Of a stretch of DNA of 64,000 bases, positions 1 to 64,000 are shown one piece after another. A program made the position numbers and the translations under genes. The DNA is from Serpentinicella alkaliphila (GTDB lineage Bacteria; Bacillota; Clostridia; Peptostreptococcales; Natronincolaceae). The stretch is from the NCBI RefSeq assembly GCF_018141405.1, contig NZ_CP058648.1, positions 2,692,502 to 2,756,501 on the forward strand, written 5' to 3'. Position 1 is the first letter of the stretch; each line of letters starts with the position of its first letter. The notes under the pieces are model-generated. The model was not told the DNA's origin and did no database searches. It worked only from the letters and a program-made list of their open reading frames with translations.

Positions 1-623
1 TCATAATTAGTTCTAATACCAAAGGAACTTAAAGGATCTTTTTCAATAACATTATCAATTTCACCATAAGTTATATATCCTTTATTATTCATAAGAATAA
101 GTCCTGCTGGATTGTAATCAGTAGCATCCGTATTGCTGTTACCAATTAGTACTGATTTTAAGCCCTCTTTGTCTAAAAGATCGCCAAGTATACCAGGTGT
201 AGCCCCATATTCCCCTTCTTTATTTAAATCAATTAAGCTATTTATATCTAAATTAATAATTCCTTCCCCAATAACATTACCTGTTCTTCTTTCATAAATT
301 AACTTATTTTCGTCATTAACTTTATGAAATATTGAAGAGGTACTATCGGCTTCAGCTCTTACTCCCCAGCCAATAGTGGCATAGGATTTAGTTTCGTGCT
401 GAGCCCCAGGACCTCTTGTATTCATTAGACCAATTGACCCATTGTCAATTAAAGCTCTAATATTAGGTAAATTAGCAATATCATCAAAATGAGTGCGATT
501 AACTAAAACTAATATAAACTTATTATTTATAGCATAAGAATCTAATTTAAAACTAAGAAGAATAGACGTAATAACTATTACAGCGACAATAATTGTGCAT
601 AGACATTTACAGGCTTTATTCAA
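1..623 (-). CDS. Exported or membrane-anchored protein of unknown function (partial, N-terminal part)
   Basis: The reading frame is open to the left edge, so only about 207 N-terminal residues are visible. I place the start at a TTG at 621-623 because an AGGAGAG ribosome binding site lies 7 bases upstream and the ireB stop codon is only 2 bases before it, so the two genes look translationally linked. Residues about 8-25 form one hydrophobic segment (signal peptide or anchor), followed by a soluble part containing 'LIDNGSIGLMNTRG' and 'SYATIGWGVRAEA'. Those motifs remind me of large clostridial membrane proteins with an alkaline-phosphatase-like extracellular domain, but I cannot confirm this from the fragment. 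In related genomes ruvX usually follows ireB, so this gene is a departure from the common order. Function unknown. Confidence 0.7.
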   Translation of the reverse strand, partial: MNKACKCLCTIIVAVIVITSILLSFKLDSYAINNKFILVLVNRTHFDDIANLPNIRALIDNGSIGLMNTRGPGAQHETKSYATIGWGVRAEADSTSSIFHKVNDENKLIYERRTGNVIGEGIINLDINSLIDLNKEGEYGATPGILGDLLDKEGLKSVLIGNSNTDATDYNPAGLILMNNKGYITYGEIDNVIEKDPLSSFGIRTNY

Positions 624-625
624 AA

Positions 626-892
626 TTATTCTCTCCTATGATTTTCTAAATAATACTTAATTAACTCCTCTAATAATTCATCTCTTTCAATCTTTCGTAT
701 AACACTTCTTGCATTGTTATAACTAGTAATATATGTAGGATCCCCAGATAAAATGTATCCAATAATTTGATTTATAGAATTATAGCCCTTTTCTTCTAAA
801 GCAGCGTAAACTTCTAAAATAATTTCTTGTACCTTTTTATCCTTGTCCATATCAACGCTAAATTTCATTGTATCATTAAACTTATTAGACAT
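626..892 (-). CDS. ireB: IreB family regulatory protein (UPF0297/YrzL)
   Basis: This 88-residue protein matches the whole length of the IreB family (formerly UPF0297, YrzL). Recognisable stretches are '[16 protein letters not shown]', '[20 protein letters not shown]', '[12 protein letters not shown]' and '[13 protein letters not shown]'. In Enterococcus, IreB is a small dimeric phosphoprotein targeted by the Ser/Thr kinase IreK and lowers cephalosporin resistance; its role in clostridia is less clear. A GAAAGGGG ribosome binding site precedes the ATG at 892. It normally sits directly downstream of alaS. Here an IS607-type element separates the two, and a terminator at 969-993 lies between the element and ireB. 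The threonines near the N-terminus that carry phosphorylation in the studied homologue are represented by T8 here. Confidence 0.93.
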
Positions 893-960
893 ATGTATTT
901 CCCCTTTCTTCTATTTTTATACTTATTTTATCACAAGGTTGAAATTATCTCTATCATATA

Positions 961-993
961 AAATGAAAAGAGCATGAAAAATCATGCCGCTCT
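961..993 (-). terminator. Rho-independent terminator upstream of ireB
   Basis: On the minus strand the sequence folds into AGAGC-GG-CATGA, a T-rich loop, TCATG-CTCT, then a run of T. It probably ended the ancestral alaS transcript before the IS607 insertion; today it would end tnpB/guide-RNA transcripts running toward ireB. Confidence 0.75.
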
Positions 994-1035
994 ACAAAAC
1001 ATATCTAAACTTATTTAAAGTTAGACAAAAAATCC

Positions 1036-1240
1036 ACTCAAATAAATTCGCCAATACACTTTGCTTCTAAAGCACCATGCTTAGAATTTAATTCGTCAGT
1101 AAAGCTATTTCTAGCTATACTGCCTACCGAGTGCTAGGGGCTAATGGCTATTTAGCAAACCTAGTTCTAATAGTATATCTAGTAGTACGATTAAGCTATA
1201 TATTAGATAGTCCGAGTCAGACAATGGGTGAAACTTTTTT
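1036..1240 (-). ncRNA. Candidate TnpB guide RNA (omega RNA) region
   Basis: About 200 non-coding bases follow tnpB up to the right end of the element, where IS200/605 and IS607 elements encode the RNA that guides TnpB. Read on the minus strand the segment holds three clear hairpins: CTAGG..GCTAA/TTAGC..CCTAG at 1134-1164; AGCTA-GAAA-TAGCT, a GNRA-type tetraloop on a longer AGTA/TACT-based stem, at 1099-1121; and AAGCA-TGG-TGCTT at 1070-1082. If the boundary at 1034 is right, the guide would be the flanking sequence just beyond it, beginning ATTTTTTGTC. Structure is seen directly; assignment as omega RNA is from family knowledge and position. Confidence 0.6.
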
Positions 1241-2522
1241 ATACAACCATAAGGCTATATCTTTTAAAATTAAACACACCTACTTTATTAATTTTGTCTA
1301 TATTATCAAAAGACATAGGCGTTAATGAAACTTTATTTGCCATATTAACAGCACTATTAACATCCCTTAACATAAAAGTGTCGCAATTTGAACAAGTAAA
1401 TTCTCTTATATTAGGCGGTTTCTTTTCTTTATGGCCACACATAGAGCAAATTTTGGTAGTGTCTTTTTCATCAACTAAAGAAAAATGTTTTCCACTCTTT
1501 AGCATAACCCACTCCAGTATTTTTCTAAATTCCCCAATATGCGCTTGATTAAGCATACTTCTATGCATAGTTTTGTATTTAGCTGTGTTTTTAGATGGAA
1601 CATAGTTGCCTATTATTACATGATCATAATTTTTGGCTATAAAATGTGCTATCTGATACATTATTGACTTAATTTGTTCTCGTCTTGTATTGTAGGCTTT
1701 ATTTAAAGCCTTATTGATTCTATGATATCTCTTTGATGATGTGTAATATTTGTTTCCATGAATTGTTGTATGTTCTTTTGCTTTTTTAAGGCATAAATCT
1801 CTCTTTGATTTAAGTAAGTCTATCTTTTCGTCCCAGTATTTCGTTTGATAAAGTTTTAGAAATTCAAAGGTTCTACCAGTATTATCAATTGCTACGAAGA
1901 AATTTTTATGGTTTTGGTCTATCGCTATCCATGACTTTTCTTCTTTTTTATTAGGTTCTATTGCTTCAATTGTAAAGATGGCATAAAATCTATCGCCTTG
2001 CTGCTTACAAAGTCTAAAAGTCTTGATTTTAGCGCCCTTTGGCAAAACTAAAGATTCTTTAAGTTCCCCAGTTACAGATACTTGTTTGCCTTTTTCTTTA
2101 CCTTTTTTATCGAAAACAACAGCCTTTCCTAAAGATATTTTTAAACTTTGACCGTCTACCTTAAAACCTTTATTTGGCTCGTCATAATATAGAGAAAACC
2201 AATACTTCTTCCAACTTCTAAATTTAGGGTATTCATTTTGGCCTTTAAAAAATCTTTCATAAGCATCTTTAAGCCTTAAAGCTGTGTTTTTAAGTGGTGA
2301 CGAATGGACACTATATAAAAACTTGTTAACATCCTTCATTTTAGTTGAATAGTTCCTTAGGTTTCTACCGCTTAATAGCTTAAGACTATTTCCATTTTCG
2401 TAATCATCTTTAGTAGCTTGAAGTAATTGATTATACAGCCAGTTACATATTTTACTTTGACCATCTAGTATTAAACTATCTTCCTTTGAGAAAAACACCT
2501 CTATTTTTTCATTATATAGCAC
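1239..2522 (-). CDS. tnpB: TnpB RNA-guided nuclease of IS607 element, atypical RuvC motif II
   Basis: The frame is open from 2582, but I favour the GTG at 2520-2522 because AAAGGAGGTG sits 7 bases upstream; that gives 427 residues. The frame overlaps the recombinase gene. TnpB proteins are Cas12-like nucleases guided by RNA from the element's right end, aiding element retention. Numbered from the upstream ATG at 2582, visible parts are the RuvC-I aspartate D222 in 'WIAIDQN', the zinc finger C379/C382 and C397/C400, and the RuvC-III aspartate D407 in 'LRDVNSAVNMA'. At the RuvC-II position, where most TnpBs have Glu in a 'VxxED/EL' motif, this protein reads 'VIIGNYVPSK' (G325). A relocated glutamate such as E351 or E356 in 'GEFRKILEW' could replace it, or the protein could be catalytically weak. 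No frameshift is present. Confidence 0.9.
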   Translation of the reverse strand: MLYNEKIEVFFSKEDSLILDGQSKICNWLYNQLLQATKDDYENGNSLKLLSGRNLRNYSTKMKDVNKFLYSVHSSPLKNTALRLKDAYERFFKGQNEYPKFRSWKKYWFSLYYDEPNKGFKVDGQSLKISLGKAVVFDKKGKEKGKQVSVTGELKESLVLPKGAKIKTFRLCKQQGDRFYAIFTIEAIEPNKKEEKSWIAIDQNHKNFFVAIDNTGRTFEFLKLYQTKYWDEKIDLLKSKRDLCLKKAKEHTTIHGNKYYTSSKRYHRINKALNKAYNTRREQIKSIMYQIAHFIAKNYDHVIIGNYVPSKNTAKYKTMHRSMLNQAHIGEFRKILEWVMLKSGKHFSLVDEKDTTKICSMCGHKEKKPPNIREFTCSNCDTFMLRDVNSAVNMANKVSLTPMSFDNIDKINKVGVFNFKRYSLMVV

Positions 2523-2556
2523 ATTTTCACCTCCTTTTATTGAAATTAAAGCATTA

Positions 2557-3159
2557 TTATTTAAATAATTTTTCGCTTTCATCTTTTATTTTTTTGATTT
2601 TATAACTTCTACTTCCGTATAATTTTGCAGAAAATACAGTAATTACAGATAATACATCCTCAACTAACTCCTGCTCATAAGTTTTATCCTCAGTATGATT
2701 AATTATTTCTATCTCTACCCCATGAATTAAGCATAATTGCTCAATTAACTCATAGCCAAACCTTAACAATCTGTCTTTGTAATTTATAACGATACGCTCA
2801 ATTTCGTTAGCTGAGATTAGCTCTATTAGTTGTTTAAGGCCTTTTTTATTGTAATTTAAGCCACTTCCTAAATCATCAATTATTCTAAAACTATAACCTT
2901 TCGCTATGCAGTAGTTAGACACATTATCTATTTGTCTTTTTAAGTCATCTTTTTGATCTGATGACGAAACCCTACAATAGCCAATAGTTAGCTTTTTTGA
3001 CTTAGAATCAAAAGACTTTAGTCTTATTAAATCATTTTTGTCATAACGCCTATGGCTACCTTCTGTTCTGTGAGAAGTTATTTTGCCGGCCTTTTCCCAA
3101 CGTCTTAGTGTTTCAGCAGAAACACCTAAAAATTCACTTGCTTCTTTTATAGTTAGCAT
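2557..3159 (-). CDS. IS607-type serine recombinase (TnpA)
   Basis: This 200-residue protein has the IS607 TnpA layout: an N-terminal MerR-like helix-turn-helix ('LTIKEASEFLGVSAETLRRWE', with 'SHRRYDKNDL'), then a serine resolvase catalytic domain from about residue 58 ('IGYCRVSSSDQKDDLKRQ', catalytic Ser in the RVSS motif, then 'DDLGSGLNYNKKGLKQL' and 'KDRLLRFGYEL'). It cuts and rejoins DNA through a Ser-phosphate intermediate during transposition. An AGGAGGTG ribosome binding site lies just before the ATG at 3159. It is followed by tnpB with overlapping frames, which suggests coupled translation. The length is typical (about 200-220 residues) and no key residue is visibly missing. A perfect 13-bp inverted repeat upstream may be an operator. 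Confidence 0.93.
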   Translation of the reverse strand: MLTIKEASEFLGVSAETLRRWEKAGKITSHRTEGSHRRYDKNDLIRLKSFDSKSKKLTIGYCRVSSSDQKDDLKRQIDNVSNYCIAKGYSFRIIDDLGSGLNYNKKGLKQLIELISANEIERIVINYKDRLLRFGYELIEQLCLIHGVEIEIINHTEDKTYEQELVEDVLSVITVFSAKLYGSRSYKIKKIKDESEKLFK

Positions 3160-3189
3160 TTGTTTTCACCTCCTATGCATGTATAACAC

Positions 3190-3228
3190 AAAAACTTACA
3201 CATTATCAATATATTTGTGTAAGTTTTT
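3190..3228 (-). promoter_or_regulatory. Perfect 13-bp inverted repeat upstream of IS607 recombinase
   Basis: Arms AAAAACTTACACA (3190-3202) and TGTGTAAGTTTTT (3216-3228) are exact reverse complements separated by 13 bases. On the minus strand a TTGATA and a TATACA-like element lie in and after the repeat, 18-19 bases apart, so it overlaps the likely recombinase promoter near the left end of the element. It may be the operator or end-binding site for the MerR-like domain. Inference. Confidence 0.5.
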
Positions 3229-3263
3229 ATAAAATTATTTATGCTGTTTTCTTACCCCATTTT

Positions 3264-5900
3264 TTATAGTTTTGAATTAAGGGTATCTCTTATTGTTTTA
3301 AGAGCATCTCCAATTTTCTCTTTATTCTTTCCACCTGCTTGAGCCATATCTGGTCGGCCACCGCCACCACCACCTGTGATGCTTGCAGCCTCTTTAACTA
3401 AATTACCAGCGTGTACTCCTTTTTCAACAATATCTTTTGTTACTATAGCAACAAAATTTACTTTATCATCACTTTCAGCAGCTAGTAATAATACACCGGA
3501 TTGAAGCTTATCTTTTAATGAGTCTCCAAGCTTTCTTAAGTCATCCATTGAACTAGCATCAACTTGTTCAACTAATGTGCTTACTCCATTTATAACCTGA
3601 ACCTTTGCTAGTAGCTCGTCTACTGCCCCAAGAGAAAGCTGTCCTTTTAATTTAGAAATTTCACGTTCTCTCTCTTTAAACTCATTTAATAGTATTTCTA
3701 ATCTAGAAATAATATTACTTGGATTCGTTTTTAATATTTCAGTAACATGTTTAATTGTACTTTGTTGGTCTTTAAGATAGTTATATGCCTCTATCCCAGT
3801 GATAGCCTCAATTCTTCTAACCCCAGAAGCAACTCCACTTTCACTAGTTATTACAAAAATACCGATTTCACTAATGTTACCAACATGAGTACCACCACAA
3901 AGCTCAATACTCTCATCTGCTATCTTTACAACCCTAACTCTTTCACCATACTTTTCGCCGAATAATGCTTCCGCACCTAAAGTTTGTGCTTCTTTTAAAG
4001 ATGCTTCAAAAACTTCAACATCTAAATTTAAAAGTATTTTTTCATTTATTGCTCTTTCAATTTCATTTAATTGTTCTTTACTTACACCTTCAAAATGAGT
4101 AAAGTCGAATCTTAACTTATCAGGTGAAACTAAAGAACCAGCCTGTTGTACATGCTCTCCAACTACTTCTTTAAGGACTCTATGCAGTAAATGAGTAGCA
4201 GTATGATTTTTTGCTGTGTTATATCTATTTAACTTGTCTACTTGGCACTCTACAATATTGCCAATTTCAATAGTACCTTCTTCTACAACAACTACATGGT
4301 GGATTTGATTATTTGGTCCTTTTTTCGTTCCTTTAACTAGTCCTTTAAAAAACTCATTAGCTAAATATCCTAAGTCACCAACTTGTCCACCACTTTCAGC
4401 ATAGAAAGTAGTTTCTTCAAGTATTACAACAATTTCATCACCTTTTGTAGCACTAGATACAACTTCATTACCTTTAACAATACTTAATACTTTCGATGAA
4501 AGCACTAATTCTTCATATCCTTGGAAACTTGTTTTTACATCCTTGCTTAAGGATGAGAAAATATCTTCCTTCCATCCTTCAATATCCTCTCCAAGTCTTG
4601 CATTTCTAGCTCTTTCTCTTTGTTTATTCATTTCTAAGTTAAACTCTTCTTCATCAACAATTAAACCCTTTTCCTCTAAAATTTCCTTAGTTAAATCAAT
4701 TGGGAAACCATAGGTATCATAAAGCTTAAATGCATACTCACCTTTTAGAACCTTCTCATTATTACTTTCCATATCATTTATATAACCATTTAAGATTTCA
4801 AGACCAACATGAATAGTCTCTTGGAAACGCTCTTCTTCAACTTGAATAACTTTTCTAATATAATCTTTTTTCTCCTTAAGCTCTGTGTAAGAATCACCAT
4901 ACATTGCTACTACGGCTTCTAATACTTTGTAAAGGAAGCTATCTGCTTTTCCTAATAAAATACCATGTCTAGCTGCTCTTCTAAGTAGTCTTCTTAAAAC
5001 ATAGCCTCTACCTTCATTACTTGGTAATATACCATCACTAATCATAAAAGTAATTGATCTTATATGGTCAGTTATTATACGTATAGATATATCCGTTTGG
5101 CTATCCTCGTTATATTTTTTATTTATATTTTCGCATACAGTATGTAGTATATGCTTCATAGTATCTATTTCAAAAATAGAATCTACTCCTTGCATAATAC
5201 AAGCAACTCTTTCTAATCCTGCACCAGTATCTATATTTGGATTAGGAAGTGGATTGTAGTTACCTTCCTCATCTCTATCAAATTGAGTAAATACGTGGTT
5301 CCAAAACTCTACATATCTATCACAGTCACAGCCCGGCTTACAGTTAGGATCATTACAACCGTAAACTTCTCCACGATCAAAATATATTTCAGAACATGGT
5401 CCACATGGTCCAACACCGATTTCCCAGAAGTTATCTTTTTTTCCTAGTCTAACAACTCTATCTGGGGAAAGTCCTATAGTATTAACCCAAATATCGTAAG
5501 CGTCATTGTCATCCTCATAAATTGTTGCCCAAAGTTTATCAATAGGCATTTCTAGGTGCTTAGTAACAAATTCCCATCCCCATTGTAAAGACTCAATTTT
5601 AAAATAGTCTCCAAATGAAAAGTTTCCAAGCATTTCAAAGAAAGTAGCATGTCTTGCAGTTTTTCCAACGTTTTCAATATCACCTGTTCTTATACATTTT
5701 TGACAAGTAGCCATTCTTTTTCTTGGTGGTACTTCAGTACCTGCAAAATATGCTTTGAGTGGTGCCATACCAGAGTTTATTAATAGTAAACTCTTATCGT
5801 TTAATGGTACTAATGGAAAACTCTGTTCTACTAAGTGCCCTTTTGATTCGAAAAAGTCCAAAAATAGTTTTCTAATTTCATTTAATCCTTTTTTCTCCAT
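3264..5900 (-). CDS. alaS: Alanyl-tRNA synthetase
   Basis: Full-length (878 residues) class II synthetase that charges tRNA-Ala. The aminoacylation core occupies the first about 240 residues ('ATFFEMLGNFSFGDYF', 'GAGLERVACIMQGV'). The tRNA-recognition domain follows, then the editing domain with its four zinc ligands H566, H570, C668 and H672 ('HTATHLLH', 'CGGTH'). The C-terminal C-Ala domain ends with the glycine-rich 'TGGGGGGRPDMAQAGG'. The start at 5900 is supported by AGGAGG. A consensus promoter lies upstream, and a terminator-like hairpin occupies the short leader between them. No T-box specifier/antiterminator structure was recognised. In related genomes ireB follows immediately; here IS607 intervenes 6 bases after the stop codon, so any read-through from alaS into ireB is broken. 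Confidence 0.98.
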   Translation of the reverse strand: MEKKGLNEIRKLFLDFFESKGHLVEQSFPLVPLNDKSLLLINSGMAPLKAYFAGTEVPPRKRMATCQKCIRTGDIENVGKTARHATFFEMLGNFSFGDYFKIESLQWGWEFVTKHLEMPIDKLWATIYEDDNDAYDIWVNTIGLSPDRVVRLGKKDNFWEIGVGPCGPCSEIYFDRGEVYGCNDPNCKPGCDCDRYVEFWNHVFTQFDRDEEGNYNPLPNPNIDTGAGLERVACIMQGVDSIFEIDTMKHILHTVCENINKKYNEDSQTDISIRIITDHIRSITFMISDGILPSNEGRGYVLRRLLRRAARHGILLGKADSFLYKVLEAVVAMYGDSYTELKEKKDYIRKVIQVEEERFQETIHVGLEILNGYINDMESNNEKVLKGEYAFKLYDTYGFPIDLTKEILEEKGLIVDEEEFNLEMNKQRERARNARLGEDIEGWKEDIFSSLSKDVKTSFQGYEELVLSSKVLSIVKGNEVVSSATKGDEIVVILEETTFYAESGGQVGDLGYLANEFFKGLVKGTKKGPNNQIHHVVVVEEGTIEIGNIVECQVDKLNRYNTAKNHTATHLLHRVLKEVVGEHVQQAGSLVSPDKLRFDFTHFEGVSKEQLNEIERAINEKILLNLDVEVFEASLKEAQTLGAEALFGEKYGERVRVVKIADESIELCGGTHVGNISEIGIFVITSESGVASGVRRIEAITGIEAYNYLKDQQSTIKHVTEILKTNPSNIISRLEILLNEFKEREREISKLKGQLSLGAVDELLAKVQVINGVSTLVEQVDASSMDDLRKLGDSLKDKLQSGVLLLAAESDDKVNFVAIVTKDIVEKGVHAGNLVKEAASITGGGGGGRPDMAQAGGKNKEKIGDALKTIRDTLNSKL

Positions 5901-5932
5901 GCTTGTAGCCTCCTAGCTAATTTTTAAACAGA

Positions 5933-5967
5933 CAAAAACCCTCAGGCCAGTTTTGCTGGCAGAGAGT
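5933..5967 (-). promoter_or_regulatory. Terminator-like hairpin in the alaS leader
   Basis: On the minus strand CTCT..GCCAG-CAAAA-CTGGC..GAGG is followed by GTTTTTG. The hairpin lies between the consensus promoter (5994-6022) and the alaS start, starting about 20 bases into an 86-base leader. It could be the terminator of metC transcription, an attenuator of alaS, or both. No T-box consensus (AGGGTGG..) was found. Confidence 0.6.
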
Positions 5968-5993
5968 ACAAAATTTTCATTCAATTTATTTGC

Positions 5994-6022
5994 ATTATAT
6001 AGAATAACCTATATTTTGTCAA
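5994..6022 (-). promoter_or_regulatory. Consensus sigma-A promoter for alaS
   Basis: TTGACA (6017-6022) and TATAAT (5994-5999) are separated by exactly 17 bases on the minus strand, a perfect match to the vegetative promoter consensus. It lies between the metC stop and alaS, so alaS has its own promoter. Confidence 0.88.
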
Positions 6023-6059
6023 TATATAGCTATTAGTTAGGATTAAATAAATTATTTGT

Positions 6060-7220
6060 CTATTTTTTACTTATTATTTCGTAAGCCTTATTAAATGCAT
6101 TATTAAAATCTTCTATAATATCCTCTATATCTTCTAATCCCAAAGATACCCTTACTAGATTACTAGTTACGCCTAATTTTAACCTTTCCGCCTCAGGAAT
6201 CGACGCGTGGGACATCTTAACAGGATAGGATACTATAGTTTCTATTCCACCTAAGCTCACAGCTACAGCTGGCAGAGTAAGTTCCTTAAGAAATGCCTTA
6301 GTAAAGCTTTCTGATTCCATTTTAAAGGATAATACAGCCCCAGCCCCGGATGCCTGGGAATAGTGTATATCTCTATTAGGGTGACTTTCTAGTCCAGTGT
6401 AGAATACCTCAGTTACAGCCTTATGATCGGATAACCATCTAGCTAACTTATCAGCACTACTTTGCTGATAGTCCATACGTACTTTTAATGTTTTTAGACC
6501 TCTTAAAAGAAGCCAACTATCCTGAGGTCCTAGTACGGCACCGACAGTATTTTGTATCCTATAAATTTTCTTAGCCAAACTTCTTTCATTTACAACTACT
6601 AGTCCACCTATAACATCACTATGCCCACCTATAAATTTCGTAGCACTGTGAATTACTATATCAGCCCCTAATTCTAAGGGTCTTTGTAAATATGGAGATA
6701 AAAATGAATTGTCCACCATTGTTATGAGATTAAATTCCTTTGCAATGTTAATTGCACCTTTTAAATCTGTAATTTTAAGTAGAGGATTAGATGGTGTTTC
6801 TAGATATAAGCCTTTTGTATTTGTTTTTATATTTTTTCTAATTTCTTCAAGGTTTTCAGTATCAACAAAGGTTGCTTCGATACCGTGATCTTTTAATTGA
6901 GTAGTACATGCCCTATAGGTTCCACCATAAATATCTTTACAAACTAAGAGGTGGTCTCCTGCTGCAAAGGTTAACAGAACTGACGAAATAGCAGCCATAC
7001 CTGAGGCAAAGGCATATCCATAGGTTCCACCCTCTAGTAAAGCTATTGTTTCCTCTAGACCTTTCCTTGTTGGGTTGCCAGATCTAGAATAATCGAATTC
7101 ACCCATATTATCTACATCTTCTTGATGAAAAGTAGAAGCTTGATATATTGGTAGACTCAAGGCCCCCGTATGAGGGTCCTTACTACCACTATTACATATT
7201 AATTTCGTACCAAATTTCAT
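6060..7220 (-). CDS. metC: Cystathionine beta-lyase (MetC-like trans-sulfuration enzyme)
   Basis: A 386-residue PLP enzyme of the Cys/Met metabolism family. The PLP lysine is K195 in 'HSATKFIGGH', with 'YSRSGNPTR' and 'ASGMAAISS' as other family motifs. In the metI-metC pair it would split cystathionine to homocysteine, pyruvate and ammonia; gamma-lyase activity cannot be excluded. The frame is open to 7325, but its first 35 codons are antisense to the IS110 left end and are shared with the frameshifted transposase at 25375-27052. I therefore start at the ATG at 7218-7220, with AAGGTGA just upstream. Before insertion the intergenic sequence would have read TGAGGTGATTAT-ATG, with the metI stop TGA inside the ribosome binding site. 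The IS110 copy now separates this gene from the S-box-controlled metI by 1.6 kb and a bidirectional hairpin, so expression may be lost or altered. Confidence 0.9.
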   Translation of the reverse strand: MKFGTKLICNSGSKDPHTGALSLPIYQASTFHQEDVDNMGEFDYSRSGNPTRKGLEETIALLEGGTYGYAFASGMAAISSVLLTFAAGDHLLVCKDIYGGTYRACTTQLKDHGIEATFVDTENLEEIRKNIKTNTKGLYLETPSNPLLKITDLKGAINIAKEFNLITMVDNSFLSPYLQRPLELGADIVIHSATKFIGGHSDVIGGLVVVNERSLAKKIYRIQNTVGAVLGPQDSWLLLRGLKTLKVRMDYQQSSADKLARWLSDHKAVTEVFYTGLESHPNRDIHYSQASGAGAVLSFKMESESFTKAFLKELTLPAVAVSLGGIETIVSYPVKMSHASIPEAERLKLGVTSNLVRVSLGLEDIEDIIEDFNNAFNKAYEIISKK

Positions 7221-7239
7221 ATAATCACCTTGTATAATG

Positions 7240-7480
7240 AAAACATAGGGGAAGTCATTATACATTTTCCTTTCTAGATTATTTTCTATATAATCTTTAT
7301 AGGCGCTGTGGATTAGTTTGTTCACCTACGGCAGCTGTCCCTATACAGCCGACTGTTTCTTTTGAGGCTATAACCACAGCTCTATGTTCATTTGTTAATT
7401 AGTTAGATAACGCTTTGACGTTTTATATATAGCAAGGATACATTTAACATAGGGTTTGTGGAAACATAGCGTACTATATT
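7240..7480 (+). ncRNA. Putative bridge RNA region of IS110 copy A
   Basis: The non-coding left end is essentially the same as in copy B. Candidate guides are TTCACCT (7321-7327, left target), TGAG (7363-7366, right target), TAGTTAG (7400-7406, left donor) and CAAG (7433-7436, right donor). A GCTGTGG/CCACAGC stem encloses the target loop. The RNA start would be just after TATAAT (7233-7238); both RNA ends are estimates. See the copy B entry and the findings. Confidence 0.6.
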
Positions 7481-7496
7481 TAAGGAGTTGATTACT

Positions 7497-8677
7497 ATGT
7501 TATTTGTGGGCATTGATGTTGCCAAAGCTAAACACGATTCTTTGTATCTTAGACTCTGATGGTGTTATTCATACTAATTCTTTACGTATTTCTAATTCTA
7601 AGGAAGGTTTTGATACCCTATATTCTTCTATCCTTTCTGCTCTTACTCCAAGAGTATTAACAACGTAAAAATAGGACTTGAATCAACAGGTCATTACAAA
7701 GACAAATATCACAAATTATCTGTATTCCAAAGGCTTTCAGGTCACCATCCTAAATCCATTGGCTACTAATCTTTTCCGTAAGGCTCAAACCCTTAGGAAA
7801 ACTAAAACAGATAAGACCGACGCTAAGGTCATTGCAACTATGCTCTTTACTGATGAATCTAAATCCTATTCACCAGTATCATATCAGATTCAGGAGCTAA
7901 AGTCACTAACAAGACACCGTCATAGAATGGTTAGTTACCGTTCTAGACTTAAACTTTCAGTTAGTCGCTTAATAGATATCATTTTTCCTGAATTGCCAAG
8001 CTTATTTTGGTCTATACACCAAAGTTCCGGCTATGCATTATTAATTGAATTACCAACCCCCGATAGTATTTACAACTGCAATCTGACAAAGTTGACAAAC
8101 CTAATAAGAATGACCTCTAAAGGTAAATATAGCAAAGAGAAAGCAATTGCTTTAAAAGAGCTTGCTATCAAATCTATTGGGTCAAGCAATCGCTCTCTCT
8201 GACCTTCGAATTACAACAAACTATTCGCCTCATACAATCTGTACAAACAGAAATAGATGCATTAGATAATCAAATTAAATTAGTCGTACAAGAACTCAAT
8301 ACCCCACTCATTACTATTCCTGGCATTGGATATACTCTAGCTGCCATTATATTAGCTGAAATTGGTCATATTGATCGTTTCTCCAACCCACTAAACTTCT
8401 TGCATTTGCAGGTATGGATCCTTCTACTTACCAATCTGGGACTTACAATGCATCTAAAACTCCAATGGTTAAGAGAGGCTCTACATACCTTAGGTGGGCT
8501 ATTATGCAAGCATCTAGACTTGTTGCTATGCGCGATAAAGTCTTTAGTGATTATATGGTCAAAAAGCGTTCTGAAGGCAAACACTTCAATGTTGCCAGAT
8601 GCCATGTCGGTAAAAAGTTAATTAGGGTAATTTACTACCTCCTAAAAAACAATACTGCATTTGTTCCACAAGTCTAA
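7497..8677 (+). pseudogene. IS110 DEDD transposase, frameshifted (copy A)
   Basis: The ATG at 7497 has AAGGAG 9 bases upstream and starts 'MLFVGIDVAKAKHD'. Compared with copy B there are small indels or substitutions at 'GATTCTTTG', 'CTTACTCC', 'TACAAAGAC', 'CTCTCTCTGACC' and 'AACCCACTAAA', which break the frame several times, so only internal pieces stay open (7678-8202 and 8414-8677). The family catalyses bridge-RNA-guided recombination with an N-terminal RuvC-like DEDD domain and a C-terminal serine domain (Transposase_20). Copy A cannot encode an active protein as written. The clustering of small G/C-related differences could also reflect consensus errors in a repeat. Confidence 0.85.
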
Positions 8678-8693
8678 TTTAATCTATTTTTTT

Positions 8694-8714
8694 CAGAGCA
8701 ACTGAGTTGCTCTG
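8694..8714. terminator. Bidirectional terminator hairpin at the IS110 right end (copy A)
   Basis: CAGAGCAAC-TGA-GTTGCTCTG is a perfect 9-bp stem with T-rich sequence on both sides. It should end the transposase transcript and also block metI transcription from reaching metC on the other strand. Confidence 0.8.
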
Positions 8715-8795
8715 TTTGTCATGCATTTTTTTGTAATAGATGTCTTTAAAATTATTTTCTTCATGACTTCTTTAAATACGAAATTTTTCTTGACT

Positions 8796-9950
8796 TCATA
8801 TAGTTAGTCTCATTGCCCTTTCTAAATCTTTTATTAAATCCTCTGCACACTCTATACCAACTGATAGTCTTAATAATTTGTCATTAACTCCAATAGCATC
8901 TAAAATGTCCTTAGGTATAGCACTATGAGTCTGAACCATCGGATAGGTAATTAAGCTCTCTACACCACCTAAGCTTTCAGCAAAGGAAATTATTTTAACC
9001 CCTTCTAATATGGTTTTTACTAAACTTACATCCTTTACAGAGAAAGAAAGCATAGAACCAAACCCAGAAGATTGGCTTTTACATATATCATGGCCAACAT
9101 GGTCAGGTATTCCCGGGTAGAATACTTCCTCTACATTTTTATTTTGTTTAAGCCATTCTACAATTTTAAAGGCATTTTCCTGTTGTTTTTCCATCCTTAT
9201 ACCTAAAGTCTTAATTCCTCTTAAAAGTAACCAACTGTCAAAGGGTGCTAGTACTGCCCCAACGGTCTTTTGAATTAGCTTAATTCTTTCAGCTAATTCA
9301 TCATTTTCCTTAAGTATAATTGCACCTGCTAATACGTCATTATGTCCTCCTAGAAACTTTGTCCCACTATGAACAACAACATCTGCTCCTAAATCTAGTG
9401 GTCTTTGAAAATACGGGGTTAAAAAAGTATTATCTACAATTAATAAAATATTTTTTTCTTTCGTAAATTTTGATATCTCTTTAATATCAGATATTTTCAT
9501 CATTGGGTTTGTTGGAGTTTCAATGAAAACAGCCTTAGTATTTTCTTTATATGCATTATATATATCATTTAGGTTGCTAGTATCTACATAAGTAAATTGT
9601 AATCCATATTGCTTACAAAGTAACTCCTCGAATATTCTATATGTTCCCCCATATAAATCATTTGAAACTATAATATGGTCATTTGACGAAAAAACATTAA
9701 ACAAATTTGCAATTGCAGCCATTCCTGTGGAGTAGGCAAAGGCAGCTTTCCCACCTTCTAAAATAGCTAGAGTACTTTCAAGCTTTTGTCTTGTAGGATT
9801 ACTTTCCCTAGAATAATCGAATCCGGTAGATTGATTTAAACCTATATGTTTAAATGTTGCACTTTGATAAATAGGATAACTAATTGCCCCTGTACTTTCA
9901 TCAAATGATAGATCACCGTGCACTAAATTTGTAAATATGTCTAATTTCAT
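8796..9950 (-). CDS. metI: Cystathionine gamma-synthase / O-acylhomoserine thiolyase (MetI-like)
   Basis: A 384-residue PLP enzyme of the Cys/Met metabolism family. The PLP lysine is K198 ('VHSGTKFLGGH'), with 'DYSRESNPTRQKLE' and 'YSTGMAAIANL' as other family motifs. The SAM riboswitch directly upstream and metC downstream identify it as the metI position of a metIC operon, where it joins an acylated homoserine with cysteine (or sulfide). An AAGGGTGG-type ribosome binding site precedes the ATG at 9950. The last three residues (LTI) and the stop codon lie inside the IS110 right end; before insertion the protein would have ended ..ERAMR. This change is unlikely to harm the enzyme. Specific substrate preference cannot be read from sequence. 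Confidence 0.92.
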   Translation of the reverse strand: MKLDIFTNLVHGDLSFDESTGAISYPIYQSATFKHIGLNQSTGFDYSRESNPTRQKLESTLAILEGGKAAFAYSTGMAAIANLFNVFSSNDHIIVSNDLYGGTYRIFEELLCKQYGLQFTYVDTSNLNDIYNAYKENTKAVFIETPTNPMMKISDIKEISKFTKEKNILLIVDNTFLTPYFQRPLDLGADVVVHSGTKFLGGHNDVLAGAIILKENDELAERIKLIQKTVGAVLAPFDSWLLLRGIKTLGIRMEKQQENAFKIVEWLKQNKNVEEVFYPGIPDHVGHDICKSQSSGFGSMLSFSVKDVSLVKTILEGVKIISFAESLGGVESLITYPMVQTHSAIPKDILDAIGVNDKLLRLSVGIECAEDLIKDLERAMRLTI

Positions 9951-9982
9951 ATTAAAGCACCACCCTTTTAAGTTTTTTGTAA

Positions 9983-10017
9983 TAAAAAAACTCTTACTTA
10001 GGATAGTAGAGTTTTTA
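9983..10017 (-). terminator. Expression-platform terminator of the metI SAM riboswitch
   Basis: On the minus strand AAAAACTCT, a 13-base loop region, AGAGTTTTTTT forms a classic terminator immediately downstream of the S-box aptamer and upstream of metI. When SAM is bound and P1 is formed, this stem is free to terminate transcription. Confidence 0.88.
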
Positions 10018-10020
10018 ACC

Positions 10021-10122
10021 TCTCTTATCTTTCAGTTTGCACTGTAGGATTTAGCACCGTACACACTTGTGTTGGTTGCTGGGTTTCATAGGGCCTATTC
10101 CCTCCACCACTCTGAATAAGAG
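10021..10122 (-). promoter_or_regulatory. SAM-I (S-box) riboswitch aptamer controlling metI
   Basis: The minus strand matches the S-box consensus closely. P1 is formed by CTCTTATTCAGAG with GATAAGAGAG, and the hallmark core GGTGGAGGGAATAGGCCC is followed by TATGAAACCCAGCAACC. A variable P3 arm, GGTGCTAAATCC-TACAG and the closing P1 strand complete the fold. It senses S-adenosylmethionine and turns the operon off when SAM is plentiful, consistent with methionine biosynthesis genes downstream. Confidence 0.96.
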
Positions 10123-10152
10123 TTTTTTTATAAAATTTTAAATATTATGAAA

Positions 10153-10181
10153 ATTATATATGTTTAATTCAAGTTAGTCAA
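10153..10181 (-). promoter_or_regulatory. Promoter of the metI riboswitch transcript
   Basis: TTGACT (10176-10181), 17 bases, TATAAT (10153-10158) on the minus strand, about 30 bases before the S-box aptamer and just after the stop codon of the upstream permease gene. Confidence 0.85.
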
Positions 10182-10188
10182 TATATTT

Positions 10189-11421
10189 TTAATGACTGGC
10201 TATGAGTCTAACAAAGTGTTTAAATACTACCTTAATAATAGCTGCTACTGGCACTGCTATAAGTAGACCAAAAACACCTAAGTACTTTCCGCCTATAATT
10301 AAAGCTAAAATAATAAACACTGGGTGTATTCCAACACTCTCACCTACAATTTTAGGAGATATTATACCGCTTTCGATTTGTTGAATTATAGTGAAGGTTA
10401 TTATAACCCAAATGGCTTTCATAGGACCATCCATTAGTGCAAAAATAACACCAGGAACTATACCAATAACTGGTCCGAAATAAGGTATAATATTTGCTAT
10501 GCCTGCAATTAAACCCACTATAATAGCAAATTCTACTCTTAGAATAAGTAGAGCTATAGTTGTCAAAATCCCAACAAATAAAGCTACAGTTAACTGCCCC
10601 CTAATAAAACTAACTAAAATACAGTCAATATCCTTTGCTATACTTATAGTTTGTTTTCTTATAGATTTTGGAATTAATAAAATTAATGACTTTTTAAATT
10701 TATCCTTATCCTTTAGGAAATAAAAGGATAGGATTGGGATTAGAATTACTCCTATTATTTTCGATAAAAATCGTATTACTGAATCAGTAACAGTTGCAAA
10801 AAAACCAAACACGATACCTTGCAAACGATTAATATTCATTCTTAAAATTTCTTTTACGTCATCTAGCTCCTGTGGCAAATTATTAACATTTCTATTAAAT
10901 TTAGAGTAAATATTATTTATATAATCATAAGCCCCATTGCTATATCTAGGCATAACATCAATTAGTCTTTTAACTTCTTCACTAACCTTTGGTACTATAG
11001 TTATCGATAAGATAATAAATACTAATATTATTGCTAGATATACCAATAAAACTGCCCATAGCCTACCAATACCCTTATCATTTAAGTATTGAACTACTGG
11101 ATTTAAAACATAGGCTAATATAATCGCAAATATAAATGGAGAAATAGTTTCATAAATCACATTTCTTATATTAAATAAAAACACAATTGCTATTAAAGAA
11201 AGAATAATTGCAACTGTATAAAATACTTGTTTTCTTCCTATATTAACTCGTCTATCCCTATCTATATATCTATTTCCAATTTGAATTAAATAGTAAAGTA
11301 GTGCACAAATAAGTAAAAGTAGTACTATTTGTGTAATAAAGCTAAAGAAGTCCGCTAAAAACCCTTGTTTAGTTATATTTCTTATACTATTTGAAAAAGT
11401 TTCTATTGTAGCGAAGAACAA
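10189..11421 (-). CDS. AI-2E family (PerM/YtvI-like) membrane transporter
   Basis: A 410-residue integral membrane protein of the AI-2 exporter/PerM superfamily (DUF20). It has two N-terminal membrane spans, a soluble stretch (about residues 145-200), then several hydrophobic spans. The family signature region near the end contains 'GIANIIPYFGPVIGIVPG' and 'IQQIESGIISPKIVGESVGIHP'. Members act as exporters or Na+/H+-linked carriers; the substrate here is unknown and AI-2 should not be assumed. The start is TTG at 11421 with GGAGGGGG 6-7 bases upstream. In related genomes this gene lies between the iscS cluster and alaS, as here, so it is part of a conserved neighbourhood even though the metIC operon now sits between it and alaS. 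Confidence 0.9.
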   Translation of the reverse strand: MFFATIETFSNSIRNITKQGFLADFFSFITQIVLLLLICALLYYLIQIGNRYIDRDRRVNIGRKQVFYTVAIILSLIAIVFLFNIRNVIYETISPFIFAIILAYVLNPVVQYLNDKGIGRLWAVLLVYLAIILVFIILSITIVPKVSEEVKRLIDVMPRYSNGAYDYINNIYSKFNRNVNNLPQELDDVKEILRMNINRLQGIVFGFFATVTDSVIRFLSKIIGVILIPILSFYFLKDKDKFKKSLILLIPKSIRKQTISIAKDIDCILVSFIRGQLTVALFVGILTTIALLILRVEFAIIVGLIAGIANIIPYFGPVIGIVPGVIFALMDGPMKAIWVIITFTIIQQIESGIISPKIVGESVGIHPVFIILALIIGGKYLGVFGLLIAVPVAAIIKVVFKHFVRLIASH

Positions 11422-11532
11422 GTAATCCCCCTCCTTCCAATCTCTCTATAATATAATATACAATTTTCATTTTTATATTATTAACCTTCCCATTTTTTAA
11501 TATATACTAACAGCAAAAATTCTTTTAATCTA

Positions 11533-11557
11533 AAAAGCAGCCTTTAAGCTGCCTTTT
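11533..11557 (-). terminator. Terminator after the 52-residue gene
   Basis: Minus strand AAAGGCAGC-TTAAAG-GCTGC-TTTTT. It begins right at the stop codon of the small gene at 11560. Confidence 0.8.
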
Positions 11558-11559
11558 AA

Positions 11560-11718
11560 TTAAAAGAAATTCATATCTCTAGTTGCAGAGGATAACATTT
11601 TTCTTCCCTTTTTCATCATTCTTCTTCTGTCTTTTTGACTCATTTGTGACATGGCATACATACCAAGAGCTGCGCCTATTAATCCACCAGTTAATACTCT
11701 AGAAGACATTCCTCTCAT
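11560..11718 (-). CDS. Small conserved-context basic protein (52 residues)
   Basis: A short gene starting ATG at 11716-11718 with AAAGGTGAG upstream and ending TAA at 11560-11562. The product begins 'MRGMSSRVLTGGLIGAALGMY', a glycine-rich hydrophobic segment, and continues with a strongly basic tail 'KDRRRMMKKGRKML'. This resembles small YtxH/YrzR-type membrane-associated proteins: one membrane-inserting helix plus a positively charged cytosolic tail. It sits between the PRC-barrel gene and the permease, with its own terminator. Function unknown. Confidence 0.75.
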   Translation of the reverse strand: MRGMSSRVLTGGLIGAALGMYAMSQMSQKDRRRMMKKGRKMLSSATRDMNFF

Positions 11719-11758
11719 ATTTCACTCACCTTTCTTTTAAAGTTAATAATATTTTTCG

Positions 11759-12325
11759 TCAAATATCACTATCTATACTAAATATATTTTTAAATCCTCC
11801 GCCATAATCAAATATTTGTTCTTCAATTAATTCATTCACAATTATCCTATTACAATCATAATTATATTTAGCCAAATTACTATCTAAAGGTAGAACTGAA
11901 TAGCCATTGTATAGATCCGCAAAAAGACCCTCGCTTAATACTAATCCCATGATTCTTCCATTATTAATATTTAAGATCATATCTTTAACTACACCTATTA
12001 ACTCCTGATTATTTGAGTAAACCTCAAAGCCAATCATTTTTATTGGTTTTTCAACTAATTCGTAAATCTCTGGCCTCTGTTCAAATGTTGTGATACTTTT
12101 ATCATTTAAGGTAACAATAGAATTATTGATTTCAATTATTTTATTGAAGCATAGAATTTTACAGTTTTTTTTACTCTCTTTTTTCAAATAGTTATTCTTA
12201 AGCAATAGTGCAATTACATAATTGCCTTTACTGGCAATTACTAAATCATTTACTGTATATCCTAAGGATTGATTATTTTTGCTTTTAAGTTCTAATCCTA
12301 GTAGCTCACTTCCTTTTATAATCAT
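11759..12325 (-). CDS. PRC-barrel domain protein (YrrD-like)
   Basis: About 188 residues with two PRC-barrel repeats: residues about 1-75 ('GSELLGLELKSKNNQSLGYTVNDLVI') and about 95-165 ('IGFEVYSNNQELIGVVKDMILNINNGRIMGLVLSEG'). PRC-barrels are small beta-barrels found in RNA-processing and photosynthetic proteins; YrrD-like members in Firmicutes sit near the iscS cluster, as here, with no settled function. GAGGG lies 7 bases before the second ATG (12325) and overlaps the upstream ATG at 12331, so I use the second. mnmA (tRNA thiouridylase), often between iscU and this gene, is absent from this window. Confidence 0.8.
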   Translation of the reverse strand: MIIKGSELLGLELKSKNNQSLGYTVNDLVIASKGNYVIALLLKNNYLKKESKKNCKILCFNKIIEINNSIVTLNDKSITTFEQRPEIYELVEKPIKMIGFEVYSNNQELIGVVKDMILNINNGRIMGLVLSEGLFADLYNGYSVLPLDSNLAKYNYDCNRIIVNELIEEQIFDYGGGFKNIFSIDSDI

Positions 12326-12382
12326 TAGCATCCCTCTTTATTATTCTGTCTACATTGTATTTTTTGATTTTAAATAAAAAAA

Positions 12383-12401
12383 ATGCAGGCATTGCCTGCA
12401 T
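12383..12401 (-). terminator. Terminator of the iscR-iscS-iscU operon
   Basis: ATGCAGGC-ATT-GCCTGCAT perfect stem followed on the minus strand by a T run, right after the iscU stop codon. Confidence 0.88.
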
Positions 12402-12403
12402 TT

Positions 12404-12859
12404 TTAGTTACAATTTTCTACTTCGTCTTCAATATCGTGATGATGATCGTGGTCTTCATCAGGATCGAATCCTTCTAACTCTTCAAAATGTAAATTATTA
12501 CTTTTTGCATAATCATATATAGCTGCTTTTACAGCCTGCTCAGCTAAAACAGAGCAATGCATTTTAACCGGTGGTAAACCATCTAAAGCCTCAGCAACAG
12601 CTTTATTTGTTAAGCTTAAAGCTTCTTTTACTGACTTACCTTTAATTAACTCTGTAGCCATACTTGAAGTTGCAATAGCTGAACCACATCCAAAGGTTTT
12701 AAATTTTACATCTACTATAATATCATTCTCTATTTTTAGATATATTTTCATTATATCTCCACATTTAGCATTACCAACTTGACCAACCGCATCAGCGTTT
12801 TCTATTTCTCCAACGTTTCTAGGATTTGTAAAATGATCCATTACTTTTTCTGTATACAT
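12404..12859 (-). CDS. iscU: Fe-S cluster scaffold protein IscU/NifU N-terminal type
   Basis: A 151-residue scaffold on which IscS-derived sulfur and iron are assembled into clusters. The three cluster ligands are visible: C33 in 'GNAKCGD' (with D35), C58 in 'TFGCGSAIA' and C102 in 'MHCSVLAEQ'. Compared with IscU of about 125 residues it has a C-terminal tail rich in His and acidic residues ('FDPDEDHDHHHDIEDE') ending in a Cys, which may bind metal; this tail is common in clostridial NifU-like proteins. AAGGAGG precedes the ATG at 12859. The gene follows iscS with a 1-base gap, so the two are cotranscribed and probably translationally coupled. Confidence 0.95.
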   Translation of the reverse strand: MYTEKVMDHFTNPRNVGEIENADAVGQVGNAKCGDIMKIYLKIENDIIVDVKFKTFGCGSAIATSSMATELIKGKSVKEALSLTNKAVAEALDGLPPVKMHCSVLAEQAVKAAIYDYAKSNNLHFEELEGFDPDEDHDHHHDIEDEVENCN

Positions 12860-12860
12860 A

Positions 12861-14036
12861 TTATTTTCCTCCTTTTACTTTCTCATATAATGGTGACATT
12901 TGTCTAAGTCTATCAACAATAGGTGGTAGTTTTTCTAAGACATACTCAATTTCCTCATCCGTCGTAAAGTCACCGATAGTTAATCTTAAAGAACCATGTG
13001 CTATTTCATGACTTAAGCCAATTGCCATTAAAACATGAGATGGATCTAAGGAACCAGATGTACAGGCAGATCCACTAGAACCAGCAATACCAACCATATC
13101 TAAACTTAATAATAAGGATTCACCTTCTATGAATTCAAAGGAGATATTTACATTCCCCGGTAATCTTTTAGTTGGATGTCCGTTAACTTGAGAGTAAGGT
13201 ATTTTGCTTAATAAATTATCCATAAGCTTAGTTCTTAAAGCTAGTAAACGATTTATATGTCCATCTAAACTTTCATGGGCTAATTCTGCAGCTTTACCGA
13301 AACCTACAATACTAGCTACATTCTCAGTACCAGCTCTTCTTTTCTTTTCCTGTGCACCACCATGAATAAATGGTAATATTTTAGTACCTCTTCTAATATA
13401 AAGGGCACCAATTCCTTTAGGTCCATAAATTTTATGAGAGGAAATAGACACTAAATTTAAACCTAATTGATCTACATTAATATGAACATTTCCATAGGCT
13501 TGCACTGCATCCGTATGAAAAATAATGCCTTTTTCCTTAGCTATTTGACCAATTTCTTTAATAGGTTGTATAGTTCCAATTTCATTATTAGCAAACATAA
13601 CTGTAATTAAAATCGTATTTTCTTTTATTGCACTTTTTAATTCCTCTAGATTAATAAGTCCATATTGATCTACATTTAAATATGTTATTTCAAAACCTTC
13701 TTTGGCTAGTTCTTCACAAGTATGAAGTACCGCATGGTGTTCAATTTTTGTAGTAATTATATGATTGCCTTTACCTTTCATTGCATAAGCTACACCTTTA
13801 ATAGCCCAGTTATCAGACTCTGTACCACCAGCTGTAAAGAAAATTTCATCTGATTTTGCCCCTAAAGTTTTGGCTATTTGATCTCTTGCATTATCAACTG
13901 CTTTTCTGCTCTCTCTACCAAATGAATGTATACTTGATGGATTACCAAAATGTTCAGTTAAGTATGGTAGCATTTCATCTATAACTTCTTTTTTCATTGG
14001 TGTAGTAGCAGAGTAATCTAAGTAAACCTTTTTCAT
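12861..14036 (-). CDS. iscS: Cysteine desulfurase (IscS/NifS)
   Basis: A 391-residue class V aminotransferase-fold enzyme that transfers sulfur from cysteine to its own active-site Cys and on to IscU. Seen in the sequence: 'VYLDYSATTPMKKEV' at the N-terminus, 'HHAVL' PLP-stacking region near residue 101, the PLP lysine K202 in 'SSHKIYGPKG', and the mobile-loop cysteine C325 in 'GSSGSACTSGS'. I start at the second ATG (14034-14036) because AAGGAG is 8 bases upstream of it but nearly touches the first. It lies between iscR and iscU in one operon. Confidence 0.96.
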   Translation of the reverse strand: MKKVYLDYSATTPMKKEVIDEMLPYLTEHFGNPSSIHSFGRESRKAVDNARDQIAKTLGAKSDEIFFTAGGTESDNWAIKGVAYAMKGKGNHIITTKIEHHAVLHTCEELAKEGFEITYLNVDQYGLINLEELKSAIKENTILITVMFANNEIGTIQPIKEIGQIAKEKGIIFHTDAVQAYGNVHINVDQLGLNLVSISSHKIYGPKGIGALYIRRGTKILPFIHGGAQEKKRRAGTENVASIVGFGKAAELAHESLDGHINRLLALRTKLMDNLLSKIPYSQVNGHPTKRLPGNVNISFEFIEGESLLLSLDMVGIAGSSGSACTSGSLDPSHVLMAIGLSHEIAHGSLRLTIGDFTTDEEIEYVLEKLPPIVDRLRQMSPLYEKVKGGK

Positions 14037-14068
14037 TTTCATCTCTCCTTACGTAAGTACTATGTATA

Positions 14069-14515
14069 TTAAAAAATATTATAATCATCTTTATTTGCTA
14101 AACTGTTATAATCGTTTAACATATCCTGTAAAGTAATAGAATCTACAACATTATTTATACTATCTCTAATTTTTTCCCAAACTACTCTAGTAACACAGCA
14201 GTCCTTTCTAGTACAAACACTAGTGTCGTCATCTATTACACATTCCGAAGGTGCAACTGGACCTTCAAGAGTTCTTATTATATCTCCTACTGTTATTTTT
14301 TCAGGTGGTAGAGCTAGCATATAACCGCCTTGAGCTCCACGGACGCTTTTTACATACCCTTCTTTTCTTAAAGCTGCTACTAACTGCTCTAAGTATTGGT
14401 CAGGTATGTTTTGTTTTTCAGCAATTAGTTTTAAAGGAATTGGTCCATCACCGTATAAAATTGATAATTGAAACATTGCCTTTAATCCATATCTACCCTT
14501 TGTAGATAGCTTCAT
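14069..14515 (-). CDS. iscR: Rrf2-family Fe-S regulator IscR
   Basis: A 148-residue Rrf2 winged-helix regulator ('MKLSTKGRYGLKAM', 'QNIPDQYLEQLVAALRKEGYVKS', 'RGAQGGYML'). It carries a Cys cluster C92, C101, C106, C107 ('SECVIDDD', 'CTRKDCC') equivalent to the [2Fe-2S] ligands of IscR, which separates it from the cysteine regulator CymR that lacks them. The frame is open further upstream, but AAGGAGATGATTAAA leads directly to the ATG at 14513-14515. It heads the iscR-iscS-iscU operon and probably represses it through the inverted repeat at 14529-14557 when holding a cluster. Confidence 0.93.
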   Translation of the reverse strand: MKLSTKGRYGLKAMFQLSILYGDGPIPLKLIAEKQNIPDQYLEQLVAALRKEGYVKSVRGAQGGYMLALPPEKITVGDIIRTLEGPVAPSECVIDDDTSVCTRKDCCVTRVVWEKIRDSINNVVDSITLQDMLNDYNSLANKDDYNIF

Positions 14516-14528
14516 TTTAATCATCTCC

Positions 14529-14557
14529 TTAATTCCAAGTAAAATGATTGGGATTAA
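14529..14557 (-). promoter_or_regulatory. Candidate IscR operator (inverted repeat)
   Basis: On the minus strand TTAATCCCAA, 9 bases, TTGGAATTAA form an inverted repeat matching at 9 of 10 positions. It lies between the promoter and the iscR start, where autorepression by a homodimeric Rrf2 protein is expected. Confidence 0.65.
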
Positions 14558-14561
14558 TCTA

Positions 14562-14590
14562 AGTATATTATACCCTACTATTTTTGTCAA
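14562..14590 (-). promoter_or_regulatory. Promoter of the iscR operon
   Basis: TTGACA (14585-14590), 17 bases, TATACT (14562-14567) on the minus strand, just upstream of the inverted repeat. Confidence 0.8.
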
Positions 14591-14603
14591 CATTCAAAAA
14601 AAA

Positions 14604-14635
14604 CAAAAACAAGAGAGATTTTTTCTCCTGTTTCT
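14604..14635 (-). terminator. Terminator after rmlD
   Basis: Minus strand AACAGGAGA, A-rich loop, TCTCTCTTGTT, then TTTG and a long T run; separates the surface-gene block from iscR. Confidence 0.7.
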
Positions 14636-14659
14636 TTTAAACACTATAATATAATACAA

Positions 14660-15484
14660 CTAATTATCTTTTTTAGTCAAGTATTCATATAAAGCATCGG
14701 TCCAATGTCTCAATTTGATATGTGAATTATTATTCAAGCTTGAGTTTTTAGGTATTGATGCCTTTTTATTAATTTCTTGTGTAGATAGAGGCAATATAGT
14801 TGCATCTATCTTTTTAATCCTACATATCTCTATTGCTAAGTCGTACCAAGAACAACTGCCATCGTTAACTAAATGATAGGTTCCATAATCACCATTCTCA
14901 ATCAAACTCTTTATTGCCAGCGAAATATCAGCCGTATACGTTGGACAACCTATTTGGTCATTAACTACCTTTAAAATAGTATTGTCACTACTTAGATTTA
15001 AAACAGTATTTATAAAGTTTTTACCTCTATTTCCAAATAGCCATGAAGTTCTAATTATATAGTATCTTTCAGTATTGTTTTGAACTTCAATTTCACCTCT
15101 ATATTTTGTCAAACCATAAACATTGATTGGGCTTGGTTTGTCTGTCTCATCATATGGACTTCCCTTCTTACCATCAAAAACATAATCAGAGCTTATATAT
15201 ATTAATTTACTTTTTAGCACTTCACTTATTTTTGCAATATTTCCTGCACCTAAAGTATTTGTTCTATATGCTAAATCCTTTTTTACTTCACATGACTCCA
15301 CATCTGTATATGCTGCGGTATTAATTATATAGTCCGGCCTAATCCGGCTTAAAACATCATAACATCTGTATGGATTTGTTATATCTAAGTCTAATTTATC
15401 AAAAGAGTATAAATCATGTTCCGTCAATTTCATATTCAATTCTCTACCCAACTGTCCAGATCCACCCAATATACAAACTTTCAT
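14660..15484 (-). CDS. rmlD: dTDP-4-dehydrorhamnose reductase (RmlD/RfbD)
   Basis: A 274-residue short-chain dehydrogenase of the RmlD family. It has the N-terminal NAD(P)-binding 'ILGGSGQLGREL', 'NTAAYTDVESCE', the catalytic Ser/Tyr/Lys region 'YISSDYVFDGKKGSPYDE' and 'NVYGLTKYRGE', and 'RTSWLFGNRGKNF'. It makes dTDP-L-rhamnose for surface polysaccharides. No rmlA, rmlB or rmlC is in the window, so they must be elsewhere if rhamnose is made, or the protein serves a related deoxysugar. The glycosyltransferase gene immediately upstream (29-base gap, same strand) suggests joint use in cell-wall glycan synthesis. Confidence 0.88.
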   Translation of the reverse strand: MKVCILGGSGQLGRELNMKLTEHDLYSFDKLDLDITNPYRCYDVLSRIRPDYIINTAAYTDVESCEVKKDLAYRTNTLGAGNIAKISEVLKSKLIYISSDYVFDGKKGSPYDETDKPSPINVYGLTKYRGEIEVQNNTERYYIIRTSWLFGNRGKNFINTVLNLSSDNTILKVVNDQIGCPTYTADISLAIKSLIENGDYGTYHLVNDGSCSWYDLAIEICRIKKIDATILPLSTQEINKKASIPKNSSLNNNSHIKLRHWTDALYEYLTKKDN

Positions 15485-15513
15485 ACTTCCCCCCCCAAAC
15501 CTTTCAAGTATGA

Positions 15514-16506
15514 CTAAACTAATGTTTCATAAGCATTTATTAATTTATCAGCTACAATTTCCCACGTGAAATTATGTCTAATATGCTTTCTTAAAATATC
15601 ATTTCTTTCCTGCTTTATTGCTCTACTAATTTTTGTTTCAATATCATTTATGTTTTCATATGTAGAGTACAGAGCGTAATGTCCTAGGTAGTCCTTAGTA
15701 CTACCCTCTGCTGTAGTTAAAAGATTACACCCTGATAAACCAGCCTCTAGATTAACTAAACCTGGTATCTCATACCAGCTTACAAGTACATGTAATTTTG
15801 CAGCACTATAAAAGCTATTTAATTCATGATGATTTACCTTAGGTACATATATTAGTTCCTTATTATGCTTTAAGCACTCATAATAATAAGAATAGTCATT
15901 TATAGGCCCTACAAGTATTAATGGAATATTTAGTTTGTTAGCAACCTTTGAGAGAGTTAACTGGTTTTTGTGTGGAGATATTCTTCCTACGCATAAAATA
16001 AAATCCTCTAATTCATAAAGATTATAAAAGCGTTCGCTAGTATCTTCTTCAAAGATCGTATCTACACCATTAGGAATAACTTTATATGGTATACTTATGT
16101 TAAACTCTTTCTCTACCTCCTTCATCTCTGTTAAAGAACTAGGTAAGATAAGATTTGCATTTTGAAGCACTTCTTTCCTTAAAATGTTTTGCTTATACCA
16201 TCTGTAATGTAATATTTCCGTCCGTTTATTGAGAGCAATGTATTTTATATAATTCCAATATATTGGTGATATAACAATTTTTTTCTTATATTTTTTGGCA
16301 TTTTTATAAAATTGATAAGTATCTTCAATTCGAATTGTGTTAAATAAATGGATTAAATCATACTTTTCTAAATTAGCTCTAGGATCGCTTGATACCTCAA
16401 TTTGAAGGCCTCTTTTTAATAAGTATTCCATTGTCTTTGTGAGCTGTATACTATCCCCCGCCATATTATCTTTATAGTCTCTTCGTATATACATTAATAC
16501 CTTCAT
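15514..16506 (-). CDS. Family 1/GT-B glycosyltransferase
   Basis: About 330 residues with a GT-B fold. The C-terminal nucleotide-sugar binding half is clear: 'FILCVGRISPHKNQLTL', 'NIPLILVGP', 'HELNSFYSAAKLHVLVSWYEIPGLVNLEAGLSGCNLLT' with the E-x7-E type motif of GT4 enzymes. The N-terminal acceptor half is more divergent. The frame is open to 16623, but GGGGTG precedes the ATG at 16504-16506 ('MKVLMYIRRDYKD') and the longer version would run into the promoter of the divergent CAP gene. It lies upstream of rmlD in the same direction. Donor and acceptor unknown. Confidence 0.85.
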   Translation of the reverse strand: MKVLMYIRRDYKDNMAGDSIQLTKTMEYLLKRGLQIEVSSDPRANLEKYDLIHLFNTIRIEDTYQFYKNAKKYKKKIVISPIYWNYIKYIALNKRTEILHYRWYKQNILRKEVLQNANLILPSSLTEMKEVEKEFNISIPYKVIPNGVDTIFEEDTSERFYNLYELEDFILCVGRISPHKNQLTLSKVANKLNIPLILVGPINDYSYYYECLKHNKELIYVPKVNHHELNSFYSAAKLHVLVSWYEIPGLVNLEAGLSGCNLLTTAEGSTKDYLGHYALYSTYENINDIETKISRAIKQERNDILRKHIRHNFTWEIVADKLINAYETLV

Positions 16507-16644
16507 AAACGCACCCCATAGCACTATTTTTGTATGTTTCCAAATATTACCCAGCCAAATCGGTTGAAATATCAATATCGTTCCTGTATTATATAGACAA
16601 GAGGTTAAACAAAATAACTTCACAATCTGAAAGGAGAAATAATT

Positions 16645-17316
16645 ATGTTAAAGGTTAAATTATCCAGAAAGGTTGCTATATCAGTACTATCTACTACATT
16701 AGTTCTTTCTACAGTTACATTCCCAAGTGCATCAACTGTTTATAGGGTTGTATATAATCCAAACACAAATGTAGTTAGAACATCATCAAACTACTCAATA
16801 ACACAAATACTACAAAGATACAATATAAGAGTAGCACCTGTTCAGCAAACTTCAACTCCTATACAGCAACCTCAGGCTCCTGCTACTCAACCTCAGGCTC
16901 CTGTTCAACAACAGCCACAGCAAAATGTCTCTAATGCAAGACATTCTCTAACGGCAAATGAAGTTAAATTAGTTGAATTAGTTAACAGTGCAAGAGCAAA
17001 TGCTGGACTAGCACCACTGGCTATTGATGTTGATTTATCTTATGTTGCAAGAGTAAAATCGCAGGATATGCACGATAACAAGTATTTTTCACATACTTCA
17101 CCGACATATGGTTCACCTTTTGATATGATGAAAAAATTCGGTATTCAATATAGAAGTGCTGCAGAGAATATTGCTAGAACAAGCAGTGTAGAGTCTGCTC
17201 ACAATGGATTTATGAATTCTGAAGGTCACAGAAAAAATATAATGAACCCACGTTTTACTCATATAGGAATCGGTATATATAACGGTTACTATACTCAAAT
17301 GTTTATTCAAAAATAA
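16645..17316 (+). CDS. Secreted CAP/SCP-domain protein (YkwD-like)
   Basis: A 223-residue secreted protein. Residues 1-31 are a signal peptide with basic start and hydrophobic core, followed by a Pro/Gln-rich linker (about 65-95, repeated QPQAP-like units). A C-terminal CAP domain (about 103-223) has 'ELVNSARANAGLAPLAID', 'SQDMHDNKYFSHTSP', 'AENIA' and 'GHRKNIMNPRFTHIGIGI'. The conserved His/Glu residues of the CAP cavity are present. Such proteins are common in spore-forming Firmicutes (YkwD, SafA neighbours) and act at the cell or spore surface. AAGGAG precedes the ATG at 16645. It is divergent from the glycosyltransferase gene. Confidence 0.9.
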   Translation: MLKVKLSRKVAISVLSTTLVLSTVTFPSASTVYRVVYNPNTNVVRTSSNYSITQILQRYNIRVAPVQQTSTPIQQPQAPATQPQAPVQQQPQQNVSNARHSLTANEVKLVELVNSARANAGLAPLAIDVDLSYVARVKSQDMHDNKYFSHTSPTYGSPFDMMKKFGIQYRSAAENIARTSSVESAHNGFMNSEGHRKNIMNPRFTHIGIGIYNGYYTQMFIQK

Positions 17317-17327
17317 ATATATTAGAA

Positions 17328-17360
17328 TAAAAAACTGCCAAATTAATGGCAGTTTTTTTA
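17328..17360 (+). terminator. Terminator after the CAP-domain gene
   Basis: AAAAAACTGCCA-AATTAA-TGGCAGTTTTTTT, strong stem with T run; A run on the other side means it can also serve the minus-strand gene ending at 17380. Confidence 0.88.
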
Positions 17361-17379
17361 TTGTTTTATGTCGTAATTT

Positions 17380-18009
17380 TTATAGGTCTAGGTCTTCTAG
17401 TTGTCTTGGGAAGAACTCTGGGAATGGAGCTTCTTCAAACTCTTCACAAATATCATCTGGGAAGAACTCTTCACATTCAGGTGGCTCTGGACAGAATCCG
17501 AATGCTGGGATAAATAATTGTACTACTCCTACAACCTTAACAATCATAAATACACCTATTGCTAAAATAATAGAGTCTTTTGTGATGAATGGCTCGCTCA
17601 ATAATTGAGAAGCAGTTTCTAACACAATCTTAAATGTAAATTCATCTCTAGCTTCTGGTATAAACATAACTATATCTTTTTGTATTTCTGGAAGTTCTCC
17701 AACAATTTCAATTACTTTTCCTGTGTCAACATTTTTTAATTTTACTACAAATGTTACTAACACTCTAAATCTTACTCTGCTAAAGTTTGGTCTAGAAGGT
17801 ATTGGTGTAATTATTAATGAGCCATTTACTATTTCTCCTGGATTAAATCTTATGCCTAAAAATTCATACTCAAGACATCCTTCTGGTAAAGGTAATACAA
17901 ATTCTTCGAAGCATTCTCTTTGTTGACATTGAGCATATACTTTTTTAGCTATAATACATTCTGATTTAAAATCAGGAAAGTATGGATCATGTGTGAATCC
18001 ATTTGCCAT
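17380..18009 (-). CDS. Cys-containing protein of unknown function, ECI/GFC type (209 residues)
   Basis: I do not recognise a named family. The protein has no signal peptide, begins with a Cys-containing segment 'SECIIAKKVYAQCQQRECFEEF', continues with beta-strand-rich sequence, and has a hydrophobic stretch near residues 145-170 ('IILAIGVFMIVKVVGVVQLFI'). It ends in an acidic, Pro/Phe-rich tail after 'GFCPEPPECEEFFPDD'. It shares an ordered set of motifs (ECI-x(3)-KVY near the start, QL-x(5)-GFC near the end) with the protein at 45222-46142, and both are divergent from a coiled-coil protein gene. A spore-surface role would fit Cys-rich cytosolic proteins of spore formers, but that is inference. 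Confidence 0.7.
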   Translation of the reverse strand: MANGFTHDPYFPDFKSECIIAKKVYAQCQQRECFEEFVLPLPEGCLEYEFLGIRFNPGEIVNGSLIITPIPSRPNFSRVRFRVLVTFVVKLKNVDTGKVIEIVGELPEIQKDIVMFIPEARDEFTFKIVLETASQLLSEPFITKDSIILAIGVFMIVKVVGVVQLFIPAFGFCPEPPECEEFFPDDICEEFEEAPFPEFFPRQLEDLDL

Positions 18010-18223
18010 TTTTATTCCCCCTTACTTTTATTCCAACATATTATACAATACCAATATATGAGTTCTGGGATTAGAGTGTTACAAATATAGGCTTACATTT
18101 ACACTAAAGTTGAAATATTTTTTTGCATATGACATTTATTATTTACATTAATAAATATTAAAATTACAACATAGTATTGATTAAAGGGTAATATTATATA
18201 TTAATTTGAGGAGGTAAAATTAA

Positions 18224-19765
18224 ATGTCCTACTCTACAGAACAGCATTACTTAATCAAGACTAAAGATTACTTAAGCTATTTTTTCTATATAAATGAAGA
18301 TCAGAAATTGCACTATAAATTATTCAATTCATCGGCCCTTTATATGAAGGATGAACTAATATCTGATGATCAAATAATAGATTACTCTGGGTGTATAGAT
18401 AATTTAGATCAAATTCATTTACTATATTTAGATATAGCTGGAAATTTAAAATACGTTGTTGGTAGAAATAATAATTGGAATACAAAAGACATATCTAAAT
18501 TAGATATTGCATCAAATAATTATAGCTATTTTACAATATATATACAAAATAATTATACTCACCTTTTATATATAAAAACAAATTTATTAAATAAAGTGAT
18601 TTCATCAATAGAGCATATTTTCTGGGACAAAGCTACAATTGTTAAGAATAAGGTTACTACTTATATGCCTGGTAAGTATATTAGTCCATTTCATATAGAT
18701 ATAGATAGCACTGGAAGTATACATATGGTTTTTAAAGGTATTTATAAGAAAAATAATCAGCTATATTACTCTAGATTTAATATTAATACAAAAAAATGGA
18801 GCGCTAGCGAGATACTTACTGATCCATCATCTGACCACTCTCATCCTTTTATTCTTATTGATAAAAAAGATAATCTACATTTATGCTGGTGCACGGTTGT
18901 AAATAATAACTTTGTTTTGAGCTATAAAAGTAAAGAAAGACTAATTAATGTTAAGGAAAAATGGTCCGAGAAATTGACTCTCTCAGACCAAAATAGTAAC
19001 TATATCTCACCAGTGATTGTGCAGCATGGAAATAAAATAAAGATACTTAGTCGTCAAAATGACACAATTTCAGAAATAATCTCAGATAATTTTGGTACTA
19101 GTTGGAATCTCATTAAACATGAGAATTATAATAAATGTGAGCAGCCATTACTTGTGAAATATCATGCTAATTTATCTGATGAAAATGAACAGTATAAACT
19201 AAGGTATCTCTATGTTGAAGTTTCTGATCACATCAAGTCTTTAGGTACTGAAATATACATTAAATCCAAACCCACTACCAATACAATAAAACCAGCTCCT
19301 GAACAACCCAAACCAAAGGATTTAATTAAAGATATTACTAATGATGTTATCCCTTACAATAAAATTCAACATGATGATGATAATATTGAAGAAAAAATAT
19401 TAAGTATTATAAAAGACATTGATAGCTACATTAATGATATGGAGTCACATATTAAAAAACTAAGTGAAATTAAAAGTTATTTAAATTCTTCAAAAACAAC
19501 TGATACAAGTAAAGCAAATTCAAATGAACAAGAAATCCAATACCTTATAAAGTTTATAAAGGATGTGGAAAGTCAGCTACAGGTCTTAGAGGATGAAAAA
19601 CAAGAACTAATTAGAGAGCTAAACTATTATAATAAAAAGGTTGAGTATTTTGAAAATAAGCTTGTGGAATTAAAAAAACAATATTTAACTTTAGATGAAA
19701 TTGTTAATAAAGATATTGTTAAGGAAACAAGCTTACTCGATAAAATTATTAATTACTTCAAGTAA
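18224..19765 (+). CDS. Propeller-like repeat protein with C-terminal coiled coil (513 residues)
   Basis: No signal peptide is visible. The first about 340 residues contain spaced repeats of the form (I/L)HLLY-x-D-x-x-GNL-x-Y ('IHLLYLDIAGNLKYV', 'HLLYIKTN', 'IHMVFKGIYKKNNQLYYSRF', 'LHLCWCTVVNNNFVLSYKSK') and W-containing strands, which suggests a BNR-like beta-propeller. A Pro/Lys linker near residue 365 leads to a long coiled coil, roughly 390-505, ending 'LLDKIINYFK'. GAGGAGG precedes the ATG at 18224. It is divergent from the ECI/GFC-type gene at 17380 and its 3' end overlaps the convergent DUF3343 gene by 8 bases. Specific function unknown; a structural or surface role in spores or cells is possible. 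Confidence 0.72.
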   Translation: MSYSTEQHYLIKTKDYLSYFFYINEDQKLHYKLFNSSALYMKDELISDDQIIDYSGCIDNLDQIHLLYLDIAGNLKYVVGRNNNWNTKDISKLDIASNNYSYFTIYIQNNYTHLLYIKTNLLNKVISSIEHIFWDKATIVKNKVTTYMPGKYISPFHIDIDSTGSIHMVFKGIYKKNNQLYYSRFNINTKKWSASEILTDPSSDHSHPFILIDKKDNLHLCWCTVVNNNFVLSYKSKERLINVKEKWSEKLTLSDQNSNYISPVIVQHGNKIKILSRQNDTISEIISDNFGTSWNLIKHENYNKCEQPLLVKYHANLSDENEQYKLRYLYVEVSDHIKSLGTEIYIKSKPTTNTIKPAPEQPKPKDLIKDITNDVIPYNKIQHDDDNIEEKILSIIKDIDSYINDMESHIKKLSEIKSYLNSSKTTDTSKANSNEQEIQYLIKFIKDVESQLQVLEDEKQELIRELNYYNKKVEYFENKLVELKKQYLTLDEIVNKDIVKETSLLDKIINYFK

Positions 19766-20048
19766 TAGCCACCTTTTTATATGAATTTCTTCCATTGATT
19801 TTCTCAACTAGATAAATTCCGGATATATTTTTCTTTAGGTTCGCTGACTCATCAAGTAATAGCTTTAAATCATCTTGCTCATTAAATTTTATTGAGTAAC
19901 TACAACCTGATTTAATTCTACATGGCGTAGAGATAAGTAGATATTTATTTGGATGAGTACTCTTAAAATAGTGATACATTTGCATTGCATGATTTCTTGA
20001 TTCATAAACAGCTATAAAATATGTTTGTGCAGGGCTTACTTTGTACAT
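19758..20048 (-). CDS. DUF3343 (putative Se/S carrier-like) protein
   Basis: A 96-residue protein with the DUF3343 pattern: 'TYFIAVYESRNHAMQMYHYFK', then 'YLLISTPCRIKSGCSYSIKF' with the conserved Cys in S-G-C-S, followed by a short alpha/beta remainder. The family is annotated as putative Se/S carrier-like because of similarity to small sulfur-relay proteins, but its job is not established. AGGAGG lies before the ATG at 20048. The gene is alone, convergent with the propeller/coiled-coil gene, and upstream of nothing in the same direction except its own promoter region. The extended C-terminal segment after residue 55 is longer than in the smallest members. Confidence 0.75.
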   Translation of the reverse strand: MYKVSPAQTYFIAVYESRNHAMQMYHYFKSTHPNKYLLISTPCRIKSGCSYSIKFNEQDDLKLLLDESANLKKNISGIYLVEKINGRNSYKKVAIT

Positions 20049-20124
20049 GTATAATCCTCCTGTTCTTTTAATTAGGATTTATACTAACAATATATGATAG
20101 TCATATTAACATGTTACGAAAAAT

Positions 20125-20159
20125 AATAACCATTCTTATTTATATTAAGAATGGTTATT
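20125..20159 (-). terminator. Terminator overlapping the 3' end of rarA
   Basis: Arms AATAACCATTCTTA and TAAGAATGGTTATT are perfect complements; on the minus strand the stem includes the last rarA codons and is followed by ATTTTT. Confidence 0.75.
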
Positions 20160-21467
20160 TTTTAATAGATTTAAGTGTTTTGATATTATTTTCTCATATC
20201 CATTTTCCGTTGGACTATAATATGTTTTACCCTCAAGCTCTTTAGGCATATACTGCTGTTTAACGTAATTATTCGGATAACTATGGGGATATAAATAATC
20301 TAGCCCGTGTCCTAGCTTACTTGCACCACTATAGTGGGAATCCTTTAAATGATTTGGAATTGTACTATTAATATTGTGAACATCCTGTAGAGCCATATTA
20401 ATACCCATATAAGAAGCATTGCTTTTAGGAGCACTGGCTAAATAGGAAGTTGCTTGGGCTAGAGTTATTCTCGCTTCAGGCATACCTATAATCTGTACTG
20501 CACTATGGGCTGCTATTGCTATGTTAATTGCAAGGGGATCCGCATTACCAACGTCCTCCGAGGCACTAATTATTAGTCTCCTGGCTATAAACTCTGGATC
20601 CTCCCCTGCATATATCATCTTAGCTAAATAATGCAATGCCGCATCTGGGTCACTACCTCTAATACTTTTTATAAAAGCTGAAATTGTATCATAATGATTA
20701 TCTCCATCCTTATCATAATGAACAGCCTTCTTTTGTATAGATTCCTGTGCAACGCCTAAATCTATTATTACTTTACCCTCTACATTAGGATACGAACTTA
20801 GGCAGGCGATCTCTAAAGCATTCAATGCCCTTCTAGCGTCCCCATTAGCTATAGTTGCAATATGATCTAAAGCCTCCTCACTAATTTCAACTAATAGATT
20901 ACCAAATCCATACTCTTTGTTTTGCAAAGCCTTTAATAATATTGCTTTAATAGCTTTCTCATTAAGTAATTCAAGCTTTAGCAAGGTAGTTCTTGAGATT
21001 AAAGCCTTATTAATTTCAAAAAAAGGATTCTCTGTTGTAGCACCTATTAATGTCAATAAACCATTCTCAACATAAGGTAAAAGTGCATCCTGTTGATTTT
21101 TCGAGAAGCGATGAATCTCATCTATAAACACAATACATTTTTTTCCATATATAGTTGTTATTTCGTTAGCCTTATTAACTAATTCTCTTATTTCCTTTAC
21201 CCCACTATTAACTGCATTTAAAGTAAAAAATGTTCCACCTATTTCATTTGCCAGTACGTGAGCCAATGTCGTTTTTCCAGTACCAGGTGGTCCATATAAA
21301 ATAATTGAGGGTAATTTCTTTGACTGAATACATCTCATTAAAAACTTATTATTGCTTAAAATGTGATCCTGTCCAACTATATCAGAAAGTTTTCTAGGTC
21401 TCATTCTATCCGCTAAGGGGGCAAGTGCCTCCATGTTTTTCTCTTGTACCATATCAAATAAGTTCAA
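20145..21467 (-). CDS. rarA: Replication-associated recombination ATPase RarA (MgsA/YrvN)
   Basis: A 440-residue AAA+ ATPase of the RarA/WRNIP1 family, acting on stalled replication forks with SSB. Visible: 'PLADRMRPRKLSDIVGQDH', Walker A 'YGPPGTGKTTLAH', Walker B 'CIVFIDEIHRFSKNQQDALLP', sensor 1 'IGATTENPFFEINKAL', arginine-finger region and the C-terminal tetramerisation domain ('SEDVGNADPLAINIA'). I prefer the TTG at 21467 (giving 'MNLFDMVQEKN..', as in homologues) with AAGGTG 6 bases upstream; a GTG at 21476 is in frame but overlaps that site. In Bacillus rarA lies next to the iscS/cymR cluster and tcdA; here a surface-gene block separates it from iscR. Confidence 0.95.
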   Translation of the reverse strand: MNLFDMVQEKNMEALAPLADRMRPRKLSDIVGQDHILSNNKFLMRCIQSKKLPSIILYGPPGTGKTTLAHVLANEIGGTFFTLNAVNSGVKEIRELVNKANEITTIYGKKCIVFIDEIHRFSKNQQDALLPYVENGLLTLIGATTENPFFEINKALISRTTLLKLELLNEKAIKAILLKALQNKEYGFGNLLVEISEEALDHIATIANGDARRALNALEIACLSSYPNVEGKVIIDLGVAQESIQKKAVHYDKDGDNHYDTISAFIKSIRGSDPDAALHYLAKMIYAGEDPEFIARRLIISASEDVGNADPLAINIAIAAHSAVQIIGMPEARITLAQATSYLASAPKSNASYMGINMALQDVHNINSTIPNHLKDSHYSGASKLGHGLDYLYPHSYPNNYVKQQYMPKELEGKTYYSPTENGYEKIISKHLNLLKNNHS

Positions 21468-21476
21468 ATTTATCAC

Positions 21477-21645
21477 CTTACTTTATTTTTATTTACTAAA
21501 AAGAAATCTGACTAAATATACAATATCAGATTTCTTCTAATTATTATAGACTTTATTAATAATTTAAAGTTAGAATTATAGGCACAAAAAAGTCTGCATT
21601 AACACAATATGTATACATTAACATAAATTTGCACAAAAACAAGTT
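21477..21645. other. AT-rich spacer upstream of rarA
   Basis: Contains a weak inverted repeat (AAATCTGA..TCAGATTT, 21506-21535) and no supported gene. It is the upstream part of a 570-base gap between rarA and the broken ybaK. Confidence 0.5.
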
Positions 21646-21905
21646 ATGGCTACAAGCTAATTGAACAAGAAATAATGCCTGACCGTATTCACCTTTTTAT
21701 ATCTGCCCCACCTACTGTTGCTCTGCAAATATATAGTTAGAGCATTGAAAACATATCTGACAATGTAGTGTTTAAAGAATTTCTGAAACTAAAACAGGCA
21801 ATATTGTAGGGCAGTGTTTTTCGGAGCAGAGTGTATTATATTGTTACTGGGGGCACAGTGTCCTCATAAACAATTCAAAGATTATACAAAAAAAGAACGT
21901 ATAAT
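21646..21905 (+). pseudogene. Remnant of an IS200/IS605 Y1 transposase (TnpA)
   Basis: Translating the plus strand gives recognisable TnpA pieces: 'GYKLIEQEIMPDRIHLFISAPPTVALQ' (normally ..MPDHVHLF.SAPP..AP), then after several stop codons and frame changes 'GSVFRSRVYYIVTGGTVSS' (normally ..G.LWSEGYYIGTAG.VS). The first His of the HUH metal-binding motif is Arg (DRIH), the N-terminal part is missing and stops interrupt the rest, so this is an old dead copy. No matching ends or TnpB gene were found nearby. Confidence 0.75.
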
Positions 21906-22034
21906 TTTTTAGGCTATTGTATATAGAAATTATTAGCGTAATTCATCCTCCAAAATAAACAACTGAGGTTTTCTTGTGGTAATATATAAAATAAGATTTG
22001 AGATAATAATACTATGATTTTGGAGTGATAGTTC

Positions 22035-22508
22035 ATGACGTTTAAAACTAATGTAATGAGATTTTTAGATAAAGCTAAAGTAGAATATAAAAGTCATTGT
22101 TATACAAATACAAATGCTGTTTGTGGCATTGATGTTGCAAATGTTTTAAATCAGAATTCCAAGCAAGTTTTTAAAACACTTGTAACAGTAGGTGGAACTA
22201 ATAAATATTATGTATTTTTAGTTCCTGTTGCAGATGAATTAGATTAAAAAAAAGCTGCTAATAGTGTAAATGAGAAAGCAATTAAAATGCTGAAATCAAA
22301 AGATTTATTGTATATTACAGGGTATGTACATGGAGGTTGTTCACCCGTTGGTATGAAAAAAAGTTTTATAACTACGATTGATGTATCAGCAGCCAATTTT
22401 GAAACTATTATATTTAGTGCCGGGAAAATTGGTTATCAAGTGGAGGTAAGCCTTGAAGAATTAAGAAAGGTTATTACATTTAGTTTATACGACATTATTC
22501 AAGCATAA
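22035..22508 (+). pseudogene. ybaK: Cys-tRNA(Pro) deacylase YbaK/EbsC, interrupted by one in-frame stop
   Basis: The gene starts at ATG 22035 (weak GGAG upstream) with 'KTNVMRFLDKAKVEYKSHCY', 'VCGIDVANVLNQNSKQVFKTLV' and 'YYVFLVPVADELD', then hits TAA at 22245-22247. In the same frame it resumes 'KKAANSVNEKAIKMLKSKDL', 'YITGYVHGGCSPVGMKK' and 'FSAGKIGYQVEVSLEEL' to 22508. Homologues have leucine at the stop position (..ELDLKKAAK..), so a single TTA-to-TAA change explains the break. The enzyme hydrolyses Cys mischarged on tRNA-Pro. No frameshift is present. It is probably a recent pseudogene, or a sequencing error. Confidence 0.88.
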
Positions 22509-22540
22509 GAAGTGTTTTAGATTGGCTCACTCTTCAGTAA

Positions 22541-22585
22541 AAAGAATGGTCTATCACACTCAGTTGATATGCCATTCTTTTTTTG
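22541..22585 (+). terminator. Terminator after ybaK
   Basis: AAAAAGAATGG, loop of about 20 bases, CCATTCTTTTTTT. Confidence 0.8.
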
Positions 22586-22625
22586 TATGCAAAATAACAG
22601 TATTCTTTCTTGTTTGTTTATCCGA

Positions 22626-23612
22626 CTATTTAGAAAAATCTTTAAAAATTCTATCTGCTAGTTCTTTTTCATTTGTATTATTATTAAGAATTCCAGTTTC
22701 CTTAAATTCTTTAATTGCAATATCTATTGCTCTCTTTCCACCTTCAACACTTGGGTTATAATTAAATCCTTCTAATAATTCAAGTGCATATTCCTTTGTA
22801 CCGGATATATGTCCTTTGTCTAATAGAATATCTACGGTTTCTTCTTTATTATCCTGTACCCACTCAGCGGCTTTCATAACTGCTTTAGTTATAGCTTCTG
22901 CTGATTCTGGATCGTTACGTAAAAACCCACCTCTAAATGTTAATAAACAGCAATACTCCCCAGAAAAATCATGGTCATGTGTACTAGAACGAATAAAGTC
23001 TACTTTACCTTCATCAACCCAATTAAGAGAAACTTGCTCTGTAGTTACGGCAGCCTGAATTTCCCCATTTTCTAATGCAGTGATTAATTGCTGAGCAGGA
23101 TAGTCTCTCCACTCAAAATCCTCTGGGTTTAGCCCTTCTTTTAATATTGATCTATAAGCAAAATTCATTGGCACTCCACCAATACCACCTGATACACCAA
23201 TAACCTTACCCTTTAAATCATTAAAAGAATTATATCTTGAATTTTTCAGTGATACCGCAGCTAAACAGCCAGTGTGTATACCTGTCGTAAATACTAAATC
23301 TAAACCTGATTCTACAGGTTTTAACCAAGACATTAGTAATCCATCAGTTACATCAACCTTGCCAGTTGCTAATCCATCCCTCAAAGTTGGATAATCTCCT
23401 TTAAAAAGAGTTACATCAAAACCTGCTTCCTCTAAAAATCCTTTTTCATAAGCCATTAATAAAGCTGCTTGACATACGGAACCACTCTGTCCTAAAGTTA
23501 TTTTTTTAAGTTCAGAGCTAGTATCTTTTTGTTTAGCGCAGCCTACTAAAAAACTTGCTAAAACAGATAAAACAATTAAAATGATTACTTTACTTTTGAC
23601 TATACCTTTCAT
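22626..23612 (-). CDS. ABC transporter substrate-binding lipoprotein (SsuA/TauA-like)
   Basis: A 328-residue lipoprotein: signal peptide residues 1-25 with lipobox 'LVGC' (Cys25), then an NMT1/SsuA-like periplasmic-binding fold ('KKITLGQSGSVCQAALLMAYEKGFLEEAGFDVTLFKG', 'DVTDGLLMSWLKPVESGLDL', 'VSGGIGGVPMNFAYRSILKEGLNPEDFEW'). The family binds sulfonates, taurine, nitrate, aromatic sulfonates or thiamine precursors; the substrate here is not clear. It is last in a permease-ATPase-binding protein operon on the minus strand. GGAGG lies upstream of the ATG at 23612. The nearby YezD-like gene hints at sulfur metabolism, but that is weak evidence. Confidence 0.9.
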   Translation of the reverse strand: MKGIVKSKVIILIVLSVLASFLVGCAKQKDTSSELKKITLGQSGSVCQAALLMAYEKGFLEEAGFDVTLFKGDYPTLRDGLATGKVDVTDGLLMSWLKPVESGLDLVFTTGIHTGCLAAVSLKNSRYNSFNDLKGKVIGVSGGIGGVPMNFAYRSILKEGLNPEDFEWRDYPAQQLITALENGEIQAAVTTEQVSLNWVDEGKVDFIRSSTHDHDFSGEYCCLLTFRGGFLRNDPESAEAITKAVMKAAEWVQDNKEETVDILLDKGHISGTKEYALELLEGFNYNPSVEGGKRAIDIAIKEFKETGILNNNTNEKELADRIFKDFSK

Positions 23613-23671
23613 CTTCTCTTCCTCCTTATTTTTATTTCACTCTTCAAAGAGTTGGAAAGCTTAAATACTAA

Positions 23672-24496
23672 CTATAAATAAAATTCTAGTGCCTCTTGTT
23701 TTTCAAGTCCTAAAGTTTCTAATATTTTTGATCTTAGCTTAAAGAAATCCGGGTCACTTCTTCTCCTAGGTCTACTAATCTCCACATTAAATATTTTCTG
23801 AATCTTCCCAGGTCTTGGAGTCATAACTACTATTTGATCACTTAAGTAAATTGCTTCGTCAATATCATGGGTGACCATTATCATAGTAGTTTTCTTTTCC
23901 TGCCAAATCTTTAATATTTCATCCTGCATATTCATCTTTGTAAACGCATCCAAAGCTCCAAAGGGTTCATCCATTAAAATAACCTTTGGACTATTTACTA
24001 AAACCCTAGCAAGAGCAACTCTTTGTGCCATTCCGCCAGAAAGCTGATGAGGATAAGATTTTTCAAAGCCTTCTAAACCAATAAGCTTAATATAGTGATC
24101 TATCTCCGAACTATTCTTAGCACCAATATTTCTTGCCTTTAAACCCGCTGAAACATTACCCTTAACTGTCAGCCATGGAAATAAATTTGGGTTTTGAAAA
24201 ACAAGTCCTCTAAGATAATCTGGCCCTTGTATTTCTTCCCCATCTATATATAGTGAGCCAGAATCTGGTTTATCTAATCCTGCTATTAACCGTAGTAATG
24301 TTGACTTTCCACAGCCACTGGCACCAATAAACGAAATAAATTTTCCAGACTGTATTTTTAAGTTTATATTTTCAAGGGCAGTAATATCCTCATTGCCCTC
24401 TGATTTATAAACTCTACTTACGTTCTCAACTATTATTTCACCTAGTTCTACATTTGTACTTTCTAGTTTTTTTTTATTTGACTGACTACTTACCAT
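23672..24496 (-). CDS. ABC transporter ATP-binding protein (SsuB/TauB-like)
   Basis: A 274-residue ATPase of the nitrate/sulfonate/taurine subfamily. Walker A 'FIGASGCGKSTLLRLIAGL', Q-loop 'LVFQNPNLFPWLTVKGN', signature 'QLSGGMAQRVALARVL', Walker B 'VILMDEPFGALDAFTK' and the H-loop 'MVTHDIDEAIYLSDQ' are intact. The first 17 residues are a polar extension before the domain. It powers the permease encoded just upstream, whose stop codon overlaps this start by 7 bases, so the two are translationally coupled. Confidence 0.95.
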   Translation of the reverse strand: MVSSQSNKKKLESTNVELGEIIVENVSRVYKSEGNEDITALENINLKIQSGKFISFIGASGCGKSTLLRLIAGLDKPDSGSLYIDGEEIQGPDYLRGLVFQNPNLFPWLTVKGNVSAGLKARNIGAKNSSEIDHYIKLIGLEGFEKSYPHQLSGGMAQRVALARVLVNSPKVILMDEPFGALDAFTKMNMQDEILKIWQEKKTTMIMVTHDIDEAIYLSDQIVVMTPRPGKIQKIFNVEISRPRRRSDPDFFKLRSKILETLGLEKQEALEFYL

Positions 24497-25284
24497 TTAA
24501 TAACCCCCTTCTGCCAGGACAAGAACTTGTTTCTAACTTTAAATAACAATGTAATAACACCAGAAAAAGTTATTAGTATTATTAATAGACTTGCATATAC
24601 TTTGTCATACTCTGCCCAACCAGTAGCCCAAGTAATATACCATCCCAATCCCGCCTTTACTCCCATCATTTCTGCAACTATTAATGTCACACATGCTACT
24701 GTTATTCCTTGAAAAAGACCAAGAAATATGTGTGGAAGGGCTCCAGGTATAGCAACGTTTAATATCATATACTTTTCCTTAGCCCCCAAAGTTTTTGCAA
24801 CCTCAAAGTATGCGTTATTCACATTCTGTATACCTGAATAAGTTAATAAAGTTACAGGGAACCACACTGCTAAGGCAATTAAAAATACGCTACCAGCAAA
24901 GCTTGTAGGAAAAAGTATCATAATTATTGGGATTAATGTTACAGCCGGTATTGGCCCTAAGGCCCTCATAATTGGCATTAACCAATAGCTTATTCCTTTA
25001 TACCAGCCCATCAGTGTTCCTGTAATAAATCCTACAGAAGCCCCTGCAATATATCCTAGCCCTAAAAGTCTTAATGAATGTAGTACACTTATGAAAAGTA
25101 CCCTTCTGTCATTTACTAATGCATTAAGAACCTTATCTGGCCATGGAAAAAAAGGTAGAGGCAGCTTCCCCGATTTTAAAGTTAAAATGTCCCAAAGTAT
25201 TAAAAATATAATAAACACGAAAAATAAGGGTGCATTATTTTCAATGCTTTTTCTTAAAACTTCACTTTTTCTATATGCGATCAA
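24490..25284 (-). CDS. ABC transporter permease (SsuC/TauC-like), 5' end possibly truncated
   Basis: A 264-residue permease with six hydrophobic spans and the BPD_transp_1 coupling motif region 'YFEVAKTLGAKEKYMILNVAIPGALPHIFLGL'. The start is uncertain: the TTG at 25284 lacks a good ribosome binding site, and the frame continues upstream without an ATG for another 25 codons, through a hydrophobic stretch ('ELFILVGCIVYIGALIAYRKS'), before meeting a stop near the end of the IS1634-like element. The original start and promoter may therefore have been cut off by that insertion. If so, the whole transporter operon depends on transcription reading out of the insertion sequence. Confidence 0.88.
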   Translation of the reverse strand: MIAYRKSEVLRKSIENNAPLFFVFIIFLILWDILTLKSGKLPLPFFPWPDKVLNALVNDRRVLFISVLHSLRLLGLGYIAGASVGFITGTLMGWYKGISYWLMPIMRALGPIPAVTLIPIIMILFPTSFAGSVFLIALAVWFPVTLLTYSGIQNVNNAYFEVAKTLGAKEKYMILNVAIPGALPHIFLGLFQGITVACVTLIVAEMMGVKAGLGWYITWATGWAEYDKVYASLLIILITFSGVITLLFKVRNKFLSWQKGVIKW

Positions 25285-25374
25285 GGCCCCGATGTAAACA
25301 ATACATCCGACAAGAATAAATAACTCATACTCCGCTGAATGTATTTTAGTTTTAGATGAATTAAATTATGATTT

Positions 25375-27052
25375 TTAAAAAGCGCCCCTAGTAAAGAAAT
25401 CCTCAGGTATTTCTAGGTATTTCATAACGGTTTTGACATTGTCTTCTAAAGGTTTATGATATCCTCGATGAAGGATACCGTTAATTTTTACAGTAGACGT
25501 TGCAACTGAAAAAAATATTCTATAAATTGCCATAAGTGAAGGGCGATCCATCTTTATTTTACCAGGACCAACAATTGTTGATTTATCATTTTCTAAGCCT
25601 CTTCTTACAACATATTCAGCTACACTTAATAAAAGCATTAGAATAAGTAACAGATAACCCAATGCCTCTACACGTCTAGGTGAATCAACAAAAAATGAGT
25701 TGACAAATTGAGGTGATTTCAAAAATTGAAATTTCCTCTCAACCGCACTTTGGGTTTTATATTCTAGAAGAATATCTACAGCACTCATAGATTGCTTTGT
25801 GGACACCACAATAAATAAGCACTCTTTATCTAAACTTTCTTGAATGCTTTTTTCATCCTTGGTCACTGCAAAAGTAAAAGTATATTTTAAGCCAACTGTA
25901 TCCTTGGAAGTATCTTGACTAGGTCTACCCCTACGCCTTATTTCTTGGCTTTCTATTTCTATAGACACTTTGTGATACTGGAGTTTATTTAACTCTTGGC
26001 GATTTAATTTATTAATTTCAAGCTGTGCATCTTCTAAACAGGCAAAGCTTCTTTGATTCATAGTTTTAGCTAGTTTTTCTAAGGTTTTGGATTCATTGAG
26101 AATACGTTTTTCAAGGGTCTTTGCTTTCTGAAACTTAAGTTTTTCTGAATAGCATACTGCCATCTTAAGTGGAATTCCTTGATATACACATTCAGTTTCA
26201 TAGACACGGTAAAGTGATGGCTTTGTTGATGTTGGAACTTCAACAGTAGGAAGTTCATTAACGGTGTAGCCAGGCATATTCTAGTGCTTTTTTACCTTCT
26301 TTTATATTATCTGGCATACGTGTAATCAGCTCAATACCTAGGGAACGTGATTTTTGTAGGAATGCTTTTGTAAAAGCGGCACTATCAGCAATGTAGAAAA
26401 ATTCTTCTTGTTCTAATTCAAACTGCTCCCGTAGCTGCACTGCGCGGTCTAGATAATCAATATTAGAATGCTTATCATCGGCATTACCGGATAACAAAAA
26501 TCCGTCAATGCAAATGCCTTGAGTTGTGCCCAAAGCAAACTTAATTTGTTTCTTATCAAAGCGCTTTTGTTTTGAGTAACCAAAGGTAATATCAACGACT
26601 CCTGCAGTACCATCACTTGTTTCATACTGTCCCCACATTACCTTTGAAGTAGTATCAAAGTTAATATTAGAAAGCTTAATGCCATAACGCTTGAAGGCAC
26701 TTACTGATAACTCTGAGTACAAAGCTAAGCATCCTGCATCAACCATAGCATCTAGGAAGCCACCAAACCTATCATCATTAAGCTTATTTATATCAATAGG
26801 CATGCCAAAAATGGTTTCAAGATCAATATTTTGAAAATATTCGTCCATTCGTGATAGAGGGTGATGATCATCTGCCATGTTGATTAGCATTAGTTGAGCC
26901 ATAATTCCATAGGAAATATCAGTTGGGCGACCTTGATGTTGTTCTAAATGTTTATTAAAAATTGTATCCAAATTAACTTGTTGACAAAGACCAGCGATGA
27001 GTCCAGCTTTGCCGTCATAAAATGATTTGATTTGGCCAAAATCAATCTTCAT
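25375..27052 (-). pseudogene. IS1634-like (DUF4277/DDE) transposase, frameshifted
   Basis: Two consecutive frames make one transposase of about 560 residues. The first runs from ATG 27052 ('MKIDFGQIKSFYDGKAG', DUF4277-like N-terminus, then 'NINFDTTSKVMWGQYE' and 'FFYIADSAAFTKAFL' with the first two catalytic Asp residues) to 26258. The second continues at about 26277 ('GYTVNELPTVEVPTSTKPS') and contains the Glu motif 'SAVERKFQFLKSPQFV'. A one-base shift near 26270 separates them. The IS110 copy B is inserted in its ribosome binding site, 5 bases before the start codon. The frame can also be extended 35 codons upstream into the IS110 left end. I could not define the inverted repeats; the outer limits probably lie near 25340-25375 and beyond 28643. 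Confidence 0.85.
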
Positions 27053-27076
27053 AAATTCACCTTGTATAATGAAAAC

Positions 27077-27310
27077 ATAGGGGAAGTCATTATACATTTT
27101 CCTTTCTAGATTATTTTCTATATAATCTTTATAGGCGCTGTGGATTAGTTTGTTCACCTACGGCAGCTGTCCCTATACAGCCGACTGTTTCTTTTGAGGC
27201 TATAACCACAGCTCTATGTTCATTTGTTAATTAGTTAGATAACGCTTTGACGTTTTATATATAGCAAGGATACATTTAACATAGGGTTTGTGGAAACATA
27301 GCGTACTATA
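27077..27310 (+). ncRNA. Putative IS110 bridge RNA (copy B)
   Basis: The 266-base non-coding left end precedes the transposase. A stem GCTGTGG (27137-27143) / CCACAGC (27206-27212) encloses a loop carrying TTCACCT (27153-27159), identical to the left target plus core in this locus. The same loop has an inner hairpin (GGC..CTGT/ACAG..) and, on its 3' side, TGAG (27195-27198), complementary to the right target plus core. Further on, TAGTTAG (27232-27238) equals the element's right terminus and CAAG (27265-27268) is the reverse complement of core plus left terminus. The order target loop then donor loop matches described IS110 bridge RNAs. RNA ends are estimated from TATAAT at 27065-27070. Confidence 0.68.
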
Positions 27311-27328
27311 TTTAAGGAGTTGATTACT

Positions 27329-28508
27329 ATGTTATTTGTGGGCATTGATGTTGCCAAAGCTAAACACGATTGCTGTATCTTAGACTCTGATGGTGTTATT
27401 CATACTAATTCTTTACGTATTTCTAATTCTAAGGAAGGTTTTGATACCCTATATTCTTCTATCCTTTCTGCTCTTGGCTCCAAGAGTATTAACAACGTAA
27501 AAATAGGACTTGAATCAACAGGTCATTACAGCACAAATATCACAAATTATCTGTATTCCAAAGGCTTTCAGGTCACCATCCTAAATCCATTGGCTACTAA
27601 TCTTTTCCGTAAGGCTCAAACCCTTAGGAAAACTAAAACAGATAAGACCGACGCTAAGGTCATTGCAACTATGCTCTTTACTGATGAATCTAAATCCTAT
27701 TCACCAGTATCATATCAGATTCAGGAGCTAAAGTCACTAACAAGACACCGTCATAGAATGGTTAGTTACCGTTCTAGACTTAAACTTTCAGTTAGTCGCT
27801 TAATAGATATCATTTTTCCTGAATTGCCAAGCTTATTTTGGTCTATACACCAAAGTTCCAGCTATGCATTATTAATTGAATTACCAACCCCCGATAGTAT
27901 TTACAACTGCAATCTGACAAAGTTGACAAACCTAATAAGAACAGCCTCTAAAGGTAAATATAGCAAAGAGAAAGCAATTGCTTTAAAAGAGCTTGCTATC
28001 AAATCTATTGGGTCAAGCAATCGCTCTCTGACCTTCGAATTACAACAAACTATTCGCCTCATACAATCTGTACAAACAGAAATAGATGCATTAGATAATC
28101 AAATTAAATTAGTCGTACAAGAACTCAATACCCCACTCATTACTATTCCTGGCATTGGATATACTCTAGCTGCCATTATATTAGCTGAAATTGGTCATAT
28201 TGATCGTTTCTCCAACCTTGACTAAACTTCTTGCATTTGCAGGTATGGATCCTTCTACTTACCAATCTGGGACTTACAATGCATCTAAAACTCCAATGGT
28301 TAAGAGAGGCTCTACATACCTTAGGTGGGCTATTATGCAAGCATCTAGACTTGTTGCTATGCGCGATAAAGTCTTTAGTGATTATATGGTCAAAAAGCGT
28401 TCTGAAGGCAAACACTTCAATGTTGCCAGATGCCATGTCGGTAAAAAGTTAATTAGGGTAATTTACTACCTCCTAAAAAACAATACTGCATTTGTTCCAC
28501 AAGTCTAA
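27329..28508 (+). pseudogene. IS110 transposase with one frameshift (copy B)
   Basis: Start ATG 27329 with AAGGAG 9 bases upstream; a TTG at 27320 is in frame but overlaps that site. The N-terminal DEDD RuvC-like domain shows 'FVGIDVAKAKHD', 'IGLESTGHYSTN' and 'KTDKTDAKVIATML'. The frame runs to a stop at 28225 ('RFSNLD') and continues in another frame as 'TKLLAFAGMDPSTYQSGT', 'SKTPMVKRGSTYLRWAIMQASRL' to 28508, the C-terminal domain with the catalytic Ser region. Removing one base in AACCTTGACTAAA would give an intact protein of about 393 residues. Copy A is also broken at exactly this spot, with a different sequence. Confidence 0.88.
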
Positions 28509-28524
28509 TTTAATCTATTTTTTT

Positions 28525-28545
28525 CAGAGCAACTGAGTTGCTCTG
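28525..28545. terminator. Bidirectional terminator hairpin at the IS110 right end (copy B)
   Basis: Same CAGAGCAAC-TGA-GTTGCTCTG stem as in copy A, 17 bases after the transposase stop. Confidence 0.8.
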
Positions 28546-28638
28546 TTTGTCATGCATTTTTTTGTAATAGATGTCTTTAAAATTATTTTCTTCATGACTT
28601 CTTTAAATACGAAATTTTTCTTGACTTCATATAGTTAG

Positions 28639-28672
28639 TCTCGAATATATTAATATATACTTATTCGAGATG
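28639..28672. repeat. Inverted repeat at the outer edge of IS110 copy B
   Basis: TCTCGAATA, 16 bases, TATTCGAGA. The left arm starts inside the IS110 terminus and core (TCT) and the rest is pre-existing sequence upstream of the IS1634-like transposase, probably its promoter region or terminus. Confidence 0.45.
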
Positions 28673-28715
28673 AAATTCAAAAATCCTTTTTGTATATTTA
28701 TGGAAATTAAAATAT

Positions 28716-28892
28716 TTACTTGGTAAATTTAGTTAGGCGGAATATGAGAAATAAAGGATAAATATTAGTAATTTTATTAATTCCATAATTCGGTACTAAA
28801 TAGTATATTAGTAAGTTAATAGTCACAGCTACTAATGGTAAAGCCCAAACTATATTGAAACTGCTTCTGTTTTTCCTTAGATCCTTCTGCAT
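28716..28892 (-). CDS. Small single-span membrane protein (58 residues), unknown
   Basis: ATG at 28892 has GAGGGGG 6 bases upstream, which favours it over an in-frame TTG at 28907. The product has a basic N-terminus ('MQKDLRKNRSS'), one hydrophobic span ('WALPLVAVTINLLIYYLV') and a short second hydrophobic stretch ('IYPLFLIFRL'). No family recognised. It lies between the insertion-sequence cluster and the YezD-like gene, separated from the latter by a terminator. Confidence 0.5.
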   Translation of the reverse strand: MQKDLRKNRSSFNIVWALPLVAVTINLLIYYLVPNYGINKITNIYPLFLIFRLTKFTK

Positions 28893-28937
28893 AATCGTCC
28901 CCCTCAAACACTTTTAAAAAATTTTAAATATGAAAAT

Positions 28938-28985
28938 AAAAAAAGGCTAAAATATATTTCTATTAGAAAAATATACTTAGCCTCC
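28938..28985 (-). terminator. Terminator after the YezD-like gene
   Basis: Minus strand GGCTAAGTATATTTTTC..GAAATATATTTTAGCC followed by TTTTTTT; long stem with few mismatches. Confidence 0.75.
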
Positions 28986-29026
28986 AGTTTTCTGGTCAAC
29001 TAAAATTATAAGTTATAATAATTGCT

Positions 29027-29191
29027 CTACTTTAATCTAACCTTTTCATTCTTTTCCAGTTGAATTACTTTGCCGTCTTGAATAATAAGTGTAACAGAAC
29101 CAAACTTAACTGATTCAATAAGATCTAACAATTTGATTAAGCTTTCCTTCGATATGCTTTTCTCGTTTATTTTATCTAAATAATTGTCCAC
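29027..29191 (-). CDS. YezD-like (DUF2292) small protein
   Basis: A 54-residue protein starting GTG at 29189-29191 with GGAGGTAGGGG upstream, ending TAG at 29027-29029. The C-terminal half 'SVKFGSVTLIIQDGKVIQLEKNEKVRL' fits the DUF2292/YezD pattern (I-x-(F/Y)-GSV-x-(L/I)-x-(I/V)-Q-D-G-(K/R)-V-x-Q-(I/L)-E). YezD lies in a sulfur-assimilation context in Bacillus, and the family often accompanies sulfonate transporters; here the SsuABC-like operon lies downstream on the same strand beyond the insertion sequences. Function not established. Confidence 0.78.
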   Translation of the reverse strand: MDNYLDKINEKSISKESLIKLLDLIESVKFGSVTLIIQDGKVIQLEKNEKVRLK

Positions 29192-29523
29192 TACCCCTAC
29201 CTCCATATCAAAAGCTTAAATATCAATTATTAATTACACTAAGTATCACATCTGTAGTTTATATAAAAACAAAAGAAATGATTTGTTAGTTACCTTATAC
29301 GATTACTAATTAATGATTATTTATAATAATACAATAGGGTTTTTTATTTGTCAATACTCTATTTGACTAATTTTATTAACTAATTTAAAAAATTCGGTAG
29401 ATTTTCATAATTTTTTTATTAGTTTAATACTTCCATGTTTAACAGAAATATTCATAATGGTATAATAATGATATATAAGATTAAATAAACTTAAAGATAG
29501 ATATAAAAAATAAGGATGTGTGA
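29192..29523. other. Intergenic region with promoter of the thioredoxin-ccdA operon
   Basis: The plus strand holds TTAACA (29439-29444), 16 bases, TATAAT (29461-29466), about 55 bases before the thioredoxin gene. The rest is AT-rich and I see no gene in it. Confidence 0.6.
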
Positions 29524-29958
29524 ATGTTGGAGAGAAAAAGAAAAATACTTGTTTTAATATTAGTATTAACTGCTGTAGTAGGTATTTTAGCTAAACCATA
29601 TTTGTTTAATAGCAAAAAAGATTTAAATACCACTTCAACACCTATTGAAGCCTATCAAAAAGCTTTAGTTGATGGAAAGCCTATATTTCTAGAATTTTAT
29701 GGTGAATTATGTCCTGCATGTGTAAGAATGGAGCCTGTAGTTATGGAGCTTGAGGAAAAGTATAAGGATAAAATTGCATTTATTATTGTAGACGTTAATG
29801 ATCCTGAGAGTAGAAAATTAATTGAAGAATATAGGGTCTTTTCTATTCCCTATTTCATTTATATTGATAGCAATGGAGAAATAGCAGGTTATGACGTTGG
29901 GAGTAATTCATTAGAGTATATGGAAGAAAAGATTCAAATCTACCTCCTAACAGACTGA
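29524..29958 (+). CDS. Membrane-anchored thioredoxin-like protein (CPAC active site)
   Basis: A 144-residue protein: N-terminal hydrophobic anchor or signal (residues about 7-24), then a thioredoxin fold with active site 'ELCPACVRMEP', 'IAFIIVDVNDPESRKL' and the cis-proline region 'FSIPYFIYIDSNGEI'. It probably reduces disulfides outside the membrane, using electrons delivered by the CcdA-type protein encoded 37 bases downstream. This thioredoxin/CcdA pairing is typical of extracytoplasmic thiol redox systems. Start ATG at 29524, preceded by AAGGATGTG. No haem-attachment genes are nearby, so a cytochrome c role is not supported. Confidence 0.9.
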   Translation: MLERKRKILVLILVLTAVVGILAKPYLFNSKKDLNTTSTPIEAYQKALVDGKPIFLEFYGELCPACVRMEPVVMELEEKYKDKIAFIIVDVNDPESRKLIEEYRVFSIPYFIYIDSNGEIAGYDVGSNSLEYMEEKIQIYLLTD

Positions 29959-29995
29959 AAATAGAATCATCTATATAATCTGGGGAGGAATAGGG

Positions 29996-30688
29996 ATGTT
30001 TGAAGTGTTCTTTAAAGAAATAATACCTCAGGCCATAGCCAGTAAATCGCTGATAATAATATTAATTATTTTTGCTGGTGGGATAATAACAAGTCTAAGC
30101 CCCTGTATATTATCAATGCTACCTGTAATGATTGGTTACATAGCTGGATATGGTGATAATTCAGCTAAAACTAAAGGTTTTGCTCTTTCTACTACCTTTG
30201 TACTTGGGATGTCAACTACTTTTGCTATTCTTGGATTAGTTGCTGCTTCTTTAGGTATTGTATTTGGTCAAATTAGTTCAGTCTGGTATTATATATTAGC
30301 AACAGTTGCAATTATAATGGGGTTAAATCTTTTAGGAGTAATTAGCTTTAATATTCCAGGAATTAAAAAAATGCCTGTTGTGTTAACTGGATATTTAGGG
30401 GCTTATGTTATGGGACTATTTTTTGGCCTAGCTGCATCTCCCTGTGCTACGCCTGTACTTGCAGTTATTATGACTTACGTAGCTTTAGAAGGGGAATTGG
30501 TTTTTGGTGCACTTTTGCTTTTTATCTACGGAATAGGTCATGGACTTCCATTGATTTTAGCAGGAACATTTACTGTTCTATTAAAAAAGCTACCTAAATT
30601 AGAGCGCTATACTCAATATATTAACTACTTTAGCGGAGGAATACTTATACTACTAGGATTATGGTTACTCATCCGGGTCAGTTGGTAA
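29996..30688 (+). CDS. ccdA: CcdA/DsbD-type thiol electron transporter
   Basis: A 230-residue membrane protein with six predicted spans and the two conserved membrane cysteines: 'SLSPCILSMLPVMIGY' (first span) and 'AASPCATPVLAVIMTY' (fourth span). CcdA carries electrons from cytoplasmic thioredoxin across the membrane to extracytoplasmic thiol proteins. GGGAGG precedes the ATG at 29996. It forms an operon with the thioredoxin-like gene upstream and ends before a strong terminator. Confidence 0.93.
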   Translation: MFEVFFKEIIPQAIASKSLIIILIIFAGGIITSLSPCILSMLPVMIGYIAGYGDNSAKTKGFALSTTFVLGMSTTFAILGLVAASLGIVFGQISSVWYYILATVAIIMGLNLLGVISFNIPGIKKMPVVLTGYLGAYVMGLFFGLAASPCATPVLAVIMTYVALEGELVFGALLLFIYGIGHGLPLILAGTFTVLLKKLPKLERYTQYINYFSGGILILLGLWLLIRVSW

Positions 30689-30720
30689 CATGGCACAATG
30701 ATTTAAAATAGTTCGTAAAA

Positions 30721-30754
30721 AAAGTCAAAGCTACATTTTGGTAGTTTTGACTTT
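30721..30754. terminator. Bidirectional terminator between ccdA and the DUF1624 gene
   Basis: AAAGTCAAAGCTAC, 6-base loop, GTAGTTTTGACTTT followed by CTCTTTT; serves both convergent genes. Confidence 0.85.
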
Positions 30755-30759
30755 CTCTT

Positions 30760-31452
30760 TTATTCATTTCCATTAAGCAATACCCTTAGAACAACTAAAA
30801 TTAGTGGTTGGTGAATTAAATATATAACCAACGTCCTTTGACCAAGTTTATTAACTATATTTTTATTGTTATTAAATTTAACATAACCTGATTTATTAGA
30901 ATACAGCGCTTTACCTACTATGGCTCCTAATAAAAATACTCCAAACCATGGAAAAAGCGGATAATAATCAGCTGAGTAGAAGTTCATATTAATTAGTCCA
31001 ATTGGAAATAGGAATCCCAGCTCAGTTCTAGAATCTATAAATATAGTTCCAAGCCAAATTGTTAAGCCTGCAAGCAAAGCCAAAAAGTTAGTATTTAGTT
31101 TTCTAATAAACTCATAAAATATAATACTAATACCTAGTAAATGTAAAATACCAAACTTTATACTATAATCAGGACCAGCTAAAGTTGTGGCTAAAGTTAT
31201 AAATAGAGCCAATCCAACTAATCTTAGTCCTCTTTGAAGATTATTTTTAGATAATGAACAGCTTATTCCTGAAAGAAGCATAAATAATATGGCTGAAAAT
31301 CTTCCAATGTAAAAATTAATTCCTTCACTATAATTAATATTAAAACCATAATATTCTCTTAAATCAAATATAATATGAAAATATATCATTAAAATAAGGG
31401 CAACACCCTTTAAAAAGTCTAACTCCCAAATACGACTCCTGTTATTCGACAT
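30760..31452 (-). CDS. DUF1624/heparan-alpha-glucosaminide N-acetyltransferase-like membrane protein
   Basis: A 230-residue protein with about seven hydrophobic spans. The N-terminus 'RIWELDFLKGVALILMIYFHIIFDL' carries the R-x(2)-(E/F)-LDF-x-RG-like opening and the membrane histidine of DUF1624 and acyltransferase-3 relatives; 'PLFPWFGVFLLGAIVGKAL' and 'LVIYLIHQPLIL' near the end are also typical. The family transfers acetyl groups across the membrane to sugars in animals; the bacterial substrate is unknown. GGGGACTGAA precedes the ATG at 31452. Confidence 0.82.
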   Translation of the reverse strand: MSNNRSRIWELDFLKGVALILMIYFHIIFDLREYYGFNINYSEGINFYIGRFSAILFMLLSGISCSLSKNNLQRGLRLVGLALFITLATTLAGPDYSIKFGILHLLGISIIFYEFIRKLNTNFLALLAGLTIWLGTIFIDSRTELGFLFPIGLINMNFYSADYYPLFPWFGVFLLGAIVGKALYSNKSGYVKFNNNKNIVNKLGQRTLVIYLIHQPLILVVLRVLLNGNE

Positions 31453-31514
31453 TTCAGTCCCCCATTCTGTGCTATATATCTAATTATATCGTATTGTATA
31501 GTGAAATAGGATAA

Positions 31515-31550
31515 AAAAAATCTGATATATATTGGTATATCAGATTAAAG
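31515..31550 (-). terminator. Terminator after the 491-residue membrane-anchored protein gene
   Basis: TCTGATATA (31521-31529), 6-base loop, TATATCAGA (31536-31544), followed on the minus strand by TTTTTTTT. Confidence 0.82.
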
Positions 31551-31553
31551 TAT

Positions 31554-33029
31554 CTATTTTTTATTTATATTGTTATATTTTTTTACTTTCTTAAAATACA
31601 ATAATAGTACAAGACATATAAGTAGTATTACTATAAATGGAAATATAAAATACAATATATATGGTAATATACGAAGTCCTCTTATAATTGGTGGTTCCGG
31701 TTTCTCGGTTTTATAAGTTACAAAATAGAAATCTTCCTCAGGTAACCCTTCAAAGCTGTTCGTATAAATACCTGTTTCGCTATTTTTTAATAAGGGTAGT
31801 GAGCTACTTATTACAAAAGGATAGTTTTCATTTGGAATAACCTCAATTTTTAATTCACCAAAATCCTTCCACTTAGAAGCTGGGTTCAGAAGATATAAAA
31901 ACATCTTACTAAAATCTAATGTGGTTCTCCTGTCAGAAGTAGCTAGCATCTCGTATTCTATCGTTACATTCACAACATCATTTGGCTCAAAATCTATAGC
32001 GTAGATAAAAGCCCCTAAGTAGGTTTCGAAGTTAAATGATGATATCCCATCCCCGTCTATTGATAAAAATGGTTCCTTTCTATCAAATCTATTGTCTATT
32101 TGTTTAACTAGATGATTAAGTAAGTCCTTATTATAGTCCTCATAAATGTAACTACTCTTATCATGTTCATAGTTTTCTAATGATATTAAATGTAAGTCTA
32201 TTAAATCTAACAAGAACTGTTCTAAACTTTTTTCAACGACGGAAATTTCCTGATTTGTCACGCTATTAATAATTACATCTTCTTCTAAATCTCCTAAAAT
32301 AGTAATGATTGCTTTATCATAGTCAGAAGGTATAGATTTCATTCCTGACCAGGTTCCAAGTTTCCCTATACCTTTATTGTTTAATTCAAAACTATTAAAG
32401 TTAAAATATAGTAGCATTTGCTTTTCAGTATGTAATGATTCAAAATACACCTCTGCCTTATATCGCTCGTCCACTTTTGGTAAATGAATAGTATAGACTT
32501 TAACCATATCTTTTAAGCTAATATTTTTGGGACTGAAATCTGTACTATTATTAGTTATATTAATCATATTAATAATACTATTGATATCAATTAGCTCTTT
32601 AATTCTATTAGACTCACCTAAATATTGTAGGCTTCTAAAATTCCTATCCGGTAATTCTTTTAATCGAATAGTTTTAAAATCGATTGGGATTCCATTTGCA
32701 GAAATATTTACATTTTTCGTAAAATTATTATAAGGGCTTGTTATAAAAGGGAAAATCATATTTTGCTTAAGACCAACATCTGAGGTGTTCATCATTTCGT
32801 ATGTAGCCCTTACTTTAGCAGTATCCCCTGTACCTTCACTCATATCAAATTGTAAATATTCCCTCAAGACTTCTATAGGTGAATCATCAATTGGTGCAAT
32901 AGTAAAGCTTGGATTCTCCTCTATTAAAATTGGTGCTGAATTGCCAAAGGCAAAGCTTATTGAGAATAAAGAAATTAGTATGTTTACTGAAATTATTCTA
33001 ATTAATAGGTTATTTTTATATGATTTCAA
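31554..33029 (-). CDS. Exported protein with C-terminal membrane anchor, unknown function (491 residues)
   Basis: I recognise no named family. The start is TTG at 33029 with GGAGG 6 bases upstream. The layout is: signal peptide residues about 8-30, a large extracytoplasmic part rich in beta-strand patterns, a hydrophobic span near residues 455-480 ('LPYILYFIFPFIVILLICLVLLLYF') and a short basic tail. The extracellular part contains 'SEGTGDTAKVRATYEMMNTSDVGLKQNMIFPF' and 'VVNVTIEYEMLATSDRRTTLDFSKMFLYLLNPASKW', two similar beta-sandwich-like segments about 280 residues apart. This suggests adhesion-type or DUF4424-like structure. It stands alone between terminators and the small membrane gene at 33111. 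Confidence 0.7.
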   Translation of the reverse strand: MKSYKNNLLIRIISVNILISLFSISFAFGNSAPILIEENPSFTIAPIDDSPIEVLREYLQFDMSEGTGDTAKVRATYEMMNTSDVGLKQNMIFPFITSPYNNFTKNVNISANGIPIDFKTIRLKELPDRNFRSLQYLGESNRIKELIDINSIINMINITNNSTDFSPKNISLKDMVKVYTIHLPKVDERYKAEVYFESLHTEKQMLLYFNFNSFELNNKGIGKLGTWSGMKSIPSDYDKAIITILGDLEEDVIINSVTNQEISVVEKSLEQFLLDLIDLHLISLENYEHDKSSYIYEDYNKDLLNHLVKQIDNRFDRKEPFLSIDGDGISSFNFETYLGAFIYAIDFEPNDVVNVTIEYEMLATSDRRTTLDFSKMFLYLLNPASKWKDFGELKIEVIPNENYPFVISSSLPLLKNSETGIYTNSFEGLPEEDFYFVTYKTEKPEPPIIRGLRILPYILYFIFPFIVILLICLVLLLYFKKVKKYNNINKK

Positions 33030-33110
33030 TATATACCTCCATAATTATACTAGTAAAAGTTTAATATAATTATATACTTAGTTATTCAAATATTATATAT
33101 AATTAATGAA

Positions 33111-33356
33111 TTAATAATATAAATAATGTGAAAGCAAAATGATCATAACAAATAAAACAGAGTATATATCTTTCTTTTTACATTGACTTGTATTATCTAA
33201 AACCCCTCTGCTTAGATAAATAAAAAAAAGAATAAGTACACCTCTAAACCCTAATACTCTATATTCTGAATTTATATAGGTTATAAATGATAGTATAACA
33301 AAGAATATAGTAAGAGGCTTAACATCTAGATATCTACCTTTTATTGTTTTTATCAT
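33111..33356 (-). CDS. Small membrane protein, unknown (about 81 residues)
   Basis: Two to three short hydrophobic stretches ('LTIFFVILSFITYI', 'GFRGVLILFFIYLS', 'IYSVLFVMIILLSHYLY') separated by polar turns. The frame is open to 33374, but GGGAGG lies about 10 bases before the ATG at 33356 and overlaps the first ATG, so the second start is more likely. No family recognised; lies upstream of the 491-residue exported protein on the same strand. Confidence 0.5.
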   Translation of the reverse strand: MIKTIKGRYLDVKPLTIFFVILSFITYINSEYRVLGFRGVLILFFIYLSRGVLDNTSQCKKKDIYSVLFVMIILLSHYLYY

Positions 33357-33709
33357 CTTTTTATATCCTCCCATTACAACTTATTGATTTATATCTATAT
33401 TTTATCACCACGGTTTTGAATTTTTGGTCGAAATCTGTAAGGGTTCTAAAAAAACATAAAATGTATAAGTATATTTACAAATTTTAAAATTATGACAAAC
33501 TTTTTATAATTTTAGAACGTTGGGATATCATAATATTCTTATGTATACTTATGAGAATGAACTTTTATCCTATAATATAATTATATGCCAAATTTTTAGT
33601 TGTATAATTAATCCCTTAGCAATTGTACTCAATTCATTTTTATTTACTTAAAGAGTTATAATGTATTATAATTAATTATCTTTTAATATTTTTAAGTGGG
33701 GGCACAGTT
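33357..33709. other. Intergenic region with two interleaved inverted repeats
   Basis: No gene seen. GTTCTAAAA (33443-33451) pairs with TTTTAGAAC (33510-33518), and ATAAGTATA (33465-33473) pairs with TATACTTAT (33544-33552); the two pairs interleave. The promoter of the EamA-type gene should be in the right half (TATAAT near 33658). Confidence 0.45.
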
Positions 33710-34570
33710 ATGGACAAATTACGTAAAAAATCAATTATTTATATTATTATTACTGCTGTACTGTGGAGTATGGGGGGCCTATTTATTAAGCTAATAGATT
33801 GGAACCCAATTGCAATAGCTGGTGCTAGAAGTGGTATAGCTTCAATTGTTATGTTTGCTTACTTAAGAAAACCTATTAAACAATTCAATAAAAACAAGGT
33901 GCTAGGGGCCTTATCATACGTTACATTAGTATTCTTATTTGTATCAGCTAATAAGCTAACAACCTCTGCTAATGCAATTTTATTACAATTTACAGCCCCA
34001 ATTTGGGTTGCATTACTTTCCTTTTGGTTTTTAAAAGAGAGGCCAGTAAAATCTGATTGGATTGCGATTGTAGCAGTGATGCTAGGTATGGTTTTATTTT
34101 TCATAGGAGATTTAGGAACTGGTAACATGTTTGGTAATTTCCTAGCAGTTCTAAGTGGTGTAGCAATGGCCTTTATGGTTATTTTCCTTAAACTTCAAGG
34201 AGATTCATCGCCTGTTGAAATGACCTTGTTAGGTAATATATTTACATTTCTGTTAGCTATTCCGTTCCTATTTTTTATTAGGCCAACTTGGCAAAGTATA
34301 GTTTCAATTTTAATATTAGGAGTTTTTCAGTTAGGAATATCCTATATATTCTACACTCTAGCTATAAATCATGTTAGTGCGGTAGAGGCTATAATTATCC
34401 CAATTATTGAGCCTTTACTAAATCCTGTATGGGTATTTTTAGTGACTAAGGAAGCACCCTCATCCTATGCACTTTTAGGAGGATTGCTAGTTATAAGCAC
34501 TGTTATTGCGAAAGTTATATATCAGGAAATACAAAATAAAAAAATTGCTTTAGAAAAAGTCTTTGAATAG
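33710..34570 (+). CDS. DMT-superfamily (EamA) transporter
   Basis: A 286-residue carrier with ten predicted spans in two EamA repeats of five ('YIIITAVLWSMGGLFIKLI..' and 'GNFLAVLSGVAMAFMVIFLK..'). Family hallmarks include 'LQFTAPIWVALLSFWFLKERP' in the first repeat and 'AIIIPIIEPLLNPVWVFLVTKE' in the second. EamA proteins export or import amino acids, nucleosides or other small metabolites; the substrate cannot be inferred. GGGGG precedes the ATG at 33710. It is a single-gene unit. Confidence 0.92.
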   Translation: MDKLRKKSIIYIIITAVLWSMGGLFIKLIDWNPIAIAGARSGIASIVMFAYLRKPIKQFNKNKVLGALSYVTLVFLFVSANKLTTSANAILLQFTAPIWVALLSFWFLKERPVKSDWIAIVAVMLGMVLFFIGDLGTGNMFGNFLAVLSGVAMAFMVIFLKLQGDSSPVEMTLLGNIFTFLLAIPFLFFIRPTWQSIVSILILGVFQLGISYIFYTLAINHVSAVEAIIIPIIEPLLNPVWVFLVTKEAPSSYALLGGLLVISTVIAKVIYQEIQNKKIALEKVFE

Positions 34571-34616
34571 TTATTTCTTGTAGAACCAATTGTCTCCATC
34601 AGAATATATTATAGTA

Positions 34617-34632
34617 TACTAGATTGCTAGTA
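34617..34632 (+). promoter_or_regulatory. Short dyad upstream of the LysM gene
   Basis: TACTAG-ATTG-CTAGTA about 35 bases before the start codon. It might be part of a promoter or a regulator site; nothing further can be said. Confidence 0.3.
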
Positions 34633-34665
34633 TTTTTAATATATATTGAAGGAGATGAATAGACT

Positions 34666-35445
34666 ATGTTTTATTACTATAATCAAGTGCCTTGTCCACC
34701 TGGAACAACACCATATATGATTATGGCAGGTGATACCTATTATAGGCTAGCAATTAGATTCAATACTACAGTTGAAGCTATTATTGCTGCAAACCCTGGA
34801 GTTAATCCAAATATGTTAATGATAGGGCAAAGAATTTGTATTCCGACGGCTACTCCTCCAACTACATGCCCAGCTGGTACAACACCATATACTATTAGAG
34901 CAGGCGATACATTCTACTCAATAGCAAGAAGATATAATATCTCTCTGGACGCATTACTTGCTGCAAATCCAGGAGTAGATCCTGACAGACTATTTATAGG
35001 TCAAGTAATCTGCATACCAGGAACAACTCCTCCGCCACCTCCTACACCTTGTCCAACCTTAAGAAGAGGTAGTACTGGACCAGACGTTAGAAGATTACAA
35101 CAGTTATTAACTTCAGCTGGCTTTAGCCCAGGAGCTATTGATGGAATTTTCGGTGCACGAACTGAAGCAGCAGTTATTGCTTTCCAAACTAGTAAAGGTT
35201 TAACTCCAGATGGTATCGTTGGTGTTAGAACATGGACTGCATTAGGAGTAAACTGCGGCGTAACACCACCACCAACACCTACTTGTCCTGCTGGTACAGT
35301 AGCTTATACTATTAGATCTGGTGATACATTCTTCAATTTAGCTGCAAGATATAATACAACCGTAGAAGCAATCCAAAGAGCTAATCCAACAGTAGACCCT
35401 AACAGATTGCAAATCGGTCAAGTAATTTGTATTCCTACAGCCTAA
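34666..35445 (+). CDS. LysM / peptidoglycan-binding repeat protein without signal peptide
   Basis: A 259-residue modular protein. LysM 1 covers residues about 13-63 ('YMIMAGDTYYRLAIRFNTTVEAIIAANPG'), LysM 2 about 72-120 ('YTIRAGDTFYSIARRYNISLDALLAANPG') and a peptidoglycan_binding_1 domain about 135-195 ('GPDVRRLQQLLTSAGF', 'FGARTEAAVIAFQ'). LysM 3 covers about 208-257 ('YTIRSGDTFFNLAARYNTTVEAIQRANP'). Pro/Thr-rich linkers with paired Cys join them. No signal peptide is visible, as in spore-coat/cortex LysM proteins (SafA/YhdR type) that reach the spore surface from the mother cell; spore association is inference. AAGGAG precedes the ATG at 34666. Codons are less AT-biased than in neighbours, which suggests high expression. 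Confidence 0.9.
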   Translation: MFYYYNQVPCPPGTTPYMIMAGDTYYRLAIRFNTTVEAIIAANPGVNPNMLMIGQRICIPTATPPTTCPAGTTPYTIRAGDTFYSIARRYNISLDALLAANPGVDPDRLFIGQVICIPGTTPPPPPTPCPTLRRGSTGPDVRRLQQLLTSAGFSPGAIDGIFGARTEAAVIAFQTSKGLTPDGIVGVRTWTALGVNCGVTPPPTPTCPAGTVAYTIRSGDTFFNLAARYNTTVEAIQRANPTVDPNRLQIGQVICIPTA

Positions 35446-35462
35446 TCATGACAAAATAAAAT

Positions 35463-35481
35463 TGGGCCCTATTAGGGCCCA
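35463..35481. terminator. Bidirectional terminator after the LysM gene
   Basis: TGGGCCCT-ATT-AGGGCCCA, perfect GC-rich stem between convergent genes, with AT-rich flanks. Confidence 0.78.
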
Positions 35482-35487
35482 TATTGT

Positions 35488-36645
35488 TTATATAAATCTT
35501 TTCATTAATTCCCAAACTACTTCATCTACATTTTGAGTAGTAATATTATTATCTTTAATAATATTTAGTACCCTTTCTCGCTTGTTACTATTTACCAAAT
35601 CATACATATAGTTCATAATACCAGTTCTTCTACCAACCATAAATACCATCTTTTCATTTTCATTGAGATTTAAAAACCATTGGAGTGCACTAATCATTTT
35701 ATCCTTATCCTGTGGTAATTGACCTTCATACTCCATAACTAAGTTTAAAATATGATCACTTTTAATTGTACTTGTAATACCTTCTAATTTTTCAGTAAAC
35801 AAAAGTAACTCTTCTACAATTTTTACATCATTTGTTCTAGTAAATATCCCCTGCTCATAATCCTTAAATAACTCAACATTATCAGGTATTGCTAATGTTC
35901 TAATTCTTATAAAATCAGGGTTTATTTGATTAAGGGCATCAGCAGTTTCAATTGCGTTTTCCCTAGAATATTCATTTCCGCCAAGACCTGGCATAAAGTA
36001 CTCAGATAGCTGAATTCCAGCTTTTTTAACTTTCTTTCCAGCCTTTATATGAGTTTCTTTATCAACACCCTTTTTTATTAGCTTTAATATTTCATCGGAT
36101 GCACTTTCCATACCAATATGAATTCTATTTAATCCAGCATTAGCAAATCTTAATAAATCCTCATCACTAATTCTCGCAATTGTATGGGATCTTGCATATG
36201 AAGTTATTCTCTGTACCTCAGGGAAACAAGCCTTAATATGCTCTAATATTTCAACTAAATCATCTGGTTTAATAATTAATGAATTCGCATCCTGAAGAAA
36301 AATTGATTCCATACCTACTCTATACCAACCTACAGCTGAATAGAAGGCAATTCTTTCACTTTCTCCTAAAGAGCTATTAATTTCAGCTAACTTTTTGCTA
36401 GAGTCTGAATCGCTTAATGTTTCAGTTTCCCTTACAATATCTATAAATCTCTTAATTTGATTTATGTCTTCTATCACATGTTCTTTGGGTCTTATACTAA
36501 ATTTTGTGCCTTTGTATAAACCACAGAATTTACAATTGTTCCATGGACAATTTCTAGATATTCTAATCATTAAGCTTTGTGCTTCACTTGGAGGTCTAAT
36601 TGGACCAACTTCATATCCCTCATATACTTCTGTTTGATTATTCAT
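35488..36645 (-). CDS. Radical SAM protein with CX4CX2C cluster motif
   Basis: A 385-residue radical SAM enzyme. The cluster motif is 'RNCPWNNCKFCGLYKGTKFSIRP', Cys-x4-Cys-x2-Cys, instead of the common CX3CX2C; the CPW(N)xCxFC..YKG form defines a recognisable subfamily of B12-independent anaerobe proteins of unknown reaction. Later motifs include 'FRYARSHTIARI'-like 'ITSYARSHTIARISDEDL', 'GLNRIHIGMESASDEILKLIKKG' and 'YFMPGLGGNEYSRENAIETA', all typical of the radical SAM barrel (Elp3/B12-binding superfamily). The last about 90 residues are helical. GAGGTGG precedes the ATG at 36645. Single gene. Confidence 0.88.
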   Translation of the reverse strand: MNNQTEVYEGYEVGPIRPPSEAQSLMIRISRNCPWNNCKFCGLYKGTKFSIRPKEHVIEDINQIKRFIDIVRETETLSDSDSSKKLAEINSSLGESERIAFYSAVGWYRVGMESIFLQDANSLIIKPDDLVEILEHIKACFPEVQRITSYARSHTIARISDEDLLRFANAGLNRIHIGMESASDEILKLIKKGVDKETHIKAGKKVKKAGIQLSEYFMPGLGGNEYSRENAIETADALNQINPDFIRIRTLAIPDNVELFKDYEQGIFTRTNDVKIVEELLLFTEKLEGITSTIKSDHILNLVMEYEGQLPQDKDKMISALQWFLNLNENEKMVFMVGRRTGIMNYMYDLVNSNKRERVLNIIKDNNITTQNVDEVVWELMKRFI

Positions 36646-36841
36646 TATACCACCTCATAATTTATAAATTAATTTAATTTAATACTCTATCATCGTTTTC
36701 TTGTATTTATTTCTTCATTATTATATAGCGAATTTAATATTTTTGAAACAATTATTATGTCATTTAGTAATCAGCTAATATTTTAAACTATTCTATATAT
36801 TTATTATTTACCCATTTTCAAATGGGATTATCATTCCAAAA

Positions 36842-36890
36842 AACAAGACAGAGATATTATATTGAGTAATAATAGTATCTCTGCCCTTCT
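36842..36890 (-). terminator. Terminator after the OFA-type MFS gene
   Basis: Minus strand GGCAGAGATA, long AT-rich loop, TATCTCTGTCTTGTTTTTT. Confidence 0.72.
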
Positions 36891-36901
36891 GAACTAAATT
36901 T

Positions 36902-38113
36902 TTATGCTTCGCTAACCTTTAGCTTCATATTTACTAATGTAGGTTTCCTGGGACTTTTTACCCTTAAGGACATAATGGCACCTAAAATAGAAAGCCCTGC
37001 AGCAATTATAAAAGTTGTCTGTAGATTTCCAACTTTAGCTACAATTATAGGTCCAACTAAGGCTGCTGTACCATAGGCCTGATATATTATTCCATAATTT
37101 GCACCTAAATTTTTAATACCGTAGAATTGCCCAGCTATAGTCGGAAATACAGCTAAAAAACCACCAAAGCAAAAGGCAATACCTGCTAGGGAAATAGAGT
37201 AGGTTAGATAATTTAACGAAACAACACTCATTAAAATTAAGCATGCAGCTGTCATAGTGAACATCATAAATACAACTTTCATTCTGTTCATTCTGTCAGA
37301 TAAAGCCCCCCATCCAAGTCTACCACCAGCGTTGAATAATGCAATCATTGCAACTGCATTGGAGGCTTTGATTGTATCTAGATTAGCCAATTGTACCCCT
37401 ATATCCTTTGCTAAACCAATAACAAGTAATCCACTCATACATCCTAGTAAGAAAATGATCCAAATCAAATAAAAAGCTTTTGTTTTAACCATTTCACTAA
37501 CCGTATAATTACTTTCATCCTCAGGATTTACAGCTTTTGTCTCTGTTTTTGGCGGTACTCTTAAAAATTGAGCACCTATTAGTGTAATAGTTATATATAT
37601 AATTCCTAAATATAGAAATGTTTGAGAAACACCTTTTGAAATCAATAGAGACTGAATTACAGATTTGAAAACTAAACTACCTAGTCCAAAGGCACCTACT
37701 GAAATCCCAGTAATAAATCCCTTTTTCTCAGGAAACCACTTAACACAAGTAGCAAGAGGGCAAACATAAATAAATCCTACACCAATTCCTGCAATTACTC
37801 CATAGTATAAATACAATTGAATAATCGACGTTGCAGTTGATGCTAACATAAGACCTAATCCATAGAATACAGCCCCTATTGTAGCAACTATTCTAGGTCC
37901 GAATTTATCCTGCAAACGGCCGGATAGAATGGTAGTGGCTGCAAACACAAATATTATTAATGAGTAGGTAAAAACTACTTCACTACTACTCCAATTAAAT
38001 CTATCTATTAATGGCTGGTTAAATAAACTCCAAGAATAAAGAGCACCAGTACATACCTGTAGCAAAACTGCACCTAATACTACAAACCATCTATTTTTAA
38101 AATATTTTACCAT
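36902..38113 (-). CDS. OFA-family MFS transporter (oxalate/formate antiporter-like)
   Basis: A 403-residue twelve-span MFS carrier. The N-terminus 'RWFVVLGAVLLQVCTGALYSWSLFNQPL' and 'FAATTILSGRLQDKFGPRIVATIGAVFYGLGLMLAS' are typical of the OFA family (TC 2.A.1.11); 'GRLGWGALSDRMNRMKVVF' is the mid-protein repeat of the MFS motif. OFA proteins carry small carboxylates such as oxalate, formate, lactate or pyruvate. Its position next to pyruvate carboxylase (same strand, 95-base gap downstream of pyc) makes a C3-acid substrate plausible. GGGGATG precedes the ATG at 38113. Confidence 0.9.
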   Translation of the reverse strand: MVKYFKNRWFVVLGAVLLQVCTGALYSWSLFNQPLIDRFNWSSSEVVFTYSLIIFVFAATTILSGRLQDKFGPRIVATIGAVFYGLGLMLASTATSIIQLYLYYGVIAGIGVGFIYVCPLATCVKWFPEKKGFITGISVGAFGLGSLVFKSVIQSLLISKGVSQTFLYLGIIYITITLIGAQFLRVPPKTETKAVNPEDESNYTVSEMVKTKAFYLIWIIFLLGCMSGLLVIGLAKDIGVQLANLDTIKASNAVAMIALFNAGGRLGWGALSDRMNRMKVVFMMFTMTAACLILMSVVSLNYLTYSISLAGIAFCFGGFLAVFPTIAGQFYGIKNLGANYGIIYQAYGTAALVGPIIVAKVGNLQTTFIIAAGLSILGAIMSLRVKSPRKPTLVNMKLKVSEA

Positions 38114-38160
38114 AAAACATCCCCTTCACTAATTAAAATTTTATTTATATCATTATATCA

Positions 38161-38196
38161 GAATAGGAAGGTTTATAAATAGATACCTTCCTATTC
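38161..38196 (-). repeat. 12-bp inverted repeat between pyc and the MFS gene
   Basis: GAATAGGAAGGT and ACCTTCCTATTC with a 12-base loop. It lies just after the pyc stop codon but no clear T run follows on the minus strand, so it is either a weak terminator or an mRNA-stabilising hairpin. Confidence 0.55.
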
Positions 38197-38208
38197 TTGG
38201 TAAGCCAA

Positions 38209-41200
38209 TTATTTCATTTTCATTAGCAGTTCTCCAGTTTTCACCTGTTGCTTCTCTTTTACGAAAACTGATTCTACTACTCCATCATTTGAAGCAACTA
38301 TGTTAGTTTCCATTTTCATTGCCTCTACTATGATAAGACTTTGGCCTTCTTTAATCTCTTCTCCTTCTTTTACAAGTACTTTCAATATTGTTCCAGGTAT
38401 ACTTGCACCTATTTCTTTAACATTATCCGAATCTGCAAATTTTGTTTGGTTTTTATTGTCATCTAAACCACTTGCCTTATCATGAACAGTTATTTCTCTT
38501 CTGTTGTTATTTACTTCGAATGCAAGTCTTCTATTTCCATCAGAGTCAACTTTTCCAATTTCCACAAGCTTAACTACAATAATTTTACCTTCGGCTATTT
38601 CAACCTCACATGTTTCCCCTTCTGCAAGTCCGTGGAAGAAAATATCACTACCCATACGACTTAAATCACCATAGTCTTTTAAGTATAATAAATAATCCTC
38701 ATATACTTTTGGATATAGAATATAAGCTAAAATATCCTTCATATCCGGTGTCATGTTATATTTATTAGCTAAATACTCTCTAGCTACTTCAAAATCCTCT
38801 GGCTCTAATAATTCGCCTGGTCTACAGCTTATTGGAGTATCTCCTTTAAGAACTAACTTTTGTAAATCCTCTGGGAAACCACCCATTGGTTGACCCATCA
38901 TACCTTTAAAGTAAGTTACTACAGAATCAGGGAATGCCATTTCTTTTGCTTTGTCGTGAATGTTTTCAGGAGTTAAATTGTTTTGTACCATAAATATAGC
39001 CATATCTCCAACCATTTTTGAAGATGGAGTAACTTTAGTAATATCTCCTACCATATCATTAACAGTCTTATACATTTCTTTAACTTCTTTAAACCTATGG
39101 CCTAATCCAAAGCTTTCAACCTGTGGTTTAAGGTTAGAGTATTGACCACCTGGTATTTCATATTTGTAAACTTCTGTTGTTCCAGATTTTAAATCAGATT
39201 CAAACTGGCTGTAAACAGGTCTAACTGCACCCCAGTATCTTGAAATCTCTTCCATATCCTCTAAATTAAATCCTGTAGCTCTAGAAGTGTTTTCTAGGGC
39301 AGCTACAATTGAGTTAAGTGCCGGTTGACTAGTTAAACCGGACATGCTATTAAATGCTGTATCAACAATGTCAACTCCAGCTTCAGCTGCCATAATTAAT
39401 GTAGCTACCCCATTACCACTAGTATCATGAGTGTGTAAATGAATAGGAATAGAAATTTCTTGTTTTAATGCCCTAATTAATTTATCAGCTGCATATGGCT
39501 TTAATAAAGCAGCCATATCTTTTATAGCAAGAATATGTGCTCCTGTTTTTTCTATTTGCTTTGCCATATCTACGTAGTATTTAAGTGTATATTTATCTCT
39601 AGTAGTATCTAATATATCACCAGTATAACAAATACAAGCTTCTGCTATCTTATTGTTGTTTAATACTTCATCAATAGCTATTTCCATACCCTTTAACCAG
39701 TTAAGTGAATCGAAAATTCTAAATAAGTCAATTCCAGATTTAGAAGATTGTTTAATAAATTCTCTAATTACATTATCAGGATAGTTTTTATACCCAACTC
39801 CATTACTTCCACGTAGTAGCATTTGAAGTAATATGTTTGGAATTCTCTTGCGAAGTTCCTCTAATCTTTCCCATGGAGACTCTTTTAAGAATCTATAGGA
39901 AACATCAAACGTAGCTCCACCCCACATCTCTAGGGAGAATAAATCCTTTGCTAAAACTGAAGTCGCCTTTGCAATTTTAACCATATCTCTAGTTCTAACT
40001 CTAGTTGCCATTAAAGATTGATGTGCATCTCGCATAGTGCTATCAGTTAAAAGTAATTTGTCTTGACTATGAATCCAATCTACTAATCCCTTTGGTCCTA
40101 ATTCGTCTAATATTTGCTTAGTACCTCTTAAATCATCAGGTCTTTCTACCTGTGGTACAACTGGTACATCAAATTCTTTTTTGTTTCCTTTAGATTCATT
40201 TACAACTTTTTCACCTATATATTGTAATACCTTAAGCTCTTTATTAGATTTTGGAGCTATATCAAATAGTGAAGGATTCTCTACAATAAAGTTTGTATGA
40301 CATTCACCTTTTAAGAATGCTTCATGATTAAGTACGTTTATTAAAAATCCAATATTTGTTTTTACACCAGAAATTGATAGTTCTTTTAATGATCTTACAG
40401 ATTTCTGAATCGCATCTGGGAATGTTCTAGACCAAGATGTAAGCTTAACAAGTAAGCTATCATAATATGGACTTATAACTGCCCCAGTAAATCCATTTCC
40501 TCCATCTAATCTTATTCCAAATCCAGATCCACTTCTATATACGTCTATTCTACCAGTATCAGGTGCAAATTGATTAATAGGGTCTTCAGTAGTTACACGG
40601 CATTGTATAGAATAACCTCTAACTTTAATAGAATCTTGAGATTCAATCCCTATTTCAGGAGAATTTAAAGGATAACCTTGCGCAACTAAAATTTGACTTT
40701 GTACTAAGTCAATTCCTGTTACCATTTCAGTTACTGTATGCTCTACTTGAATTCTTGGATTCATCTCAATGAAATAATGATTTCCGTGCATATCAACTAA
40801 AAACTCTACAGTACCTGCGTTGCTATAGTTAACTGCACTAGCAATTTTTAAAGCATCATTACAAATTTCTGCCCTTTTTTCTTCTGATATAGTTAAAGCT
40901 GGAGTAAATTCTATTACCTTTTGATATCTTCTCTGAATAGAGCAGTCTCTTTCAAATAAATGTACAATATTACCGTGTTTATCACCTAAAATCTGTACTT
41001 CTATATGTTTAGGTTTTTCTAAGAACTTCTCTATAAATATATCCTCTATACCAAAGGCTTTTTTTGCTTCGTTTTTAGCACTTAGGAAGGATTCTATCAA
41101 GTTTTCTTCTCTATGAACTATTCTCATACCACGGCCGCCGCCACCAGCCGCTGCTTTAATCATTACAGGGTACCCACATAAATCCGCAAACTCTTTTGCT

Positions 41201-41643
41201 TCTTTTTCAGAAGTAATTGGTTTTTCTACTCCTGGAATTACTGGTACCTTTGCTTCAATTGCTACTATTTTTGATTTGATTTTATCCCCTAGGCTTTCAA
41301 TCATATTGTGGTCAGGTCCGATAAACACAATTCCAGCCTCTTTACATTTTCTAGAAAATTCTGGATTTTCTGATAAAAATCCATAACCAGGGTGAATTGC
41401 ATCTACACCCTTTTTAAGAGCTAATGATATTATTTCATCTATATCTAAGTAAGCCTCAATTGGCCCCTTATTCTTACCGATAAGATATGATTCATCCGAC
41501 TTTGTTCTAAAAAGAGAAGTCTTATCCTCTTCAGAATAGATTGCAACTGTTCTAATGCCTAATTCTTTACAGGCACGAAAAATCCTAATCGCTATTTCTC
41601 CACGATTAGCAACTAATACTCTTTTAAACTTATTAATAGCCAT
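38209..41643 (-). CDS. pyc: Pyruvate carboxylase
   Basis: A 1144-residue single-chain enzyme that makes oxaloacetate from pyruvate with bicarbonate and ATP. Domains in order: biotin carboxylase (1-450; 'VLVANRGEIAIRIFRA', 'KAAAGGGGRGMRIV', 'IEMNPRIQVEHTVTEMV'), carboxyltransferase (about 530-800; 'LLTDSTMRDAHQSL', 'HLHTHDTSGNGVATL'), allosteric/tetramer region (about 850-1030) and a C-terminal biotin carrier domain with 'VEAMKMETNI', biotinyl lysine K1110. I start at ATG 41643 with GGGAGTGG upstream rather than at 41664. The transcript has a leader of about 200 bases from a promoter at 41854-41882. Confidence 0.98.
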   Translation of the reverse strand: MAINKFKRVLVANRGEIAIRIFRACKELGIRTVAIYSEEDKTSLFRTKSDESYLIGKNKGPIEAYLDIDEIISLALKKGVDAIHPGYGFLSENPEFSRKCKEAGIVFIGPDHNMIESLGDKIKSKIVAIEAKVPVIPGVEKPITSEKEAKEFADLCGYPVMIKAAAGGGGRGMRIVHREENLIESFLSAKNEAKKAFGIEDIFIEKFLEKPKHIEVQILGDKHGNIVHLFERDCSIQRRYQKVIEFTPALTISEEKRAEICNDALKIASAVNYSNAGTVEFLVDMHGNHYFIEMNPRIQVEHTVTEMVTGIDLVQSQILVAQGYPLNSPEIGIESQDSIKVRGYSIQCRVTTEDPINQFAPDTGRIDVYRSGSGFGIRLDGGNGFTGAVISPYYDSLLVKLTSWSRTFPDAIQKSVRSLKELSISGVKTNIGFLINVLNHEAFLKGECHTNFIVENPSLFDIAPKSNKELKVLQYIGEKVVNESKGNKKEFDVPVVPQVERPDDLRGTKQILDELGPKGLVDWIHSQDKLLLTDSTMRDAHQSLMATRVRTRDMVKIAKATSVLAKDLFSLEMWGGATFDVSYRFLKESPWERLEELRKRIPNILLQMLLRGSNGVGYKNYPDNVIREFIKQSSKSGIDLFRIFDSLNWLKGMEIAIDEVLNNNKIAEACICYTGDILDTTRDKYTLKYYVDMAKQIEKTGAHILAIKDMAALLKPYAADKLIRALKQEISIPIHLHTHDTSGNGVATLIMAAEAGVDIVDTAFNSMSGLTSQPALNSIVAALENTSRATGFNLEDMEEISRYWGAVRPVYSQFESDLKSGTTEVYKYEIPGGQYSNLKPQVESFGLGHRFKEVKEMYKTVNDMVGDITKVTPSSKMVGDMAIFMVQNNLTPENIHDKAKEMAFPDSVVTYFKGMMGQPMGGFPEDLQKLVLKGDTPISCRPGELLEPEDFEVAREYLANKYNMTPDMKDILAYILYPKVYEDYLLYLKDYGDLSRMGSDIFFHGLAEGETCEVEIAEGKIIVVKLVEIGKVDSDGNRRLAFEVNNNRREITVHDKASGLDDNKNQTKFADSDNVKEIGASIPGTILKVLVKEGEEIKEGQSLIIVEAMKMETNIVASNDGVVESVFVKEKQQVKTGELLMKMK

Positions 41644-41997
41644 ATCATTTCCACTCCCAATCATTATTTATTTGCTATATATAAAGCATATGTAACCATT
41701 ATTTTAGTAAATGTTCACTCCTTAAGCTTTAAATCACTCCTTTAACTTAGTATGCCATTATTTAAAATAATTATATTTTATCTAATGAAATCTAACGGAT
41801 TACACGGTTTAAAATAACTTTAACGCATCAAAGTATGAAGATATTTAAAGACTATTATACACAAAATATTTCTAATTGTCACACAATTTTTTTAAAATTA
41901 TGAATTTTTTTAAGTTTTTTTTTATAATTATTCGCAAAAAATAATACAACTTGAATTTGATATCCAAGTTGTTTATTTTTCAATATTTATTATATTA
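41644..41997. other. Intergenic region: pyc promoter and long leader, sodA terminator
   Basis: On the minus strand GTGACA (41877-41882), 17 bases, TATAAT (41854-41859) forms a good promoter. The roughly 200-base leader that follows contains a direct repeat AAGGAGTGA (41734-41742 and 41715-41723) but no ORF I can support. The left-hand part near 41948-41975 holds the sodA terminator (ACAACTTG..CAAGTTGT). Confidence 0.65.
41949..41975 (-). terminator. Terminator after sodA
   Basis: AACAACTTGG, 8-base loop, CAAGTTGT, then ATTATTTTTT on the minus strand. Confidence 0.7.
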
Positions 41998-42594
41998 TTA
42001 ACTTCTTGCCTTGCTTAACTTATTATTTACATCTTCCCAGTTAATTAGATTCCACCAATTATTTACGAAGTCTAATCTTTTATTTTGATATTTTAAATAA
42101 TATGCATGCTCCCATACGTCTACTATAAGTACAGGTATACTGCTCCAAAGAGATAAGTTTTGATGTTTTTCAACTTGAACTACCTCTAACTTATTAAACT
42201 CTCTGTTCCAAACTAATGCACACCAGCCTGAAGCTTCAACAGCTGCGGCAGCACTTGTAAATTGCTTTTTGAATGCTTCAAAACTTCCAAAGTTCTCGTT
42301 AATTAAAGTAGCTACTTCACCAGTTGGCTCACCGCCACCTTGAGGCTTCATATTTTCCCAGAAAATAGTATGTAAAATATGACCACTACCATGGAAAGCT
42401 AATTCTCTTTCCCAATGCTTAATAAGTGCAAAATCTCCCGCTTCTCTAGCTTCTTTTAGTTTTGTTTGAGCGTTGTTTAGACCATCTACATACCCTTTAT
42501 GATGTATGTCATGATGAATCCTAACTGTTTCCGCATCATAATACGGCTCTAAAGAATCATATGCATAAGGTAATTCTGGTAATTTATTATTCAT
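41998..42594 (-). CDS. sodA: Superoxide dismutase (Mn/Fe family)
   Basis: A 198-residue Fe/Mn superoxide dismutase that converts superoxide to peroxide and oxygen. Metal ligands are H27 ('RIHHDIHHKGYV'), H75 ('HILHTIFWENM'), D159 and H163 ('DVWEHAYYLKY'). The start is ATG 42594, preceded by AAAGGAGGAG; the frame extends upstream to 42627 without a better site. No signal peptide, so cytosolic. Presence in an anaerobe indicates some oxygen defence. It is a single-gene unit. Metal preference (Mn versus Fe) cannot be decided from these residues. Confidence 0.96.
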   Translation of the reverse strand: MNNKLPELPYAYDSLEPYYDAETVRIHHDIHHKGYVDGLNNAQTKLKEAREAGDFALIKHWERELAFHGSGHILHTIFWENMKPQGGGEPTGEVATLINENFGSFEAFKKQFTSAAAAVEASGWCALVWNREFNKLEVVQVEKHQNLSLWSSIPVLIVDVWEHAYYLKYQNKRLDFVNNWWNLINWEDVNNKLSKARS

Positions 42595-42801
42595 TAAAAC
42601 TCCTCCTTTAAATAATTTTACACCCAACAGTATACTATGCCAAAATTTTGTTATTTACAACTCATTTTTTATTTATATATAAAATGGTTATAACCTTAGT
42701 ATCAAAATAAGTACTGCATTAAAGTATACCGTTTAGCTCTTTAATATTAATACCCAATTATAGTTACAATAATCATATAAGAATAATTTTTTTACATATT
42801 G

Positions 42802-44985
42802 TTAATCAAACTTTAACTTAGATAATGCATCTGATAAGGCCGTATTTATAGGTTCCTGACTGGATTTTTTCTGATCCTTTAAAAATTTAGAGATATCTTT
42901 TTTAGAAGCAATATCACCTTTTTCCTTTTTTCTCTCATTGAATGATGAGAGCTTCTCTCTAAATCCACAGCTACAAACGAAAATCTGGCCTTCTCCTTCT
43001 CCCCGTAGTTCTAGCTTTTTCTTACAGTTAGTGCACCTAGCATTAGTAACTCTTGAAACCCCTTTCTTATAGCCACAGTCCCTATCCTGACATACTAAAA
43101 GTTTACCCTTTTTATTTTTAACTTCAAGTAGATTTTTACCACATTCAGGGCACTTATTACCAGTAACATTAGTATGTTTAAATTTACTTTCGCTGTTTTT
43201 GATTTCATCAATTAGTCTTCTCGCATAATCTTTCATATCTTTAATAAAGCTGTCTTTTTGTAATGAACCATTAGATATTGCATTTAATTTATGCTCCCAT
43301 GTTGCCGTTAGTTCAGGTGACTTTAAATCTTCAGGCACTAAATCTAACAATTGTTTACCCTTTGCTGTTATAAATATTTCTTTGCCCTTTAATTCTATTA
43401 AAAAGCTATTAAACAACTTTTCAATAATATCTGCTCTTGTTGCTACAGTTCCGATGCCCCCAGTTTCTGCTAAGGTTTTAATTAACTCCTTATTATTACT
43501 ATTAACATATTTTGATGGATTCTCCATAGCTGAAAGAAGGGAGCCCTCAGTAAACCTACTAGGAGGCTTTGTTTCTCCTTCTGTTCTTTCTATAGAATTA
43601 ATATTTAAATGTTCTCCAATACTTATTATAGGAAGCTGTTTTTCTAGCACCTCTTCCATATCATATTCAATATTATTTTTATAAACCTCTTTCCAGCCTA
43701 ATCGAATTACATTTATACCTTGTAGAAGAAATTCTTCTTCCCCAATTCTTCCTATTACATTTGTTTGCTCATATTCAAAGGGTTCATATAAAGCTGAAAT
43801 AAATCTTTTTACAACTAGATCATATATTTTTCTTTCACTATCACTTAAGGCTCCAAGTAAAACCCTCTGCTCCGTTGGAATAATTGCATGATGGTCAGAA
43901 ACCTTTGAATTATCTACTAATAACTTACTGATTTTTAATGGTTTAGCCAATAACTTATGAGCAATATTAGAATAAGGACCAACTCCACAGGCTTTTATTC
44001 GATCCTTTAAGGTGTCTATAATATCAGTTGAAATAAATCTCGAGTCTGTTCTTGGATATGTAAGTAATTTATAGTTCTCATAAAGCCTTTGCATTATATT
44101 TAAAGTTTCCTTGGCAGAGTAGCCAAATATTTTGTTTGCATCCCTTTGAAGTTCTGTTAGATTATATAGTTGTGGTGCATAGCTTTTTTTCTGTGTTTTT
44201 TTAACATCTTTAATTTCAATTTTTTTATTTCTAATATTTTCGCTTACTTTTTCTACTTTCTCTCTATTAAATGTTTTTACTTCCCTAGAGGTTTTATCCT
44301 GCCATACAAATTTTAATCCATCACCTATAACATATAATCCATAATATTTTTTAGGAGTAAAATTCCTTATTTCCTCTTCTCTTTGTGCTACCATTTCTAA
44401 CGTTGGAGTCTGAACCCTTCCGCAGGATAGCTGCGCATTATACTTTGTTGTTAATGCCCTAGTAGCATTAATACCGACTAACCAATCAGCTTCTGACCTT
44501 GCAACTGCGGAATCATATAATTTTTCATAGGCTTTACCATCTTTTAACTTACTAAATCCTTCTTTAATGGCTTTATCGGTTACAGATGATATCCAAAGAC
44601 GCTTGATAGGTTTGTTTATCTTTGATTTTTCAATTATCCATCTTGCTACTAATTCACCTTCCCTTCCTGCATCAGTAGCAATAACGATTTCTTTAACGTC
44701 CTTTTGTCCTAATAATTCTTTTATAGTATTAAACTGCTTCGACGTTTTTTTTATAACTATAAGTTTTAAGCTATCAGGTAATATAGGTAAATCCTCTAAT
44801 CTCCATGAAGCATATTGCTTGTTATATACCTCTGGATCAGCTAATGTAACTAAGTGGCCTAGAGCCCATGTAACTATATCCTTTTGGCTTTCAAAATAAC
44901 CATTTCCTTTTTTATTACAATTCAGTACTCTAGCTATATCTCTAGCCACTGATGGTTTTTCTGCTAAAATAAGTCTTTTGTTCAT
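42802..44985 (-). CDS. topB: DNA topoisomerase III (TopB)
   Basis: A 727-residue type IA topoisomerase. N-terminal Toprim domain ('LILAEKPSVARDIARVL', 'ATDAGREGELVARWII'), the active-site Tyr region 'LLTYPRTDSRFIS', 'SCGRVQTPTLEMVAQRE', and 'ETGGIGTVATRADIIEKL'. At the C-terminus there are zinc-ribbon-like Cys clusters ('CPECGKNLLEVKNKKGKLLVC', 'CTNCKKKLELRGEGEGQIFVC') and a basic tail. It relaxes and decatenates DNA and works with RecQ-type helicases. Chromosomal copies are common in Firmicutes; plasmid or ICE copies also exist, but no conjugation genes are near. ATG at 44985 with GGGATTG upstream. Confidence 0.95.
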   Translation of the reverse strand: MNKRLILAEKPSVARDIARVLNCNKKGNGYFESQKDIVTWALGHLVTLADPEVYNKQYASWRLEDLPILPDSLKLIVIKKTSKQFNTIKELLGQKDVKEIVIATDAGREGELVARWIIEKSKINKPIKRLWISSVTDKAIKEGFSKLKDGKAYEKLYDSAVARSEADWLVGINATRALTTKYNAQLSCGRVQTPTLEMVAQREEEIRNFTPKKYYGLYVIGDGLKFVWQDKTSREVKTFNREKVEKVSENIRNKKIEIKDVKKTQKKSYAPQLYNLTELQRDANKIFGYSAKETLNIMQRLYENYKLLTYPRTDSRFISTDIIDTLKDRIKACGVGPYSNIAHKLLAKPLKISKLLVDNSKVSDHHAIIPTEQRVLLGALSDSERKIYDLVVKRFISALYEPFEYEQTNVIGRIGEEEFLLQGINVIRLGWKEVYKNNIEYDMEEVLEKQLPIISIGEHLNINSIERTEGETKPPSRFTEGSLLSAMENPSKYVNSNNKELIKTLAETGGIGTVATRADIIEKLFNSFLIELKGKEIFITAKGKQLLDLVPEDLKSPELTATWEHKLNAISNGSLQKDSFIKDMKDYARRLIDEIKNSESKFKHTNVTGNKCPECGKNLLEVKNKKGKLLVCQDRDCGYKKGVSRVTNARCTNCKKKLELRGEGEGQIFVCSCGFREKLSSFNERKKEKGDIASKKDISKFLKDQKKSSQEPINTALSDALSKLKFD

Positions 44986-45137
44986 TTTTACAATCCCTTC
45001 ATTTTGAAAATTAATATGTATATTTGAATACTCTATTTTTTAACATCTTTTAGTATATTTCATTTTGCCCATAAGTTCAAAGATAATAACATTATACTCT
45101 GTATTTAAATGTCAGATTGTTATAATGAAAGCATTGA

Positions 45138-45178
45138 AAAAAGAATCTGACATGCCGTGGGACACGTCAGACTCTTTT
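45138..45178. terminator. Bidirectional terminator after the 307-residue Cys-containing protein gene
   Basis: AAAAAAGAATCTGACATG, 8-base loop, CACGTCAGACTCTTTTTT; long stem with A and T runs on either side. Confidence 0.85.
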
Positions 45179-45221
45179 TTATTGTTTACAATACTAATTG
45201 TATTGCATTAGTTTGTTTTTC

Positions 45222-46142
45222 TTAGCAGTGGTGTGGTGGATGAACAAATGGTTCATTTACCTGTGGTGGGAATAATGGTGGGAAATTATCTCCACAAATT
45301 GGTCTTACTCTTGCTTCTTGAGAACAGAATCCTGTACTTAATACGCAAAGTTGTACTGGAACCTTAATTTTCTTCTCGCAAGTAATACAAATTGCAATTA
45401 TTAGGTTCGCAAATATTTCTCCAGTTGTTGGGTTAAATGTTATATCCCTTGCAATACTTTGAGTTGCTAATCTACCTAAGAATAATGCGTTGCAGAATTC
45501 AGTAAATTGAGGCAAGAAAGCAGAATCAAATACTGAAGGCATACAAAGTTCAAAGAAGTTTGTTAATATTTGATTAATTGGTGCTCTACCTCTAAGTGTA
45601 ATAACTTCTGGAACTCCTAATGCATTAATGAACTCAACGTCCATTTCGATTAATACTGTACCAGTAACAGATATTTCTTGGGATCCAAAAATAGGTGTGC
45701 CTAATCCTTCTTCATCACAGTCAGTTGTATCTGTGTAGATTAAGTATTGTAATAAGCCAGCTGGACCTGGTACTGTTACAGGGCAACCCTTACCGTCAAG
45801 TACAAATTGTGCTCCAGAAAGTGTTGTTGTTGGAGTAATAGTTAAGTTTTTAGGGTCATTAATATTATTTGGGTTAAAGAATTTTTTTGCTCTAATATCT
45901 AGTACTCTTGTAATTCTAGATTTTGGACCGCATTTTGTAACTGGAAGTGCAGCGAATGGTACTCTTGCAACAGATTGTAACCCTTGTAGATTAAAAGTAA
46001 CTGAGTCATAAACCTTATCAACAAATATACACTCACCAACTACATTTTTTAGACTACCATCGAAATAACATCCTGTGTTTGCTACACAACATGGTTCATC
46101 TATTTGCATCGCTTCAATATTTAGTTGTTCCTTGTTTGACAT
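45222..46142 (-). CDS. Cys-containing protein of unknown function, ECI/GFC type (306 residues)
   Basis: The start is ATG 46140-46142 with AAAGGAGGAG upstream (the frame extends to 46169). There is no signal peptide. An N-terminal Cys-rich stretch ('EPCCVANTGCYFDG', 'GECIFVDKVYDSV') is followed by a beta-strand-rich body with 'GTVLIEMDVEFINALG' and Cys pairs ('AICITCEKKI'). A C-terminal segment 'VPVQLCVLSTGFCSQE' leads to a Pro/Phe/His tail ending 'PPHHC'. The ordered motifs ECI-x(3)-KVY and QL-x(5)-GFC are shared with the protein at 17380-18009. Both genes are divergent from a coiled-coil protein gene. Disulfide-linked spore-surface protein is a possibility, not a conclusion. Confidence 0.72.
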   Translation of the reverse strand: MSNKEQLNIEAMQIDEPCCVANTGCYFDGSLKNVVGECIFVDKVYDSVTFNLQGLQSVARVPFAALPVTKCGPKSRITRVLDIRAKKFFNPNNINDPKNLTITPTTTLSGAQFVLDGKGCPVTVPGPAGLLQYLIYTDTTDCDEEGLGTPIFGSQEISVTGTVLIEMDVEFINALGVPEVITLRGRAPINQILTNFFELCMPSVFDSAFLPQFTEFCNALFLGRLATQSIARDITFNPTTGEIFANLIIAICITCEKKIKVPVQLCVLSTGFCSQEARVRPICGDNFPPLFPPQVNEPFVHPPHHC

Positions 46143-46304
46143 ATTATTCAACTCCTCCTTTATAGGCATTAATTAATTATTCGCTTACTGTAAAATATGA
46201 TAAATAGTAAGTTTAGGTGCTACTTCTTAGTAATTTTTATAAAAATAATGCATATATTTTAATAACTTGCGTTGCTACAATTAAATATGGAGGTGTAGTT
46301 ATAT

Positions 46305-46751
46305 ATGATGCAATATCAAAAGGCTAATCATAATTTTATACCGAAAGAAAATACAGAAGCACAAAGCAATGAAATAGATGAAAATATAAATATAAAGGAA
46401 GATACATTAGAATTAAGCATGACTGAAAATTCATCCTTGAAGGAAGAAAATAAAAAGCTACAAATAGAAATAGCGGGCTTGAAAAATAGATTGGAAGAGC
46501 TAGAGTTACTTTTGGTTAGAAAAGACAATGAAGTCAGTAGTCTAATTAAAGAATATAACGAATATATCGAATTTCAAAATAATCCAAATGAGTTTAAAGA
46601 ACTAAAGGCAAATATAAATGAAGTTGACACTATGAAAAATCAAATTACATCATTAAGCGAAGAAAATGAAACCTTGAAAAGCCAAGTAGAATCGTATAAA
46701 ACTCATATACAATATTTATATTTAATACTACTTATCCTAGCAATTATCTAG
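46305..46751 (+). CDS. Coiled-coil protein with C-terminal membrane tail (148 residues)
   Basis: A polar N-terminal 40 residues lead to a heptad-rich coiled coil (about 45-130; 'SLKEENKKLQIEIAGLKNRLEELELL', 'MKNQITSLSEENETLKSQVESYK') and a short hydrophobic C-terminus 'YLYLILLILAII', so it is a tail-anchored type. ATGs at 46305 and 46308 follow GGAGGTG. Divergent from the ECI/GFC-type gene at 45222 and convergent with the gene at 46789. No family recognised. Confidence 0.65.
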   Translation: MMQYQKANHNFIPKENTEAQSNEIDENINIKEDTLELSMTENSSLKEENKKLQIEIAGLKNRLEELELLLVRKDNEVSSLIKEYNEYIEFQNNPNEFKELKANINEVDTMKNQITSLSEENETLKSQVESYKTHIQYLYLILLILAII

Positions 46752-46769
46752 ATTATATCTACATAAATA

Positions 46770-46788
46770 TAGAGCGCCTAGCGCTCTA
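46770..46788. terminator. Bidirectional terminator between convergent genes
   Basis: TAGAGCGC-CTA-GCGCTCTA, perfect stem, with TTACTTTTTA on the plus side. Confidence 0.75.
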
Positions 46789-47853
46789 TTACTTTTTAAT
46801 ATAGGTTAATACCTTTCTATACCAATGAACTTCATTTACCATTGAATAATCAAAAATGCTTAAATTGTTTATTACATCTAAAGGTAAGCCCAAAATTATA
46901 TCCCTATCATTTGAATTTAATAAATATTTTATTACCTCTACTATACAATCATTTAATAGAATGTCATCATATAAACTTACTGGACTTAATAATATAAATG
47001 TATTAATAGATGCCAGTTTAGTATTCGATAAATATATTATGTATACCGTTTCTAATATATTTTCATATTCAAAGTTTAATTTTTTAATTTTAGGTTTTTC
47101 AGTACTATTAGTTATTTCACTTTTGGGTCTAATTCTTTCTATAGGTAAGTAGTCTTTTATGTCTGTTATAGAATATTCCTTACCATTGTCCTCCCTTATT
47201 CTTAAACTAGGTTCTATAACTGCTTGATTTATTTTAATAACTCCCGTTCCACTGAATTGTAAATATCCCTTTTCCCTTAAAATTTGATTCTTTATTCCAA
47301 CGCATTCACTATTAAAATCAATATTATATATATTTTCTTTTTTTGCTAATGCTTCAATATAATTTAAAATATAATTAATATTGCTTTTAGTAACATATTC
47401 CTGGTTTAAGTTAAATATATAAACAAATAAGTATCTATCAAATGGTGAAGGCTCTTCGTGAATACTAAGACCAAAGTAACCCAAAATTTTACTTTTATTT
47501 GTTATAAGGAAGAAATATCTCTCTTCAAAACCTGACTTTGTTTTGAATTTACTAATAATATCAGTAATATCCTTTGGTAAAGTCTGATTTATGCTACTTA
47601 ATGAATGTATCCTTATTTTATCGTTTTGTGCAATACCGTTATTTTTTTCACTAGCAGCATCAAAGCTTGATATTTTTTGTACTATTTTATTTAATTCATC
47701 TAAACATAAATTTTTTAATTGACTTGATTCATTAATGCTTCGTTTTTCAAAAACATATGAAAAAAAATCATTAATATTTATATTATAATCATTACATTCT
47801 TTTTGAATATCCTTATAGATTTTTTCATATATTGATTTTTCTTTATAGCTCAT
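46789..47853 (-). CDS. Unknown protein with GNAT-like middle segment (354 residues)
   Basis: No confident family. Residues about 110-215 show an acetyltransferase-like order of elements: 'RYFFLITNKSKILGYFGLSIHEEP', 'YLFVYIFNLNQEYVTKSNINYILNYIEALAKKENIYNIDFN', 'LREKGYLQFSGTG', resembling beta4-beta5-alpha4-(K/R)-x-GF of the GNAT fold. However, the usual (Q/R)-x-x-G-x-(G/A) acetyl-CoA loop is not evident. N-terminal 90 residues and C-terminal 130 are unassigned. AGGGGAGGGG precedes the ATG at 47853. Very AT-rich coding sequence. Confidence 0.55.
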   Translation of the reverse strand: MSYKEKSIYEKIYKDIQKECNDYNININDFFSYVFEKRSINESSQLKNLCLDELNKIVQKISSFDAASEKNNGIAQNDKIRIHSLSSINQTLPKDITDIISKFKTKSGFEERYFFLITNKSKILGYFGLSIHEEPSPFDRYLFVYIFNLNQEYVTKSNINYILNYIEALAKKENIYNIDFNSECVGIKNQILREKGYLQFSGTGVIKINQAVIEPSLRIREDNGKEYSITDIKDYLPIERIRPKSEITNSTEKPKIKKLNFEYENILETVYIIYLSNTKLASINTFILLSPVSLYDDILLNDCIVEVIKYLLNSNDRDIILGLPLDVINNLSIFDYSMVNEVHWYRKVLTYIKK

Positions 47854-47921
47854 TTTACTTCCCCTCCCCTTTCATAAATATATTGTTTAAAACATTAATT
47901 TATTACCAAGGGGATTAGAAA

Positions 47922-47941
47922 AGCAGCCCCAGGGCTGCTAT
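47922..47941 (-). terminator. Terminator after glyA
   Basis: AGCAGCCC-CA-GGGCTGCT followed on the minus strand by TTTTC; 11 bases after the glyA stop. Confidence 0.8.
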
Positions 47942-47951
47942 TTTAGAAGTA

Positions 47952-49181
47952 TTAATACAATTTGTATTTTTTACAAAGCTCATCTACCATGTTTTGAGTT
48001 TTAGTTGTTTCTGAAGGATTGTTTAAGATTATTGACATTATTTCTGCTATGGTAGCCATGTCTTCTTCCTTCATACCTCTTGAGGTTACAGCCGGCGTAC
48101 CTATTCTAATGCCACTCGTAACAAATGGACTTTGAGGATCAAAAGGTATCGTGTTCTTATTAACAGTTACTCCAACTTCATCTAAAAGCTTTTCCGCATC
48201 TTTACCAGTAATATTTTTATTTCTTAAATCTATTAATATTAGGTGATTATCTGTCCCATCGGAAACTAAATCAAACCCTCTATCTTTGAGCTCTTTAGCT
48301 AATCTACTTGCATTTTTAACAATTTGTTCTTGATATTGTTTAAATTCTGGCTCTAGGGCCTCTTTAAATGAAACTGCTTTAGCTGCAATAACATGCATTA
48401 ATGGACCACCTTGCAAACCAGGAAAAATAGCCTTGTCTATCATTTGAGCAAATTTTTCCTTACATAATATTGCTCCACCCCTTGGTCCCCTTAAGGTTTT
48501 ATGCGTTGTAGTTGTAACAAAATCAGCATATTCGCATGGATTATCATGTAAACCCGCAGCCACAAGACCTGCAATATGAGCCATATCAACCATTAAGTAA
48601 GCTCCTACCTCGTAAGCAATATCTTTAAAAGCTTTAAAATCGATTTTTCTTGGATATGCACTTGCACCCGCAACTATTAGTCTTGGCTTAACATCTAGAG
48701 CAATTTTTCTTACCTCATCATAATTTATAACCTGTGTACTTTTATCTACTCCATAGGATTCAAATTTATAGTATTTACCAGAAATATTTACAGGACTTCC
48801 GTGAGTTAAATGTCCACCATGGGATAAATTCATCCCTAAAACTGTATCTCCAGGATTAAGTACAGCTAAATAAACTCCTAAATTAGCATTTGCTCCAGAA
48901 TGAGGTTGTACGTTTGCATGGTCTGCATTAAATAATTGTTTTAATCTATTTCTAGCAAGGTCTTCTGCAATATCTACCTCTTCGCAACCACCGTAATACC
49001 TTTTCCCCGGATAACCCTCAGCATATTTGTTAGTTAATTGGCTACCCATTGCCTCCATAACAGCTTCAGACACAAAATTTTCAGAGGCGATTAATTCAAT
49101 TTTATTTCTTTGTCTATTTGTCTCTCTTTCAACTACCTGAAAGATTTCCGGATCTACCTTCATTAGTGATTTAAAATCCAT
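47952..49181 (-). CDS. glyA: Serine hydroxymethyltransferase
   Basis: A 409-residue PLP enzyme interconverting serine and glycine while loading tetrahydrofolate with a one-carbon unit. Visible: '[19 protein letters not shown]', '[17 protein letters not shown]', '[19 protein letters not shown]', 'HGGHLTHGS', '[12 protein letters not shown]', and the PLP lysine in '[14 protein letters not shown]'. Length is standard. GGGAGAAG precedes the ATG at 49181. It is alone on the minus strand and divergent from the two-gene threonine/serine exporter; sharing of serine as substrate may be why the two are neighbours. Confidence 0.97.
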
Positions 49182-49371
49182 ATGTACTTCTCCCTTCGAT
49201 TATCTATTTTTATAATATATATATTATATTGTCTTTAATTCATTTTTGCAACATTATGACATATTTTTTGATATTTCGTAAAATATTATCCTGATTTCGT
49301 ATTAGTATTTTTATTTTAAGAAATGATATGTTAATATGAATTTATATACTTTTTATTGGGGGCGATAAATT

Positions 49372-50163
49372 GTGAATGAAATTGATAGTAAAAAACTTTT
49401 AAAAATGACTTTATATACAGCAGAAATTCTTCTTCAAAGCGGTGCTGAGACCTATAGAGTTGAGGATACTATAGTTAGAATGTGTACCTCCCGAGGCTTT
49501 GATTATGTAGAATCCTTCGTTACTCCAACAGGCATTTTTCTCTCATTAAATAATAAAGGAGACAAGCCTGAAGATATTATAACTCTTGTTAGGAGAATAA
49601 AATCAAGAAGCATTAATCTTAACAGAGTAGCAAAAGTTAATGATTTTTCTAGACAGTTTGTTTCTTCTGACATGTCAATAGAAGAAGCATTTAATATATT
49701 AAAGGATATTGATAAAATTAAACCTTATCCAGCTTTAATACATGCAATCTTTGGTGGAATAGCTAGTGCCTTTGTTACATTACTATTTGGAGCTAATATA
49801 TTTGAATTTATGGCGGCATTTATAACAAGTATAATGGTTACTTTTTCAATAAAAAACCTAGATAAAATTAGCTTCCCACCCTTTCTTACGAATATTTCTG
49901 GTGGCTGTGTGGCTACAATATTTGCAATTATATTCGCAAGTCTTTATCCAGCAATACGTATTGATATGGTAGTAGTTGGTGCTATAATGGTTATGGTTCC
50001 CGGTGTAGCTATTACTAATGCTGTAAGAGATTCTATCTCTGGGGATTTAATTTCTGGGTTAGCCAAAGCCGCAGAAGCTGTAATCATTGCTACTTCTATT
50101 GCATTTGGTGTTGGTTTTATACTTCAACTATGGATATTAATCTCAGGAGGTAAATTATTATGA
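49372..50163 (+). CDS. Threonine/serine exporter ThrE, larger subunit (DUF1212)
   Basis: A 263-residue protein of the ThrE N-terminal/DUF1212 type. It has a conserved cytosolic start 'AEILLQSGAETYRVEDTIVRMC', 'VTPTGIFLSL', then five membrane spans ('GGIASAFVTLLFGANIFEFMAAFI' onward). GTG start at 49372 with GGGGGCG. In actinobacteria ThrE is a single chain; in Firmicutes the function is split into this subunit and the smaller one whose ATG overlaps this stop codon (ATGA at 50160-50163). It probably exports threonine/serine. Confidence 0.9.
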   Translation: MNEIDSKKLLKMTLYTAEILLQSGAETYRVEDTIVRMCTSRGFDYVESFVTPTGIFLSLNNKGDKPEDIITLVRRIKSRSINLNRVAKVNDFSRQFVSSDMSIEEAFNILKDIDKIKPYPALIHAIFGGIASAFVTLLFGANIFEFMAAFITSIMVTFSIKNLDKISFPPFLTNISGGCVATIFAIIFASLYPAIRIDMVVVGAIMVMVPGVAITNAVRDSISGDLISGLAKAAEAVIIATSIAFGVGFILQLWILISGGKLL

Positions 50164-50597
50164 TATATCTGTATGATTTTATTATTGCCTTAACCTGTAC
50201 TATAGGGTTTGCTGTACTTTTTAATTTACCTCGGACTGCTATTTTAAATGCAGGTTTTGCCGGTGGATTTTCATGGGTAATATATAATCTTTTTCATAAT
50301 ATAACCCACTCCAGCGTATTATCTACTTTTGTTGCATCCTTAGCTATAGCAATACTTGCTGAAACATTTGCAGTTAAATTTAAATTTCCTGCTACAATAT
50401 TTATAGTTCCTGCTATTGTTCCATTAGTTCCAGGACATGCCTTATACTATACAATGCTCTCAATAATTCAAAATAATTATAGTGCTGCTGTTAGATATGG
50501 TAGTGAAACAGTACTTGTTTCTATCGCAATAGCAGGTGCATTAACAGTCGTTTTATCAGTTAACTCATTTAGAAAGCTTAAAAGGAGCCCAAATTGA
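50160..50597 (+). CDS. Threonine/serine exporter ThrE, smaller subunit (DUF3815)
   Basis: A 145-residue membrane protein with four to five spans ('FIIALTCTIGFAVLFNLPRTAILNAGFAGGFSWVIY', 'FPATIFIVPAIVPLVPGHALYYTML'), the ThrE_2/DUF3815 pattern and its hallmark VP-x(2)-PG-x(3)-YY. Its ATG overlaps the stop of the larger subunit by four bases, so translation is coupled. A strong terminator follows. Confidence 0.9.
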   Translation: MIYLYDFIIALTCTIGFAVLFNLPRTAILNAGFAGGFSWVIYNLFHNITHSSVLSTFVASLAIAILAETFAVKFKFPATIFIVPAIVPLVPGHALYYTMLSIIQNNYSAAVRYGSETVLVSIAIAGALTVVLSVNSFRKLKRSPN

Positions 50598-50610
50598 TGG
50601 CTCCTTTTTT
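50579..50610. terminator. Bidirectional terminator between thrE genes and rseC
   Basis: AAAAGGAGCC, 9-base loop, GGCTCCTTTTTTT, overlapping the last codons of the exporter gene. Confidence 0.88.
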
Positions 50611-50612
50611 TA

Positions 50613-51035
50613 CTATTCAGTCTCAATAATTTCAGTTATAACTGGAATATACTCTTCGTTATCTTTAAATTTATGCTCATTCTTTTTAATTACTAAAAAT
50701 ACAATAGCCATTGAAATAAAGCCAACTAGAGCGCTGATAAGTTCATTATCAAATATTGTTATTGTTATAGCTACAGTAAATATTAGAGTAACTAAAGGTA
50801 TCAAATAAATAATAAATGCAGCCTTTAAAACATTTTGATGTTCAAGATCAACTGTGACATTTTGCCCTACTTGTGCCTGAGCTCGGTTTATTGCCTCTAC
50901 CTCTAAAGTTTTCTCCTCTCTGCCCATTTTACAAGCATTACAGTTTTCACAGCTGGAATGTCTTTTAACCAATACCATTGCATTTTTATCATCTAAAACA
51001 TTTGTTACTACACCCACTTGTTTCAAACTAAACAC
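50613..51035 (-). CDS. RseC/MucC-family SoxR-reducing type membrane protein
   Basis: About 140 residues. The N-terminus 'GVVTNVLDDKNAMVLVKRHSSCENCNACKMG' carries the Cys-x2-Cys-x2-Cys-type cluster of RseC/MucC proteins, followed by a beta-barrel-like segment and two membrane spans ('AAFIIYLIPLVTLIFTVAITITI', 'ALVGFISMAIVFLVI'). Family members may reduce the SoxR [2Fe-2S] cluster together with Rnf, or act on sigma-E; in clostridia the role is uncertain. The frame starts GTG at 51035, but a TTG at 51026 has better spacing to AGGGGGTG and may be the real start. It is 3 bases after tcdA and so cotranscribed with it. Confidence 0.82.
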   Translation of the reverse strand: MFSLKQVGVVTNVLDDKNAMVLVKRHSSCENCNACKMGREEKTLEVEAINRAQAQVGQNVTVDLEHQNVLKAAFIIYLIPLVTLIFTVAITITIFDNELISALVGFISMAIVFLVIKKNEHKFKDNEEYIPVITEIIETE

Positions 51036-51038
51036 CCC

Positions 51039-51791
51039 CTATTTACTTATTAAGTCTCTAACTACAACTGACGCTAATATTAATCCTACTACAGAAGGAA
51101 CGAAAGCAACACTTCCTGGTATTTGATGTTTTACTGTACATGTACGGTTTTTGTTAGTACATATGCAATCTGTTTTACAGTCACTATTTATTACAAATGG
51201 TGTCATAGGCTCTTCCTTAGAATAAACTACCTTTAAATCCTTGACCCCTCTTTTTCTTAATTCCTTACGAAGAACTTTTGCAAGAGGACATATAGATGTT
51301 TTAAATATATCTGTAACTTCAAACTTAGTAGGATCCAGTTTATTACCAGCTCCCATACTACTTATTATCGGTATATTTTTCTCCTTACACCTAACTATTA
51401 AATCAATTTTAGCCGTAACCATATCAATTGCATCTACAACATAATCATAGTCTTCAGAAAGAAGCCTTTCAGCACTCTCGCTATTATATAGCTCTCTGTA
51501 AGTTATAACTTCTGCATTTGGATTAATATCTAAAATACGCTCCTTCATTACTTCTACCTTTGGTTTACCAACTGTAGAACGAGTTGCGTGTAGTTGTCTA
51601 TTTATATTAGTTAAGCATATATCATCATCATCTACAAGTACAAATTTACTTACACCTGTTCTTGCTAATGCCTCAACCGTAAAGGTACCTACCCCACCAA
51701 TTCCAAAAACTGCAACTTTACTTTCTTTCAATTTATTTAAACCTTCTGTACCAATCAATAATTCTGATCTAGAAAAAGAATGTAATGCCAT
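51039..51791 (-). CDS. tcdA: tRNA threonylcarbamoyladenosine dehydratase (TcdA)
   Basis: A 250-residue E1/ThiF-like enzyme that cyclises t6A37 to ct6A in tRNAs using ATP. Visible: 'FSRSELLIGTEGLNKLKESKVAVFGIGGVGTFTVEALARTGV' (nucleotide-binding loop), 'LVDDDDICLTNINRQLHA', 'DYVVDAIDMVTAKIDLI', and a Cys-rich insert near residue 210. TcdA sits downstream of the 6S RNA gene and aspS in Bacillus subtilis (as yrvM), the same order as here. AGGAGG precedes the ATG at 51791. Confidence 0.94.
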   Translation of the reverse strand: MALHSFSRSELLIGTEGLNKLKESKVAVFGIGGVGTFTVEALARTGVSKFVLVDDDDICLTNINRQLHATRSTVGKPKVEVMKERILDINPNAEVITYRELYNSESAERLLSEDYDYVVDAIDMVTAKIDLIVRCKEKNIPIISSMGAGNKLDPTKFEVTDIFKTSICPLAKVLRKELRKRGVKDLKVVYSKEEPMTPFVINSDCKTDCICTNKNRTCTVKHQIPGSVAFVPSVVGLILASVVVRDLISK

Positions 51792-51907
51792 TATTTTCCT
51801 CCTATTGCTAAATTTTAATGTTTTTCTTCAAAATACAGTATAACATATTATTATTATTTTTTGTTTATTTCAAATAATTAAAACATACTTATATATAAAT
51901 CAAAAAA

Positions 51908-51937
51908 TTTCCTAATAAATTTTATTAGGAAATGATT
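51908..51937 (-). terminator. Terminator of the 6S RNA transcript
   Basis: TTTCCTAATAAA (51908-51919) and TTTATTAGGAAA (51921-51932) pair; on the minus strand the stem is followed by TTTTTT. Confidence 0.8.
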
Positions 51938-51947
51938 ATACTTATTA

Positions 51948-52143
51948 TTATACCCGCCATGCCGTATTTCGGTGGTTTTGGAACCCTCTCTCGAAGGTGG
52001 GTATCCCGCTATCCAGTTCGTAAGTCCACATTACTAATCGAGGCATTTACTAGTTAGACAAACTCGGATTCCCGATGTAAATATGTTGGATCAAAACTGA
52101 GCCGAATTTACATACATGGCAGGTAAATTCATAACTTTATTAT
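51948..52143 (-). ncRNA. ssrS: 6S RNA
   Basis: The minus-strand RNA folds into one long rod. The terminal stem ACCTGCCATG (52115-52124) pairs with CATGGCGGGT (51952-51961), allowing a G-U; inward, AATTCGG pairs with CCGAAAT. A large central single-stranded bubble and an apical arm follow, the open-promoter mimic that sequesters RNA polymerase holding the vegetative sigma factor. A TTGAAA-17-TATAAT promoter precedes it and a terminator follows. Location between aspS and tcdA is the same as that of the Bacillus subtilis 6S-1 gene. The exact 5' and 3' ends are estimates. Confidence 0.85.
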
Positions 52144-52149
52144 ACTCAA

Positions 52150-52178
52150 ATTATAGCATAAAATACTCTACTTTTCAA
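52150..52178 (-). promoter_or_regulatory. Promoter of the 6S RNA gene
   Basis: TTGAAA (52173-52178), 17 bases, TATAAT (52150-52155) on the minus strand, directly after the aspS stop codon. A second TATAAT lies at 52139-52144. Confidence 0.75.
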
Positions 52179-52185
52179 ATTATCA

Positions 52186-53943
52186 TTAAATATTTTTAGT
52201 AGAAATATTTAACTCATCTAATTGTTTTTTATCTGCAACAGATGGAGCATTTGTCATAGGACAAGATGCATTTTGAGTTTTTGGGAATGCTATAACTTGG
52301 CGAATATTATCTTCTCCAGCTAAAAGCATAACTAGTCTATCAAGCCCAAAGGCAATCCCACCATGGGGAGGAGTTCCATATTTAAATGCATCTAATAGGA
52401 AACCAAACTTATCCCAAGCCTCTTCCTCCGAGAATCCTAAAGCTTTAAACATTTTCTGTTGAAGCTCTGAAGAATAGATTCTTATACTTCCTCCTCCTAT
52501 TTCATGTCCATTTAGAACTATGTCGTAGGCCTTAGCTCTAGCCTCAGCAGGGTTATTTTCTAACATTTCTATATCCTCATCCATTGGTGATGTAAAAGGA
52601 TGGTGCTTTGCTACATAGCGATTTGCATCTTCATCATATTCAAATAATGGGAACTCAGTAACCCATAACAAATCATATTCATCAGTTTCTAGGAGGTTAA
52701 GTCTTTTAGCAATTTCTAGTCTTAAGTGTCCTAATGAATCATATACTATAGAAAGCTTATCCGCAGCAAATAACACTAAGTCACCCTTACTAGCTTCAGC
52801 AGTCTTTAAGATACTTTCTATTTCTTCCTCACTAAAGAATTTTGCAATAGGCGAAGTAACTCCTTCGTCAGTTATTTTAATCCATGCAAGACCCTTTGCA
52901 CCATAGGTTTTGGCATATTCCTCTAAAGCAGTTATATCTTTTCTACTAAATTTATCTCCATAGCCTTTTATATTAATACATTGTACACTTCCACCATTTT
53001 CGATTGCAGATGTAAATACTTTAAATCCACAATTTTTAACTAACTCAGACACATCAACTAATTCAAACCCGAATCTTGTATCTGGTTTATCAGAACCATA
53101 TCTACTCATAGCCTCATTATATGTTAATCTTTTTAAAGGTAAGTTGATTTCTATATTTAAAATATCTTTAAAAATCTTTTGTAGTAGTTTTTCATTCACA
53201 GCAATAACATCATCTACATTTACGAAAGACATCTCACAGTCTATTTGTGTAAACTCCGGCTGTCTATCTGCTCTTAAATCTTCATCCCTAAAACACTTTA
53301 CTATTTGGAAATATCTATCCATTCCAGATACCATTAGAAGTTGTTTAAATAACTGAGGCGATTGAGGTAAGGCATAAAACTTACCAGGGTTAACTCTACT
53401 AGGTACTAAGTAATCTCTAGCCCCTTCAGGAGTTGTTTTGGTCAGCATTGGTGTTTCAACTTCAATAAAGCCTTCATCATTTAAAAAGTTTCTTACGCAG
53501 TTAGATACCTTATGTCTTAAGATTAAGTTTTTTTGCATTGAAGGCTTTCTTAAATCTAAATATCTATATTTTAATCTTAGATTTTCTGATACTTCATCAT
53601 CATCTTTAATATATATTGGTGTTGTTTCTGCGGAATTCAGTACCTCTATAGATTCAGCGAAGATTTCGATTTGTCCTGTAGGTATATTCGGATTTACAGA
53701 TTGTCTTTTAAATACTTTTCCTGAAACAGCTATTACATATTCAGAACCTAGTTTTTCTGCCTTTGAAAATGCCTCCTCAGATATATCCTTATCAAACACA
53801 ACCTGTACAATTCCAGATCTATCTCTTAAATCCACGAAAATAAGTCCACCTAAATCTCTTCTTTTTTGGACCCATCCGCAGAGCTCCACAAACTCATTAA
53901 TATTATTTTCATTTAGAGTTCCACACATATGTGTTCTTTTCAT
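52186..53943 (-). CDS. aspS: Aspartyl-tRNA synthetase
   Basis: A 585-residue class IIb synthetase. It has an N-terminal OB-fold anticodon domain ('[26 protein letters not shown]'), a catalytic core with '[32 protein letters not shown]', '[21 protein letters not shown]' and '[13 protein letters not shown]', a GAD insertion domain of the bacterial type (about 290-420), and class II motif 3 '[15 protein letters not shown]'. The start is ATG 53943 with GGGGAGAG upstream; it lies 4 bases after the hisS stop. Whether it also charges Asn-tRNA (non-discriminating) cannot be read here. Confidence 0.97.
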
Positions 53944-53947
53944 ATTC

Positions 53948-55216
53948 TTATCTCTCCCCAAGTCTTTCTTTTAAAAACTGTACAACCACGTTAACATTAA
54001 CAATTTCTTGCTCACCTTTTATCATGTCTTTAATTAAAACAGCATTATTTTTTACTTCATCTTCACCAATTACAATTGTAAAAGTAGCCTCTTTTTTATC
54101 AGCATACTTAAACTGAGCCTTTACTCCTCTTGTTATATGGTTTTGATCCGACTTAATATTTGCATTTCTTAGCTTGTTTAAAATATTAAAGCCTAATAAT
54201 GAGGATTCTTCATCCATAGTTACAATAAATACATCGATATCCTTAGGTTTTGGTATTTCAATATTTTGAGTTTCTAAAGACAATATAGCTCTCTCTAAAC
54301 CCATGCCGAAGCCAACACCAGGAGTCTGAGGACCACCACAATCCTCTACTAGCTTATCGTAACGTCCGCCCCCACATAAGGTTCCTTTTTTCCCTGCCTC
54401 ATCTGTAATAATCTCAAAGGCAGTTTTTGTATAATAGTCTAATCCCCTTACTATTCTAGGGTCAATAATATACTTTATTTCTAAAGCCTCTAAATATTTC
54501 TTTAGACCACTAAAATGATCGTCACATTCTTCACAAATATAGTCAATCATAAGAGGTACATCTACTATTTGTTCCTGACAACTATCGACTTTACAATCGA
54601 TTATTCTCATAGGGTTTCTATCAAAACGGCCTTGGCAAGTGCCACAAAGCTTGTCTAATTTTTGAGATAAATAGTCTCTTAAGGCCTTATTATAAACCTC
54701 TCTGCATTTTGGGCAACCAATATTGTTAATTCTAAGTTCAAGTTTCTCTACCCCTAGGGCCTTGTATATAGACATTGCAAGATTGATCACTTCAGCATCT
54801 ATTGAGGGATTTGATGCTCCAAAAACCTCTACTCCAAATTGATGATGCTCTCTATATCTTCCGGCTTGAGGTTTTTCATATCTAAATACTGGTGTTATGT
54901 AATAAAGCTTAGTAGGTTGACTATCTGCATATAGCTTATGCTCAATAAAGGACCTAACTACTGGGGCAGTTCCCTCAGGCTTAAGGGTAATACTTCTTTT
55001 ACCTCTGTCCTCAAAGGTATACATTTCTTTTTCAACTACGTCAGTTGTATCCCCAATGCCTCTTTCGAATAATTCTGTATGCTCAAATACAGGTGTTCTC
55101 ACTTCTTTATATCCAAAATTTTCAGCTACTTTTTTTGCTATTTCCTCAATATACTGCCATTTATATGCATCATTAGGTAAAACATCATGTGTCCCCCTAG
55201 GTGCTTTAGTTAGCAT
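53948..55216 (-). CDS. hisS: Histidyl-tRNA synthetase
   Basis: A 422-residue class II synthetase: '[20 protein letters not shown]', '[17 protein letters not shown]', '[23 protein letters not shown]', the His motifs '[13 protein letters not shown]' and '[14 protein letters not shown]', and a C-terminal anticodon-binding domain (about 325-420). A Cys-rich insert near residues 195-235 with CX2C pairs ('CGTC', 'CEEC') looks like a zinc-binding insertion seen in many clostridial HisS. GGAGGGG precedes the ATG at 55216, and the start overlaps the hemZ stop by 7 bases. It forms an operon with aspS downstream. Confidence 0.97.
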
Positions 55217-56709
55217 ACGATCCCCTCCAAGATTTTTCTTTTTCTTTCTACCATTTCATCCACTCTATCTAAATAATGTTCAAGACTTTTAACATTTGGA
55301 ACTCTCTCTAACCTATTTTCCTCATTAAATACAATCTTGGTTACAGCCCCTGCTCCAAAAGCAATTATTGTTTGTTTTTCTTCCATTATTTGAATATTGT
55401 AAATCCCTTCATATCCCGGTTTGCAATAACCGATATTTTCTAAGTTACCTACCATATGCTTTTGTCTATATAGATAATATGGATTTAATCCCATAGAATT
55501 CGCATATTCCATTGTAAGCTGAATCATATCTAAAATTTCACTATCACTTGCACTATTACTATAGTTGTTTTCCTTTAAGTTCGATGCCCTTTTTATTGCC
55601 AAAGTATGTACTGTAATGTTCGTAGGACTTATATTTTTAATTTGCTCCATTGTATATTTTAACATATCTATGTTCTCATTTGGTAATCCAATAATAATAT
55701 CCATATTAATATTATTAAAACCTGCTTCCTTTGCCATATTATAGGCTTTAACTATATCATCTGCCCTATGCTCACGATTTATATGCTCTAATGTACAGTC
55801 ATTCATTGTTTGAGGATTAATACTTATTCTTGTAACTCCATATCCTTTAAAAACTTTGAGTTTTTCAAAAGTAATGGTTTCTGGCCTGCCAGCCTCGAAT
55901 GTATATTCTCTAATATTAGTCAAATTAAAGTTGTTTTTCAGGCAATCTAGTATCTTCTCTATTTCAGTATGAGTTAAGGAGCTTGGAGTTCCACCACCAA
56001 TATAAACAGTATCAATATCCTTGGTTCTTACAGAGTCAAGCTTTGCTGTTTTCTCTATTTCTTCACATAATCTATCGACATATGTTTCTGTTAAATGGCC
56101 TGCCTTTTTCATAGGGTTTGATGGAAATGAGCAATAGGTACATTTTGTAGGACAGAAAGGCACACTTACATATAGACTGATTTTATTATCATCTATAGGA
56201 TATAGAACCTTATACTCTGTCTTTGCTACTTGTAACAATAGATTTGCTTTATGTTCTGCTATAAAGTATAGAGTCTTTAAATTCTCTATAATTTCTGAAT
56301 CATCTAAATTATCCTTTAACATTTCATGTACTAGCTTAGTTGGTCTAATTCCAGTTAATATGCCCCAAGGTGTATCTTTTTTGACCAGTTTTTTAAGTAA
56401 AGCATAAATACCCCTTTTAACAAACAACTTACATAATTTAGTATCTCTAAGTATGTCATTAGTTCTGTCAGCTTCTTCTACAAATTTATCATATACTTCA
56501 TTTAATCGACCTACAGTAGCAACTATAATTTTATTGTCCTTAAACTCTAATTTACTGATAATTTCATTAGAATTCTCAGGCTCTATATTTAAAAGTACTC
56601 CCTCTGAAGAATAGGTACATGGAATTACCTCTCCAGAAAGTTGAAATACCTTTAGAAGTTCTGTTATTTCATAACTATAGTTGTGATTATATGCCTTAAT
56701 TTTTAACAT
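55210..56709 (-). CDS. hemZ: HemZ-like radical SAM coproporphyrinogen dehydrogenase
   Basis: A 499-residue radical SAM protein of the HemN/HemZ family. The N-terminal 155 residues are the HemZ-specific region; the cluster motif is 'PFCPTKCTYCSFPSNPMKKAG' (CX3CX2C), then 'DTVYIGGGTPSSLT', 'FEAGRPETI', 'RISINPQTMNDCTLEHINREHRADD' and 'MDIIIGLPNEN'. HemZ is annotated as an oxygen-independent coproporphyrinogen III dehydrogenase, but many family members are haem chaperones or have other roles, so the reaction is uncertain. It sits between the MBL-fold gene and hisS, the usual order in clostridia. Confidence 0.9.
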   Translation of the reverse strand: MLKIKAYNHNYSYEITELLKVFQLSGEVIPCTYSSEGVLLNIEPENSNEIISKLEFKDNKIIVATVGRLNEVYDKFVEEADRTNDILRDTKLCKLFVKRGIYALLKKLVKKDTPWGILTGIRPTKLVHEMLKDNLDDSEIIENLKTLYFIAEHKANLLLQVAKTEYKVLYPIDDNKISLYVSVPFCPTKCTYCSFPSNPMKKAGHLTETYVDRLCEEIEKTAKLDSVRTKDIDTVYIGGGTPSSLTHTEIEKILDCLKNNFNLTNIREYTFEAGRPETITFEKLKVFKGYGVTRISINPQTMNDCTLEHINREHRADDIVKAYNMAKEAGFNNINMDIIIGLPNENIDMLKYTMEQIKNISPTNITVHTLAIKRASNLKENNYSNSASDSEILDMIQLTMEYANSMGLNPYYLYRQKHMVGNLENIGYCKPGYEGIYNIQIMEEKQTIIAFGAGAVTKIVFNEENRLERVPNVKSLEHYLDRVDEMVERKRKILEGIVC

Positions 56710-56770
56710 TTCATTACCTCGTTTATGCTTATAAATGGTCTTTATGCTTCTTAATGTATATAATTAATGC

Positions 56771-56791
56771 CCAGGGGATTAAAATCCCCTA
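56771..56791 (-). terminator. Hairpin after the MBL-fold gene
   Basis: AGGGGATT-AAA-ATCCCCT lies about 20 bases past the gene end; flanking T content is modest, so termination may be partial and allow read-through to hemZ. Confidence 0.55.
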
Positions 56792-56809
56792 AGGCCTAAT
56801 TAAAGCTTC

Positions 56810-57430
56810 TTAACTTAAAAATGGATTTGAAACTCTTTCTCTACCAATTGTAGACGTAGGCCCATGACCTGGTAGTACATTGATGCTATCATCTAATACC
56901 AATATTTTATCTTTAATTGCTTGAATTAGTTGAGCATAATTTCCACCTTCTAAATCTGTTCTACCAATAGAACCAGCAAATAAGGAGTCCCCACAAATTA
57001 AAACATTTTCAAATAAAATACATATTCCACCCTTAGAGTGTCCTGGTGTATGTATAATTTTAAGTTCCATATCTCCAATATTTAAAACATCACCATCATT
57101 AAGGAATTGATCTGCTCCCATCTCAATAGCCTTACCACCCATAAAAGATGTGAAATTTCTATTTTTATCTTGAAGCATTCCATCATCATTTTGATGTAAA
57201 AGAACTGGTGCTTTAGTTTCGGCCTTTACTACATCTAATGCCCCAATGTGATCTCCATGGGCATGAGTAAGTATTATATATTTAACTTTTAAGTTATGTT
57301 TATTTACAGCTGCTAAGATAGCCTTTCCATCAGCTCCAGGATCAACTACAATCGCTTCCCTAGTTTTTTCGTCACCAACAATATAACAATTTACTGCATA
57401 TGATCCAACTACTACTCTTTCTAATATCAT
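56810..57430 (-). CDS. Metallo-beta-lactamase fold hydrolase (YqgX/glyoxalase II-like)
   Basis: A 206-residue MBL-fold enzyme: 'AVNCYIVGDEKTREAIVVDPGADG', the metal motif 'LTHAHGDHIGAL', 'HTPGHSKGGICILF', 'ICGDSLFAGSIGRTD' and 'VLPGHGPTSTIGRER', which together supply the binuclear metal site. It resembles YqgX-type hydroxyacylglutathione-hydrolase-like proteins lacking the glutathione-binding C-terminal domain, so hydrolysis of a small thioester or similar is plausible. AGGAGG precedes the ATG at 57430; 12 bases after dtd, in the same operon. Confidence 0.92.
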   Translation of the reverse strand: MILERVVVGSYAVNCYIVGDEKTREAIVVDPGADGKAILAAVNKHNLKVKYIILTHAHGDHIGALDVVKAETKAPVLLHQNDDGMLQDKNRNFTSFMGGKAIEMGADQFLNDGDVLNIGDMELKIIHTPGHSKGGICILFENVLICGDSLFAGSIGRTDLEGGNYAQLIQAIKDKILVLDDSINVLPGHGPTSTIGRERVSNPFLS

Positions 57431-57442
57431 CCTTAAGTCCTC

Positions 57443-57892
57443 CTAAAATAATTTTTTACTATCTATAAGTACTGTAACTGGTCCATCATTAATCGAGTGA
57501 ACCATCATATGAGCTTGAAAAACCCCGGTTTCAACTATTATGTTGTTTATCTTGCATTCTTCAATAAAAATATTGTAAAGCTCCTGAGCCTTTTCTGGTC
57601 TTGCAGCTTCACTAAAGTTTGGTCTTCTACCTTTTCTACAATCCCCCATAAGTGTGAATTGAGATACCAATAGAAGCCTACCATTTGTATCTATTAATGA
57701 TAAATTCATTTTTTCTTCACTATCTTCAAATATTCTAAGGTTGATTACTTTCTCAACCATATATTTTATATCTTCTACAGTATCATCTGCAGATATTCCT
57801 AAATATACTAAAAGGCCCTTTTCGATTTCCCCAGTTAATTGATTATTTACCTCAACTTTACCTTGACTTATTCTTTGTACTACAGCCCTCAT
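57443..57892 (-). CDS. dtd: D-aminoacyl-tRNA deacylase
   Basis: A 149-residue DTD enzyme that removes D-amino acids and glycine mischarged on tRNAs. Signature stretches: 'MRAVVQRISQGKVEVNNQ', 'LLLVSQFTLMGDCRKGRRPNFSEAA' and the Gly-cisPro motif in 'MMVHSINDGPVTVLIDS' (N-x-G-P). Length is standard. The ATG at 57892 is 13 bases after the relA stop; GGGGG lies in between. Downstream is the MBL-fold gene, the usual relA-dtd-MBL order in Firmicutes. Confidence 0.96.
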   Translation of the reverse strand: MRAVVQRISQGKVEVNNQLTGEIEKGLLVYLGISADDTVEDIKYMVEKVINLRIFEDSEEKMNLSLIDTNGRLLLVSQFTLMGDCRKGRRPNFSEAARPEKAQELYNIFIEECKINNIIVETGVFQAHMMVHSINDGPVTVLIDSKKLF

Positions 57893-57905
57893 ATGAACCC
57901 CCTAA

Positions 57906-60080
57906 CTACGTTAAAACCCTAAATACATCTAGTACTCCCTTAACGTGTCTAAATTTAGTCATAAGCTTATCTAGATCCTCTGTATCTGTAATTTCTAATA
58001 CTAGATTTAATAAGGCGATTTTTTCTTTATTAGTTCTAGCATTTAGTGAAGTTACAGTGACTCTTGCTTCTGATAGAATTTTTGTTAGTTCGGATAGCAG
58101 TCCTTTTCTATCACTAGCTCTAATTTGGATTTCCACATTAAAGCAAATAGGCTTTGTAGTATCCCAATCAACTTCAATATATCTCTCTGTAGTTTCAGCA
58201 CTTTCTTTTAAACTTGGGCAGTCGCTTCTATGAACCGAAACCCCTCTGCCTCTAGTTATATATCCCACTATGTCATCACCTGGCACTGGATTACAACATC
58301 TTGCAAATCTAATCATTATGTTATCTATTCCCTTAACTGTAACACCTTGGCTCTTCTTATTCTTTCGATCATGATGTTGTTGTTTTTGGTTACTTACTTG
58401 TGGTAATTCTTCAATAGTTTCCTTAGGTGCATCTTTCTTAATATGGTCCCTTATTTTAGGTATTACTTGGTTTAATGTAATTCCACCATAACCTATTGCC
58501 GCATATAGGTCTTCTTCAGTTGGTAAGCTTAATTTTTTAGAAATGACATTTGATATTTTAGCTAAATTAGCTTCAGTCAAAATTATTCCTTTTCTTCTAA
58601 GCTCTTTATCTAGGAGCTCTTTACCCTTTACAATATTTTCTTCTCTTCGCTCTTTTTTAAACCATTGCTTAATTCTTGCAGCAGCCTGAGAGCTCTTAAC
58701 AATTTTAAGCCAATCCCTACTTGGACCATTACTGCTTGAAGATGTTAAAATTTCGACTATATTACCATTTTTAAGCTTATAGTCTATTGGTACTATTCTT
58801 CCATCAACTTTAGCACCTACACATTTATTTCCAATATCAGAGTGAATCTTATATGCAAAATCTATTGGAGTAGAGCCGGTTGGTAAACTAATAACCTTAC
58901 CCTTTGGAGTAAATACAAATACCTCATTAGTAAATAGGTCAATTTTTAATGACTCCATAAATTCTTTAGGATCTTTAGTTTCCTTTTCCCACTCAAGCAT
59001 CTGTCTTAGCCATGCTAATTTATCATCTATATCTGCTTGCTCCGCATCAGTTTTATTTTCCTTATACTTCCAATGGGCAGCAATACCATATTCAGCAATT
59101 TGGTGCATTTCATATGTTCTAATCTGTATTTCAAATGGGTCGCCCTTTGGACCAATAACCGTTGTATGTAAAGATTGATACATATTAGGTTTTGGCATAG
59201 CAATATAATCCTTAAATCTGCCTGGTATTGGCTTCCATAGGGTGTGTACAACACCTAAAACCCCATAGCAATCTTTAATAGATCCAACTAAAACCCTAAT
59301 AGCCAAAAAGTCAAATATTTCATCAAAGGACTTACCTTGATACTTCATTTTTCTATAGATGCTATAGAAATGCTTAGGTCTACCTGAAATTTCACTTTCT
59401 ATTTCAAATTCCTCTAGCTTTTCATGTAGCTGACTTATTACCGTATTTATAAACATTTCTCTGTCTTTACGTTTTTGTGCTACTTTTTCTACTAATTCGT
59501 AATAGCCATCTGTATCAATATACCTTAAGCATAGATCTTCTAATTCCCACTTAATTCTAGATATACCTAACCTATTAGCTATAGGGGCAAAAATTTCTAG
59601 AGTCTCCATTGCTTTCTCTTTTTTCTTTTCATCACTCTGATACTTTAAAGTTCTCATATTATGTAGTCTATCTGCTAATTTTATAAGGATAACTCTTATA
59701 TCCTTAGCCATTGCAATAAACATTTTTCTTAAATTTTCAGCCTGTCGTTCTTCCTTTGATTCAAAGGAAAGACGAGTCAATTTAGTTACGCCTTCCACTA
59801 GTTCAGCGATCTCTTCACCGAATTCAAGCCTTAATTCCTTATACCCATAATATGTGTCTTCAATGACATCGTGTAATAAACCTGCAGCAATTGTACTACT
59901 ATCCATTTGTAGCTGGATTAGGATTTTTGCCACTTCAACTGGATGTGAAAAAAAGCGTTCTCCAGACTTTCTCATTTGGCCTTCGTGAGCAGCCTCTGCA
60001 AAGTTGTACGCCTTAACAATTAATTCCACATCACAGTTAGGATTATATTCTTCTATCATACTAATAAAATTTTCTAACAT
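57906..60080 (-). CDS. relA: Bifunctional (p)ppGpp synthetase/hydrolase RelA/SpoT
   Basis: A 724-residue Rel enzyme: hydrolase HD domain (about 20-190; 'RFFSHPVEVAKILIQLQMD', 'AAGLLHDVIEDTYYG', with the HD pair intact), synthetase domain (about 235-345; 'YRKMKYQGKSFDEIFDFLAIRVLV', 'YQSLHTTVIGPKGDPFEIQIRT'), TGS (about 390-450; 'VFTPKGKVISLPTGSTPIDFAYKIHS'), a zinc-finger-type CC motif 'IRFARCCNPVPGDDI' and a C-terminal ACT domain ('IQIRASDRKGLLSELTKILSEA'). With both domains intact it should make and destroy the stringent-response alarmone. Weak ribosome binding site (TTAGGAT) before the ATG at 60080. Confidence 0.97.
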   Translation of the reverse strand: MLENFISMIEEYNPNCDVELIVKAYNFAEAAHEGQMRKSGERFFSHPVEVAKILIQLQMDSSTIAAGLLHDVIEDTYYGYKELRLEFGEEIAELVEGVTKLTRLSFESKEERQAENLRKMFIAMAKDIRVILIKLADRLHNMRTLKYQSDEKKKEKAMETLEIFAPIANRLGISRIKWELEDLCLRYIDTDGYYELVEKVAQKRKDREMFINTVISQLHEKLEEFEIESEISGRPKHFYSIYRKMKYQGKSFDEIFDFLAIRVLVGSIKDCYGVLGVVHTLWKPIPGRFKDYIAMPKPNMYQSLHTTVIGPKGDPFEIQIRTYEMHQIAEYGIAAHWKYKENKTDAEQADIDDKLAWLRQMLEWEKETKDPKEFMESLKIDLFTNEVFVFTPKGKVISLPTGSTPIDFAYKIHSDIGNKCVGAKVDGRIVPIDYKLKNGNIVEILTSSSSNGPSRDWLKIVKSSQAAARIKQWFKKERREENIVKGKELLDKELRRKGIILTEANLAKISNVISKKLSLPTEEDLYAAIGYGGITLNQVIPKIRDHIKKDAPKETIEELPQVSNQKQQHHDRKNKKSQGVTVKGIDNIMIRFARCCNPVPGDDIVGYITRGRGVSVHRSDCPSLKESAETTERYIEVDWDTTKPICFNVEIQIRASDRKGLLSELTKILSEARVTVTSLNARTNKEKIALLNLVLEITDTEDLDKLMTKFRHVKGVLDVFRVLT

Positions 60081-60131
60081 ATCCTAATCACTCTTTTCAG
60101 TACATCTAAGATTTATATATATAATTCTATT

Positions 60132-60644
60132 CTAATATTGAACTAATGAGCTTGTCTTATAATTTTTAAGTACATTTTTTCCGTTTAAAAAGGTTAATTC
60201 TATTAAAAAATTCATTGAAACAACTTCTCCGCCTAATTGTTCAACTAATTTAGCAGTGGCTAAAACTGTCCCACCTGTTGCTAGTAGATCGTCAACAATT
60301 GCTACTCTTTGCCCTTTTGTAATAGCATCCTTATGTATTTCTAGAGTATCAGTTCCATATTCTAATGCATATTCATATTTAATAGTTTCAGCAGGAAGCT
60401 TACCAGGCTTTCTAATAGGAACAAAACCCGCCCCAATGTTATACGCCACTGGGCAACCAAATATAAAGCCTCTTGATTCTGGACCAACTACAATATCAAC
60501 ATTTAAATCCTTTAATTGCTCAGATAATTTATCAATTGAATATTTAAAGGCCTCTTTATCCTTTAAAAGAGTAGTTATATCCTTATAGTTAATACCCTCT
60601 TGTGGAAAATCCTGAATTTCTCTAATCTTACTTCTTAAGTCCAT
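60132..60644 (-). CDS. apt: Adenine phosphoribosyltransferase
   Basis: A 170-residue type I PRTase that salvages adenine to AMP. '[18 protein letters not shown]', '[36 protein letters not shown]' and the PRPP-binding motif '[27 protein letters not shown]' are all present. GAGGAGG precedes the ATG at 60644, inside the 3' end of recJ with a 10-base overlap, so the two are coupled. The apt-relA neighbourhood is widely conserved. Confidence 0.97.
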
Positions 60645-63181
60645 TTTCTTTCCTCCTCGATATGGTTAAGCAACCTTTTTTTATAATTTAGGAAGCTATT
60701 ATAACAATCAATATATGATTTGTAGCTTAGTAAATCTTCAATATTTATTTTGCTTTTTTGTACCTCTATATTAATACTTACATACCCTTTCTGTCCAAGA
60801 ATAAATGGATCTTTTATTAGATTACCCTCTGAGAAAATTACTAATGACCTATTTAAAAGAATAGTATTTATATCAAATTTTTGTCCTTTAATATATGAAA
60901 TAATTTCACTTAACTCAACAGTAGAGTTATTAAAATTATCCCTTAATGCTTTATAAACTATTGTTAGTTTATCTCTAGTTGGAGTAATACTTTTTATAAA
61001 TCTTTCATTTGATAATTCGTCATTTTTCTCATATAGAATTATTTTATTTACACTTTGTTCCTTAGTAATAAATGTAATTAAGTCCATTTGTGTAAAGAAG
61101 AAATCATATGCAATAATATTATTATATATTTTATACTGAATTTTATCAATATTTGGATTAATTATAATATCAATTGTATTTTTGTGGCGGTTATTATCTA
61201 TAGGGTTATTGAAGAAAATATTTACCCGACTACTACTCCCTTGCCTAATATCCATTAATTTAAATATTCTAGAAGCCTGTTCTAATGTATTTACGATTAT
61301 TAGTAGTGGACCTTCAGCCCTATAAATATAGTTAACTAAAAAGTAATCCTTATCCTCGTAATAATGGATATAATTATTTAGAGTCGATAAGTCAACTTCT
61401 TTTATATCTTCAACCATTTTTTTTTCAATAAATGAGTTAAAGTATTGGGTCTTAATTTCCTCATTGGTATATGTATTAGAAAACAATTTTATATCCTTAA
61501 GCTTTAACTGTATAGTCTTTTTGTTATTAAAAAAATTAAACTCAGGTGTAAACACTGCCCCAATTTTATTATTATGTTCAATAGCAGCCGCATAACTTCC
61601 CATATTAAAGCCAATAGATTCTATTACTTTATTACCCTCTGAAAATTGAATCTTAATGTGCTTTCCATCACTGCCTAAAATATTTATCTTTTTAGTTTTT
61701 AGATTGATACAGTAAAATTGTGGTGTTGGATTTCCTATACCATAAGGCTCTAAATTTGAAAGTTCGTCAATAAATGATTCATTTATGTTATTTAGCATTA
61801 ACTCCGTATCACAATGAATTTCAGGTATTAAGTCTTCCTCTGAAAGAATTTCATTTGCGAGCTCATTTATTTTTGTCCTAAATGCTTGTACATTTTCTTG
61901 TAGCAAGGTTAACCCTGCAGCCTGTTCATGTCCTCCAAATTTCAAGAAAAGATCGCCACAGCTTTCCAAGGCTTTAAACAGATTAAACTTTGAAATGCTT
62001 CGAGCTGACCCCTTAGCAATCCCGTGTTCAACAGCTAAAATTATTGTTGGCTTGTGAAATTTCTCTACAACTCTTGAGGCCACTATTCCTATAACCCCAT
62101 GATGCCATCCATCGCCACTTATAACTAATACTTTTTCGTGTTCGTAATTTTTATCTGATTCTACAATTCTCAAGGCCTCTTCTACTATTTCCGCCTCCAT
62201 ATCTTGCCTTTTACTATTTTCATCACTTAAAAGCTTTGCCAAATTCCTAGCTTCATTTATATCATCAGTTATTAACAGCCTTACTGCATTCTGCGGAGAA
62301 CTAATTCTACCCGCAGCATTTATTCTTGGTGCGATCATATATCCAATGTGTCCAGCAGTAATTTTCTTTCCTTCTAAACCACAGCTTTCCACTAACATTT
62401 TTATACCTAAATTATTGCTATTTTCTATAATTCCTAAACCATATTTAACAAATATTCTGTTTTCATCAGTTAAAGGTACCATATCCGCAATAGTTGCAAT
62501 CGCAACTATATCAATGAATATATCTATATGGCTTATAAATATTTCCTTTGGTAATAGGGCTTGTATTAATTTAAATGCTATACCGCATCCACAAGGCATT
62601 TTAAATGGGTAGTTGCATCCATCCTGTTTAGGATTAATTATAGCTATAGCTCTAGGCAATTCCCTTTGACACTCATGATGATCCGTAATTATTACATCAA
62701 TGCCAAGCTCTTTAGCCTTTTCTACTTCTTTTACAGCTGTAATACCACAGTCTACTGTAATAATCAAATTGCCGCCCTCTGAAGCAATTTTCTCAATCGC
62801 ACTTAAATTTATTCCATAGCCTTCTTCTATTCTATCTGGAATATAATAATTAACAGGAAAATTAATTAAGTTGAAATATTTAATGAGTACTGCAGTACTA
62901 GATATACCATCTACGTCATAATCTCCATATATCCAGATAGCCTGCTTTTCATCGATAGCTTTCTTTATTTTTGAAACGGCCCTATCCATATCTTTTAACA
63001 AATATGGATCATTTAAATCATCTAATGATGAATTTAAAAAAACTGCAGCTTTACTACAATCGGTAAATCCTCGATTAATTAGAAGTCTAGCAGTTATTTC
63101 AGATATATTTAATTCCTTAACTAAGTTATCAATATGTACTTGCTCATGGTCCCTATATATCCAATATTTTCTATTAAGCAT
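60635..63181 (-). CDS. recJ: Single-stranded-DNA exonuclease RecJ (long form)
   Basis: An 848-residue DHH-family 5'-3' exonuclease. Core motifs: '[21 protein letters not shown]' (motif I), '[19 protein letters not shown]', '[24 protein letters not shown]' (DHH), then DHHA1 with '[30 protein letters not shown]' and '[10 protein letters not shown]', and an OB fold up to about residue 570. Beyond that is a C-terminal extension of about 280 residues of low complexity similarity, typical of the longer Firmicutes RecJ. It takes part in recombination and mismatch repair. The ATG at 63181 has CAGGTG upstream. Confidence 0.95.
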
Positions 63182-63228
63182 TTTATCACCTGCATATATT
63201 AATTAGAAATAGTCCTTTAGACTATTTA

Positions 63229-63252
63229 AAAAGGCAGCCTATGCTGCCTTTT
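63229..63252 (-). terminator. Terminator between secF and recJ
   Basis: AAAAAGGCAGC-CTAT-GCTGCCTTTTT, just after the secF stop codon. Confidence 0.85.
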
Positions 63253-63254
63253 TA

Positions 63255-64000
63255 TTAGTTCGTTTCTGTATTTGCTTTATATGATTTTCCGCTTTGCTTT
63301 TCTTTAAGCATTACCCATACTGGACTGGCAATAAAAATTGATGAATATGTTCCAGCAATAACCCCAGCAATTAACGGTAGAGCGAAATCTCTAATTTGTT
63401 GTACCCCTAATACATAAAGAGCAACTATTGTAATTAATGTAGTTAATGAAGTATTAATTGAACGTCTTACAGTCTGGTTAATACTATCATTAGCAATTTG
63501 AGTATAGTTTGATTTTCTTAAAAATCTTAAATTTTCTCTTATTCTATCGAATACTACGATAGTATCATTTATTGAGTAACCTACTATAGTTAAAATCGCA
63601 GCAACAAAAGGTCCGTTAACTGGGACTCTGAATATAGCATATACCGAAAGAACTATTAAAACGTCATGAATAAGTGCTACAACCGCAGCAACACCAAATC
63701 TAAACTCAAATCTATATGAAATATAGATTAGCATTCCAATTGCAGCAACAATAATAGATAGTAATGCTCTATCCCTTATCTCCTTACCTATTGCAGGACC
63801 GAATTGTTGTGATCTTGCAGGCTCATTTTCTTCTAGATTATACTTTTCTTTGAACTGTTCAAATATATCTGATCTAACCTCACTATTAAAATCAGCAGTA
63901 GTTCTAATTTGAACTACTTGTCTATCTTCACCTAAGAAACTTATACTAGAAGTAGTATCGAATTGGTTAATGATTTCTCTTACCTCATCTACCTCTACTG
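63255..64000 (-). CDS. secF: Protein translocase subunit SecF (partial, runs off the right edge)
   Basis: The frame is open from the window edge to the stop at 63255, giving the last about 248 residues. An ATG at 63734 inside it is internal, since the coding frame continues unbroken upstream ('VVQIRTTADFNSEVRSDIFE', 'SQQFGPAIGKEIRDRALLS'). Visible family features are the periplasmic-loop end, then membrane spans with 'FGVAAVVALIHDVLIVLSVYAIF', 'AILTIVGYSINDTIVVFDRIREN' (the D-D-T-V-V-x-F-DR signature) and 'SINTSLTTLITIVALYVLG'. SecF works with SecD in SecYEG-dependent export. secD is expected just beyond the edge. Confidence 0.96.
   Translation of the reverse strand, partial: VEVDEVREIINQFDTTSSISFLGEDRQVVQIRTTADFNSEVRSDIFEQFKEKYNLEENEPARSQQFGPAIGKEIRDRALLSIIVAAIGMLIYISYRFEFRFGVAAVVALIHDVLIVLSVYAIFRVPVNGPFVAAILTIVGYSINDTIVVFDRIRENLRFLRKSNYTQIANDSINQTVRRSINTSLTTLITIVALYVLGVQQIRDFALPLIAGVIAGTYSSIFIASPVWVMLKEKQSGKSYKANTETN

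Follow-up and report, generated by a model that had tools for sequence, protein, structure and literature searches.

Two short, cysteine-bearing proteins of Serpentinicella alkaliphila, each encoded back to back with a coiled-coil protein, raise the question of whether they belong to one family, and whether such a pair forms a functional module, perhaps of the spore surface, as an earlier note on this DNA had proposed. The window, meaning the whole analysed stretch of 64 kb (bases 2692502–2756501), is situated on one 3.26-Mb contig. The ECI/GFC proteins are referred to here as SMALL and LARGE, and their divergent neighbors as DIV1 (facing SMALL at locus 1) and DIV2 (facing LARGE at locus 2). 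All four open reading frames are located where the earlier note had them (Table 1). For LARGE, the 306-aa start at 46142 is favored over an alternative 315-aa frame, because a GGAGG box lies immediately 5' of 46142 within the longer frame and because the close relatives at four loci (L032, L033, L034, and L040) start at the position matching the 306-aa version.

Table 1. Features of the two divergent loci and of the conserved neighboring genes, in window coordinates.
Feature	Position	Strand	Description
SMALL	17380..18009	-	209-aa ECI/GFC protein, 7 Cys, without known domain
SMALL/propeller-gene divergent intergenic region	18010..18223	.	
SMALL sigma-K-like promoter (candidate)	18052..18080	-	AACA-N16-CATATATTG; start codon 71 nt on; one mismatch to the consensus in the excerpted text of PMC5749712
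DIV1	18224..19765	+	513 aa; predicted lectin-fold propeller, linker, coiled coil, short C-terminal helix
LARGE	45222..46142	-	306-aa ECI/GFC protein, 15 Cys; predicted all-beta core, low-confidence ends
LARGE perfect sigma-K-type promoter (candidate)	46191..46219	-	CACC-N16-CATATTTTA; start codon 77 nt on
Conserved promoter-like box	46229..46258	+	GTAATTTTTAT...GCATATATT; faces the propeller gene in relatives, DIV2 here
DIV2	46305..46751	+	148-aa coiled coil, hydrophobic C-terminal tail
Spore-type YkwD (CAP domain) protein, conserved neighbor	16645..17316	+	TIGR02909 spore_YkwD 175.7 bits, cut-off 171; synteny
Glycosyltransferase (group 1), conserved neighbor	15514..16623	-	PF00534 E 3.5e-16; synteny
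RmlD-type (dTDP-rhamnose synthesis) protein, conserved neighbor	14660..15484	-	PF04321 E 1.8e-85; synteny
Se/S-carrier-like small protein, conserved neighbor	19758..20048	-	PF11823 E 4.7e-12; synteny

The two motifs from which the kinship of SMALL and LARGE had been proposed are present in both proteins. ECI-x3-KVY reads ECI-IAK-KVY in SMALL and ECI-FVD-KVY in LARGE, and QL-x5-GFC reads QL-FIPAF-GFC and QL-CVLST-GFC, respectively. The pairwise BLAST match is weak (E 0.015), and early profile comparisons yielded modest values (E 0.00038 and 0.0013). A profile built from 105 SMALL-type sequences matches the LARGE family over 49 C-terminal columns with an E value of 6.9e-7 and a probability of 92, against 0.33 and 0.35 for the reversed controls, identifying the two proteins as distant relatives. 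The significance of this match is carried by the C-terminal block (VQL..GFC..FP); the N-terminal ECI motif aligns in the right place and is not significant alone (E 0.32), and no confident alignment exists between the middle regions. In addition, a bridging family of two sequences (216–239 aa) matches the SMALL family over 148 columns (E 2.8e-11) and the LARGE family at the start (E 2e-5) and the end (E 2.8e-4), with both motifs in order. Further reversed controls reach down to 2.7e-4, and to 6.6e-5 for one family against its own reversal; the bridging values are therefore barely above noise, and the bridge alone is insufficient. Judged from these sequence alignments, SMALL and LARGE are members of a wider, so far nameless family, here termed ECI.

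SMALL matches no Pfam or NCBIfam family at E ≤ 1, and Pfam gives LARGE just a chance-level match to zf-FLZ (0.13), so that the DUF3794/SPOCS model is matched by neither. Cysteines account for 3–5% of the residues in the ECI proteins (7 of 209 in SMALL and 15 of 306 in LARGE), and 8 of the 15 in LARGE are invariant across 54 sequences. The predicted model of LARGE (pLDDT 78.6) is all-beta; its strands reach a length of 26 residues, and several cysteines are located in its ends, which are modeled with low confidence. LARGE has no solved relative by sequence (best E 0.18, a ribosomal protein), and its model finds no convincing match in the PDB (best Foldseek E 0.013 at a probability of 0.04; best Z 3.0). 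A new fold is not claimed, because the model is middling and absence from a match list proves nothing. Meanwhile, two further proteins of this genome (1086 and 1007 aa) combine an ECI domain with DUF11 repeats in one chain, and one of them also contains three DUF4183 repeats; in one relative an ECI-DUF11/DUF4183 protein of approximately 1000 aa is placed within the same gene cluster. By Pfam, SMALL and LARGE themselves differ from these repeat proteins in having neither DUF11 nor DUF4183.

Among 148 genomes, comprising this one and its relatives, SMALL has a match at E ≤ 0.001 in 34, some of them only via a related protein of approximately 280 aa or a larger one, and LARGE has a match in 53 at the same threshold, this genome being included in both counts. 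The genome itself contains one LARGE and three SMALL-type matches, namely the 209-aa gene and the 1086- and 1007-aa proteins. Among the best 80 of 147 loci from named genomes, the carriers of LARGE include Anaerovirgula, several Alkaliphilus, Natronincola, Geosporobacter, Tissierella, Sedimentibacter, and Anaerovorax. In several relatives, the genes are arranged in the order propeller/LARGE, rarA, Se/S carrier, DIV1/SMALL, YkwD, glycosyltransferase, and RmlD. The spacing of 27 kb, mentioned in the earlier note, is nothing special: in the 16 related genomes with both ECI genes on one contig, the two are at most 8 kb apart in 10 and 18–31 kb apart, as in the window, in the remaining 6. A scenario in which one ancestral cluster was split here by IS110-type copies was dropped, as these 6 relatives show similar distances.

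A divergent coiled-coil protein is indeed found at both loci, as had been noted, but the constant partner of the ECI genes is a propeller and not the coiled coil. DIV1 combines the two in a single chain. In its AlphaFold model (pLDDT 86; model numbering equals protein numbering minus one), a predicted propeller occupies the N-terminal residues 1 to approximately 345, consistent with the propeller-like head recognized previously, followed by a coiled coil (387–497) and a C-terminal helix (503–511). The head resembles most closely the seven-bladed, fucose-binding PLL/PHL lectins of Photorhabdus (Foldseek E 5.9e-10; VIA-align Z 25.2, rmsd 3.1 Å over 299 residues), ahead of polysaccharide lyases and hydrolases (Z 20–22) and other propellers (approximately 18). 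This likeness is one of predicted fold, with 9–15% identity to the PLL lectins in the structural alignments, and DIV1 differs from the lectins by bearing a coiled-coil stalk and a tail. The Pfam scan of DIV1 returns weak matches alone, to its coiled coil. The tails of many propeller proteins close with a pattern that is cationic and amphipathic, or with an arginine run plus hydrophobic residues; the amphipathic pattern is moderately enriched (21 of 85 tails, compared with a shuffled-tail mean of 5.3 and with 13.8% of 349 other proteins).

The coiled-coil proteins DIV1 and DIV2 do not match each other. In relatives, DIV2 is matched by a separate coiled-coil gene located after the propeller gene. 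Most of the LARGE loci examined have a shorter propeller gene facing LARGE, usually of approximately 340–480 aa; within the window's family, it is followed by a DIV2-like coiled-coil gene, with an overlap of 4 to 80 bases between the two at six loci. This genome lacks the LARGE-side propeller gene: apart from DIV1, the genome search brings up just one weak, partial match at another place. The promoter-like box, directed at the propeller gene in relatives, persists before DIV2. In G025 and G036, two genomes of a neighboring family, a coiled-coil gene alone faces LARGE, as at locus 2.

The pairing recurs in other genomes. In the window's family and one neighboring family, a DIV1 homologue faces SMALL at 10 of 12 wide loci; L072 and L073 are the SMALL loci without it. 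Across 391 genomes sampled from the whole class, the propeller profile is matched in 132 and the LARGE profile in 7. A propeller-driven set of 36 genes was chosen from more than 150 matches listed, two of them at contig ends; among the 34 whose upstream side can be read, the divergent neighbor is an ECI gene in 21 and cdeC in 1, making 22 pairings, and 12 face neither. The label profiles for this set were partly trained on such loci, and an earlier profile, predating those loci, matches 20 of the 21 ECI partners. Two of these 12 propeller genes face proteins with 21–23 cysteines, one of which matches CryBP1. In a wider census, many of whose loci were fetched via LARGE or SMALL, 134 of 158 propellers are paired and 7 more are located at contig ends.

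Furthermore, in three of the four Clostridiaceae-like proteins tested, an ECI domain is situated behind another propeller-like domain in one chain; the ECI part is called by a SMALL-type profile (E 2.5e-19 to 4.6e-12) and the propeller part by sub-cut-off Pfam matches. The ECI proteins of Clostridiaceae-like genomes also include two groups, each with homology to SMALL (E 3.5e-16 and 1e-13). The labels Clostridiaceae-like, Peptostreptococcaceae-like, and Clostridioides-like are inferred, the first from G+C and gene content. These fusions at three loci, together with the 22 divergent pairings among 34, support the functional module suggested earlier, whereas the genomes G025 and G036, and the present one at locus 2, live without the LARGE-side propeller, which counts against it.

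The two ECI genes track sporulation closely. SpoIVA (PF09547 above its cut-off), used as the marker, is present in 67 of the 148 genomes, including 51 of the 53 with LARGE (Fisher 6e-23) and all 34 with a SMALL match (Fisher 4e-15); both values overstate independence, because the positive genomes cluster in few families by descent. The two LARGE genomes without SpoIVA are assemblies that are 86% and 76% complete. LARGE is missing from 16 of the 67 SpoIVA-positive genomes and is therefore not essential for sporulation.

Promoter-like boxes are distributed unequally between the two sides of the pair. With the sigma-K consensus [AC]AC[AC]-N16-CATANNNTA, as quoted in the excerpted text of PMC5749712, a search of both intergenic regions, as the earlier note had recommended, reveals an exact site toward LARGE within 46143–46304, and toward SMALL a site with one mismatch in place of an exact one. 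In intergenic sets that are non-redundant for identical sequence only, near relatives thus being counted repeatedly, exact sigma-K-type sites point toward LARGE in 19 of 72 regions, the window included (shuffle mean 0.16, maximum 1), toward the ECI gene of a 273–290-aa type in 4 of 4, and toward SMALL in 0 of 24; toward the propeller, none occurs in any of these three sets. A looser sigma-K pattern is found toward SMALL in 13 of the 24 regions (shuffle mean 0.74). Among 38 regions from other families, 31 have a relaxed site directed at the ECI gene (shuffle mean 2.0, maximum 5) and 6 have one directed at the propeller; for exact sites, the corresponding numbers are 4 and 5. At cdeC, the relaxed site shows no enrichment (1 of 20 regions). 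On the propeller side, LARGE loci are enriched in a sigma-E-type -10 box (29 of 72 regions versus 3.4), but at SMALL loci it occurs in only 2 of 24, so that a scheme of early and late timing would be tentative.

The same propeller also neighbors a protein of the exosporium. In a Peptostreptococcaceae-like genome, a propeller gene faces a 394-aa protein with 36 cysteines, relatives of which occur in 39 of 60 genomes from this family. One relative, with 405 aa and 37 cysteines, contains 7 of the 8 sequence motifs printed for the exosporium protein CdeC in the excerpted text of PMC7677010; the 394-aa protein and its relatives are therefore assigned to the cdeC family. Of the 30 Peptostreptococcaceae-like cdeC loci examined, one of which has fewer than 500 bases upstream, 19 have the propeller gene in divergent orientation to cdeC, and the four Clostridioides-like loci among the 30 have no propeller beside it. 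CdeC of Clostridioides difficile (405 aa) is composed of approximately 9% cysteine, compared with 3–5% in the ECI proteins. On account of a similar-looking stretch, CdeC was considered as a remote ECI protein and rejected, since hhalign gave E 0.13 for both ECI profiles against reversed controls of 0.1 and 0.0056. As far as profile comparison can tell, the CdeC and ECI families have a neighbor in common, not a sequence.

The known protein closest to LARGE in description is CsxA, which, according to excerpts of PMC7333573 and PMC4942563, is an exosporium basal-layer protein of Clostridium sporogenes with 299 aa and 25 cysteines; PMC4942563 lists it under the UniProt entry G9F2G0. Its gene belongs to a cluster flanked by zapA on one side and a U32 peptidase gene on the other, and an ORF of high conservation is transcribed divergently from it. 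Self-assembly into two-dimensional crystals is a further trait of CsxA. Compared by these partial descriptions only, both are cysteine-rich proteins of approximately 300 aa from a spore-former, and the ECI genes are likewise divergent from a conserved ORF, here the propeller; the difference lies in the cysteines, 15 in 306 residues for LARGE versus 25 in 299 for CsxA. In the window, LARGE is flanked by a topoisomerase-like gene (by eye, 42802–44985) and DIV2, and not by zapA and a U32 peptidase gene. In the Clostridiaceae-like genome G186, a 287-aa ECI protein with 20 cysteines is divergent from a propeller and located approximately 2.5 kb from zapA. Sought by size and cysteine count, CsxA has no 299-aa, 25-cysteine counterpart among the Clostridiaceae-like loci examined; the nearest CsxA-sized protein (304 aa, 25 cysteines, at L086) belongs to the LARGE family in a genome of the window's order. 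In a limited part of the literature on the clostridial exosporium, CdeC/CsxA, and lectin propellers in spores, no propeller partner was found named, and nothing was found on a cysteine-rich spore surface in Alkaliphilus.

From these observations, we infer that the ECI and propeller pair is probably a mother-cell sporulation module that helps to build the outermost spore layer, either the exosporium or the outer coat. The spore-surface role, only surmised in the earlier note, is now well supported, though indirectly, by the co-occurrence with SpoIVA, the sigma-K-type promoters, the cdeC neighborhood, and the adjoining YkwD and glycosyltransferase genes. Descent alone could have produced part of this pattern, as the positive genomes are clustered in few families, and the pair might then be a module of the vegetative envelope, linked to spore-formers by ancestry only. 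Such a reading is very improbable, however, given that sigma-K-type boxes recur in distant families, that a spore-type YkwD gene is the neighbor, and that the propeller is paired with cdeC.

Two further explanations accept the link to sporulation or to the spore and assign the proteins another task. The propeller could be a mother-cell chaperone or quality-control factor, or the pair could act in the cortex or inner coat, which would fit the lack of an apparent signal peptide (by eye) in either protein of the pair; SpoIVA co-occurrence does not give the layer, and propellers often serve as interaction platforms. We consider this improbable, because the same propeller family adjoins cdeC, the product of which is an exosporium protein in the excerpts of PMC7677010, and because ECI domains occur in large DUF11/DUF4183 proteins, DUF11 itself occurring in proteins of the spore-appendage gene cluster of C. 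taeniosporum in the quoted parts of PMC5749712. Somewhat less remote, yet still unlikely, is an adhesive function, in which both proteins are displayed at the spore surface, the propeller binds surface or host sugars, and the ECI protein is just an anchor. The fold nearest to fucose-binding lectins, the stalk-like coiled coil, and the adjoining glycan genes agree with adhesion, but the cationic, amphipathic, or hydrophobic tails of many propellers better suit a membrane-facing role in assembly. Moreover, locus 2 has no propeller, nor do four Clostridioides-like genomes have one beside cdeC, and display of the lectin is therefore dispensable.

Under the preferred reading, that of a module assembling the outermost layer, the ECI/GFC protein would be made late, from the sigma-K-type promoter, and would act as a structural subunit, whose predicted all-beta core contains conserved cysteines and whose flexible, cysteine-bearing ends may crosslink the subunits by disulfides into a sheet. 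The partner would be a propeller of lectin fold, carried by a coiled-coil stalk that leads to a membrane-seeking tail at the C terminus; it is provided in one chain at locus 1 or by two overlapping genes on the LARGE side of relatives. The propeller would most likely bind either the ECI protein or glycans on surface proteins, the latter option being considered because the cluster contains a glycosyltransferase and a rhamnose-synthesis gene. In the putative order of action, the propeller would position or tether the layer during assembly.

The propeller stands back to back with ECI genes in many families and also with cdeC, and thus mutually dissimilar matrix proteins may have one partner system. 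It is evenly balanced whether the stalked lectin-fold propeller serves clostridial spores generally, in a role so far unrecognised, as the partner with which their cysteine-bearing outer-layer proteins are assembled, and has been lost beside cdeC in Clostridioides. For genes without any Pfam or NCBIfam match, the present analysis provides a nameable family, and it points to a possible binding of sugar-modified surface proteins while the layer is being assembled. Meanwhile, exosporium sheets are assembled from apparently unrelated cysteine-rich proteins, and a shared, conserved partner would offer a testable candidate factor for this assembly in many species.

The ECI domain and a propeller-like domain also occur within one chain, as natural fusions (Table). 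Outside the family of the window, a putative cysteine desulfurase gene and a small Se/S carrier-like gene, both judged by eye, recur beside the divergent pair of ECI and propeller genes (e.g., L223, L254 and L334).

The propeller facing the exosporium gene cdeC is absent in four Clostridioides-like genomes (L307, L309, L310 and L312) and present at 19 other loci (e.g., L304–L306), and within these same 19 loci lies an additional propeller-profile match of 203–221 aa. At L269 and L272, propeller genes face genes of other Cys-rich proteins, in which an MKDIQEI stretch is located near the N-terminal start; the Cys-rich protein of L269 matches CryBP1 (PF07029) with an E of 5.4e-8.

In the genome of S. 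alkaliphila itself, an ECI domain of the 209-aa type is situated at the C-terminus of one large DUF11 protein and mid-chain in another, and one of the two additionally contains three DUF4183 stretches. The surroundings also encode a UDP-glucose/GDP-mannose dehydrogenase and a protein of the YheC/D ATP-grasp type.

Features collected from the window and other loci
Feature	Location	Remark
LysM + peptidoglycan-binding protein	window 34666-35445	three LysM stretches
Propeller gene divergent from Cys-rich protein gene	L269:6875-7618	21-23 Cys
Propeller gene divergent from Cys-rich protein gene	L272:6965-7660	21-23 Cys
~1000-aa DUF11-repeat protein with 209-aa-type ECI domain	G000:C1:3099797-3103057 = L061:5798-9058	outside window
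~1000-aa DUF11-repeat protein with 209-aa-type ECI domain	G000:C1:3109368-3112391 = L061:15369-18392	outside window
Single-chain fusion	L261:3541-5007	ECI domain after another propeller-like domain
Single-chain fusion	L238:7840-9351	ECI domain after another propeller-like domain
Single-chain fusion	L346:12619-14109	ECI domain after another propeller-like domain

Relatives of the window's 354-aa protein (46789–47853), for which a Pfam scan returned zero matches, keep their place adjoining the gene of the DIV2 type, the coiled-coil protein divergent from the 306-aa ECI protein. Two direct repeats of 99–100% identity in the window (7211–8689 and 27043–28520) are separated by 19.83 kb; the second copy, containing an IS110-type transposase, is situated between the two ECI loci. 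The LysM/peptidoglycan-binding gene is possibly another spore-envelope gene.
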